From positions 1-36,336 of IMG/VR virus record IMGVR_UViG_3300010354_000250: 36,336 nt of DNA; one strand, given 5' to 3'. This DNA is from a virus. Both the position numbers and the translations under genes were made by a program. Positions 1 through 36,336 of this stretch are shown in pieces; the stretch's first letter is position 1, and the number at the start of each line of letters is the position of its first letter. The notes under the pieces were generated by a model, which searched no databases, had not been told where the DNA came from, and saw only the letters and a list, made by a program, of their open reading frames with translations.

Positions 1-82
1 GAAGACATTTACAAATTCTGCTTCCAATATATCCTCTTCCAAATTCTTCATAAGAATAATAAACATAAAAATATTTTTTCAT
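1..82 (-). CDS. GIY-YIG-type endonuclease, N-terminal fragment (runs off window)
   Basis: Only the first 27 codons are in the window. The start is the ATG at 82-80. The peptide begins MKKYFYVYYSYEEFGRGYIG, which has the spacing of a GIY-YIG nuclease core: Y-V-Y in the first strand, then G-Y-I-G about ten residues later. Proteins opening like this are common in cyanophages as free-standing, homing-type endonucleases; that is recalled from the family and was not searched. The gene lies downstream of the exonuclease gene and has its own consensus late promoter (TATAAATA, 117-110), as expected for an independently mobile gene. No strong Shine-Dalgarno sequence is visible, only a weak TAGAG. The family call is moderate because most of the protein is missing. 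Confidence 0.55.
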   Translation of the reverse strand, partial: MKKYFYVYYSYEEFGRGYIGSRICKCL

Positions 83-97
83 ATCTCTACTCTATCG

Positions 98-156
98 GGG
101 TCGCAATAGTATTTATAAGGGGAGCAAAAATACTCCCCACCTGAAAAGTGCGACCC
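98..156 (-). other. Nested hairpin between exonuclease and GIY-YIG genes
   Basis: On the minus strand an outer 7-bp stem GGGTCGC (156-150) pairs with GCGACCC (104-98). It encloses an inner 6-bp stem GGGGAG (138-133) with CTCCCC (124-119) around an A/T loop. There is no U-run after either stem, so it is not a classical terminator. The late promoter lies inside the outer stem. Confidence 0.5.
110..117 (-). promoter_or_regulatory. T4-type late promoter, perfect TATAAATA
   Basis: The minus strand reads TATAAATA at 117-110, the exact T4 late consensus. It lies 28 nt upstream of the GIY-YIG start. Transcription from it should begin near 104, inside the larger hairpin at 98-156. Confidence 0.6.
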
Positions 157-168
157 AGACAGGCACTC

Positions 169-846
169 TTATTTAGACATAAGTTCAAGACGGTCATTTA
201 CAAACTTTTTAATATATTGAACTACAAGTTTCATATATTTTTTTAAATCTCTTTCCTCATAAAGAACACATTCTCCATTTTCACACGCCATAATAATGAC
301 TAGTTTTTTAATAGGTGTTCCAGTCATTTCATAATACGCCATACCATAAAACATTGCTTGAACAAAGTAATGCGTAATCCACTCTCTTGGTTTAGGTTTT
401 TTTGAAGACTTAAAATCAATTACAGCAAGTTCACCATCGTGCTCTCCAATACAATCCGTTGTTCCAGCAACACCAAGTTGTTTACTATACAATGCACCTT
501 CCAAACAATGAATATTATTGATTTTATTCAGTTCCATTTTCGCAATCTTAAAAAGAAAATCCGCAATCGGCGCAACAGTCGGCAAGTTCTTATTATAAAG
601 ATAGTTCTCTACAAGAGAGTGCATATCAGTTCCACGACTTGTTGCCGCTTTTGTAACACGCTCTGCTTCTTCTTCACCGACTTTTTTACGCCAATTAATA
701 AAGATATCTTTATTAAAATGACTGGTCACCGAAGTGATGGAGACCAGTCGGAGAAGTTCTTCTTCATCAGGAACTTTATAGTACCTTACACCATCGATGG
801 TTTCACGCTCCAACTGAGGGAGTTCAATATCAATATGATTAAACAT
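169..846 (-). CDS. PD-(D/E)XK exonuclease (RecB/Cas4-like)
   Basis: This 225-aa protein has the signature of the PD-(D/E)XK nuclease fold. There is a glutamate at about 116 in LEGALYS, then G128-TTD131 in GVAGTTDCIG, then D144-F-K146 in AVIDFKSS. The D-x-K pair and the upstream Asp would bind the metal ion. The N-terminal half has a helical segment with HSLVENYL, typical of RecB-like phage exonucleases. Cyanomyoviruses commonly carry such a gene near phoH; a role in DNA degradation or recombination is inferred. Its ATG overlaps the phoH stop by one base (TAATG), so the two are probably translationally coupled. The stop lies just before the nested hairpin at 98-156. Confidence 0.8.
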   Translation of the reverse strand: MFNHIDIELPQLERETIDGVRYYKVPDEEELLRLVSITSVTSHFNKDIFINWRKKVGEEEAERVTKAATSRGTDMHSLVENYLYNKNLPTVAPIADFLFKIAKMELNKINNIHCLEGALYSKQLGVAGTTDCIGEHDGELAVIDFKSSKKPKPREWITHYFVQAMFYGMAYYEMTGTPIKKLVIIMACENGECVLYEERDLKKYMKLVVQYIKKFVNDRLELMSK

Positions 847-1598
847 TAAAAACCAGATTCCATTTTTGCAATGATGTACTCTTTAACAAGTCCAGAACGA
901 ACAATATCATCTACACCAAACTCAATTATATCAAAAGATGGCATTTTACGCAAGATAGTCATAAAATCTACAATACCATTACGCTCATTTGTTTTCTGCA
1001 AATCTGACTGTGAAGCATCACCGCAGAACATAATTTTAGAATTTTCACCAATACGAGTGATGATGGAGTCTAATTCGTGTGCAGTACAGTTTTGAAATTC
1101 ATCAACAATAACAATCGCATTATCAAGAGTTGTTCCACGAAGAAATGAAGTGCTCCAGAACTTAATAGTTTCTTGTGACTTGAGATTTCCATAAAGCATT
1201 TCAAACTCAGCATCACTTGAAAGTTGGAACATATACTTCACCATATTCTTATAAGGAATCTGATAAATGTCAGATTTATCCTCATAAGTTCCTGGTAGAA
1301 ATCCAATTTCTCTAGTTGCTACTAAAGAACGAACCAGATAAATTCTTTCATATGGAGATCTTTCATCTAAAACTTCTTTTATAGCATTATAAAGAGTAAT
1401 AAAAGTTTTACCAGTTCCAGCACACCCATAAGCAACTAAATGCTTTTGAGCAGCATAGGATTCAAACAGTCGTTTCTGATTTTCTGTGAGTGGATCGATA
1501 TCAATCAGATATTCAGAACTTAGTGGTTTTCTGCGCTTCATCTGACGAGTGGTAAGACCAACGCCAATTGGTTGATCTGCTCTTTTTCTTCTAGACAT
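846..1598 (-). CDS. phoH: PhoH-like ATPase
   Basis: This 250-aa single-domain PhoH-family P-loop ATPase has a Walker A motif GCAGTGKT at residues 58-65 and a Walker B segment VIVDEFQN at about 163-170. The surrounding TENQKRLFESY and GFLPGTYEDK segments are also characteristic. The family is widespread in marine phages. It is linked by name to the phosphate starvation regulon of bacteria, but the phage function is not settled; an RNA helicase or nuclease-related ATPase is one idea. It starts one base after the stop of the HNH endonuclease gene. Only ACTCTAAT precedes the ATG, so a good Shine-Dalgarno sequence is missing. The HNH insertion may have separated phoH from its original leader. Confidence 0.9.
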   Translation of the reverse strand: MSRRKRADQPIGVGLTTRQMKRRKPLSSEYLIDIDPLTENQKRLFESYAAQKHLVAYGCAGTGKTFITLYNAIKEVLDERSPYERIYLVRSLVATREIGFLPGTYEDKSDIYQIPYKNMVKYMFQLSSDAEFEMLYGNLKSQETIKFWSTSFLRGTTLDNAIVIVDEFQNCTAHELDSIITRIGENSKIMFCGDASQSDLQKTNERNGIVDFMTILRKMPSFDIIEFGVDDIVRSGLVKEYIIAKMESGF

Positions 1599-1599
1599 A

Positions 1600-2199
1600 T
1601 TAGAGTTTTTGATGATTTGCTATTTTTAAAATATGTTCCATAAATGAAGAAACATTCATATCACTTTTCATATAATTACATTTTTTACAGCAAGGAACAC
1701 AATTTTCTTTTTCGTATCCCACACTACTATCTATTCTATCAATTCCATTGTAAGGAACAGGAACACCAACATAATAATTTTTACCCCTATGGGGTTGTTT
1801 TAGTTCTGGATTGGATCCACAGTAATAACAATCTTTTTTAACAATTTCAAGATAATCTTCTTTTGATAAATTAAATTCTATATTTCTAGTTTTTGCTCCC
1901 GATTTATATTGCTCATAAATGTATCTATAAACACTTTCAGGTTTTCTTCTTTTTTGAGCATTAAAATTATTTCTATAAGTATGCTTACACCCACAACTTT
2001 TTGCTCGATCTAATTCGTTTTTACATACAAAACTATCGTATCTAAAAACTTTTTCTTTTCCACAAATACATTTACACAGAATTTTTTTCCTTTTTTTACC
2101 ACTTGGATAAGTTTCATAAAAAGGTGGAGATATAACTTCAAGATAATAAAATTTATCTCCAACTTTTATTTCTGGATGTTTTATATAAGGTCTAGGCAT
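1600..2199 (-). CDS. HNH homing-type endonuclease with N-terminal Cys-rich domain
   Basis: This 199-aa protein has an N-terminal Cys-rich module (LCKCICGK at 41-48, SCGC at 68-71), which probably binds zinc and DNA. The C-terminal HNH nuclease has CYYC at 124-127, NGIDRIDSSVGY at 151-162, then N166 and CCKKCNYMKSDM. This layout is typical of free-standing phage homing endonucleases. It sits between the FmdB-like gene and phoH, separated from phoH by one base, which suggests insertion of a mobile gene into an ancestral operon. It has its own perfect late promoter TATAAATA at 2230-2223. No Shine-Dalgarno sequence is visible, which may keep expression low. No intron is seen in the flanking genes. 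Confidence 0.85.
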   Translation of the reverse strand: MPRPYIKHPEIKVGDKFYYLEVISPPFYETYPSGKKRKKILCKCICGKEKVFRYDSFVCKNELDRAKSCGCKHTYRNNFNAQKRRKPESVYRYIYEQYKSGAKTRNIEFNLSKEDYLEIVKKDCYYCGSNPELKQPHRGKNYYVGVPVPYNGIDRIDSSVGYEKENCVPCCKKCNYMKSDMNVSSFMEHILKIANHQKL

Positions 2200-2222
2200 A
2201 AACTAGGTTGGAATGCTATAAC

Positions 2223-2235
2223 TATTTATATTATA
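2223..2235 (-). promoter_or_regulatory. Overlapping sigma70-like -10 and perfect late promoter before HNH gene
   Basis: The minus strand reads TATAAT at 2235-2230, running directly into TATAAATA at 2230-2223. The first resembles a host -10 box with a poor -35 (TGTAAA, 17 nt away). The second is the exact T4 late consensus. Both are 24-36 nt from the HNH start. Confidence 0.5.
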
Positions 2236-2242
2236 ACCTGGT

Positions 2243-2482
2243 TTATAGTTTTTTTACAGTTGAACCTGGAGCTCTGCTGGCTTTTTCTAATACAGTGTTC
2301 CACGAAGGATGTTTTGAAGTTAATTTATTTCTCCAATCACCCACTTCCCCAACATTCATTTGTGTTGGAATAAGTGGTTTAAGATTAGGATTTTCTTTTA
2401 AGTATGGTTCTTTTTCTGCCATAAGCATCCACTTCTCAAAAATTTCACCAGTTTCAGTATTTTCAAATCTATAAGTTGGCAA
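2243..2482 (-). CDS. FmdB-like small phage protein, TTG start
   Basis: This 79-aa protein begins MPTYRFENTETGEIFEKWM. That resembles the opening of FmdB-type zinc-ribbon proteins (MPxYxYxC...), but the cysteines that would bind zinc are absent. The rest is charged, with a conserved-looking GDWRNKL segment. Small FmdB-like proteins without zinc ligands are common in cyanomyoviruses; their function is unknown. The start is TTG at 2482-2480, chosen because AGGAGG lies 8 nt upstream and no ATG fits. A CTAAATA late element at 2512-2506 overlaps the thyX stop and probably drives it. Confidence 0.65.
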   Translation of the reverse strand: MPTYRFENTETGEIFEKWMLMAEKEPYLKENPNLKPLIPTQMNVGEVGDWRNKLTSKHPSWNTVLEKASRAPGSTVKKL

Positions 2483-2505
2483 GTTTATACCTCCTGTTTA
2501 ATTTT

Positions 2506-2512
2506 TATTTAG
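2506..2512 (-). promoter_or_regulatory. Late-type promoter element CTAAATA
   Basis: CTAAATA on the minus strand contains the TAA stop of thyX. It lies 24 nt upstream of the TTG start of the FmdB-like gene, with AGGAGG in between. Confidence 0.4.
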
Positions 2513-3159
2513 ATAACCCACTCTGCTTCACCACCAAGTGCTTCATAACAAATTGGAAACTGTTCAGCAAAAACTGCTTTACACGCTTTTGCGATATCCA
2601 TATGCTCCCGCTGAGTTCCTGACTTTTCACGGAGAGCAATGTAGGTTATCCACGAACGGCAAGAACCCGTCATATAAATGCGCGTAGGGGTCGCTAAGGG
2701 CAGTACAAACCGAGCACACTCCTTTGCCACCCCGTGAGCAAGAAGTTCTTTGTAGAGGTTCATAGAGTGTGCAAAATGCTCTTGAATTTTACTCTGAAGA
2801 CCGAGTTTCTCATACTCACCAATATCATCAATCGAGTTCTGACGATTTTTAGTGTCTTGACGGCGAAGATCGGGAACGGGAATATATTCAGAAATCAAAG
2901 AACTATCTGCATACCGTTGAGAAAACTCTTGGAATGTGAAACTGCGGTGCCTCAGAATCTGTGCCGCAATACCACGAGTCGTCTCAATCTCAAGCGTCAT
3001 AGAAGACTGCTCAAACACAGACCAATGATTATGCTTAATACAATAAGCAAGCAACTTGGCATAGTTTTCGTTGTCTTGATTCGCAGGGTTACTAACTCGC
3101 GCAATAAACGCCATTGTTTTTTCTGCATCGGGAGTTACCGAAATAAGTTTTACAGTCAT
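2509..3159 (-). CDS. thyX: FAD-dependent thymidylate synthase ThyX
   Basis: This 216-aa protein is full length for the family. The ThyX signature RHRSFTFQEFSQR is at residues 70-82 (family pattern RHRxxSxxxxSxR, with Thr at the sixth position). The C-terminal block has GSCRSWITYIALREK followed by TQREHMDIA. ThyX methylates dUMP to dTMP using methylenetetrahydrofolate and reduced FAD. Many marine phages carry it to supply dTTP during genome replication. Its ATG overlaps the stop of the upstream 55-aa gene (ATGA), so it is coupled to the small-gene run at 3156-3489. Confidence 0.95.
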   Translation of the reverse strand: MTVKLISVTPDAEKTMAFIARVSNPANQDNENYAKLLAYCIKHNHWSVFEQSSMTLEIETTRGIAAQILRHRSFTFQEFSQRYADSSLISEYIPVPDLRRQDTKNRQNSIDDIGEYEKLGLQSKIQEHFAHSMNLYKELLAHGVAKECARFVLPLATPTRIYMTGSCRSWITYIALREKSGTQREHMDIAKACKAVFAEQFPICYEALGGEAEWVI

Positions 3160-3323
3160 TTCTTTCCAAATCCTTTTGATGTTTTTGCTTCCAGTTGTGC
3201 GAGTTCTTCTTTTAATGCTCGCAGTTGTTGTTTCATTTCTATGATTTTTTCTTCAGTATAAAGGTGCTCTTGCTTTACAAGTTTCTCAAGCAACTTAATC
3301 AATTTTCTTGCTCTACTAGTCAT
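3156..3323 (-). CDS. 55-aa coiled-coil protein upstream of thyX
   Basis: The frame encodes MTSRARKLIKLLEKLVKQEH and continues to ...KGFGKK. It is almost entirely charged and helical, with a leucine heptad pattern (LIKLLEKLV, then MKQQLRALKEELAQLE), so a short coiled coil is likely. It overlaps the 57-aa gene by 8 nt at its start, and its TGA overlaps the thyX ATG (ATGA at 3159-3156). This double overlap in phase with neighbouring genes is the main reason to believe it. Function unknown. Confidence 0.7.
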   Translation of the reverse strand: MTSRARKLIKLLEKLVKQEHLYTEEKIIEMKQQLRALKEELAQLEAKTSKGFGKK

Positions 3324-3489
3324 CTAAATCAGAATCCTCAAAAATTTCATCGTAATCTAAAATTGGTCTTTTTTTGACATCTGGTTCTGTATATTTGTAA
3401 GCAGATACATCAGAATAGACTTCTGCTTTCAGATTATCAATCAGGAGTTCAAGATTACGGACAATTAGTTTTAGTTTGTCTCTGTCCAT
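3316..3489 (-). CDS. 57-aa acidic conserved-type phage protein
   Basis: The protein begins MDRDKLKLIVRNLELLIDNL and ends in a strongly acidic tail, DYDEIFEDSDLDD. The start ATG is at 3489-3487. It is the first gene after the terminator at 3521-3550, and its end overlaps the coiled-coil gene by 8 nt. A helical N-terminal half and acidic C-terminal tail suggest a protein-protein or DNA-mimic type interaction, but nothing specific can be claimed. Short genes of this kind are usual near thyX in cyanomyoviruses. Confidence 0.65.
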   Translation of the reverse strand: MDRDKLKLIVRNLELLIDNLKAEVYSDVSAYKYTEPDVKKRPILDYDEIFEDSDLDD

Positions 3490-3520
3490 AGAATACTTTT
3501 CACTGAAGATATCATAACAT

Positions 3521-3550
3521 AAAAAAAGGAGGGGATCAACCCCTCCTTTA
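3521..3550 (-). terminator. Strong intrinsic terminator
   Basis: The minus strand has stem GGAGGGG (3546-3540), loop TTGAT, stem CCCCTCC (3534-3528), then seven Ts (3527-3521). The stem can extend by three A-T pairs. It ends the transcript of the small genes at 3553-4235 before the thyX group. Confidence 0.9.
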
Positions 3551-3552
3551 CT

Positions 3553-3654
3553 TCAAGCAACTTGTGGTTGCTTTGCCATATTCAGTTGTGCATTGTGAAG
3601 GAGTTGTTCCTTCTTTGCCTTTTTCTTGAGGTAACGAACGAAGTAAGTGTTCAT
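3553..3654 (-). CDS. 33-aa basic small protein
   Basis: The peptide begins MNTYFVRYLKKKAKKEQLLH and ends MAKQPQVA. It has an exceptionally strong Shine-Dalgarno sequence, AAAGGAGGGG, 5 nt before the ATG. Its start overlaps the stop of the 45-aa gene (ATGA at 3654-3651). The overlap plus the strong ribosome site make it a convincing gene despite its size. It is Lys-rich in the first half. Its stop is directly followed by the terminator, whose 5' arm repeats the gene's own Shine-Dalgarno block. Confidence 0.7.
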   Translation of the reverse strand: MNTYFVRYLKKKAKKEQLLHNAQLNMAKQPQVA

Positions 3655-3788
3655 TTGTGCCCCTCCTTTACAAACTTAACACCACGATAGGTTTCGTTGT
3701 ATTGTTGAGGTTGTTGCATCATCTGCTGTTGATACTCTAAACGCTTTTGCGTATCGTATTCAACGCCTCGATATACTACTTTAGACAT
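3651..3788 (-). CDS. 45-aa DUF4278-like protein
   Basis: The protein reads MSKVVYRGVEYDTQKRLEYQ, then a Gln-rich middle (QQMMQQPQQ), then NETYRGVKFVKEGHK. The paired YRGVEY and YRGVKF motifs match the small DUF4278 family of cyanobacteria and their phages, as far as I recall it. The start is supported by AAGGAGA 8 nt upstream of the ATG at 3788. It is coupled to the 33-aa gene by ATGA. Function unknown. Confidence 0.65.
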   Translation of the reverse strand: MSKVVYRGVEYDTQKRLEYQQQMMQQPQQYNETYRGVKFVKEGHK

Positions 3789-3821
3789 TAGGTTTTCTCC
3801 TTAATGGTTTAGGTTAAAGAG

Positions 3822-3990
3822 CGTTCCTTCAGTCGGCTTTTGCGTCTATTTTACACTCTTTTGGTGAGACTTGTTTAATCTCCCAAATTAAATCATTCTT
3901 CGCTTGCGGCGATAGTTCTTGTTTATGAACTCTACCAGCAATTAACTGTGCTTGTAAGCAAGTTAAAATGAGTGCTTCCATAGATGAACG
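3822..3990 (-). promoter_or_regulatory. Glutamine-riboswitch-like module 2, enclosing the 50-aa gene
   Basis: On the minus strand CGTTC (3990-3986) can pair with GAACG (3826-3822), and TCTAT (3984-3980) with ATAGA (3849-3845). Between the second pair of arms lies the whole 50-aa gene. The 3' segment ATAGACGCAAAAGCCGACTG, followed by AAGGAACGC, resembles the 3' half of glutamine riboswitches, with a degenerate core (GACGCAAAA where GACGGAAGT is expected). Pairings are seen in sequence; the riboswitch identity is inferred. Confidence 0.4.
3829..3981 (-). CDS. 50-aa small protein with short hydrophobic N-terminus
   Basis: With the ATG at 3981-3979 the protein begins MEALILTCLQAQLIAGRVHK and ends KECKIDAKAD. 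The first 16 residues are hydrophobic, and the remainder is a charged helical segment ending in an EC..DAKAD motif. A longer reading from GTG at 4035 would add 18 residues (MLKLNRTEVSRLGTDRSS). Those codons coincide with the GGACGGAAGTAAGCC...CGGAACG RNA element, so I reject that start. No Shine-Dalgarno sequence precedes the chosen ATG; the leader is CGTTCATCT instead. Similar short proteins with this leader are, in my recollection, frequent in marine picocyanobacteria and their phages. Function unknown. Confidence 0.65.
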   Translation of the reverse strand: MEALILTCLQAQLIAGRVHKQELSPQAKNDLIWEIKQVSPKECKIDAKAD

Positions 3991-3993
3991 ATC

Positions 3994-4245
3994 CGTTCCG
4001 AGTCGGCTTACTTCCGTCCTATTCAGTTTTAGCACTTAAGTCTCACAACATCCTTTCGGAGTTCTAATAGCAGTCGGTCTTCTCTTCTTTGATCTACTAC
4101 ATTGTCGTTTTTAACAATGTCCATTAGTTCCCACGCTGCGTCACAACTTATTGCAACTTTATTGGTTTCAGCAAGTTGGGGCGTAGAAATAGAAAGAAGT
4201 GGAACCCATGCCAAGAGCAAAAGTGCCTTAGTCATAGGATGAACG
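3994..4245 (-). promoter_or_regulatory. Glutamine-riboswitch-like module 1, enclosing the 68-aa gene
   Basis: CGTTC (4245-4241) can pair with GAACG (3998-3994), and TCCTAT (4239-4234) with ATAGGA (4022-4017). The start codon of the 68-aa gene lies in the 5' arm of the second stem. The 3' segment contains GGACGGAAGTAAG (4019-4007), which matches the conserved core of cyanobacterial glutamine riboswitches as I recall it. The 5' arm begins a few bases after the predicted transcription start. Confidence 0.45.
4029..4235 (-). CDS. 68-aa probable exported small protein
   Basis: The N-terminus MTKALLLLAWVPLLSIS followed by TPQLAET looks like a short signal peptide with cleavage after LA. The mature part of about 45 residues is charged and helical, with cysteines at 30 and at the C-terminal position 68, so a disulfide in the periplasm is possible. 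There is no Shine-Dalgarno sequence: the ATG at 4235 follows CGTTCATCCT directly, and the start lies in an arm of the riboswitch-like module. A TATAAT box at 4261-4256 puts the transcript start about 15 nt upstream. It is followed by the 50-aa gene, which has the same leader architecture. Function unknown. Confidence 0.7.
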   Translation of the reverse strand: MTKALLLLAWVPLLSISTPQLAETNKVAISCDAAWELMDIVKNDNVVDQRREDRLLLELRKDVVRLKC

Positions 4246-4255
4246 TTAGAGGACT

Positions 4256-4282
4256 ATTATACCTCTATTCACTGGTATTTAG
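4256..4282 (-). promoter_or_regulatory. Promoter region: TATAAT plus upstream CTAAATA
   Basis: TATAAT is at 4261-4256. A recognisable -35 is lacking (CCCTAA at the expected place). A late-type CTAAATA element is at 4282-4276. Either could start the transcript of the 68-aa, 50-aa, 45-aa and 33-aa genes, which ends at the terminator at 3521. Confidence 0.5.
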
Positions 4283-4369
4283 GGAGTTTTGTGTGTATTT
4301 CCTGATACAATTTTAGGAAACCTTTATATAAAAAAATTTTGCCGGAAAAATTTCCCTCAATCTGGAAAA

Positions 4370-4708
4370 TCACTTTCGCTTTTTCTTTTCTGGTGTCTTA
4401 TAACCCCAGAGTTTTGGATTAACTCTACCATATCCAAACTCAATGCTTTTAAGATTTTCACGAAACTTATCCCAATACATATCAAACAATTTTACTCTAG
4501 AACCCCTAGTTAAGTCATAGCAGAGTTTATCATCCACAACATATTGAATGATATAAGCGTCATTAGGTGCATCTTTAGTACGAACATCTGTATACGAACC
4601 ATTTTCAATCATAATCTCACAACCGTAGCGTGATTTACAAGTTTCTTTTTCTGATGATGTCCAGTGGTCCATATGATTTTTTTGTACTTTATCAACAACT
4701 TGACTCAC
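4370..4708 (-). CDS. 112-aa conserved-type cyanophage protein, GTG start
   Basis: The protein begins (M)SQVVDKVQKNHMDHWTSSEK and ends with a basic tail, KTPEKKKRK. I place the start at GTG 4708-4706 rather than an upstream TTG at 4723. GGGGAGG lies a few bases before the GTG, and the GTG overlaps the stop of the preceding gene (GTGA), a coupling pattern used throughout this window. The middle is rich in aromatic and charged residues (DAYIIQYVVDDKLCYDL). No family is recognised. The 134 bases after its stop hold only weak A/T-rich hairpins and the promoter at 4256-4282. Confidence 0.65.
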   Translation of the reverse strand: MSQVVDKVQKNHMDHWTSSEKETCKSRYGCEIMIENGSYTDVRTKDAPNDAYIIQYVVDDKLCYDLTRGSRVKLFDMYWDKFRENLKSIEFGYGRVNPKLWGYKTPEKKKRK

Positions 4709-5325
4709 GAACGTCCTCCCCAAGTGATGTCAGGGTAAGCTTCGGAAACAATTTCTTTAGTCAACTTATACTTATCTGTGAGTTTTTTATCTTTCACAAG
4801 ACAAATAATTTCTGCCTCAAGTGGATGAAGACCTTGGAGCAAATTAATAAACATCGATTCTCTACGAATATTATTCAATCCATCATTACCACCTTTGATG
4901 AAATGATAAAAGTTTTTATATTCTTTACGAATTGTTGTATGACCTTGCTTATCACTAGAACCTAGAGAGAAGGATCCAGTTTCGTGCATTCTACGAACTT
5001 CATTAGTAATTTTTGTAGAGAGATTACCATTACTTACAGTCTGATCTTCAAATGCAGAGTATGGTACTTCTCCATCGGGAAGCATTGAAATTACAGTCTC
5101 ATCAAAGTTCCAAATCAAAATTGCTTTAAGTGAAAGGTCTTCGTACTTTTTAAGAACTTCTACTTTTTTAGCATTAGACCTTTGACGCGAAACAAGATCC
5201 AATACTTCAAAAATGAAAGGATTGTTTGGAAGATTATCTACAACTGGAGCAGGGGCAGGTTTCTTTGCCTGAACTACCTTTGCTTGTGTACTTGTTGCTG
5301 TCTTTTTTTGTTTTGTTGTTGTCAT
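4705..5325 (-). CDS. 206-aa conserved T4-like phage protein (DUF6433-like)
   Basis: The first 30 residues are a low-complexity Lys/Thr/Ala/Pro segment. The folded part follows: NPFIFEVLDLVSRQRSNAKK, a helical region, KEYKNFYHFIKGGNDGLNNI, then LLQGLHPLEAEIICLVKDKKL and a terminal YPDITWGGR. This pattern, ending in an AYPDI.WGGR-type tail, fits a conserved protein of T4-like marine phages that I associate with DUF6433; the name is from memory. Function is unknown to me. A TATAAT at 5352-5347 and CTAAATA at 5362-5356 lie just upstream. The downstream gene starts by GTGA overlap. Confidence 0.7.
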   Translation of the reverse strand: MTTTKQKKTATSTQAKVVQAKKPAPAPVVDNLPNNPFIFEVLDLVSRQRSNAKKVEVLKKYEDLSLKAILIWNFDETVISMLPDGEVPYSAFEDQTVSNGNLSTKITNEVRRMHETGSFSLGSSDKQGHTTIRKEYKNFYHFIKGGNDGLNNIRRESMFINLLQGLHPLEAEIICLVKDKKLTDKYKLTKEIVSEAYPDITWGGRS

Positions 5326-5346
5326 ATCAATTCAAAATCTAAAATG

Positions 5347-5362
5347 ATTATAGTATATTTAG
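5347..5362 (-). promoter_or_regulatory. Promoter region: CTAAATA and TATAAT
   Basis: CTAAATA (5362-5356) immediately follows the stop of the 76-aa membrane gene. TATAAT (5352-5347) overlaps the same stretch, with a weak -35. Both are 22-37 nt before the ATG of the 206-aa gene. Confidence 0.4.
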
Positions 5363-5593
5363 TTATTCTTCTTCATCCTCATCTTCATAGTCATCAAAGT
5401 AATCAGGATTAAAACTGATTGCTAAGACTTCATCAGGAATTACATTACCTTTACTATCAAAAAATTCTGGGTGAAGTTTTGGACGATCCTGATAGTTCAG
5501 CATATATTCTCGCGCCACCCAACCTGTTACAAGTCCCACTATAAGAAACAATACAGTTAAAAAACAACCGAAAACTAAACTAGTTGCTAACAT
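5363..5593 (-). CDS. 76-aa single-pass membrane protein
   Basis: Residues 4-26 (TSLVFGCFLTVLFLIVGLVT) form one clear transmembrane helix, followed by WVAREYMLNYQDRPKLHPEFFD and a very acidic tail ending DDYEDEDEEE. The likely topology is N-out with an acidic cytoplasmic tail. A GGAG sequence 8 nt before the ATG supports the start. Short membrane proteins of this form sit next to glutaredoxin in other cyanomyoviruses, as I recall. Role unknown. It follows the hairpin-rich gap at 5594-5784. Confidence 0.75.
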   Translation of the reverse strand: MLATSLVFGCFLTVLFLIVGLVTGWVAREYMLNYQDRPKLHPEFFDSKGNVIPDEVLAISFNPDYFDDYEDEDEEE

Positions 5594-5784
5594 TTCTTTT
5601 TCTCCGGGAAACTACTTTTCTTTTCCTTGACTTAAAGGAAAATTCGAAATAGACGGTTACTTCCCGATTTAGAAAGCAAACCATCTTCTCAAAGATGATG
5701 TGGAATGGTTGAGTTTGCTTTCTTTTACCTCCATTAAGAATAAGTTCAACACCACGATTTTTGTGGTTCTTGTTTTTATTTAGG
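5594..5784 (-). other. Hairpin-rich intergenic RNA region
   Basis: This stretch of about 190 nt has three strong hairpins in the minus-strand transcript. (a) ACCAC/GTGGT around a short A-rich loop. (b) AGAAAGCAAAC (5723-5713) with GTTTGCTTTCT (5681-5671), an 11-bp stem containing an inner CATCTT/AAGATG hairpin. (c) CGGGAA with TTCCCG enclosing TTTTCCTT/AAGGAAAA. A CTAAATA element at 5783-5777 opens the region. A 21-codon frame (5734-5669, MEVKESKLNHSTSSLRRWFAF) crosses hairpin b but has no ribosome site. It may be a structured leader or an independent RNA. Confidence 0.45.
5777..5783 (-). promoter_or_regulatory. Late-type promoter element CTAAATA
   Basis: CTAAATA lies directly after the glutaredoxin stop and heads the structured region that leads to the 76-aa membrane gene. 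Confidence 0.4.
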
Positions 5785-6027
5785 TCAGGACCTGATGACT
5801 TGTTGTTCTTTGAGGAATTTGATTGTGTCAACTGATCCTCCTAATTTTTTATCATTACAAATAACTTGTGGAAAAGTAGCACCCTTACCAAACTCAGCAT
5901 AAAACTCATCTCTGGTAAAATGCTCATCTAGATTATAAACCACAAAGTTACTTCCTGTCAATTCCAATACTTGCTTGACCTTATAGCAATAATTACACCC
6001 ATTTTTGCTGTATACAGTAAAGTTCAT
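5785..6027 (-). CDS. nrdC: Glutaredoxin
   Basis: This 80-aa protein is a complete phage-type glutaredoxin. It has the redox motif C11-N-Y-C14, the cis-proline loop TFPQV at 51-55 and the GG turn at 63-64. It would use glutathione-derived electrons to reduce target disulfides, classically ribonucleotide reductase, which fits a phage that also brings thyX for nucleotide supply. TAAGGAG lies a few bases before the ATG and overlaps the stop of the upstream endonuclease gene. That endonuclease appears inserted just in front of it. Confidence 0.9.
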   Translation of the reverse strand: MNFTVYSKNGCNYCYKVKQVLELTGSNFVVYNLDEHFTRDEFYAEFGKGATFPQVICNDKKLGGSVDTIKFLKEQQVIRS

Positions 6028-6037
6028 TTTATTCTCC

Positions 6038-6676
6038 TTAACGATAATTAATTGTTTCTACACCATTATCATAATCTTCTATTATACCATTAGAAATACG
6101 AATGAGGGCATTTCTAATCCTATAGTCAGATTGTTTATCAGCGATTTCTTTTATATATCTAGATTTTTCTAATTGATATTTTTTATGAGCTTCAAACGGA
6201 TCATTATAAAATCCCAAATGTAGGACTTTTCCTTCATTACTAAAATAGGAATGAAAACCTTTACTGCTTTTACAATAATAAACACCTAAAGGGTACTTTC
6301 CTCTTTTCTTATCACATTTAGTCATTAGTAAATTAATGTAACTCGGAACAAATATACACTTATCTGGAGCATATATTTTATTTCCTGGATGCAATATATC
6401 TTTATCTAAATGTTTTCCTTCCCAATCTTGTTTTTCCATCCATAATTTAAAATCAGAAAAATACTTCCATTCATCAGATACAGAACAACCAACATAAGCA
6501 GGATGTAATTCTAAAGATTTTTTTGAATAACATCTTGTAAGTAATGATTCCCACCTTTTATAATAAGGACAACTTTTTCTCTTCCCATTTACAAGAGGTT
6601 TTATTACATAGTCAGCATCATTTATACCAAACCCATAAATTAATCTTCTTTTAGATTTACTTGCTACTAGGCTCAT
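6038..6676 (-). CDS. Homing-type endonuclease with AP2-like DNA-binding domain
   Basis: This 212-aa protein belongs to a phage endonuclease type with two parts. The N-terminal half has CPYYKRWESLLTRCY (36-50) and HLDKDILHPGNKIYAPDKC (89-107), resembling the nuclease core of HNH/His-Me-finger homing enzymes. Residues about 128-168 (YPLGVYYCKSSKGFHSYF, then HLGFYNDPFEAHKKY) match the AP2 fold used for DNA binding. The exact nuclease class is less certain than the homing role. It sits between an sRNA/terminator unit and glutaredoxin. A near-consensus late element TATAAATC is at 6695-6688, and no Shine-Dalgarno sequence is seen. It is probably a mobile insertion. Confidence 0.75.
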   Translation of the reverse strand: MSLVASKSKRRLIYGFGINDADYVIKPLVNGKRKSCPYYKRWESLLTRCYSKKSLELHPAYVGCSVSDEWKYFSDFKLWMEKQDWEGKHLDKDILHPGNKIYAPDKCIFVPSYINLLMTKCDKKRGKYPLGVYYCKSSKGFHSYFSNEGKVLHLGFYNDPFEAHKKYQLEKSRYIKEIADKQSDYRIRNALIRISNGIIEDYDNGVETINYR

Positions 6677-6709
6677 TGGATCATCAAGATTTATAGTAAT
6701 TTATAAGAG

Positions 6710-6809
6710 AAAAAAGGAGGGTATAAAACCCTCCTTAGTTACCACCAACTCACCTCTCCACACCACTGAAGAGGGTCTTCATTCCCAAAGATACGAGGAT
6801 ATGAAAGAC
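6710..6809 (-). ncRNA. Predicted small RNA, about 100 nt
   Basis: A perfect sigma70 promoter (6844-6816) and a strong terminator (6736-6711) bracket about 100 nt with no convincing gene. The longest frame is a 10-codon ATG frame (MKTLFSGVER) with no ribosome site. The transcript would start near 6809. Inside, CCTCT pairs with AGAGG around a G/T-rich loop. I do not recognise the sequence as a known RNA family. Alternatively it is a leader whose terminator attenuates transcription into the endonuclease and glutaredoxin genes. Confidence 0.6.
6711..6736 (-). terminator. Strong intrinsic terminator
   Basis: The minus strand has stem AAGGAGGGT (6736-6728), loop TTTAT, stem ACCCTCCTT (6722-6714), then a T-run. 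The stem has nine perfect pairs. Confidence 0.9.
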
Positions 6810-6815
6810 TTAAAT

Positions 6816-6844
6816 ATTATAAGGTGTTTTGAGTTAGGTGTCAA
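6816..6844 (-). promoter_or_regulatory. Perfect-consensus sigma70 promoter
   Basis: TTGACA at 6844-6839 and TATAAT at 6821-6816 are separated by exactly 17 nt. The -35 overlaps the stop codon of the 122-aa gene. All twelve consensus bases match, the best host-type promoter found in the window. Confidence 0.8.
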
Positions 6845-7209
6845 GATGCTTTGAGACTTGCAATATACTCTTCACAAGCAACAATGTCTGCTTCTACTGC
6901 TTCAATTTGCTCTTGGGCACGAGTGTGCTCTTCAGACCCCTCTTCAAGATCTTGAAGTGTCTCTTGAAATTGTGTAAGCATACTTCTATCAGTTTCAATT
7001 CTTGCTTCGTGAGCAGCAATATCACCTTCTACAGTGTATGGAGGTGGAACTGGATGAGTGATTGTTGCTTCAACCTCATAATCATTTCCGTGCTCTGCAA
7101 TTAGAGCATCAACTTCTTCAAGTGTATAACCAGTTTGATTATTTGAATCTGCGGTCAAATAATGCAAGTGTGCCAGAGGCAAAGTAAGAGTTGTCGTTTC
7201 AGTTGCCAT
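6841..7209 (-). CDS. 122-aa predicted coiled-coil phage protein
   Basis: The start is the ATG at 7209 (MATETTTLTLPLAHLHYLTA). A longer frame back to a TTG at 7239 would run across the late promoter GATAAATA at 7237-7230, so those ten residues are unlikely to be translated. The N-terminal 60 residues are probably folded. Residues from about 60 to 120 form an acidic heptad-like helix (EARIETDRSMLTQFQETLQD, then EQIEAVEADIVACEEYIASL). The late promoter suggests a virion or assembly protein, but no family is recognised. It follows the sugar gene cluster and precedes the sRNA unit. Confidence 0.7.
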   Translation of the reverse strand: MATETTTLTLPLAHLHYLTADSNNQTGYTLEEVDALIAEHGNDYEVEATITHPVPPPYTVEGDIAAHEARIETDRSMLTQFQETLQDLEEGSEEHTRAQEQIEAVEADIVACEEYIASLKAS

Positions 7210-7229
7210 AATTCGTAATGTTTTTTCTT

Positions 7230-7237
7230 TATTTATC
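7230..7237 (-). promoter_or_regulatory. T4-type late promoter GATAAATA
   Basis: GATAAATA overlaps the TGA stop of the upstream glycosyltransferase gene and lies 20 nt before the ATG of the 122-aa gene. Confidence 0.55.
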
Positions 7238-7988
7238 AATAAGTTAAGTGTTTAAGTGCGACCTTATGCTGTTCGGTAATCAAGAAAGGTTGCGATGCAA
7301 CTTGCCTAAAAACTTCAAAAATATCATCTCGATCTGTTTTCCAATGATGCCCACCACCATCTTTCTTCTGTTGGAAGCTTGTTCTTTCTTGATGCCTTTT
7401 TACCATTGATTCAAAATCAAATCGATGTAAATGTGCAATATACAAGTCACGATGATAGTTATTGTTTCTACCCTTCAAACTATGAAAACCCCAGTTCCAT
7501 TCAAGAGGAACTTTACTAATCAGAGTTTTATCCTCTGCAGCATCTTTGTACCAGACATTTCTTTTCTCAAAGATATGGTCCCCAGAAGAAAGTGCTGATT
7601 CATTCTGAGTGTCTTGAATGACACTATACCCACTACAAGTTGTATACAATTCATCACCTTGAATAAAATCATTCAAAGTTTCATTCAATGGTTTTTCAAG
7701 AGAGTAAATGATTTCATCACTCTCTGCAAATACAACACACTGATAACTTTCAAGAAGTTGCCTTTGAAAATCTTGTGCGATTTTAACCAACCATTCGTGA
7801 TCGTTTACATAATCATTTGAAACTAGACGAACATTTACCGGAAGATTTGCCGTAGACCCATCTGTAGAAAAGTGATCTAGAATATAAATGTCATCGTTGG
7901 AAAAATATTGTTGATAATGCCTCAACCAAATCGGCAGAAAAATACTTTCATTTTTAACTGTCGTAAATACAGCACATTTCTTTTTCAT
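7236..7988 (-). CDS. Glycosyltransferase, GT2/GT92-like
   Basis: This 250-aa protein opens with CAVFTTVKNESIFLPIWLRHYQQYF, the nucleotide-sugar-binding start of the Glyco_tranf_2_4 type. The segment YILDHFSTDGS follows. VVFAESDEIIY (about 84-94) supplies an acidic, DxD-like metal site, and the C-terminal half has WNWGFHSLKG and YIAHLHRFDFESM. It would transfer a sugar from a nucleotide donor; donor and acceptor cannot be read from sequence. It is the last gene of the sugar cluster and overlaps the UDP-galactopyranose mutase stop (ATGA). Confidence 0.75.
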   Translation of the reverse strand: MKKKCAVFTTVKNESIFLPIWLRHYQQYFSNDDIYILDHFSTDGSTANLPVNVRLVSNDYVNDHEWLVKIAQDFQRQLLESYQCVVFAESDEIIYSLEKPLNETLNDFIQGDELYTTCSGYSVIQDTQNESALSSGDHIFEKRNVWYKDAAEDKTLISKVPLEWNWGFHSLKGRNNNYHRDLYIAHLHRFDFESMVKRHQERTSFQQKKDGGGHHWKTDRDDIFEVFRQVASQPFLITEQHKVALKHLTY

Positions 7989-9070
7989 TTAGAATCTCCA
8001 AATTTATTCATCGCAGACTTAATTACCGTGTCCATATCCATATACTTATACTCAGCAAGTCTACTACCAAATATAAAGTTTGTCAAAGATGATGACTTAT
8101 TTTTATAGTTCTCATAAATCATTTGATTTCTCAAATCATTGATTGGATAATAAGGTACTAATCCTTTTTGATAATTCTGCGGATACTCTTTTGTGATCAC
8201 AGTTTTATCTGTTTGTACCTTTTCAAAATGTTTATGTTCTATGATTCTCGTATATTCAATTTCTTGATCACAATAATTAATCACAGCATTGCCTTGAAAA
8301 TTATCAGTATCTTGAACTTGATGTTCAAATCTTAATGAACGATATTCAAGTTCTCCAAATTCATAATCAAAGAACTCATCAATGCAACCAGTATAGACAA
8401 CTTGATTTGCTATTCTATTAAAACACTCTCGGTCAGAAAAATAATCTGTTTCTAATTTAACTTCAATACCATCAAGCATTTTTTGAATCATTAAAGTATA
8501 ACCACCAATCGGAATACCTTGATACTTATCATTGAAGTAGTTATTATCAAAAGTAAATCTTAATGGAAGTCTTTTAATAATGAAAGAAGGTAATTCAGTT
8601 GCCTTTTTACCCCATTGCTTTTCTGTGTAACCTTTGATAAGAGTTTGATAAATGTCTTGTCCTACAAGAGACAATGCTTGCTCTTCAAGATTGGTTGGAG
8701 TACCTTTAAACCTTTGTTTCTCTATAATTTCTTTTGCCTTAGAAGGAGTTGTAGCACCCCACATCTCATAAAAAGTATTCATATTAAAAGGTAAAGAATA
8801 TAATTTACCTTTTGAGAATGCTTTTGGTGAGAGAATAAAGTTATTAAATTCTGCAAAACGATTTACAAAATCCCAGACGACTTTATTATTTGTATGAAAA
8901 ATATGAGGACCATACTTATGTACATTAATACCTTCAATGTTTTCAGTATAACAATTGCCACCAATATGAGTTCTCTTATCAATGACTAAACAAGACTTAC
9001 CAGAATCTCTAGCAAGTCTTGCAAATGTTGCGCCGAACAATCCAGCACCAACAATTAGATAATCATACAA
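7985..9070 (-). CDS. glf: UDP-galactopyranose mutase
   Basis: This 361-aa protein is full length for Glf. It has the FAD-binding GAGLFGA motif at 8-14, then HIGGNCYTE, YGPHIFHTN, a central KAFSKGKLYSLPFN, GYTEKQWGKKATELP, and FIFGSRLAEYKYMDMD near the C-terminus. The enzyme converts UDP-galactopyranose to UDP-galactofuranose, the donor for galactofuranose residues in surface glycans. The start is TTG at 9070-9068, preceded by AAAGG; no in-frame ATG lies near. It follows the GT17-GT4 gene without a gap. In this cluster it points to glycans carrying galactofuranose, either on the virion or on the infected host surface. Confidence 0.93.
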   Translation of the reverse strand: MYDYLIVGAGLFGATFARLARDSGKSCLVIDKRTHIGGNCYTENIEGINVHKYGPHIFHTNNKVVWDFVNRFAEFNNFILSPKAFSKGKLYSLPFNMNTFYEMWGATTPSKAKEIIEKQRFKGTPTNLEEQALSLVGQDIYQTLIKGYTEKQWGKKATELPSFIIKRLPLRFTFDNNYFNDKYQGIPIGGYTLMIQKMLDGIEVKLETDYFSDRECFNRIANQVVYTGCIDEFFDYEFGELEYRSLRFEHQVQDTDNFQGNAVINYCDQEIEYTRIIEHKHFEKVQTDKTVITKEYPQNYQKGLVPYYPINDLRNQMIYENYKNKSSSLTNFIFGSRLAEYKYMDMDTVIKSAMNKFGDSK

Positions 9071-10855
9071 TTAACCTTTCCTCCAAAGTTCTTTTGAGAA
9101 CTGTGCCCAATCTTTGACTCTAGTTTCCCAACTATAATACTGATTACACACTTCAACTTGTTTGGTATTATCAAACTTACCTTCACGATACTCAGTAATC
9201 GTTCTTTTCAGTTCTCTTGCAAACCGTTCGATATGTTTTTGACGGTCTGCAATGAATCCATACTGACGTGCAAAACCTAAACTAGTTTCAGGAAGTGCAG
9301 CAAGATTACTGGAAAGAACAGAACAACCAGCACACAATGCTTCAATCATAGAAATACAAGATGTTTCCATAAAGTATGTTGGGTAAGCAAAGATGTGAGT
9401 ATTCATCAGTTGCTCACGAACCTTAGAGTTATTTGTTCTTGTATGACGAACAATCCTCTTGTCTTCATTTGCAAGTTTTAAACAATAACGAAGGAATTGT
9501 TGTTCTTGTTCATTGACGTGTGAATATTCATAGGTTTGTAGTCCTTGATGATACTGTTTAATTCTTTCATCAGGGTCAATCTCGTGAAAGACGTGAAGTT
9601 CAATGTCTTCTTCTGGAATCAGTTTAAGTGCCTCCAGAAGAATATCAAGACCACGAATGGGGTTTGAATGGAACATCAAATTAAGTTTGTTTCCTTCTGG
9701 TTTCTTATGAGGTTCAAATGGTTGTGTTGCATTTTTAAGAACATAACACTTCTCTGCGGGCAGTTGGAATCTTTCCATAAATCTTTCATACTGCCACTCA
9801 GACACGAATACAAATGCCTTAAAGTGTTTTAAGAACTGTTTGTCCAGTAGTGTCTCAAGACCATCTTCCATATGATGCATATGAATCCAGACTAAATTTG
9901 AACTATCTGGAGACAAGGTATTATCACCTGGAAGAACACACCAGTGCCAATCAGCAAGGTCTGGAGCAGCAGGTAAAACCAAGTCCTGCCAAGCACGACC
10001 CATAAGTTCTGTGCCACCGACTCCATCAGGATTTAAAGTTGCCTCCAGAAGAGGGGGCATATTGTTATGCAAATATTCTGGTTTTGTAATGACTTCATCT
10101 GTGTTTGGCATTGTATAAAACTCCTCTGTAAATATTTGAGTGATAAGATTTCTAAAATCTTCTGGGAAATTTATGAAATTATATCGGTGAAACTTTTTAT
10201 TCTCGTGCGTTCTGTTTAGAATATCTGTTTGATTTTTAACTGCATCTTGAATACTTTGTTGATTATTGACTTCATCATTATTAAACTCTTGGTGTGCATA
10301 AGAATTTAACTTATCTTGAATCTGTTTGATTCCACCAAAGAATGTGAAGTGCCATCCAGCATTATCAAAGAAAGGAAATTCATAAGAACGACCTCTCAAA
10401 AAGTCAGCATCAGTTTTGGATGCAGTTTCAACATTCGTGAATACAGTTCCACCCCAAGTGCTGTTTTCGTAAGTGAAGAAATTATAATAGAAATTATCAC
10501 ATCTTGCAAGGGCAAGATTATTTTCTGGAAGACCATTTTGTCTGAGATGTTGAATCAATTCCTTGCGGGGAATCTCATCTGCATCACTCAACATAAACAG
10601 GTCATTGGGTGAAAAGTTCTTAAGACCTTCTAGAATATAATTTCTTTGACCTCTTTCTAGTTTCCAAAATCCAGATTCAAAATCACACTTTGTTTTGTTT
10701 GAAAAATCATAATTGATAATGTCTGGTTCATAATGAAGTGAGATAATCTTAGAACGAAGTTCCTCATCAAACTCATTAATAATTTGATTGAGATAATATG
10801 GTTTTTCCTTACCAGAGTGTGTATAATTACACTCACTAATAATAAAGTAATCCAC
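9071..10855 (-). CDS. GT17-GT4 fusion glycosyltransferase, 5'-truncated by a stop codon
   Basis: Residues 1 to about 250 match family 17 glycosyltransferases: FIISECNYTHSGKEKPYYL, GFWKLERGQRNYI and the metal site MLSDADEIPR at 88-97. Residues about 265-590 are a GT4-type (GT-B) domain with GGTELMGRAW, FVSEWQYERF, FHSNPIRGLDILLEAL and a donor site YPTYFMETSCISMIEALCAG. Such a two-enzyme chain would add two sugars in series. The readable frame starts at GTG 10855, in the middle of a family block (RDVVDYFII). The missing first residues are encoded upstream in frame but behind a TAA at 10900-10898. Either re-initiation at the GTG rescues the gene or it is inactivated. Confidence 0.8.
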   Translation of the reverse strand: MDYFIISECNYTHSGKEKPYYLNQIINEFDEELRSKIISLHYEPDIINYDFSNKTKCDFESGFWKLERGQRNYILEGLKNFSPNDLFMLSDADEIPRKELIQHLRQNGLPENNLALARCDNFYYNFFTYENSTWGGTVFTNVETASKTDADFLRGRSYEFPFFDNAGWHFTFFGGIKQIQDKLNSYAHQEFNNDEVNNQQSIQDAVKNQTDILNRTHENKKFHRYNFINFPEDFRNLITQIFTEEFYTMPNTDEVITKPEYLHNNMPPLLEATLNPDGVGGTELMGRAWQDLVLPAAPDLADWHWCVLPGDNTLSPDSSNLVWIHMHHMEDGLETLLDKQFLKHFKAFVFVSEWQYERFMERFQLPAEKCYVLKNATQPFEPHKKPEGNKLNLMFHSNPIRGLDILLEALKLIPEEDIELHVFHEIDPDERIKQYHQGLQTYEYSHVNEQEQQFLRYCLKLANEDKRIVRHTRTNNSKVREQLMNTHIFAYPTYFMETSCISMIEALCAGCSVLSSNLAALPETSLGFARQYGFIADRQKHIERFARELKRTITEYREGKFDNTKQVEVCNQYYSWETRVKDWAQFSKELWRKG

Positions 10856-10933
10856 AACATCTCGTAGATATTCTAATCTTAATTTAAGAATATCAAATTA
10901 ATTGAAGAATGAAAATCCATCTATAACTTTCAT
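10856..10933 (-). pseudogene. Original 5' end of GT17-GT4 gene, with in-frame TAA
   Basis: From ATG 10933 (overlapping the preceding stop as ATGA) the frame reads MKVIDGFSFFN, then TAA (10900-10898), then FDILKLRLEYLRDV, in frame with the 594-aa gene. Family 17 enzymes typically have FFNE.D.L.LRL at this place, so a GAA-to-TAA change of one base explains the stop. It may be a real mutation or a sequencing error. Confidence 0.65.
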
Positions 10934-11775
10934 TCAAGAACCTCCTTTAAGAATTCTTCCATTGGAGATTTCTTAAAGATTTCAAGACCTTTTTCTGTCT
11001 GTGCATCAAGTTCTTCTGGTTTCTTGAGAAGTTTATATGCAGTATCTACAAAACGATTATAAGTTGAAGTGAATACTGCATCTTCCATATAATCAGGGAA
11101 GTCAGTATCAGGATTTCTTTCAGCAAGAACAGGTACTTTATTTTGAATAAGATGAGATACTCTTACCATCTCAAAGATTTTATTATCATTGTTATGCAGA
11201 TTAATCACCAACTTTGCTCTCTTGATATAATCATCTCGTTCATCACCATAGGTGCTTTGAACGTGAACAAAATTCAGTTTGGGATTGTTTGCAAACTGTT
11301 CCATAATATGAACCCGTCTTGGTGATGGGGAACCATAAAATAAGATATCAATGTCTCTATTCTCTGGTCGGTTTCTTTCAAAGTATGTGATTTCTGGAAC
11401 GTAACCAATCTTGAAGTGCTTGATGTTTTCTACACCTGCTTTGCGAAGAACATCAGCATTTCTCATTGAGTAGTCCCACACTTCAAGACCACGATACTTG
11501 CGGCACCAACGCATACACTCTGGTTCTTCTCTCATTTGTTCCAGAGAGTAGATGATAGTATCCTTTGGAATATCGTGTCTGACTACATCTACAGGGCAGT
11601 GATGCATTCCAAATACAATATTCTTTCGGTCTGGTGCAAAGTCATTTGTACTGTTCGTTACATCATAACCCATTCGTTGCAGAGTAAAGAATACTGCTGC
11701 TTCAATTTCGTGAAAGACTTGTGCGTGAACATAAAATCCATTATCTGGAACAATTCTTACAAGATTAAACTTCAT
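10930..11775 (-). CDS. Glycosyltransferase (GT4/GT-B-like)
   Basis: This 281-aa protein fits a compact GT-B glycosyltransferase. The N-terminal domain carries NIVFGMHHCPVDVV and DTIIYSLEQM. The C-terminal domain has DIDILFYGSPSPRRVHIMEQ, a Rossmann-type start, followed by YIKRAKLVINLHNNDNKIFE and RVSHLIQNKVPVLAE, where a GT4-like donor-binding acidic residue is expected (FEMVR). Proteins of this layout occur in phage and cyanobacterial glycan clusters. Its stop overlaps the original start of the GT17-GT4 gene, and its start overlaps the preceding gene (ATGA), so it is in the middle of one operon. Confidence 0.7.
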   Translation of the reverse strand: MKFNLVRIVPDNGFYVHAQVFHEIEAAVFFTLQRMGYDVTNSTNDFAPDRKNIVFGMHHCPVDVVRHDIPKDTIIYSLEQMREEPECMRWCRKYRGLEVWDYSMRNADVLRKAGVENIKHFKIGYVPEITYFERNRPENRDIDILFYGSPSPRRVHIMEQFANNPKLNFVHVQSTYGDERDDYIKRAKLVINLHNNDNKIFEMVRVSHLIQNKVPVLAERNPDTDFPDYMEDAVFTSTYNRFVDTAYKLLKKPEELDAQTEKGLEIFKKSPMEEFLKEVLE

Positions 11776-13193
11776 CTAATAAACTCCTCAAAATTTTTAT
11801 TAATTTCATTAATAAGATTTATATCTCTACTAACTACACCCAATCCATTACAGTGTTTAAAGTTTGTTTTTGGTAGTTGAATTTCTTTAAAGAAATCTTT
11901 AACTCCAAATCCTTCGACCATTGTATCGTGCATTAGAATTATACCATCTTCTTTGAGAAATGGTGACCATTTTTCAAAATCATTTTTAACTGCTTCATAT
12001 GTATGCAGTCCATCAATGTGAAGAATGTCAATTGGTTTTGTCCAGGTTTTTACAACATCATCAAAGAAACCTTTGATAAAGGTAATATTATTCAGTTCAA
12101 GTTCTTTCTGTTTCTCTAAAACATAATCATAGGTGTTTCTAATTCCTGCGTGTTCATCACCTTCAAAACTATCAATTCCGTAAATGTGACCGACTTCTGG
12201 AAGGGCAAAGCAGAACGTTGAATAACCATAATCAACACCTAGGTCAACGACTGTTTCTGGTTGTTTGCGACGAATTATCCAATCGGCAAAGTTTCTATGG
12301 TCTCTCCAATTGAAATTGCCCATCGAACCAATTTCAGTGAGAGTATGTATTTTACTATATCGTCTCTTTTCTTCATCACTCTTCATACTTTCATCATACA
12401 TTTCTCGTGGATAATAGATGAAGTATCTTTCAAGACCTTGATTATCATACTGATGATGACGACGATAATGGAAACAATGTTGCTTTGGAATACCAGTTGC
12501 CATCCAAAGTTCAAAACAATAACGATAGTTTTGCAGTTCTCTCATCATTGCTTCCACATCCATATACTCTTCAATCTTGAGAGGATGTTTCAGTTTGCGA
12601 ATATAATCATTTCGTGCCCACCAGAAGTTTCCAGCATAGTGCTGAACCACAAAGTCAAGTTTAATATCGTGTCGTTCTACCCAATCAACGCCACAGCAAT
12701 CATAACCTTCATTCAGTTTTGCAATACAATCTTCCCATTTTTCAAGATTGTAGTACTGCATATAGTGTCTCCAATCTTTAATTGCACCAGGAATATGAGT
12801 TGAATAAGAACTCATACCTTTGTTATGGAAGTAAAAAACGTATCCGTCATCCTCTTGACAATGCTCGTAAATCTTTGCAAGAGTTTGACCTTCGTAAAGA
12901 TTTGGTTGCTCCCCAACATTTCTCATATCAATGATATTCACAAATGGAAAACGGTCTTTGATATAACCAGTCACCATTTGGTCATATGAATGCCCAGTCT
13001 TAGAATTATAAAGTCCAAGAGGCAAGGTAATACACATATTAATGGTTGCCTTATCGGCAAGACCAGATGATTTTAGAAGACCCATCTGTTCATCCACCCA
13101 CCAAATCCACATATTATTAGTATCTGGAATATAGAGATGATAAAAGACCGTGATGGATTTTTTGATTTTCTTTTCGTTTTTATAGTTCAACAT
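11772..13193 (-). CDS. Glycosyltransferase-methyltransferase fusion
   Basis: This 473-aa protein has two parts. Residues 1 to about 290 resemble a glycan-cluster transferase: VFYHLYIPDTNNMWIWWVDE, then YVFYFHNKGMSSYS and DWRHYMQYYNLEKWEDCIAK, then VQHYAGNFWWARNDYIRKL, a putative GT-A-like domain. Residues about 310-473 are a class I SAM methyltransferase of the Methyltransf_24 type: VVDLGVDYGYSTFCFA (motif I), YGIDSFEGDEH, and ILHIDGLHTYEAVKNDFEKW. The likely job is to transfer a sugar and methylate it or a neighbouring group. Methylated sugars are common caps in surface glycans. The first domain is the less certain call. Confidence 0.7.
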   Translation of the reverse strand: MLNYKNEKKIKKSITVFYHLYIPDTNNMWIWWVDEQMGLLKSSGLADKATINMCITLPLGLYNSKTGHSYDQMVTGYIKDRFPFVNIIDMRNVGEQPNLYEGQTLAKIYEHCQEDDGYVFYFHNKGMSSYSTHIPGAIKDWRHYMQYYNLEKWEDCIAKLNEGYDCCGVDWVERHDIKLDFVVQHYAGNFWWARNDYIRKLKHPLKIEEYMDVEAMMRELQNYRYCFELWMATGIPKQHCFHYRRHHQYDNQGLERYFIYYPREMYDESMKSDEEKRRYSKIHTLTEIGSMGNFNWRDHRNFADWIIRRKQPETVVDLGVDYGYSTFCFALPEVGHIYGIDSFEGDEHAGIRNTYDYVLEKQKELELNNITFIKGFFDDVVKTWTKPIDILHIDGLHTYEAVKNDFEKWSPFLKEDGIILMHDTMVEGFGVKDFFKEIQLPKTNFKHCNGLGVVSRDINLINEINKNFEEFIR

Positions 13194-13882
13194 ACAACAT
13201 TACTCTTCATATGACCAACAATAATTTGAGAATCAACATAAACTTTATGACCCTGCTCTGCTACCCTTTCGCAGAAGTATAAATCTTCACCTAATGGAAG
13301 TTCATAAGTTACACCATCAACCTCTTGAATGACTTTACCTAGACCAAACCAAGGTCTTTTGAGTGATTCGAATACACCAGATTTCACACACATAAAACCA
13401 AGACCAACTCCATAAACTTCAATTGGTTCACCAAGTTGCTGAAGAAGTTGAATCTCTTCTCTCTTTACTGGTTTAAAATCACCCTTTGTGCGATGAATCA
13501 TTGCATCAGCACCTTGTGCTTCAAAGTACACAGCAGAAATTACACTCTTATCACTAGAATAAAATCTTAAAAACTGTTCTGGATTCCAAAGAATATCACT
13601 ATCAATCATAAACAGTTTGTCGTAAGTGTATTGTCCTTTTCCTGGTGCAGAATTAAAGACTTCTAAATTACGACTACCTGTAATAGTTGCTTCTCTTGCA
13701 TTTGTAATAATAGAAGCATATTCACTTTGAAAAATCCAGGAGATATTATTTGCCTGAAGTGTGTGAATTGTTGCCATAAGACACTTCACATAATCAGCAC
13801 ACATTGAATGTCCTGGAGTTGTGATGACTACATTGAAGTGTGGTAGTGTTGCTTGTTGAGAAGAATTAGAATAGTTTAACAT
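13187..13882 (-). CDS. GT-A-fold glycosyltransferase, paralog A
   Basis: This 231-aa protein has a GT-A metal motif D94-S-D in YDKLFMIDSDILW. Upstream is SEYASIITNAREATITGS, and near the C-terminus GEDLYFCERVAEQGHKVYVD is followed by VGHMKS, where the last His often completes the metal site. It shares residue positions and motifs with the next gene (D-S-D at 94-96, an S..NAR segment, GED/SED, VGH), so the two are tandem paralogs. Its stop overlaps the next gene by 7 nt. Donor and acceptor cannot be predicted. Confidence 0.75.
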   Translation of the reverse strand: MLNYSNSSQQATLPHFNVVITTPGHSMCADYVKCLMATIHTLQANNISWIFQSEYASIITNAREATITGSRNLEVFNSAPGKGQYTYDKLFMIDSDILWNPEQFLRFYSSDKSVISAVYFEAQGADAMIHRTKGDFKPVKREEIQLLQQLGEPIEVYGVGLGFMCVKSGVFESLKRPWFGLGKVIQEVDGVTYELPLGEDLYFCERVAEQGHKVYVDSQIIVGHMKSNVVC

Positions 13883-13886
13883 AGTT

Positions 13887-14609
13887 TTACAGAATTACCA
13901 TTTTTTGATGACCAACACGAACTTTTGGATGAACCCAAATATCAAAACCATATTTTTTAAAGTCCTGACACATTGAAATATCTTCAGAGCAGACATCTTC
14001 AAGAATTGTTCCGTCTGGTTTCTTGAGTTGAATTACTCTAGGAACAAACCAAGGATAAGGAATTTTCTCATAAACACCTTTCTTAATCAGCATCCAACCA
14101 AAGCCACAATAATCTACTTTAAAAGGTTCTGCTCTTCGTGCCATATCCTCAACAGTCTCATAACGATTTGTACCTTTTTGATACAGTTCCTGGTCGTCCA
14201 TTCGTTCAACGACCGTTGTTTGATTAGAGAGAGCACCACCATTTGATTGGCAATACCAACCAGACGCAATGTCCTTATTCATTTGCAGAAGTTCAATCAG
14301 GTCTTCTGTTTTGAAGATAATATCACTATCAATCCACATAATGTAATCATAAGGAACCTGTCCCCTGAATGGAGTCAGCATTGTTCCTGCATAATTATCT
14401 GCCTGCAAACAATCAGTTCGTGCGTGATTCACCATTGAACTGTATTGTTGAGAGATATAAAAATTAATTCCTTGCTGATTAAGGTCAAACAAAAGTCTGA
14501 CGAATTGCGTCATAAAGGTTCCAGAATACATTAATCCTGGAAGACAAAAAGCAATTGTTTTACCTTTAAGAGTTGTGCTTGAAGATTGATTTGTATAATT
14601 TAGAGGCAT
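13887..14609 (-). CDS. GT-A-fold glycosyltransferase, paralog B
   Basis: This 240-aa protein has the metal motif D94-S-D in YIMWIDSDIIFK, then WYCQSNGGALSN, YCGFGWMLIKKGVYE, CSEDISMCQDFKKYGFDIWV and a C-terminal VGHQKM. The opening MPLNYTNQSSST parallels MLNYSNSSQQAT of the neighbouring paralog. It is the first gene of the sugar cluster, 45 bases after the last adhesin gene. That gap holds a possible TAGAAT box but no late promoter motif. Its position right after the adhesins suggests the cluster may be co-transcribed with them, so virion glycosylation is a reasonable hypothesis. Confidence 0.75.
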   Translation of the reverse strand: MPLNYTNQSSSTTLKGKTIAFCLPGLMYSGTFMTQFVRLLFDLNQQGINFYISQQYSSMVNHARTDCLQADNYAGTMLTPFRGQVPYDYIMWIDSDIIFKTEDLIELLQMNKDIASGWYCQSNGGALSNQTTVVERMDDQELYQKGTNRYETVEDMARRAEPFKVDYCGFGWMLIKKGVYEKIPYPWFVPRVIQLKKPDGTILEDVCSEDISMCQDFKKYGFDIWVHPKVRVGHQKMVIL

Positions 14610-14654
14610 ACAAGAAAGTCATTTTAAAATCATTCTAGCATATCTAGGCAAGTT

Positions 14655-17600
14655 TTACCACCAGGTAATTCTTACATATCCATCTCCACCATTTCCACCT
14701 AATCCAAAACGATTTCCTTCTGCTGCATATCCACCTCCACCACCTCCACCACCTCTGGTGCCGTTGCCTCCGTTTCCTGCTGCGGATTGTGAGATTGCTG
14801 ATGCTGAATATAATGCTATAGGATTACCACCACCAAGAACATAATTGTTATTCCCAAAAATAATGGAATAGATAGTAGTAGGAAGAGTAGATAAAGTCCT
14901 TACAAACCAAACAATCCCATCCGTTGAAGTTCTCATCTCACCACCACTAGTACCAGCAAAATAAGTATTATTTGAATAAAAAAGAGAACTAATAATAGGA
15001 GTAGCATTTCCAAAAGTTCTTAAAGACCAAGTAATTGTATCCGTCGAAGACCTTAAATCACCACTAAATCCACCAGAAGCAAGATATAAATTATTTCCAT
15101 AGGTAAGAGATGAACTATTATTTGATGTTCCAGAAGTTCTTAAAGTCCAGGTGATTGCGTCTGTTGAAGTAATAATTACTCCACTAAAACCACCAGCAAC
15201 GTAAAAAGTTGAATATGTAAGAGAAGGTAAAGAAACAGTTGTCCCAGAAGTTCTTAAAGTCCAACAAATTGCATCTGTTGAAGTACTTACTGTTCCAACA
15301 CTCGTAAATGATGCAACATAAAGATTATTCGCATAGATGAAATCTCCAAAAGTAGCATTAGTACCAGAAGTTCTGAAAGTCCAGGTGATTGCGTCTGTTG
15401 AGGTGCTTAAAGTTCCAGCACCACCAATAAAGAATTCATTATTCAAATAAGAAAGAGGGTCAAGATTAAACAACTGACCAGCAGTTCTTAAAGTCCAGGT
15501 GATTGCATTTGTTGAAGTACTTAAAACCCCATTAGCACCAGCAGCAACATAAGTATTATTTCCAAAAGCAAGAGCAAGAATATTAGTAGAACCAAAACCA
15601 GAAGTTCTTAAATACCAACTCGTAAGTCCTTCACTTAAAGCACCTCCACCACCTCCACCACTTCCAATGTTTCCAGTATAAGAACCATCAATACCACCAC
15701 TTCCATTACCACCAGTATCACTTCCACCACTTGCAGTATAAGTATTTCCATACCAGTACATTGTAGAACTTCCACCAGTACTGGTATTATATGCTCCACT
15801 TCCACCACCTGTTGGTTGGAATCTGGAGTTTTGTGTTGCATTTGAGGAACCATAAGTAGAACGACCAGTAGCACCAACAAGACCAGAAGTAACATAGAGA
15901 GCATTAGAAAGTAATCCTGCGTTTCCAGCCCCATTACCACCAGAAGTTGTTGTATCACTTGCACCACTACCAGCAGAAGAAGTTAAAGTATAAGTCGCAG
16001 TACCTGTTGGAGTATTTCCAGTCCAGGTGACCGTTGTAGAACCACCAGCAGCACCAGCACCAGAAGTAACACCACCAGCAACGAAGGTAGTTCCGTAGGT
16101 GAGAGCAATAATGCTTTGTGCTTGGAACAATGAGGTTCTTAAAGTCCAGGTGATTGCATCTGTTGAAGTGTTTAAGACTCCACCAGTACTACCAACAATA
16201 TAAAGATTATTTGCATAAGTAAGGGCATTAATAGTAACAGTAAAACCAGAAGTTCTTAAAGTCCAAGCAATTCCATCCGTTGAAGTATTTAATTTTCCAC
16301 TAGTACCACCAGCAACATAAGTATTGTTTGCATAAGTGAGAGCAACAATACCATTAGAACCAAAACCAGAAGTTCTTAAAGTCCAGGTGATTGCATCTGT
16401 TGAAGTGTTAAAGGCACCAATAGTAGAACCACCAGCAAGATAAGTATTGTTTGCAAAGATGAGTGCATTAATTTGATTAGCACCAAAACCAGCAGTTCTG
16501 GAAGTCCAAGTGATTGCGTCTGTTGAGGTGCTTAATTTTCCACTAGTACCACCAGCAACATAAGTATTGTTTCCGTAAGTGAGTGCTGTAGTATTATCAC
16601 CAATAAAATTACCTGCAGTTCTTAAAGTCCAGGTGATTGCATCTGTTGAAGTGTTTAAGACTCCACCAGTACTACCAGCAATATAAGTATTATTTCCATA
16701 AGTAAGGGAAAAAATGCTAAAACCACCAAGACCAGCAGTTCTTAAAATCCAAGTATTTGTATCTGTTGAGGTATTTAAAACTCCATTAGCACCACCAGCA
16801 ACATAAACAGTTCCATAAGTAAGAGCACTAACTGAATTAGTACCAAACCCAGAACCACCAGGAACAGTAAACCAATTAATACCATCAGTACTGGTACTCA
16901 TACCACGATTGTTTCCACCACGACCACCAGCACCAACGGTTACAGTCATCGTTGTAGCATTTCCAAGTTCTCCACGACGAATTAACCAGGCATTATAAGC
17001 ACCAGAACCTCCACCACCACCAGAACCTAAAGTACCTGTATATCTTCCTGATGCTCCTCCACCACCAGCACCGATTGCTTCAATATAAAACTGTGTTGCA
17101 CTTGGAGGAATAAAGAAGGTTCCCGATGCTGTGAATTCTTGTGAACCTTTGTATGTTGCTCTGTCTAATGTTGTTGTGGTTGTGGAGTTTATTGGTTTCC
17201 AACTTTGTCTTCTGGGTTGGGAGATTGCTAGAGTACCACCAGAACCACCAGCAATATAAGTATTGTTTGCATAAGTAAGAGCACTAATATTATTAGTACT
17301 AAATCCAGAAGTTCTAGAAGACCAAGTAATTGTATCTGTTGATGTTCTTAAGGTTCCACTAACACCACCAGCAACATAAGTATTATTTGCATAGGTAAGA
17401 GCATTAATATTATTAGTAGTATTAGAACTTCTTACAGTCCAAGTGATTGTGTCTGTTGAAGTAATTAAAGTTCCTGCACCACCACCAGCAACATAAGTAT
17501 TATTTCCAAAGGTAAGAGAAATAATTGCATTAGCAGTCCCAGAAGTTCTAAAAGTCCAGACAATTGCATCTGTTGAGGTGTTTAATGTTCCAGTTTGACC

Positions 17601-18185
17601 ACCAGCAACATAAGTATTATTTGAGTAAACAAAGGCAGTAATATTATTACTTCCAAATCCAGAAGTTCTTTGAGACCAAGCAATTGCATCTGTTGAGGTG
17701 ATTAATCTTCCAGCATCAGCACCTGCAATATAAAAAGTTGAGTAAGTAAGAGTATTAATAGTATTTGTTATACCAGAAGTTCTTAAAGTCCAAGTGATTG
17801 TATCTGTAGATGAAATTAAAACTCCATTACTACTGCAACCAACATAAGTATTATTTCCATAAGTAAGTGAGTAAAAAGGATTAGTAGTAAAACCAGCAGT
17901 TCTTAAAGTCCAGGTGATTGTATCTGTTGAGGTGTTTAAGACTCCATTAGAACCACCTGCAACATAAAAAGTTGTATAAATGAGTGAATAAATTTGTTGA
18001 CTGACAGCAAACCCAGCAGTTCTCAACACCCAATAAGAAAGACCAGGATAAACACTCAAAAATCCACCAGCATTTCCAGTTGTACTTGGACTTGTAAACT
18101 GGTCGGCATATTCTTTCGTTGAAGCATCAGTTGCTGATGTCGTACTTGTAATACCAGTAATTCTTCCAGAGAGTATTTGAGACAT
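14655..18185 (-). CDS. Tail-fibre adhesin 1: three seven-repeat propellers on a Gly-rich scaffold
   Basis: This 1176-aa protein starts with a phage-fibre type segment (GITSTTSATDASTKEYADQF). Three arrays of an Asp-box-like repeat (STDAITWTLRTSG ... LTYANNTYVAGG) lie at about 52-322, 438-709 and 857-1129. I count exactly seven units in each, the number expected for a closed seven-bladed beta-propeller. Between them is a Gly-rich domain (FIPPSATQFYIEAIGAGGGG, then GSGGGGGSGAYNAW). The C-terminus has GTRGGGGGGGGYAAEG and ends DGYVRITWW. Gly-rich tips are known in T-even gp38 adhesins, so a receptor-binding role is inferred. A TAATAAATA late promoter lies upstream. Confidence 0.8.
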   Translation of the reverse strand: MSQILSGRITGITSTTSATDASTKEYADQFTSPSTTGNAGGFLSVYPGLSYWVLRTAGFAVSQQIYSLIYTTFYVAGGSNGVLNTSTDTITWTLRTAGFTTNPFYSLTYGNNTYVGCSSNGVLISSTDTITWTLRTSGITNTINTLTYSTFYIAGADAGRLITSTDAIAWSQRTSGFGSNNITAFVYSNNTYVAGGQTGTLNTSTDAIVWTFRTSGTANAIISLTFGNNTYVAGGGAGTLITSTDTITWTVRSSNTTNNINALTYANNTYVAGGVSGTLRTSTDTITWSSRTSGFSTNNISALTYANNTYIAGGSGGTLAISQPRRQSWKPINSTTTTTLDRATYKGSQEFTASGTFFIPPSATQFYIEAIGAGGGGASGRYTGTLGSGGGGGSGAYNAWLIRRGELGNATTMTVTVGAGGRGGNNRGMSTSTDGINWFTVPGGSGFGTNSVSALTYGTVYVAGGANGVLNTSTDTNTWILRTAGLGGFSIFSLTYGNNTYIAGSTGGVLNTSTDAITWTLRTAGNFIGDNTTALTYGNNTYVAGGTSGKLSTSTDAITWTSRTAGFGANQINALIFANNTYLAGGSTIGAFNTSTDAITWTLRTSGFGSNGIVALTYANNTYVAGGTSGKLNTSTDGIAWTLRTSGFTVTINALTYANNLYIVGSTGGVLNTSTDAITWTLRTSLFQAQSIIALTYGTTFVAGGVTSGAGAAGGSTTVTWTGNTPTGTATYTLTSSAGSGASDTTTSGGNGAGNAGLLSNALYVTSGLVGATGRSTYGSSNATQNSRFQPTGGGSGAYNTSTGGSSTMYWYGNTYTASGGSDTGGNGSGGIDGSYTGNIGSGGGGGGALSEGLTSWYLRTSGFGSTNILALAFGNNTYVAAGANGVLSTSTNAITWTLRTAGQLFNLDPLSYLNNEFFIGGAGTLSTSTDAITWTFRTSGTNATFGDFIYANNLYVASFTSVGTVSTSTDAICWTLRTSGTTVSLPSLTYSTFYVAGGFSGVIITSTDAITWTLRTSGTSNNSSSLTYGNNLYLASGGFSGDLRSSTDTITWSLRTFGNATPIISSLFYSNNTYFAGTSGGEMRTSTDGIVWFVRTLSTLPTTIYSIIFGNNNYVLGGGNPIALYSASAISQSAAGNGGNGTRGGGGGGGGYAAEGNRFGLGGNGGDGYVRITWW
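14799..15617 (-). repeat. Seven-repeat propeller array, adhesin 1, array 3
   Basis: Seven units of 37-40 residues, each opening W-x-x-R-T and ending in a STDxIxW-type Asp-box strand (one unit has STNAIT, two have STDG/STDT forms). It is followed directly by the terminal Gly-rich segment. Confidence 0.85.
16059..16874 (-). repeat. Seven-repeat propeller array, adhesin 1, array 2
   Basis: Seven units. The array is entered by STSTDGINW, so the last unit's missing Asp-box strand may be supplied by the first, as in a velcro-closed propeller. Confidence 0.85.
17220..18032 (-). repeat. Seven-repeat propeller array, adhesin 1, array 1
   Basis: Seven units of about 39 residues, the N-terminal array of the protein, directly after the fibre-type N-terminus. 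The nucleotide copies diverge more than in adhesin 2. Confidence 0.85.
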
Positions 18186-18212
18186 TTTATGTTCTTATTC
18201 CTTCCTTTTTAA

Positions 18213-18220
18213 TATTTATT
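18213..18220 (-). promoter_or_regulatory. T4-type late promoter AATAAATA
   Basis: AATAAATA overlaps the TAA stop of adhesin 2 and is followed by AAGGAAGG, 28 nt before the ATG of adhesin 1. Confidence 0.6.
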
Positions 18221-20888
18221 ACCACCAGGTAATCTTCACGTAACCATCACCACCATTACCACCACGACCAAAAGTAGAACCAATAGAAGCACCACCACCT
18301 CCACCACCTCCACGAACACCAGAACCTCCTGCACCTGCAGTTGCTGTTGCTGTTGAAGTGATTAAGGTTCCACCACTAGTACCACCAATATAAGTATTGT
18401 TTGCGTAGGTAAGAGCATTAATATTAGTTGCAACATTAGAAGTTCTTAAAGTCCAGGTGATTGCATCTGTTGATGTGTTTAAGATTCCATTAGCACCACC
18501 AGCAACATAAGTATTGTTTCCAAAAGTAAGTCCATAAACAGAAACAGTTGTCCCAGAAGTTCTTAAAGTCCAAGCAATTGCATCTGTTGATGTGTTTAAG
18601 ATTCCAGCATTACCACCAGCAAGATAAGTATTGTTTGCATAAGTAAGAGCACGAATAGCATTAACACCAAAACCAGCAGTTCTTAAAGTCCAGGTGATTG
18701 TGTCTGTTGAGGTATTTAAGATTCCAGCATTACCACCAGCAAGATAAGTATTGTTTGCATAAGTAAGTGTCCAAATAGTATTAGTAGAACCAGAAGTTCT
18801 TAAAGTCCAGGTGATTGCATCTGTTGAGGTGGTTAATTCTGGAATTCCAGCAAAACTTCCACCAGCAACATAAGTATTGTTTCCAAAAGTAAGTCCATAA
18901 ACAGAAACAGTTGTCCCAGAAGTTCTTAAAGTCCAGGTGATTGCATCTGTTGAAGTGTTTAAGACTCCACCACTACCACTAGCAACATAAACAGTTCCAT
19001 AAGTAAGTGCATAAATGTAATTACCACCCAAACCAGAAGTTCTTAAAGTCCAGGCAATTGCATCTGTTGAAGTGTTTAATACTCCATTAACACCACCAGC
19101 AACATAAGTATTGTTTGCATAAGTAAGAGCATTAATTGAATTACCACTAAAACCAGAAGTTCTTAAAGTCCAGGTTGCACTTGGTGGTGGATTATCAACA
19201 ACCGCACCACCTCCACCACCACCTAATCCATAAGGAAGTGCGGTGATTGCTGTTGCACTATTGCCATTACTACCATCACCATAACCTGCAAGAGAGAAAA
19301 TAGTATTTCCATAAGATACGATAGACCCACCATTACCACCAGAAACTCCAATACTTGTTGTAAAACCACCACTACCACCACCCGTTGGTTGGAATTGGTT
19401 GGTTTGTGCGGTTGCTGTAAATCCACCATCAATTGGAGTTTGTGGTGCTCCAGAAAGTCCAGCAGTGGTATAAAAAGAACTTGACTGCGTAACTAATTGT
19501 GCTGCTCCTGCTATTCCACCAGCACCTCCACCATTTGCAGTAAGTGTATAAGTTCCTCCAGGTCCAGTCCAAGTTATTGTTGTTCCTGCTCCTGCTGAAC
19601 CAGTACCTGCATCTGTTGTTGCACCAGTACCACCAACACCAGGATTGACAGTGATATTAGAAGAAACAATGTTCTTTGGAATATACCAAGACGTATAAGA
19701 ACCTGATGAACCTCCTGCTCCTGATGCTTGTGCGTATGAGGTATTTAAGATTCCACTAGCACCACCAGCAACATAAGTATTGTTTGCATAAGTTAAAGCA
19801 TAAATGATATTAGTTCCAAAACCAGAAGTTCTTAAAGTCCAGGTGATTGCATCTGTTGAGGTATTTAATACTCCACTATCTCCGCCAGCAACATAAGTAT
19901 TGTTTCCATAAGTAAGAGGAAGAATAGTACCACCAGAACCAAAACCAGAAGTTCTTAAAGTCCAGGTGATTGCATCTGTTGAGGTGTTTAATGTTCCAGT
20001 TTGACCACCAGCAACGTAAAGATTGTTTCCATAAGTAAGAGCAACAATTTGATTAATACCAAAACCAGAAGTTCTTAAAGTCCAAGCAATTGCATCTGTT
20101 GAGGTGTTTAAGATTCCACTAACACGACCAGCAACATAAGTATTGTTTGCATAAGTAAGGGCAGAAATACCATTACCACCAAAACCAGCAGTTCTCAATT
20201 CCCAAGTGATTGCGTCTGTTGAAGTGTTTATATCTCCAGTATTAGTACCAGCAACATAAGTATTGTTTCCATAAGTAAGAGTATTAATTTGAGTAGTACC
20301 CAATCCAAAAGTTCTTAAAGTCCAAGCAATTGCATCTGTTGAAGTGATTAAGGTTCCACTAGTACCACCACCAATATAAGTATTGTTTGCATAAGTAAGA
20401 GCAAGAATAGTACCACCAGAACCAAAACCAGAAGTTCTTAAAGTCCAGACAATTGCATTTGTTGAGGTGTTTAAGATTCCACTTTGACTACCTGCAACAT
20501 AAAAAGTTGAATAAGTAAAGGAATAAATGATGCTAGAACTAAAACGAGCAGTTCTTAAAGTCCAAGTCACGGCATTCAATGCATTACTTTGTCCTGCACT
20601 TCCTCCACCACCAGCACCAGTTGCTTCAATGTATAAAAGATTTGCCTGACTTGGAACCGTAAATGTTTGCTCTCCTGTGGTTGTAAATTCTTGGTAATTA
20701 GAAACATAATCCCAAGTTCTTGTTGTTCCATCTGTTGTGGTAAGAAATTTACCTGATGCACCAACCTGTGAAGGTAGTGGAGAAACATTAGAATCCACAT
20801 AAGACTTATACGGAACATCAGTGAAATCCGTTGCTGTTGTAAGTCCTGAAATACTATTTTCTGAAAATTTAATTGGATCTACTGGCAT
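18219..20888 (-). CDS. Tail-fibre adhesin 2: two seven-repeat propellers
   Basis: This 889-aa paralog of the flanking adhesins has an N-terminal fibre segment (SENSISGLTTATDFTDVPYK) and a linker FTVPSQANLLYIEATGAGGGG. Array 1 is at about 109-384 (seven units). A long Gly-rich domain of about 190 residues follows (PGVGGTGATTDAG to GLGGGGGGAVVDN). Array 2 is at about 573-845 (seven units), then GVRGGGGGGGAS and DGYVKITWW. Both arrays interrupt otherwise continuous Gly-rich sequence. It has lost, or never gained, the middle array present in its neighbours. It starts 12 nt after adhesin 3 with AAGGAGG, so the two are co-translated from one transcript. Confidence 0.8.
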   Translation of the reverse strand: MPVDPIKFSENSISGLTTATDFTDVPYKSYVDSNVSPLPSQVGASGKFLTTTDGTTRTWDYVSNYQEFTTTGEQTFTVPSQANLLYIEATGAGGGGSAGQSNALNAVTWTLRTARFSSSIIYSFTYSTFYVAGSQSGILNTSTNAIVWTLRTSGFGSGGTILALTYANNTYIGGGTSGTLITSTDAIAWTLRTFGLGTTQINTLTYGNNTYVAGTNTGDINTSTDAITWELRTAGFGGNGISALTYANNTYVAGRVSGILNTSTDAIAWTLRTSGFGINQIVALTYGNNLYVAGGQTGTLNTSTDAITWTLRTSGFGSGGTILPLTYGNNTYVAGGDSGVLNTSTDAITWTLRTSGFGTNIIYALTYANNTYVAGGASGILNTSYAQASGAGGSSGSYTSWYIPKNIVSSNITVNPGVGGTGATTDAGTGSAGAGTTITWTGPGGTYTLTANGGGAGGIAGAAQLVTQSSSFYTTAGLSGAPQTPIDGGFTATAQTNQFQPTGGGSGGFTTSIGVSGGNGGSIVSYGNTIFSLAGYGDGSNGNSATAITALPYGLGGGGGGAVVDNPPPSATWTLRTSGFSGNSINALTYANNTYVAGGVNGVLNTSTDAIAWTLRTSGLGGNYIYALTYGTVYVASGSGGVLNTSTDAITWTLRTSGTTVSVYGLTFGNNTYVAGGSFAGIPELTTSTDAITWTLRTSGSTNTIWTLTYANNTYLAGGNAGILNTSTDTITWTLRTAGFGVNAIRALTYANNTYLAGGNAGILNTSTDAIAWTLRTSGTTVSVYGLTFGNNTYVAGGANGILNTSTDAITWTLRTSNVATNINALTYANNTYIGGTSGGTLITSTATATAGAGGSGVRGGGGGGGASIGSTFGRGGNGGDGYVKITWW
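18354..19172 (-). repeat. Seven-repeat propeller array, adhesin 2, array 2
   Basis: Seven units. Units 3 and 6 share the block TTVSVYGLTFGNNTYVAGG, and units 4 and 5 share NNTYLAGGNAGILNTSTD, suggesting recent internal duplication or conversion. Confidence 0.9.
19737..20564 (-). repeat. Seven-repeat propeller array, adhesin 2, array 1
   Basis: Seven units. Units 2 and 6 share GFGSGGTIL. The array starts after GQSNALNAVT and ends at LNTS before YAQASGAGGSSGSY, within the Gly-rich domain. Confidence 0.9.
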
Positions 20889-20900
20889 TGTTAGTCCTCC

Positions 20901-23900
20901 TTATGCCCAACTGATACGAACATAACCATCACCACCATCACCACCTGCACCTGCAGTGTCTGTGGTTTCTTCATAACCACCTCCACCACCTCCACCACCT
21001 TTGACTCCAGAACCTCCTGAACCTGCAGATATTGTTGGGGAGGTTGTGAGAGTACCATTAACACCACCAGCAACATACAGGTTATTACCAAAAGTAAGGG
21101 CATTAATAGCATTAGTACTAAAACCAGCAGTTCTTAAAATCCAAGTGATTGCGTCTGTTGAAATAGATACATTTCCACTACCACCACCAGCAACATAAGT
21201 ACTGTTTGCATAAGTTAATGCATTAATTAAACTACCAAAACCATATCCGGTAGTTCTTAATGTCCAGGTGATTGTGTCAGTTGAGGTGTTTAATATTCCT
21301 ACACTAGCACCACTAACACCACCAGCAACATAAGTATTGTTGGCATAGGTTAGTGAGTAAATAGTACTAAAACCAATAGTAGTTCTTAAAGACCAAGTAA
21401 TTGCATCTGTTGAGGTGTTTAATATTCCACCAGAACCACCGACAATATAAAGATTGTTTGCATAGGTGAGTGATAAAGCATTAGAAACAAAACCAGCAGT
21501 TCTTAAAGTCCAGGCAATTGCATCTGTTGAAGTGATTAATCTTCCACTTTGACCACCAGCAACATAAAAAGTTGAATAAGTAAGAGCATAAATCGAAAGA
21601 GCACCTACACCAGAAGTTCTCAAAACCCAAGTAATTAAATCTGTTGAAGTGGTTATTGGAACAGCACCAACTGTAACATAAAGATTGTCTCCATATACCA
21701 CCCCATTAATAGTACTACCAGTACCAGAAGTTCCTATAATCCAACTAATTGCATCTGTTGAGGTATTTAAAATTCCATTAGCACCACCAGCAAGATAAGT
21801 ATTGTTTCCATAAGTAAGAGCATTAATTACAGCAGTACTAAAACCAGAAGTTCTTGAAGTCCAATAAAGAGCATTATCACTCACAGCACCACCACCACTT
21901 CCACCATTACCATAAGAGAGTCCAGAAATTGAACTAGCAATTCTTCCACTAACCTCAATATTAGTAAAAGTGTTGGTTGAACCATAATAATTAATGGTTC
22001 CACCAGAACCACCAAGAGATGCAGAACGAGAACTTGCACTACTATAACCACCAGAACCACCAGCAGTTGATTGAAAAGAACTTGATGCAGTAGCAGGTGA
22101 AAATCCTGTTGTTGGTACTACTCTTCCAGCAACACCAGAAAGACCAGCAGATGCTTGAAGATAATTGCTATCTGTAGTTGGTATTGTACCACCAGAACCA
22201 CCTAATAAAAATCCAGTGTTTGACCCTGCATCACCACCATTTACTGAAAGTGTATAAGTTCTACTGCTTGGTCCAGTCCAGGTTATTGTAGTATTTGAAC
22301 CATTTTCTGCTGTTACGTTTGATGTGAGTAAAGTTGCACCAGCACACCCAGCAACATAAGCATTGTTTGTATTAATAAGTGCGTAAATAAGTTGCGTAGT
22401 ATTAGAAGTTCTTAAAGTCCAGGTGATTGCGTCTGTTGAGGTGTTTAAAATTCCACCAACACCACCAGCAACATAAGTATTGTTTGCATAAGTAAGAGCA
22501 ATAATACTACTAGTACCAAAACCAGAAGTTCTTAAAGTCCAAATGATTGCGTCTGTTGAGGTAGTTAAGACTCCAGTACTACCATTTCCACCAGCAACAT
22601 AAAGATTATTTGCATAAGTAATGATTCTAGGAAGATTACCAGAAGTTCTTAAAACCCAAGAAATTGCGTCTGTTGAAGTACTTAACCCCCCGTCTCCACC
22701 AGCAACATAAAGATTATTTGCATAAGTAAGGGCACGAATAGCATTAACACCAAAACCAGAAGTTCTTAAAGTCCAAGTAATTGCATCTGTTGAGGTGTTT
22801 AAGATTCCATTATCACCACCAGCAACATAAGCATTTGTTTGTCCCAAAGCATAAGTAAGTTCACCAATACTATTAGAACCAAAACCAGAAGTTCTTAAAG
22901 TCCAGGTGATTGCATCTGTTGAAGTGTTTAAGACTCCACCAGTACTACCAGCAACATAAAAATTTGAGTAGATAAGAGCATTAATACCATTAACACCAAA
23001 CCCAGCAGTTCTTAAAGTCCAGGTGATTGCGTTTGTTGAGGTGTTTAATATTCCCAAACCACTACCACCACCAACATAAGTATTATTTCCAAAGATAAGT
23101 GAAGTAATAGGTTGATTAGTAAAAGAAGCAGTTCTTAAAATCCAACGAACAGGAACTAATTGACCACCAAATCCACCTCTTGAAACATTCACAGTAATTC
23201 CAGAAGATATAATTTGGTCTTTTGAAATACTCCAGGATGCTGATGCTCCAGAACCTCCAGAACCTCCTGTCATTCCTGGTGGTATGTGGGGTGATACTGA
23301 TAGAGTTCCACTAACACCACCAGCAACATAAGTATTGTTTGCATAAGTAAGGGAATAAATACCATTAGTAGCAAAACCAGCAGTCCTTAAAGTCCAAGCA
23401 ATAGCATCTGTTGATGTGTTTAAGATTCCATTAGCACCACCTGCAAAATAAGTATTGTTTGCATAAGTAAGAGCAAGAATACCAGCCACACCAAAACCAG
23501 AAGTTCTTAAAGTCCAGGTGATTGTGTCTGTTGAGGTGTTTAAGATTCCACTTTGATCACCTGCAACATAAATATTGTTTGCATAAGTAAGTGCATTAAT
23601 TTGATTAGCACCAAAACCAGCAGAAGTTCTTAAAGTCCAGACAATTGCATCTGTTGAAGATTGTAATGTTCCCCCAGCACCAATAACATAAAGATTATTT
23701 CCAAAAGTAAGTGCATTAATACTACTTAAACTAATTGCAGAAGTTCTTAATTCCCAAGTAATTGTATCTGTTGAGGTGTTTAAGACTCCACCACTACCAC
23801 TAGCAACATAAACAGTTCCATAAGTAAGAGCAAGAATATTGTATATAACAGCAAAACCAGAAGTTCTTAAAGTCCAAGCAATTGCATCTGTTGAGGTGTT

Positions 23901-24431
23901 TAAGACTCCACCACTACCACCAGCAAGATAAGTATTATTTGCATAAATAAGACCAGAAATAGTAGTACCACCAAAACCAGAAGTTCTTAAAGTCCAGGTG
24001 ATTGCATCTGTTGAAGTTCCAATTCTACCACCATTGTCACTAGAAACATAAAAAGTTGAATAAATAAAAGAACGAATAATATTATTAGAAAAACAACCAG
24101 TTCTTAAAGTCCAAATACTTGCAGTTTCATAAGAACTAGTATCAGTATTTCCACTTGCTCCACCACCACCAGCACCAGTTGCCTCAATCAATAATTCTTT
24201 TGCTTGTGGTGGTACTGTATAAGTATAAGAACCAAAAGTAGTGTATTCCTGCGTTGCTCCTATTGGTTCCCAAGTCGCATTGATTCCGTCACTATACAGA
24301 AACTCATTCTCGTTTCCTGCAAGTGTGGGAACTCCTGCACGACTATCCACATAAGTTTTATTTACAGCATCATCTGGATTATTAACTTGAGTAATACCAG
24401 TAATACTATTTGGTCCTATATTTACAGGCAT
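20901..24431 (-). CDS. Tail-fibre adhesin 3: three seven-repeat propellers
   Basis: This 1176-aa protein begins MPVNIGPNSITGITQVNNPD and DAVNKTYVDS, a widespread tail-fibre N-terminal pattern, then TYTVPPQAKELLIEATGAGGGG. Arrays of the Asp-box-like repeat are at about 107-380, 430-704 and 857-1131, seven units each. The C-terminus has KGGGGGGGGYEE and ends DGYVRISWA. It is the first of the three adhesins to be transcribed, from a CTAAATA element at 24456-24450. Array 2 shares whole blocks with adhesin 2, for example GFGVNAIRALTYANN, indicating exchange between paralogs. Receptor binding is inferred from position and architecture, not shown. Confidence 0.8.
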   Translation of the reverse strand: MPVNIGPNSITGITQVNNPDDAVNKTYVDSRAGVPTLAGNENEFLYSDGINATWEPIGATQEYTTFGSYTYTVPPQAKELLIEATGAGGGGASGNTDTSSYETASIWTLRTGCFSNNIIRSFIYSTFYVSSDNGGRIGTSTDAITWTLRTSGFGGTTISGLIYANNTYLAGGSGGVLNTSTDAIAWTLRTSGFAVIYNILALTYGTVYVASGSGGVLNTSTDTITWELRTSAISLSSINALTFGNNLYVIGAGGTLQSSTDAIVWTLRTSAGFGANQINALTYANNIYVAGDQSGILNTSTDTITWTLRTSGFGVAGILALTYANNTYFAGGANGILNTSTDAIAWTLRTAGFATNGIYSLTYANNTYVAGGVSGTLSVSPHIPPGMTGGSGGSGASASWSISKDQIISSGITVNVSRGGFGGQLVPVRWILRTASFTNQPITSLIFGNNTYVGGGSGLGILNTSTNAITWTLRTAGFGVNGINALIYSNFYVAGSTGGVLNTSTDAITWTLRTSGFGSNSIGELTYALGQTNAYVAGGDNGILNTSTDAITWTLRTSGFGVNAIRALTYANNLYVAGGDGGLSTSTDAISWVLRTSGNLPRIITYANNLYVAGGNGSTGVLTTSTDAIIWTLRTSGFGTSSIIALTYANNTYVAGGVGGILNTSTDAITWTLRTSNTTQLIYALINTNNAYVAGCAGATLLTSNVTAENGSNTTITWTGPSSRTYTLSVNGGDAGSNTGFLLGGSGGTIPTTDSNYLQASAGLSGVAGRVVPTTGFSPATASSSFQSTAGGSGGYSSASSRSASLGGSGGTINYYGSTNTFTNIEVSGRIASSISGLSYGNGGSGGGAVSDNALYWTSRTSGFSTAVINALTYGNNTYLAGGANGILNTSTDAISWIIGTSGTGSTINGVVYGDNLYVTVGAVPITTSTDLITWVLRTSGVGALSIYALTYSTFYVAGGQSGRLITSTDAIAWTLRTAGFVSNALSLTYANNLYIVGGSGGILNTSTDAITWSLRTTIGFSTIYSLTYANNTYVAGGVSGASVGILNTSTDTITWTLRTTGYGFGSLINALTYANSTYVAGGGSGNVSISTDAITWILRTAGFSTNAINALTFGNNLYVAGGVNGTLTTSPTISAGSGGSGVKGGGGGGGGYEETTDTAGAGGDGGDGYVRISWA
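21039..21863 (-). repeat. Seven-repeat propeller array, adhesin 3, array 3
   Basis: Seven units. Unit 2 is the most diverged (WIIGTSGTG, loss of the LRT motif), yet the count is kept at seven. Confidence 0.85.
22320..23144 (-). repeat. Seven-repeat propeller array, adhesin 3, array 2
   Basis: Seven units. Units 3 and 5 show length changes in the variable loop (TYALGQTNAY; a shortened NLPRIITYANN), with the core retained. Confidence 0.85.
23292..24113 (-). repeat. Seven-repeat propeller array, adhesin 3, array 1
   Basis: Seven units, inserted directly after the GAGGGGASGN segment and followed by MTGGSGGSGAS. Confidence 0.85.
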
Positions 24432-24449
24432 TCTACATTCTTTTTTATG

Positions 24450-24456
24450 TATTTAG
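24450..24456 (-). promoter_or_regulatory. Late-type promoter element CTAAATA
   Basis: CTAAATA includes the TAA stop of the 1097-aa fibre gene and lies 19 nt before the ATG of adhesin 3. Confidence 0.5.
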
Positions 24457-27400
24457 GAAATTACAACCCAACTTGCATTCGCACTAATTGTGACAGTCGC
24501 ATTAATTGTAAGTGGTCCAACTGAAAGAGCATTCTTTCCAGAAGGAATCGTATAAGCATTGTTTATAGTATTATCATTCAAGTAAAATACAGCATCTGTT
24601 CCACCACCAGTTGGACTCAATGAAGTAATTGTTGTTGCAGTACCTGATGCTGTTGCAGTAATTCCTGCACCGACAATATTTATTGATGTAATTGCACTTC
24701 CAACAATTGTTCCTTCATCACGAATTTCCATTCCAGCAGGAGCAGAAACTGTAATTGTAGAAATAGAACCAGATGCAGTCGCAGTAACAGTTGCACCAAC
24801 AAAATTAAGTTGCGAAACACTATTTGCAGTACCAACAATTGTACCTTCGTCTCTTATTGTAAGTCCAGTAATTGCAGATGCAGGTGCTGCAGGAACCCAA
24901 GAAGGTGCGCTTGTACCACCATTTGCCTGTAAAATATAACCAGAAATACCATTTGCTAAGAAAGTGGTTGTATCTGCTGCAGTTTGATAAGGTATAGAAC
25001 CACCTGCACCACCTTTGAGATTTGTTGCTATTCCTGCATTAGTCGCATAAGTAGCAATATCTGCCGATGTAGCATAAGTGGCAATTCCTGCCGATGTTGA
25101 ATAAGTAGAACTTGAAGCATTTCCAGAAAAACTTGATGCTGTTACAACACCAGTAAAGGATGCTTGAGAACCAAATAAAGATGACTGGAATGTTGAGACT
25201 CCTACAAAAGTAGAAAAACCAGAAACGTTTAGTTGAGTTGTATCGAGTGTTCCATAAACGGTTGCGCCAACACCAGAAGTTTCAAACTTTTTGGAGTTGT
25301 CATAATAAAGTTCTACTGAACTATTTTCAGTGAAGATTGCAAGGTTTTCTGTTGAACCGCCATTTTTAAATGTATGTGATGCAGATCTATAGGTGGTACT
25401 AGATGCATCAATAAAAAGTCCTCCAGTTCCAACTTCCGAAATAAAACTATTTGATCCATTATGAAAAATTCTTAAATCATTTCCATCACCAAGATACAGA
25501 CTTGCATTATCAGCAAGATTTACATTTCCTTTGAATGTGGAAACACCAGAAACGTTTAATTGCTTGGAGAATAAAGTCTCTCCAGTGACTGTGGTAATTC
25601 CAGCAAAAGTTGAAAGACCGGTTACATTCAGTTGTTGTGCGGTTAGATTCGTAGCACTAGTAATTCCAAGAGTGCTAATACCAGAAATAGATAAAGCAGT
25701 TCCTACAAGAGAATCACTAGTTACAGAAGAACCAGTAAATTCTCCATAAATGGAACTAAAAATTCTATTTGCTGTTAAAATTCCAGTTATATAAGTATCA
25801 CCAACGACATAAAGTGCCGATGTAGCATTTAATGTCTTAATACCAACATTTGAATTAAATGTTGAAACTCCAGAAACATTTAATTGTGTAACAGATGCAA
25901 TTCCACCAATGACTGATGTTGCTATACCAGCATTATTAGAATAAGTAGCAATTCCTGCTGATGTTGCGTAAGTAGCACTTGAAGCATTACCATTAATATT
26001 AATATTATAAGTTCCACTTAATCTAGCACTATTAATAGTTCCAGTAGTAATATTTGCAGCATCAGTTAAATTATAAGCAGTTGTAGCAAATGATGCTGTT
26101 GATGCTGTTCCTGTTAAGTTTCCTACAAAACCACCAGTTGAAGTTGTAATACCAGAAATAGTAACATTTCTTGCAAACTGTAAATCAAGATCCGAAACTG
26201 TAATAGTTGGATTTAAATTGGTATTACTTCTTATATAATTTGTAACTATCTTTCCTTGAAAAGATACATCACCACTAGTATCAAATACATAAAAAGCATT
26301 GGTTCCATTTGCCGATTGATAATAACCAGTGCTTGGTCGGAAAGAAGAACCAGTAACAATACCACTTGAATTTAGACTTGCTGCAGTAATATTTGCAACA
26401 GTAATATTTGGAGTTCCTATGAGACCTTGTGCATTTGTAGCAACTCCAGCGGTAACGGCATAGGTTGCGATTCCTGCTACTGAAGCATATTCAGAGAACG
26501 TAGAGACACCAGCAACGTTAGCGTAACCAGAGAACGTAGAGACGCCAGCAACGTTAGCATAACCAGAGAACGTAGAGACTCCAGCGGTAACGGCATAGGT
26601 TGCTATACCAGCATTATTAGAATAAGTGCTTATACCTGCTGATGTAGCATAAGTACTTAATCCAGCATTGGTTGCGTAAGTTGCAATGCCAGCAACGTTA
26701 GCATAACCAGAGAACGTAGAGACTCCAGCGGTAACGGCATAGGTTGCGATTCCTGCTACTGAAGCATAAGTAGCACTAGAAGCATTGCCAGAAAAACTTG
26801 ATGCCGTTACAACACCAGAAGCGTTAATGTTTCTAACGACTACTAAATCTCTTTCAGTAAATTGAACAGAACCGGCAGCGAGTCTTGTCCCCACTGGGAA
26901 CTGTGTCGAACCAATACCAATAGCATAATTACTTAACCAAGCGTCGGTTCCAAGTCCAGCAAAAGTACCCGCCTTAAACCACATAATTTTCTTATATGTG
27001 GATGGAGTAGTTTCAATTCCAGCAATGAATAATTGAGTTAATGGGGTTCCTTCAGTGGATGCAATTGCAATACCACCGTGATTTGCTGTATTATCTGTAG
27101 AAGAATCATTACCAAAAGCATCTGTTCTAAATCCAAGAACAAGATCTGGGTCAGTAACTCTTAATTCCTGAACATTAATAAATGCTGTTGTACCACCAAT
27201 TGTAATATTTCCAGTTACGTTTAGGTTGCGATTAACCTGAAGATCTCTTGTAACTATTGCGTCCTGAGGAATAACTAAATTATTTGGAAGACTTAATGTT
27301 GGTGTTGAACCTTCACCAGTCCCACCAGTAACCGTGATCTGATTTAATGTTCCAGATACTGTTTGAACATAGTCACCAGTCGTATCAGAACCAAGAGCAA

Positions 27401-27746
27401 CTGAATTTGGTTGGATAGTTGCTGCTAGAGATACATTTCCAGTTCCATCAAAACTAATTGGCGAAGCAACAATATCACCAGTAATTTCAAAAGTTCTTGC
27501 GGTCTGAAGTGCTGTTGCTATACCTGCTGATGTAGCATAAGTAGCACTTGAAACATTACCAGAAAAATTTGATGCTGTAACAACACCAGTAAAGTAACCA
27601 TCACCAACAACGTAAAGTTTTGATGTTGGATTTGTGGTTCCTATACCAACATAGGGAGTTGCAGTTGTTGCAATTCCAATATTTCTATTTTTATCATCTA
27701 CATAGATGAACGATGAAAATTGAGAAATCTCCCTACTATTAGACAT
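24453..27746 (-). CDS. Large tail-fibre-like structural protein, 1097 aa
   Basis: The protein begins MSNSREISQFSSFIYVDDKN and GIGTTNPTSKLYVVGDGYFTG, a fibre motif that recurs in the next gene. It is dominated by two repeat types: SATYATSAGIATYA-like units (many copies at about 55-85, 315-450, 570-600 and 890-930) and QLNVSGVSTF units. These are typical of trimeric beta-structured cyanophage fibres. The middle contains a GDGNDLRIFHNGSNSFI block. The C-terminus (SGKNALSVGPLTINATVTIS) is unlike that of the adhesins. A late promoter AATAAATA is at 27775-27768. A structural role in tail fibres is likely; the exact location is unknown. Confidence 0.7.
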   Translation of the reverse strand: MSNSREISQFSSFIYVDDKNRNIGIATTATPYVGIGTTNPTSKLYVVGDGYFTGVVTASNFSGNVSSATYATSAGIATALQTARTFEITGDIVASPISFDGTGNVSLAATIQPNSVALGSDTTGDYVQTVSGTLNQITVTGGTGEGSTPTLSLPNNLVIPQDAIVTRDLQVNRNLNVTGNITIGGTTAFINVQELRVTDPDLVLGFRTDAFGNDSSTDNTANHGGIAIASTEGTPLTQLFIAGIETTPSTYKKIMWFKAGTFAGLGTDAWLSNYAIGIGSTQFPVGTRLAAGSVQFTERDLVVVRNINASGVVTASSFSGNASSATYASVAGIATYAVTAGVSTFSGYANVAGIATYATNAGLSTYATSAGISTYSNNAGIATYAVTAGVSTFSGYANVAGVSTFSGYANVAGVSTFSEYASVAGIATYAVTAGVATNAQGLIGTPNITVANITAASLNSSGIVTGSSFRPSTGYYQSANGTNAFYVFDTSGDVSFQGKIVTNYIRSNTNLNPTITVSDLDLQFARNVTISGITTSTGGFVGNLTGTASTASFATTAYNLTDAANITTGTINSARLSGTYNININGNASSATYATSAGIATYSNNAGIATSVIGGIASVTQLNVSGVSTFNSNVGIKTLNATSALYVVGDTYITGILTANRIFSSIYGEFTGSSVTSDSLVGTALSISGISTLGITSATNLTAQQLNVTGLSTFAGITTVTGETLFSKQLNVSGVSTFKGNVNLADNASLYLGDGNDLRIFHNGSNSFISEVGTGGLFIDASSTTYRSASHTFKNGGSTENLAIFTENSSVELYYDNSKKFETSGVGATVYGTLDTTQLNVSGFSTFVGVSTFQSSLFGSQASFTGVVTASSFSGNASSSTYSTSAGIATYATSADIATYATNAGIATNLKGGAGGSIPYQTAADTTTFLANGISGYILQANGGTSAPSWVPAAPASAITGLTIRDEGTIVGTANSVSQLNFVGATVTATASGSISTITVSAPAGMEIRDEGTIVGSAITSINIVGAGITATASGTATTITSLSPTGGGTDAVFYLNDNTINNAYTIPSGKNALSVGPLTINATVTISANASWVVIS

Positions 27747-27767
27747 TTTATTTCTGCTTTATAAAGG

Positions 27768-27775
27768 TATTTATT
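27768..27775 (-). promoter_or_regulatory. T4-type late promoter AATAAATA
   Basis: AATAAATA lies a few bases after the stop of the 1181-aa gene and 22 nt before the ATG at 27746. Confidence 0.6.
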
Positions 27776-27781
27776 TGAAGT

Positions 27782-30700
27782 TTAGGTAACAAGAACTGTA
27801 CTTAACGTACCAGCATCACTTACAATTAAACGATATTTTGTTCCATTTGCAGAGGTAAGTATTACACCTTGAGAGGTATTAATACCAATTCTTGCATCAC
27901 CAACAACATCAAGTTTTGTTGTTGGTGATGTTGAACCTATACCAATATTACCTGTTGGTCCAGAATAAAGATATGTTTGTTGTGTCTGATTAAAAATATA
28001 AACAGATCCATATCCAGTAGAACCAGTCAATTCATCAACAGGAGCACCAACAATAAGAGTTTTAGCATCAGCACTTAATGCTAATGAGTATCCGAACCAA
28101 TCCCCAGCATTTGCTCTCGATCCTGCGGTTACTATTCCTACTTGATTAAAGACATTTCCTTGACGATTGTATATAAATACACGACCCTTTGTACCATTGT
28201 CTTGATATGCACCAACGATAATAGTTTTTCCATCGGCACTAATTGCAGCAGATTCACCATAAGAAGATGTAGGATCAACAACCGCAGTAAGAATTCCAAC
28301 TCTACTTAAAGAATTGCCGACTCTATCAAAAACAGAAACTCCATTATTATTACCAGCAATTATAGTTTTTCCATCAGCACTAATTGCAGCAGAATATAAA
28401 GTTGAACCATCTACATAAGAATCAACTATGTTAATAAAACCATCAATTAACTCAAATAAAATGACTGTGTTGTTGTCGGTTGCAACAAATGATTTTCCAT
28501 CTCCATTAAAGTTTAAAGAGTAACCAGCAAAAGAACCATAAGCATAAAGATCAACTTGATCAAATGTATTTCCAGATCTTACAAAATGATAAAAACGACT
28601 ACCATTACCTACTGCAGCAACAATAATTGAACTTCCATTTGGACTTATTGCAAGACCCTCCCCAAATTGATCTCCAGTGGTTGAATCTGATCCTGTAAGA
28701 ATTCCAACTTGAGTAAAAGTATTTTCAGTAGTTCTATCATATACATAAACAACACCTGTATCCGTACCCGTTGTTTCATCACCAGATGCTCCAACAACAA
28801 CTGTATTACCATCAGCACTGACTGATACGGATATTCCAAAAAAATCTCCACTCTGAGAAGCATAAAATCCAGTTAGTATTCCTACTTCACCATATACATC
28901 AGATCCTCCACCATAATTTCGATCATAAACATAAACAACACCATAACCAGCAGAACCAGAAATTTCATCGTCCCAGGCACCAATAACTAAGGTATTACCA
29001 TCAGGTGTAAGTGCTACTGAACCACCATAGTAATCATTAAATTGACTTGCGTAAGTTCCTTTTATAACTGCCAATTGGGAATAAGAACTTATACCAGAAA
29101 TACTTAATGCAGAGTTAGATACATTTGCAGAAGATGAATATTCTGTATAATAAGATCTAGGCACACCTCTAAGATTTGTACCATCACCATAAAATGCAGA
29201 TGCTGTAACAATTCCTGAAGAATATAAGTTTCTTGTAGTAATAAACCCTAAGGTAGAAACTCCAGAAACATTTAATTGTGTAACAGATGCAATTCCACCA
29301 ATGACTGATGTTGCTATACCAGCATTATTAGAATAAGTAGCAATTCCTGCTGATGTAGCATAAGTGCTTATACCTGCTGATGTTGCGTAAGTAGCAATGC
29401 CTGTTGATGTAGCATAAGTGGCAATTCCTGCTGATGTTGCGTAAGTAGCACTTGAAGCATTACCATTAATATTAATATTATAAGTTCCACTTAATCTAGC
29501 ACTATTAATAGTTCCAGTAGTAATATTTGCAGCATCATAAAGATTTGTTGCTGTTGTTGCTGTTCCTGATAAAGAACCTACAAAATTTGACGCAGTAAGT
29601 GTATTAGTATTTGGATTATAAATTAAATCACTATCAACTTTAACAATATTTGTTCCAGATGTATTATCAACAAATGTAATGTACCTTGACGAATTACTAG
29701 AATCTAGATTAATTCCAATAGAATTTGCAGACCCAACATTTGCAGAACTAACATTTATCCACTGAACTTTGGTTCCAGTAGACGATAGTATTTGTCCAGA
29801 TAACCCAACATTGTCAAAACCATCATAAATTGCTCCTGTTATTCTTAAATTACCGCGAATATCCAGATTTTGAAGTGGGTTTGTAGTTCCTACACCAACA
29901 TTACCAATAAGATATGAATTATTTGATACATTAAGTTGCGTTATAGATCCAATACCGCCAATCACATTTGTAGATATTCCGGCAGTGATTGAATAAGTAG
30001 AAATACCAGAATTATCAGCATAAGATGCTATACCACTAGAAAATGAATAAATTGAATTTGTAGATATTCCAGCAGTTGTTGCATAAGAAGCAAGATTTAT
30101 TCCACTAGTATTATTTGTAACTACAAGATTTGGAACTGTTAATGTATTAGTACTACCATCAATTGTAACTGTACCTTGCCCTATAGATAAAATTCCAGTG
30201 ATTCTAGCATCTCCAACAACATATAAAACAGTTGAACCTGATCCTACAGTATCAGTTCCAATTGAAACTCTTCCCGTATTATAAATTCCATTTCCAACTC
30301 TTGTCCATTCACTACCAGATCCAGTTCCGCCACCAGATCCAGCACCAGTGGTGTTGTATGAAATAATGGTTACTTCATCATTAGTAAATGTTCCTACAGT
30401 TAAACTAACTCCGGTTCCTACAAGAGAATAATTTATATCATCTAAACGAATACCATTTAAAAACACATCAACATATCCACTGCTTATTCCAGCAACATCA
30501 AATTGCTTTTGACTATTTTCGGCAATAAAATTGTAAACACTCCTTAAAGGTGTGAAACTTGCCCATACAAGTCCATCGCCAGTTGATTTTAAATATTGTC
30601 CATTTACACCAGTGGTTCCACCTACAGAAATTGCGTTAAATGTAGATAGACCAGAAACATTCAATTGTGCTATAGAACCTATACCACCTATTACACTTGT

Positions 30701-31327
30701 AGATACTCCAGCATTAATCGCATAAGTTGCATAAGTTGCGATTCCTGCTGTGGTAGCATAAGTTGCTATACCTGCTGATGTAGCATAAGTAGCACTTGAA
30801 GCATTACCAGAAAAACTTAATGCTGTAACAACACCAGTAAAGTAACCATCACCAACAACGTAAAGTTTTGATGTTGGATTTGTGGTTCCTATACCAACAT
30901 TATTATTTAAATTAATTCTTATTGCATCTTCACCATTTGCACCCAAACCGAGTTGAACATTACCAGAAGCACGAACATTAGATACTAAATTTGAATGCGA
31001 AATAATAAGGTCACCTTGACCGCCTTTAACAAATCTAATATCTCCACCATCAACTTCTAACTTATAACTAGTACTAATACCACCAGCAGCAACACCAATA
31101 GCGACTTTACCTTCTGTAGTAACTACAAAAGGTGTAACATCAGGATTTGCACTATCTTCTACAATAAAAGCAGGTCCAGTACCAATTTGACTAATTCTAA
31201 CAAGTTCACCAGTGCTTTCACCACTAAAAATAGCACCACCAACAACTTCAAGTGAAGTTAAATTCTCACTATAAGATACTATACCAACTTTTAGATTTTT
31301 TTGTCTGCCGCTAGTGTACTTAGTCAT
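27782..31327 (-). CDS. Large fibre protein with FG-GAP-like seven-bladed propeller
   Basis: This 1181-aa protein has fibre-type repeats in the first 720 residues: VGIGTTNPTSKLYVVGDGYF, runs of SATYATSAGIATYA, and AQLNVSGLSTF. From about 745 to 1125 a different repeat follows, with the core (D/G)xFGxSxxxSxDGxTxxVGA...GxVYVYxR, the pattern of FG-GAP/integrin-type beta-propellers. I count seven blades, although blades 3 to 5 are degenerate. The C-terminus returns to GNIGIGSTSPTTKLDVVGDARIGI. It starts two bases after the 113-aa gene and is probably co-transcribed with it. A tail-fibre or host-binding role is inferred. Confidence 0.75.
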   Translation of the reverse strand: MTKYTSGRQKNLKVGIVSYSENLTSLEVVGGAIFSGESTGELVRISQIGTGPAFIVEDSANPDVTPFVVTTEGKVAIGVAAGGISTSYKLEVDGGDIRFVKGGQGDLIISHSNLVSNVRASGNVQLGLGANGEDAIRINLNNNVGIGTTNPTSKLYVVGDGYFTGVVTALSFSGNASSATYATSAGIATYATTAGIATYATYAINAGVSTSVIGGIGSIAQLNVSGLSTFNAISVGGTTGVNGQYLKSTGDGLVWASFTPLRSVYNFIAENSQKQFDVAGISSGYVDVFLNGIRLDDINYSLVGTGVSLTVGTFTNDEVTIISYNTTGAGSGGGTGSGSEWTRVGNGIYNTGRVSIGTDTVGSGSTVLYVVGDARITGILSIGQGTVTIDGSTNTLTVPNLVVTNNTSGINLASYATTAGISTNSIYSFSSGIASYADNSGISTYSITAGISTNVIGGIGSITQLNVSNNSYLIGNVGVGTTNPLQNLDIRGNLRITGAIYDGFDNVGLSGQILSSTGTKVQWINVSSANVGSANSIGINLDSSNSSRYITFVDNTSGTNIVKVDSDLIYNPNTNTLTASNFVGSLSGTATTATNLYDAANITTGTINSARLSGTYNININGNASSATYATSAGIATYATSTGIATYATSAGISTYATSAGIATYSNNAGIATSVIGGIASVTQLNVSGVSTLGFITTRNLYSSGIVTASAFYGDGTNLRGVPRSYYTEYSSSANVSNSALSISGISSYSQLAVIKGTYASQFNDYYGGSVALTPDGNTLVIGAWDDEISGSAGYGVVYVYDRNYGGGSDVYGEVGILTGFYASQSGDFFGISVSVSADGNTVVVGASGDETTGTDTGVVYVYDRTTENTFTQVGILTGSDSTTGDQFGEGLAISPNGSSIIVAAVGNGSRFYHFVRSGNTFDQVDLYAYGSFAGYSLNFNGDGKSFVATDNNTVILFELIDGFINIVDSYVDGSTLYSAAISADGKTIIAGNNNGVSVFDRVGNSLSRVGILTAVVDPTSSYGESAAISADGKTIIVGAYQDNGTKGRVFIYNRQGNVFNQVGIVTAGSRANAGDWFGYSLALSADAKTLIVGAPVDELTGSTGYGSVYIFNQTQQTYLYSGPTGNIGIGSTSPTTKLDVVGDARIGINTSQGVILTSANGTKYRLIVSDAGTLSTVLVT

Positions 31328-31328
31328 T

Positions 31329-31670
31329 TTAGTTAAGTGTCTCCAAGATGCTTCCTAAAAATTTAATATCAGTTCCAGTGCTTGCAGATAATACAAGAAC
31401 ATCACCAGATTCAAGAACTAATTTGCCTGCTAAAAGATTTGCAGTATCATTTGAAGAAATTGGAAAATTTTTCAAAATTTCCGTAGTAACTGCAATTCCT
31501 GAAGTTGTTCTTTGATGAGAAAAGGAAATTGTTTGAGTACTACCTCCTATATTTGCCGCTTGTGCTAAAAGAACAACTCCAGTGTATCCCACAGGTGCTG
31601 TATAAATTCCAACTGCACTTGTTGATGCAACTTTTGTAACTGTCTTAAATACGTTAAGTGCTAATGCCAT
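31329..31670 (-). CDS. 113-aa conserved-type virion protein
   Basis: The protein (MALALNVFKTVTKVASTSAV, then GYTGVVLLAQAANIGGSTQT, and GKLVLESGDVLVLSASTGTD) is rich in Ala, Ser, Thr and Gly and predicted to be beta-rich. It resembles small cyanomyovirus structural proteins found beside the fibre genes. The start ATG follows GGAGAATAAGAA, in which the GGAG overlaps the stop region of the 781-aa gene. It is enclosed on both sides by co-directional structural genes. No specific function can be read. Confidence 0.65.
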   Translation of the reverse strand: MALALNVFKTVTKVASTSAVGIYTAPVGYTGVVLLAQAANIGGSTQTISFSHQRTTSGIAVTTEILKNFPISSNDTANLLAGKLVLESGDVLVLSASTGTDIKFLGSILETLN

Positions 31671-31673
31671 TTC

Positions 31674-34019
31674 TTATTCTCCTCCGAGTGCGAGTATAAA
31701 TGGAGTCATTGTTGAAAATAAACTCTTTGAATAAAATCTTCCAGAAATAGTTCCAGTTTGCTGATTAATAGCAACACCTTCACCTATTCTAAAATTACCA
31801 GATTGATCTGTACTGGTATAAACAACCAAACCACCATTTCTCATATCAACCTCATTATCTTGAATTGGAACACCTCCTTGTGCAGGAAGAGCGGCATTAA
31901 TATTTGTTCCCGAACCAATATATTCAAAGGAATGACCTGATGCAAGAACTCTACTTTGCTTATAAAAATATGTTTCTGTTCCAACTCCAATAGAATATGG
32001 AACATTTTCATTTACAGTTATTGTAGAAATGCCAGAAGAAATCGGAGTAGAACTTAAAATTGAATAATATGTTGGAAGTAAAATAGCATCACCAGTTGCA
32101 GTATTAATTCCAACATCAGGAGAACTAAAAGTAACTTTTGGAGTAGAAGTATATCCTCTACCATTTGATATCATTTCTACAGATATAACAGAACCATTTT
32201 TAACTTCTGCAACTGCAGTTGCAGGTATAGACCAATCTGGTTCTGGAGAATCAATTGTTATCTCAACAGTTCCTGAATAACCAGAACCCCCAGAATTTAT
32301 TTTTATACCACTCACACTATAAAATAATCGATCAAAATAAACAACTTGCCCATCAAAAGGTCTTGTTACATTAATTTTTGCAGTCCCGCCATAATTGTAT
32401 GTATGAGGCAAAGTAGATGTTCCAACATAGGCTGTAAAAGTTGTACTTGCTGCAGAAACTGTCGGTAATGGATTAGTGTTTAAATTTCCAGTACCCAGTC
32501 TAGTTGTAATTATTCCAACAAGATTATCAATAAAAGAACGAACATCCGCACAAGATGATGGATCTATATTATTATTAGTTAAAGGATCTGCTACAATAGA
32601 CAAATTTTTATTAGTAAGATTATTTGTAACTGCAAGTTTCATTAGTTCTCTTGCAGAAGTAAACCCAACTATTGTTTGAGGAATTTCACCTTCTAAACCA
32701 TTTGTCAATAGTGTTCCGTCAAGTTTAAAGTATGCTTTAGTTGCTTCGATTGAGTTTCTACTTGTAAAATCTCTAACATCAGTTGAAACGGCATCAACAA
32801 TATATCCAATATCCCGTTTGCATTTTTCTGGATTTGGATTCACAAATAATGGATATGCCGCAGAAATTGCATTATAAGAACTATTAATTATTTCTTGCCT
32901 ATTTAATTGAATTAAATTATAAGCATCAACATATCTTCCGGGCGCAACTGTAATAGTTTCAAATACATATCCATAGTTTCCACTTGGATAGGTTAAAATT
33001 CCAGGTCCAGATGGGCAAGTAAATCCAAGACCAGAAAGACTTATTCCCATACCCACAGAAAATTTATGTGGGTTGTTTGTAGTTGCAGTTAATAACCCTG
33101 TAGTATGATCATAAGATGCATTTACAATGTTTAATGTAGAAACATTTAAATCCAAAGTAAATGTATCACTATTTGCTTCTGCAGTTTGAGTTACAATACC
33201 TGTATACTTTCTTGGTCCAATACCATCAGCAACAAGACCATAATTACCAAATGATGCATTGGAGTTTGTTAAGTCACAAGCACCGCCAGTTCCACAAAAA
33301 ACTGCAGTGTCTGGGCAAATTGTAAAGAGTGAAACTAACTGAGCATAACCTTCATTGGTAATTGAAACTCCAATACCACCTTGATTATATTGAGTATATG
33401 AGTCAAGAACCATCGATTTTGTTGGTCCAATAGAATATCGACCATCAATTTTCATCCCAATACTATTTGGAATGAAGTTAGTACAATTTTGAATATAAGG
33501 CGATTGATTATTATAAACTGGTTTATTAGGATTGAATGAAAAAATAGCACCTGGATTTGCAGATCCTACAAACGACATTTCTGCAATATAGTTTCCATTC
33601 CCAACATAAAAGAGGTCTCCTTGGTTTTGTGGAGTAACTGAGACTTCTCTTAAACTATCACCAACAATACTGACTTGATTGGGTAATGAGATTGGATTGT
33701 TTTCTACATAAGATCCAGCACTAACTCTAATAACGGAACCTGCTGTTGAGATTGCAACTGCTCCTGCGATTGTTGCTTTGGCGTCTCCGAGTTTGAGACC
33801 TGTGTTTGTGTCGCTTCCGTCTTTTGTGACATAGATAACATTAGTAACTGTTGCGCCTGCACCGATACGAATAATATCTGTTCCGATTCCTGGACGCTCT
33901 CTCTTAGCAGTTAACTCACCATCATACGTGTTGTAAGCTAATTCTGCGCTTAATAGTTGATCTGCTGTAGGTCTCTTACCAGGAACGGCAGACCTTTTTA
34001 TCCGAATCGGAGTTGCCAT
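31674..34019 (-). CDS. Baseplate or tail structural protein, 781 aa, beta-helix-like start
   Basis: The N-terminus MATPIRIKRSAVPGKRPTAD, with LLSAELAYNTYDGELTAKR, is a typical cyanophage fibre or hub opening. Residues 60-160 (YVTKDGSDTNTGLKLGDAKA, VIRVSAGSYVENNPISLPN, VSIVGDSL) look like the start of a right-handed beta-helix, as in pectate-lyase-like phage proteins. Later parts contain KVTFSSPDVGINTATGDAI, and the C-terminus reads GNFRIGEGVAINQQTGTISG. I recall similar cyanophage proteins annotated as VrlC-like, but that name is from memory. A late promoter AATAAATA at 34076-34069 and a palindromic leader precede it. Confidence 0.65.
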   Translation of the reverse strand: MATPIRIKRSAVPGKRPTADQLLSAELAYNTYDGELTAKRERPGIGTDIIRIGAGATVTNVIYVTKDGSDTNTGLKLGDAKATIAGAVAISTAGSVIRVSAGSYVENNPISLPNQVSIVGDSLREVSVTPQNQGDLFYVGNGNYIAEMSFVGSANPGAIFSFNPNKPVYNNQSPYIQNCTNFIPNSIGMKIDGRYSIGPTKSMVLDSYTQYNQGGIGVSITNEGYAQLVSLFTICPDTAVFCGTGGACDLTNSNASFGNYGLVADGIGPRKYTGIVTQTAEANSDTFTLDLNVSTLNIVNASYDHTTGLLTATTNNPHKFSVGMGISLSGLGFTCPSGPGILTYPSGNYGYVFETITVAPGRYVDAYNLIQLNRQEIINSSYNAISAAYPLFVNPNPEKCKRDIGYIVDAVSTDVRDFTSRNSIEATKAYFKLDGTLLTNGLEGEIPQTIVGFTSARELMKLAVTNNLTNKNLSIVADPLTNNNIDPSSCADVRSFIDNLVGIITTRLGTGNLNTNPLPTVSAASTTFTAYVGTSTLPHTYNYGGTAKINVTRPFDGQVVYFDRLFYSVSGIKINSGGSGYSGTVEITIDSPEPDWSIPATAVAEVKNGSVISVEMISNGRGYTSTPKVTFSSPDVGINTATGDAILLPTYYSILSSTPISSGISTITVNENVPYSIGVGTETYFYKQSRVLASGHSFEYIGSGTNINAALPAQGGVPIQDNEVDMRNGGLVVYTSTDQSGNFRIGEGVAINQQTGTISGRFYSKSLFSTMTPFILALGGE

Positions 34020-34046
34020 TTATGATATTCGGTATTTACCAGAAAA

Positions 34047-34060
34047 ACAGTATATACTGT
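34047..34060. other. 14-bp perfect palindrome in leader
   Basis: ACAGTATATACTGT is a perfect palindrome between the late promoter (34076-34069) and the ATG at 34019. It could be a protein-binding site or a short RNA hairpin. GGTAAATACC lies a few bases further downstream. Confidence 0.5.
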
Positions 34061-34068
34061 CTTTCATT

Positions 34069-34076
34069 TATTTATT
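34069..34076 (-). promoter_or_regulatory. T4-type late promoter AATAAATA
   Basis: AATAAATA overlaps the TGA stop of the HNH gene and is 50 nt upstream of the ATG of the 781-aa structural gene. Confidence 0.6.
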
Positions 34077-34447
34077 CAAGATGCATTATTGCGTCTTGGA
34101 CGATAAGAAAATAAATTAGTTGGAGGGTCTGGTTTCATCCACTTTTCTATCTTATCAAACCTTTCTTCACTATAAAAATCTTGCTGAACGTACCACAACT
34201 TCCAGTGCTCGTGCCCCTTGGACTGGTTACAATGGTGGCAGCAGCAGACTACATTTTTTGTAACGTCTAATCCACCCTTTGATTGGGGAAGAATGTGATC
34301 AATCGTAAGGTTCTCTTCTGACCCACAATAAGCACATTGATGTCCCCACTCTTCTTTTATGTTTTGCCTCCACATTCGTTTCGCCTCCCCAGAACTTGTT
34401 GCGTGTAAATGAAACAAGTATTCCTTTGGAGAGTGTAGAGGTCCCAT
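34076..34447 (-). CDS. Small HNH endonuclease
   Basis: This 123-aa protein is a compact classical HNH domain: C38-AY-C41 for zinc, the catalytic D50-H51 in LTIDHILPQSKGG, N65 in KNVVCCCHHCNQSKG with a second cysteine pair, and a short C-terminal helix. Unlike the two homing-type genes, this form without extra DNA-binding domains is commonly found beside structural genes of cyanomyoviruses, so it may serve a packaging or host-DNA role. That is inference. A late promoter AATAAATA at 34475-34468 precedes it. Confidence 0.85.
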   Translation of the reverse strand: MGPLHSPKEYLFHLHATSSGEAKRMWRQNIKEEWGHQCAYCGSEENLTIDHILPQSKGGLDVTKNVVCCCHHCNQSKGHEHWKLWYVQQDFYSEERFDKIEKWMKPDPPTNLFSYRPRRNNAS

Positions 34448-34466
34448 AAGTTACTGCGACTTATGA

Positions 34467-34595
34467 TTATTTATTTCTGGTTTTTATAACTTCAATAAGT
34501 TCTTTCAGAGTAATATAAATGTAATGAAATTCCTCATAATAACTTATATCTTTATCCCTCTGAAGAAGATTTTGAATTCTTTTTAGCACAAGCAT
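34467..34595 (-). CDS. 42-aa small protein overlapping the zinc-site gene
   Basis: The frame from ATG 34595 reads MLVLKRIQNLLQRDKDISYY and ends LKELIEVIKTRNK, a plausible amphipathic helical protein. It overlaps the end of the 67-aa gene by 44 nt in another frame. Its stop TAA is part of the late promoter of the HNH gene. There is no strong ribosome site (GGGCAAGAG only). It is supported mainly by protein-like composition and by filling an otherwise empty gap. Confidence 0.4.
   Translation of the reverse strand: MLVLKRIQNLLQRDKDISYYEEFHYIYITLKELIEVIKTRNK
34468..34475 (-). promoter_or_regulatory. T4-type late promoter AATAAATA
   Basis: AATAAATA overlaps the stop of the 42-aa frame and is 21 nt before the ATG of the small HNH gene at 34447. 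Confidence 0.55.
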
Positions 34596-34755
34596 CTCTT
34601 GCCCAGGCACGACTTACACTATTTACATAAGAACAAGACTTACCTTTCTGACCACAATGAGGACATACTGCATCAGGTGGATCTTTAATGTATCCGTCTG
34701 GAGTGTACACTTTCTTTTTTAGATTTTCTGCTTGCTTATGTTTACGATGATTCAT
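34552..34755 (-). CDS. 67-aa basic protein with CPHC motif
   Basis: The protein begins MNHRKHKQAENLKKKVYTPD and has a single CPHC at about 31-34, with cysteines at about 41 and 56 further on (SCSYV, DACAKK). It could bind one zinc ion. It is strongly basic, so nucleic-acid binding is possible. The ATG overlaps the stop of the preceding gene (ATGA at 34755-34752). No family recognised. Confidence 0.6.
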   Translation of the reverse strand: MNHRKHKQAENLKKKVYTPDGYIKDPPDAVCPHCGQKGKSCSYVNSVSRAWARDACAKKNSKSSSEG

Positions 34756-35006
34756 ACAACCACAGGTTCTCCTTGACCTTCCGAAATGTATAAGTCTTGT
34801 GCAGCAGGAAGTCCAATCTGTCCAGAAAGTTGCTTATCAGTTGTTGAAGTAATATCAATCACCTGATCCACAATAAAACGATGACGACTATATGAACGAT
34901 GATGAGGATCAAAAGACACCATCATAAGTGCATCATTAATATCCGCACAATGACAAATAACACGACCTGTTTTATTTTCTTTTACGATCCAATATTCGTT
35001 CATCAT
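34752..35006 (-). CDS. 84-aa conserved-type phage protein
   Basis: The protein reads MMNEYWIVKENKTGRVICHC and continues with NDALMMVSFDPHHRSYSRHR and FIVDQVIDITS. The mixed alpha/beta pattern suggests a small globular fold. The start at 35006 follows AAGGAAAAG and overlaps the end of the 46-aa gene by 35 nt. It is coupled to the 67-aa gene by ATGA. Function unknown. Confidence 0.65.
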   Translation of the reverse strand: MMNEYWIVKENKTGRVICHCADINDALMMVSFDPHHRSYSRHRFIVDQVIDITSTTDKQLSGQIGLPAAQDLYISEGQGEPVVV

Positions 35007-35112
35007 TTAATTTCTTTTCCTTATTATAAGATACTTGTGGTTTTCTGTAAAGATTGGGCCAGGTATCACGAATTACTTCTGCGAGTTTATATGGTGTTTC
35101 CGACGATATCAT
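34972..35112 (-). CDS. 46-aa basic small protein
   Basis: I place the start at ATG 35112 (MISSETPYKLAEVIRDTWPN, then LYRKPQVSYNKEKKLNDERI and LDRKRK). A longer reading from a TTG at 35217 is unlikely, because it would cross the 24-aa peptide frame. This ATG overlaps the stop of that peptide (ATGA). The first half looks folded, with an AEVIRDTWP helix; the second half is very basic. Function unknown. Confidence 0.55.
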   Translation of the reverse strand: MISSETPYKLAEVIRDTWPNLYRKPQVSYNKEKKLNDERILDRKRK

Positions 35113-35183
35113 AAATCTTGAATAACGGACATTATAAAAAGAAAAACTCCAAACAGTTGGAAAAGGAAGAGTATGAGGAGCAT
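35109..35183 (-). CDS. 24-aa hydrophobic membrane peptide
   Basis: The frame from ATG 35183 encodes a continuous hydrophobic helix (MLLILFLFQLFGVFLFIMSV, ending IQDL). Its stop TGA overlaps the ATG of the 46-aa gene. No good Shine-Dalgarno sequence is visible. The size and composition match the tiny one-helix subunits of photosynthetic complexes, but no specific homology is claimed. It lies 24 nt after the 40-aa membrane gene. Confidence 0.45.
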   Translation of the reverse strand: MLLILFLFQLFGVFLFIMSVIQDL

Positions 35184-35207
35184 TTTTGTGAGTGCTTCTG
35201 CAACTAT

Positions 35208-35330
35208 TTAACCCCAATAGATTACACTAAGAGTAAATGTTACAAATACAATAACTGTAAATCCCATCATTGCTACACCTGCCCAAATTACCCAGGGCTC
35301 CATAGGTTCGTGCTGAGGATTATGAGACAT
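35208..35330 (-). CDS. 40-aa single-helix membrane protein next to psbD
   Basis: The frame from ATG 35330 reads MSHNPQHEPMEPWVIWAGVA, then a hydrophobic run (MMGFTVIVFVTFTLSVIYWG). One transmembrane helix with a short polar N-terminus is clear. The ATG lies directly after the U-run of the psbD terminator and has no Shine-Dalgarno sequence, so expression would depend on read-through or a cryptic start. It does not match the high-light-inducible protein motif. Function unknown; a photosystem-related role is only suggested by position. Confidence 0.6.
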   Translation of the reverse strand: MSHNPQHEPMEPWVIWAGVAMMGFTVIVFVTFTLSVIYWG

Positions 35331-35356
35331 AAAAAAAGAGGGTTGTTACACCCTCT
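35331..35356 (-). terminator. Intrinsic terminator after psbD
   Basis: The minus strand has AGAGGGT (35356-35350), loop GTAACA, ACCCTCT (35343-35337), then a run of seven Ts. It follows the psbD stop by 7 nt. Confidence 0.9.
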
Positions 35357-35363
35357 AATTATA

Positions 35364-36336
35364 TCACAAAGCATTGCCTCGTGGAAGAACCTCTTCTGGG
35401 AACACAAAGTTCTCGTGAGGTTGATCTACTGGAGCCATCCAAGCACGTAAGCCTTCGTTTAATAATATATTTTTTGTGTAAAATGTTTCAAATTCGGGAT
35501 CTTCTGCTGCTCTAATCTCCTGAGATACAAAGTCGTATGCACGGAGGTTAAGAGCAAGACCGATGATACCAATAGAAGAAGTCCAGAGACCCATAACTGG
35601 GACAAAAAGCATAAAGAAGTGCAACCAACGCTTATTACTAAAAGCAATACCGAAGATCTGAGACCAGAATCTGTTAGCCGTAACCATAGAGTACGTCTCT
35701 TCCTCTTGAGTCGGTTCAAATGCCTTGAAAGTGTTTGATTGATCGCTGTCTTCATAAAGAGTATTCTCAACGGTAGCACCGTGAATGGCACACAATAAAG
35801 CACCGCCAAGAATACCTGCTACGCCCATCATATGAAACGGATTTAACGTATAATTATGAAATCCTTGGATAAACAGAAGAAACCTGAAGATTGCAGCAAC
35901 GCCAAACGATGGTGCGAAGAACCAACTGGACTGACCCAGTGGATACATCAGGAACACAGAAACGAATACTGCGATAGGACCAGAGAATGCGATTGCATTG
36001 TATGGACGAATGCCTACAAGGCGGGCAATCTCAAACTGGCGAAGCATAAATCCAATCAGGCTGAAAGCCCCGTGGAGCGCCACAAAAGTCCAGAGTCCCC
36101 CAAGTTGGAACCAACGGACGATATCCCCTTGAGCCTCAGGACCCCAGAGAAGAAGAAGAGAATGACCCATAGAATCTGCTGGAGTGCTAACTGCTGCAGT
36201 AAGAAAGTTTGCACCCTCAAGATAGGAACTCGCAAGCCCGTGAGTATACCAACTCGTAACGAAAGTTGTCCCAGTAAGCCAACCACCAAGAGCAAGGTAA
36301 GCAGTGGGAAAAAGAAGAAGTCCAGACCAGCCAACA
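35364..36336 (-). CDS. psbD: Photosystem II D2 protein, C-terminal 323 residues
   Basis: The frame is open to the window edge and covers about residues 30-352 of D2; the first 29 or so lie outside. It has the second-helix region ([20 protein letters not shown]), [16 protein letters not shown] with the redox-active Tyr (about 160), [14 protein letters not shown] with His 189 and the chlorophyll ligand His 197, [12 protein letters not shown] with the iron ligand His 214, [11 protein letters not shown] with His 268, and the conserved C-terminus [11 protein letters not shown]. No inactivating change is seen. In infected cells phage D2 helps keep photosystem II working as host protein synthesis falls. 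It ends with its own terminator. Confidence 0.97.

Follow-up and report, generated by a model that had tools for sequence, protein, structure and literature searches.

Seven-unit repeat arrays in glycine-rich adhesins of a putative T4-like cyanophage, and their probable nesting as propellers within propellers among relatives

The adhesin genes and their repeat arrays

The window analysed in the current work, being the whole stretch of 36,336 nucleotides of the IMG/VR record IMGVR_UViG_3300010354_000250, carries three adhesin genes on its minus strand, named A (14655..18185, 1176 aa), B (18219..20888, 889 aa) and C (20901..24431, 1176 aa), whose PHROG matches (6/6) are all to families of unknown function. 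They adjoin the gene of a tail fibre protein (24453..27746, minus strand) with PHROG tail fibre and baseplate wedge matches, and a further protein for which PHROG gives a tail fibre match, bearing FG-GAP repeats close to its C-terminus, is encoded at 27782..31327 on the same strand. Part of the window is matched by a cyanophage, Synechococcus phage S-SRM01, and from the relatives fresh water may be guessed as the habitat of the phage.

All repeat arrays lie on the minus strand and consist of seven units each. Those of adhesin A are A1 (17217..18032), A2 (16053..16874) and A3 (14805..15617), with approximate ends, at about residues 52-323, 438-711 and 857-1127, respectively; adhesin B contains B1 (19737..20564) and B2 (18348..19172), and adhesin C contains C1 (23289..24113), C2 (22320..23144) and C3 (21036..21863). 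The first-pass annotation had counted 56 units in eight arrays of seven by eye, and a parser with profile support returned the same reading, 7+7+7, 7+7 and 7+7+7. A strict search for W..[RG][TS] located 20+14+21 = 55 unit starts in A, B and C, the missed unit being the degenerate first unit of A2 (W438, WFTVP), and Tandem Repeats Finder reported periods of 117-129 bases, and multiples thereof, at the arrays.

The order of strands within each unit, which we take to be that of Asp-box blades, would be d (WTLRT), a (INALTY), b (NTYVAGG) and c (GILNTS), followed by the STDAITW turn, with the last blade closed by the first strand d. That turn had been likened to an Asp-box, usually with Ile in place of Gly, a reading that is inexact in the spacing from D to W, which is three residues as opposed to four in the classical motif; S-x-D-x-G-x-T-[WF] does not occur in A, B and C, where the shorter form SxDxxxW is found instead. 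A diversified surface had also been proposed for the loops between WxLRT and NNTYVAGG. Some loop positions are indeed variable, but the loop after WxLRT is for the most part fairly conserved: in the 374 units that are exactly 40 residues long, variability is highest at four positions, namely 12 (in the loop preceding strand a), 14 (in strand a), 28 (at the b-c turn) and 31 (in strand c).

A glycine-rich scaffold interrupted by the arrays

Once the arrays are spliced out, the remaining scaffolds of A, B and C match the Pfam domain Gly_rich_2 (PF21722) over almost its full length, with E-values of 7.7e-9, 1.5e-8 and 2.5e-7, scores of 36.3, 35.4 and 31.4 bits (all above the curated cut-off of 24.3) and coverage of positions 2-219, 1-220 and 2-225 of 226, respectively. 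Without splicing, the domain is detected in protein A alone. It is interrupted by seven of the eight arrays: B and C each contain one Gly_rich_2 domain, with two and three inserted arrays, respectively, while in A the glycine-rich scaffold extends from about residue 353 to the C-terminus and holds A2 and A3, the exception being A1, which lies N-terminal of the domain. The eight arrays therefore do not form a simple row, as the first-pass description had it.

Relatives, referred to below by labels such as L019 or L127, differ at these insertion sites. B2 is absent from five relatives of about 600 aa (L012, L014, L015, L019 and L022), the scaffold being uninterrupted at that site. Behind an N-terminal region of the kind that precedes B1, L024, L025, L028 and L030 carry a propeller with a second propeller inside. 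At the position of the first array, three nested propellers are found in L015 and four in L017, two relatives that share 57% and 55% identity, respectively, with C in the N-terminal region. Nested propellers are absent from the window, which represents the simple, unnested form.

Relationship to seven-bladed propellers

The window arrays appear to be related to Asp-box (BNR) or Ycf48-like seven-bladed propellers (PF14870 PSII_BNR; 2xbg, 5ojp), with which they share units of about 40 residues, seven per domain, and a Ser-x-Asp ... Trp turn, but among whose members they are not counted. Ycf48 itself has seven blades. The PF14870 profile gave no match to the window proteins, and the link runs only via a Paenibacillus protein, L144, which is matched by a window array (E 1e-21) and in turn matches PSII_BNR (E 2.7e-10) and solved Ycf48 (E 7.6e-10). 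A second Paenibacillus protein, L143, was also read by eye as arrays of 7 and 7. The phage adhesins differ from Ycf48-like proteins in that their motif is one residue shorter, in that they hold several propellers per protein, and in that these are inserted in a glycine-rich domain and, among relatives, also in each other. A DUF6242 match of the window proteins fell under its cut-off, and the only solved structures with a direct array match at E < 0.01 were the designed symmetric propellers Tako8, Ika8 and Ika4.

Structure prediction with AlphaFold2 gave unusable models for both the full B protein (mean pLDDT 45.7, pTM 0.32, 10 aligned sequences) and the nested L024 protein (mean pLDDT 39.2, pTM 0.47, four aligned sequences). 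Neither low-confidence model had a Foldseek match at E <= 0.001, and among their weak neighbours beta-helix proteins predominated, alongside one curli subunit, with no propellers. These neighbours are what would be expected if the repeats formed a beta-solenoid or another open repeat fold. We consider such a fold quite improbable, as both models are far under usable confidence, the homology points to Ycf48 propellers, and an open fold offers no reason for a fixed seven across so many runs. The proposal of closed seven-bladed propellers, already made at first pass, thus gains from the Ycf48-type homology via an intermediate and from the retention of seven units despite interruption, and stops short of proof of the fold.

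Unit counts among relatives

For counting, the 327 ORFs that had five or more profile hits were reduced to 98 by removing contained copies and then to 91 by removing seven ORFs at least 92% identical to another. Of 153 runs, seven were incomplete and were set aside, leaving 146 complete runs, at least one of which is present in 85 of these 91 non-redundant proteins. Linear counts between breaks range from 3 to 11 units and are irregular in appearance. The breaks are of two kinds, one being a unit without strand c and the other a unit further on that contains strand c twice, and when they are taken as an opening and a closing bracket, propellers within propellers emerge, of seven units each. 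Between strand b and the following W, tail lengths fall into three modes (68 tails at 5-9, 1338 at 11-23 and 76 at 25-47 residues), and the automatic parser uses cut-offs of 10 and 24, chosen after the tail histogram had been viewed, with no seven built in. Classing of breaks by unit length alone was rejected, as it erred on units whose loops are long; the tail that follows strand b performs better, with closings still misplaced in L127, L028 and L030.

By the automatic parser, 128 of the 146 complete runs are a multiple of seven, whereas free counts would be expected to give approximately 1/7, and the constancy exceeds chance; the runs are related to one another, and therefore no p-value is claimed. 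The parser resolved 116 of the 146 runs wholly into sevens, corresponding to 157 propellers, with 17 runs nested, eight of them to a depth of 3 or 4. An opening is present in 24 complete runs: the 17 parsed automatically, five settled by eye at misread junctions (L127, L021, L036, L028 and L030), a flat array whose opening is false (L029) and one deviant (L019). An inserted domain that itself hosts another domain is thus found, at the level of sequence, in the 17 automatic and five by-eye runs.

The automatic parse failed for 30 of the 146 runs, 16 of which were settled as sevens by eye alone. These are single rows of L127, L028, L030, L092 and L010 (3720-7280); three rows of L021 (one nest, a flat array behind it and a 908-aa protein); three of L036 (a flat array and a nest of seven propellers, one unit being added by eye); two L029 proteins; and the tandem pairs, 7+7 with a short linker, of L119 (two proteins, one row each) and L111 (one row). 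Four further rows are long runs without linkers (L095 with 14 units; L110 with 21, 21 and 27), those of L010 (2-931), L038 and L126 are cut or truncated, and five distant, degenerate rows (L046, L049 and three of L120) gave no reading into sevens. Clear deviations are L116, with five units, and L019, with six in one inner propeller and an ORF ending within the outermost propeller, where five units remain. Related phages with 5, 6, 8 or 9 units, named at first pass as evidence that would speak against closed rings, therefore exist in the linear counts and in these two cases, but most such counts become sevens if the arrays are nested.

An alternative reading is that the propellers lie in tandem without nesting, each successive block of seven closing independently, with the short and long units as scars of past insertions. 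Any insertion of seven units would leave the total a multiple of seven, and tandem propellers do seem to exist in the L119 and L111 pairs and in the linker-free runs of 14 (L095) and 21 (L110). This reading does not account for blades without strand c at openings and spare c strands at closings, nor does it offer a reason for exactly seven units within brackets: among balanced strings with the right totals, the share giving all sevens falls from 0.077 with two propellers to 3.4e-4 with four, 1.3e-6 with six and 3.7e-15 with thirteen. As conservation, swap and gain also follow the bracketed sets (see below), we regard tandem propellers as unlikely and retain the nested reading.

The deepest nest is that of L127, a protein of 4,380 residues with 91 units, read as 13 propellers at a depth of 13 with 12 openings, after hand correction of one of its 90 junctions in the automatic reading. 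Long proteins of this kind come from IMG/VR metagenome contigs, in which near-identical repeats could have been collapsed or misjoined from short reads to produce long brackets, and the five units of L116 as well as the six-unit propeller and ORF stop within the array of L019 could be such errors. That the brackets as a whole are an assembly artefact is very improbable indeed: errors are expected to scatter counts rather than to bring back seven, the L127 protein is identical (4380/4380 residues) in a second contig from a different data set, allowing for a possible co-assembly of related samples, and other nested loci were found again in two to four contigs.

Exchange and gain of inner propellers

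Comparison of L024, L025, L028 and L030 (five pairs, L028-L030 being left out) gave identities of 23-59% for the seven inner units, 48-90% for the outer units and 76-91% for the scaffold. Likewise, L033 and L040 are similar along most of their length, with one inner propeller only 42% identical. The matching propellers of L050 and L097, partly split into two or three pieces, are 84, 98, 76, 68 and 99% identical, as opposed to 30-54% for other combinations, and one blade that is continuous in L050 holds an additional propeller in L097, this propeller being 68% identical to one at a different site of L055. Judging from these identities, propellers that are discontinuous in sequence are kept, exchanged and acquired whole, the bracketed units constituting one evolutionary unit. 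There is little or no contrast between inner and outer units for L028-L030, L055-L030, L015 with L033 and L040, and L037 with L028 and L030. When seven units were excised from nested proteins for comparison with unnested relatives, the predicted cut was not singled out, ranking 5th, 4th, 1st and 2nd of 14 cuts whose scores lay within about 8%.

Discussion

We consider it highly probable that these adhesins of a T4-like cyanophage carry seven-bladed propellers within Gly_rich_2 and that their relatives nest propellers in propellers. A, B and C would be receptor-binding tip proteins, each made up of a single glycine-rich domain and a short N-terminal segment, with Ycf48/Asp-box-class propellers sitting in loops of that domain in seven of eight cases and A1 placed before it. 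Among relatives, propellers of the same family would be inserted into the loop between strands b and c of a blade, and the inserts would host insertions of their own. The chain would exit the outer propeller after strand b, in a short unit often with an NNEYLIGG-like motif, then complete a seven-bladed inner propeller, whereupon a return linker, often STQxILSSYGNGALL-like, would provide the missing strand c. Seven blades appear to be kept in nearly every propeller, and the protein therefore reads as balanced brackets; the insertion would be repeatable, as the incoming propeller may itself supply an acceptor blade. Propellers present loops on their faces, and those of the adhesins may face the host and bind its receptor. 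Related phages swap inner propellers while outer propellers and scaffold stay, with a quick change of the host-binding surface as the likely benefit. What the sequences themselves show is the unit counts, the bracketing, the interrupted domain and the exchange and gain of entire propellers; the fold, the assignment of strands and the closure of rings, as well as the host-facing loop, the binding of a receptor and the passing on of the acceptor blade, follow by inference.

A more far-reaching version, which in our judgement could equally well prove right or wrong, is a self-propagating recursion, in which a propeller bearing an acceptor blade is inserted into that of a further copy and thereby supplies a new site. 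Nests would then expand with no set upper bound (13 levels being seen) to give branched, tree-like adhesins in which the innermost propellers serve as exchangeable host-range tips. Traces of the recursion would be copying between levels, as suggested by near-identical blades within L127, and movement of propellers between nest sites, as suggested by L055 and L097.

Several known systems resemble parts of this architecture. The gp38 adhesin of the T4-like phage S16 is described as a polyglycine sandwich with a polyglycine II lattice and an N-terminal helical attachment domain, its hypervariable loops between glycine-rich motifs being proposed as receptor binders (PMC6851490). By that description it is similar to the glycine-rich proteins here, which are coded beside tail fibre genes, and differs in having short loops where A, B and C would have whole propellers. 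S-SRM01 encodes propeller-type RCC1-repeat proteins (Pfam E 4.7e-64 and 2.1e-77) in the neighbourhood of its long tail fibre gene, these repeats being a different propeller family. The SI3 region of the cyanobacterial RNA polymerase subunit RpoC2 is described as a six-level recursive domain insertion (PMC13114784), and it likewise has domains within domains over several levels and hosts that take more than one insertion, with a different, smaller fold and six levels as opposed to the 13 in relatives of the phage adhesins; the words "propeller" and "phage" do not occur in the main text of that paper. A search of the titles and the beginnings of abstracts of open-licence PubMed Central papers found no propellers nested in propellers among the matches listed.

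According to the SI3 paper, most domain insertions are single-level, six levels being named as an example of complexity (PMC13114784). If the nested reading is true, thirteen closed rings on one chain would be a test of how such a protein folds, because no outer ring can close until all that lies within it has been produced. The balanced brackets provide a readable grammar for large, repetitive phage proteins, and putative host-binding modules are exchanged as units in natural phages. Nested propellers would then be an extreme means of constructing and reshuffling the surfaces that bind the host.

Repeat arrays of the window adhesins and their predicted fold

A strict motif search of the three minus-strand adhesins A (14655-18185, 1176 aa), B (18219-20888, 889 aa) and C (20901-24431, 1176 aa) returned 55 unit starts, and a profile-supported parser added a 56th, the degenerate unit with which the second array of A begins; this bears out the first-pass count of eight arrays of seven units (21+14+21 = 56). 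Once the arrays (A1-A3, B1-B2 and C1-C3) are removed, each adhesin matches one Gly_rich_2 domain (PF21722) over approximately its full length (A 36.3, B 35.4 and C 31.4 bits; cut-off 24.3), this host domain being an already known Pfam family that is found only in A when the arrays are left in place. Match positions place seven of the eight arrays inside the domain and A1 before it, and five relatives of B of ≈600 residues are without the second array, the scaffold being continuous at that site.

Profile searches gave no direct match of the window arrays to the Ycf48 family, and the solved structures matched at E < 0.01 were designed symmetric propellers. B1 matches a Paenibacillus protein (L144, E 1e-21), which in turn matches PSII_BNR/Ycf48 (E 2.7e-10) and solved Ycf48 proteins (E 7.6e-10). 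By eye, two arrays of seven related units were found in a related protein (L143) of a Paenibacillus albidus contig, placing such arrays in a bacterial protein also, beyond phages. The proposed resemblance to the Asp-box holds for a shortened form, SxDxxxW, the classical motif occurring 0 times in A, B and C. AlphaFold2 yielded no usable model for the full window protein B or the nested protein L024. Homology and the constant seven make a propeller fold likely for the window arrays, and the predicted propellers are, as judged from sequence, related to those of Ycf48 type and have a shortened motif.

Bracketed runs in related adhesins

Related adhesins were gathered by scanning viral contigs and fetching regions by place. 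Some of them contain long runs in which the unit counts between breaks are irregular (10, 9, 3, 6 in contig L017; 11, 9, 4, 9, 4, 5 in L012), and the breaks are of two types: an opening unit of ≈33 residues, which stops after strand b, and a closing unit of ≈52-65 residues, which carries two c strands. Read as brackets, these resolve L017 into four propellers, three deep, and L012 into six, four deep, with seven units in each. This pattern was first spotted by eye, and a parser with no seven built in was coded afterwards, its cut-offs of 10 and 24 being chosen after viewing the histogram of the spacing between strand b and the following W, which forms three groups. Among 146 complete runs, the automatic parser found a unit number that is a multiple of seven in 128 and resolved 116 wholly into sevens (157 propellers), 17 of these being nested to a maximum depth of 4. 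Twenty-four complete runs contain a parser-detected opening, of which 17 were parsed automatically and five by eye; the other two are L029, a flat array in which the opening is spurious, and L019, which deviates in one propeller with six units, its outermost propeller being cut short at the ORF end. By eye, the 42 units of L021 form six propellers, one with insertions in four blades, and the 49 units of L036 form seven. Linker-free runs of 21, 21 and 27 units occur in three L110 proteins (2073-4907, 4814-7651 and 7644-11168) and may be tandem propellers or some other arrangement. An L116 protein (9674-11311) carries from aa 113 a five-unit array, glycine-rich on both sides, which either genuinely departs from seven or reflects a collapse during assembly.

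Among the 30 runs that the automatic parser did not resolve is that of contig L127, where it recognised 12 openings and 11 closings in 91 units; the twelfth closing is the unit at 4153, whose linker is clear and which was mis-measured by the profile. After this hand correction of one of 90 junctions, the protein comprises thirteen propellers, all of seven units, thirteen deep, and is the same in two contigs (4,380/4,380 residues). Blades that are almost the same appear at several levels of nesting in this protein (5112-18251, minus strand), for example the unit beginning WVLRTSGFGTTAINAFTYGSLPTDTYVAAG (read in L122, same protein), and suggest recent copying from level to level.

Nested versus tandem propellers

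Taken by themselves, unit numbers divisible by seven are compatible with un-nested tandem propellers too. All sevens are, however, rare among balanced strings of the same unit and bracket numbers, amounting to 6/78 for two propellers, 506/1,480,050 for four and 62,832 of 4.7e10 for six. Furthermore, in four related proteins (L024, L025, L028 and L030) the seven bracketed units diverge as one block, being 23-59% identical as against 48-90% for units outside the brackets (five pairs, the close pair L028-L030 being left out). Between L033 and L040 low identity is concentrated in one inner propeller, with a mean blade identity of 42% versus 91% for the other; the low stretch includes two adjoining outer blade parts, and the rest is 85-100% identical, the exceptions being unit 1 (69/43%) and a portion of another unit (75%).

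The fourth result concerns L050 and L097, whose propellers match as bracketed sets (84, 98, 76, 68 and 99% identical; other combinations 30-54%), including some split into two or three pieces. The extra propeller of L097 sits in a blade that is uninterrupted in L050, and its blades are 68% identical to those of a propeller at another site in L055, at depth 2 there (aa 1185-2328) and depth 4 in L097 (aa 1484-3247); one propeller thus seems to have changed nest site. At inner sites one and three, L055 carries propellers that do not match their counterparts in L050 or L097 (30-36%), which is what an exchange there would produce. Two observations count against nesting: in an excision test the predicted cut was not singled out consistently, and several pairs lack the inner/outer identity contrast. 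These four sequence-based results favour nesting.

Many openings carry an NNEYLIGG-like motif followed by a short linker, many closings have linkers resembling STQxILSSYGNGALL, and blades that follow a closing are longer (45 vs 40 residues in the median). Because many openings share such marks, as do many closings, we infer that the acceptor blade may be inherited along with the inserted propeller; each insertion would then bring its own acceptor blade, making recursion self-propagating.

Genomic setting and putative function

The window, a virus record of 36,336 bases, apparently belongs to a T4-like cyanophage. Its region 31674-36336, which includes one psbD-like and one tail fibre gene, matched 439 phage records by blastn, named for Synechococcus (351), cyanophages (59), Prochlorococcus (20) and marine viruses (9). 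Megablast of the adhesin DNA against 50,697 phage records gave no match, and protein B matched three records by tblastn. Cyanophage S-SRM01 (L044), isolated from a reservoir, matches part of the window and encodes RCC1-repeat proteins (25733-26767 and 27431-28648) just after its long tail fibre gene, a parallel to the window adhesins but from another propeller family. The window tail fibre protein at 27782-31327 has FG-GAP repeats, a different propeller-type repeat, near its C-terminus (five stretches, E 5.2e-26). Beside the adhesins, 7236-14609 encodes sugar-related proteins: a UDP-galactopyranose mutase, a GT17 and GT1 domain protein, a GT2-like protein and a methyltransferase.

Ycf48-type propellers, Gly_rich_2 and recursive domain insertion are known already, the last from cyanobacterial RNA polymerase, with six levels described in PMC13114784; among the matches listed from open-licence PubMed Central papers, no description of propellers nested in propellers was found. 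Since tail fibre genes adjoin the adhesin genes, the scaffold is of glycine-rich type and a whole inner propeller differs between phages that are alike in other respects, these proteins most likely serve to recognise the host, with a putative binding surface that can be exchanged rapidly.
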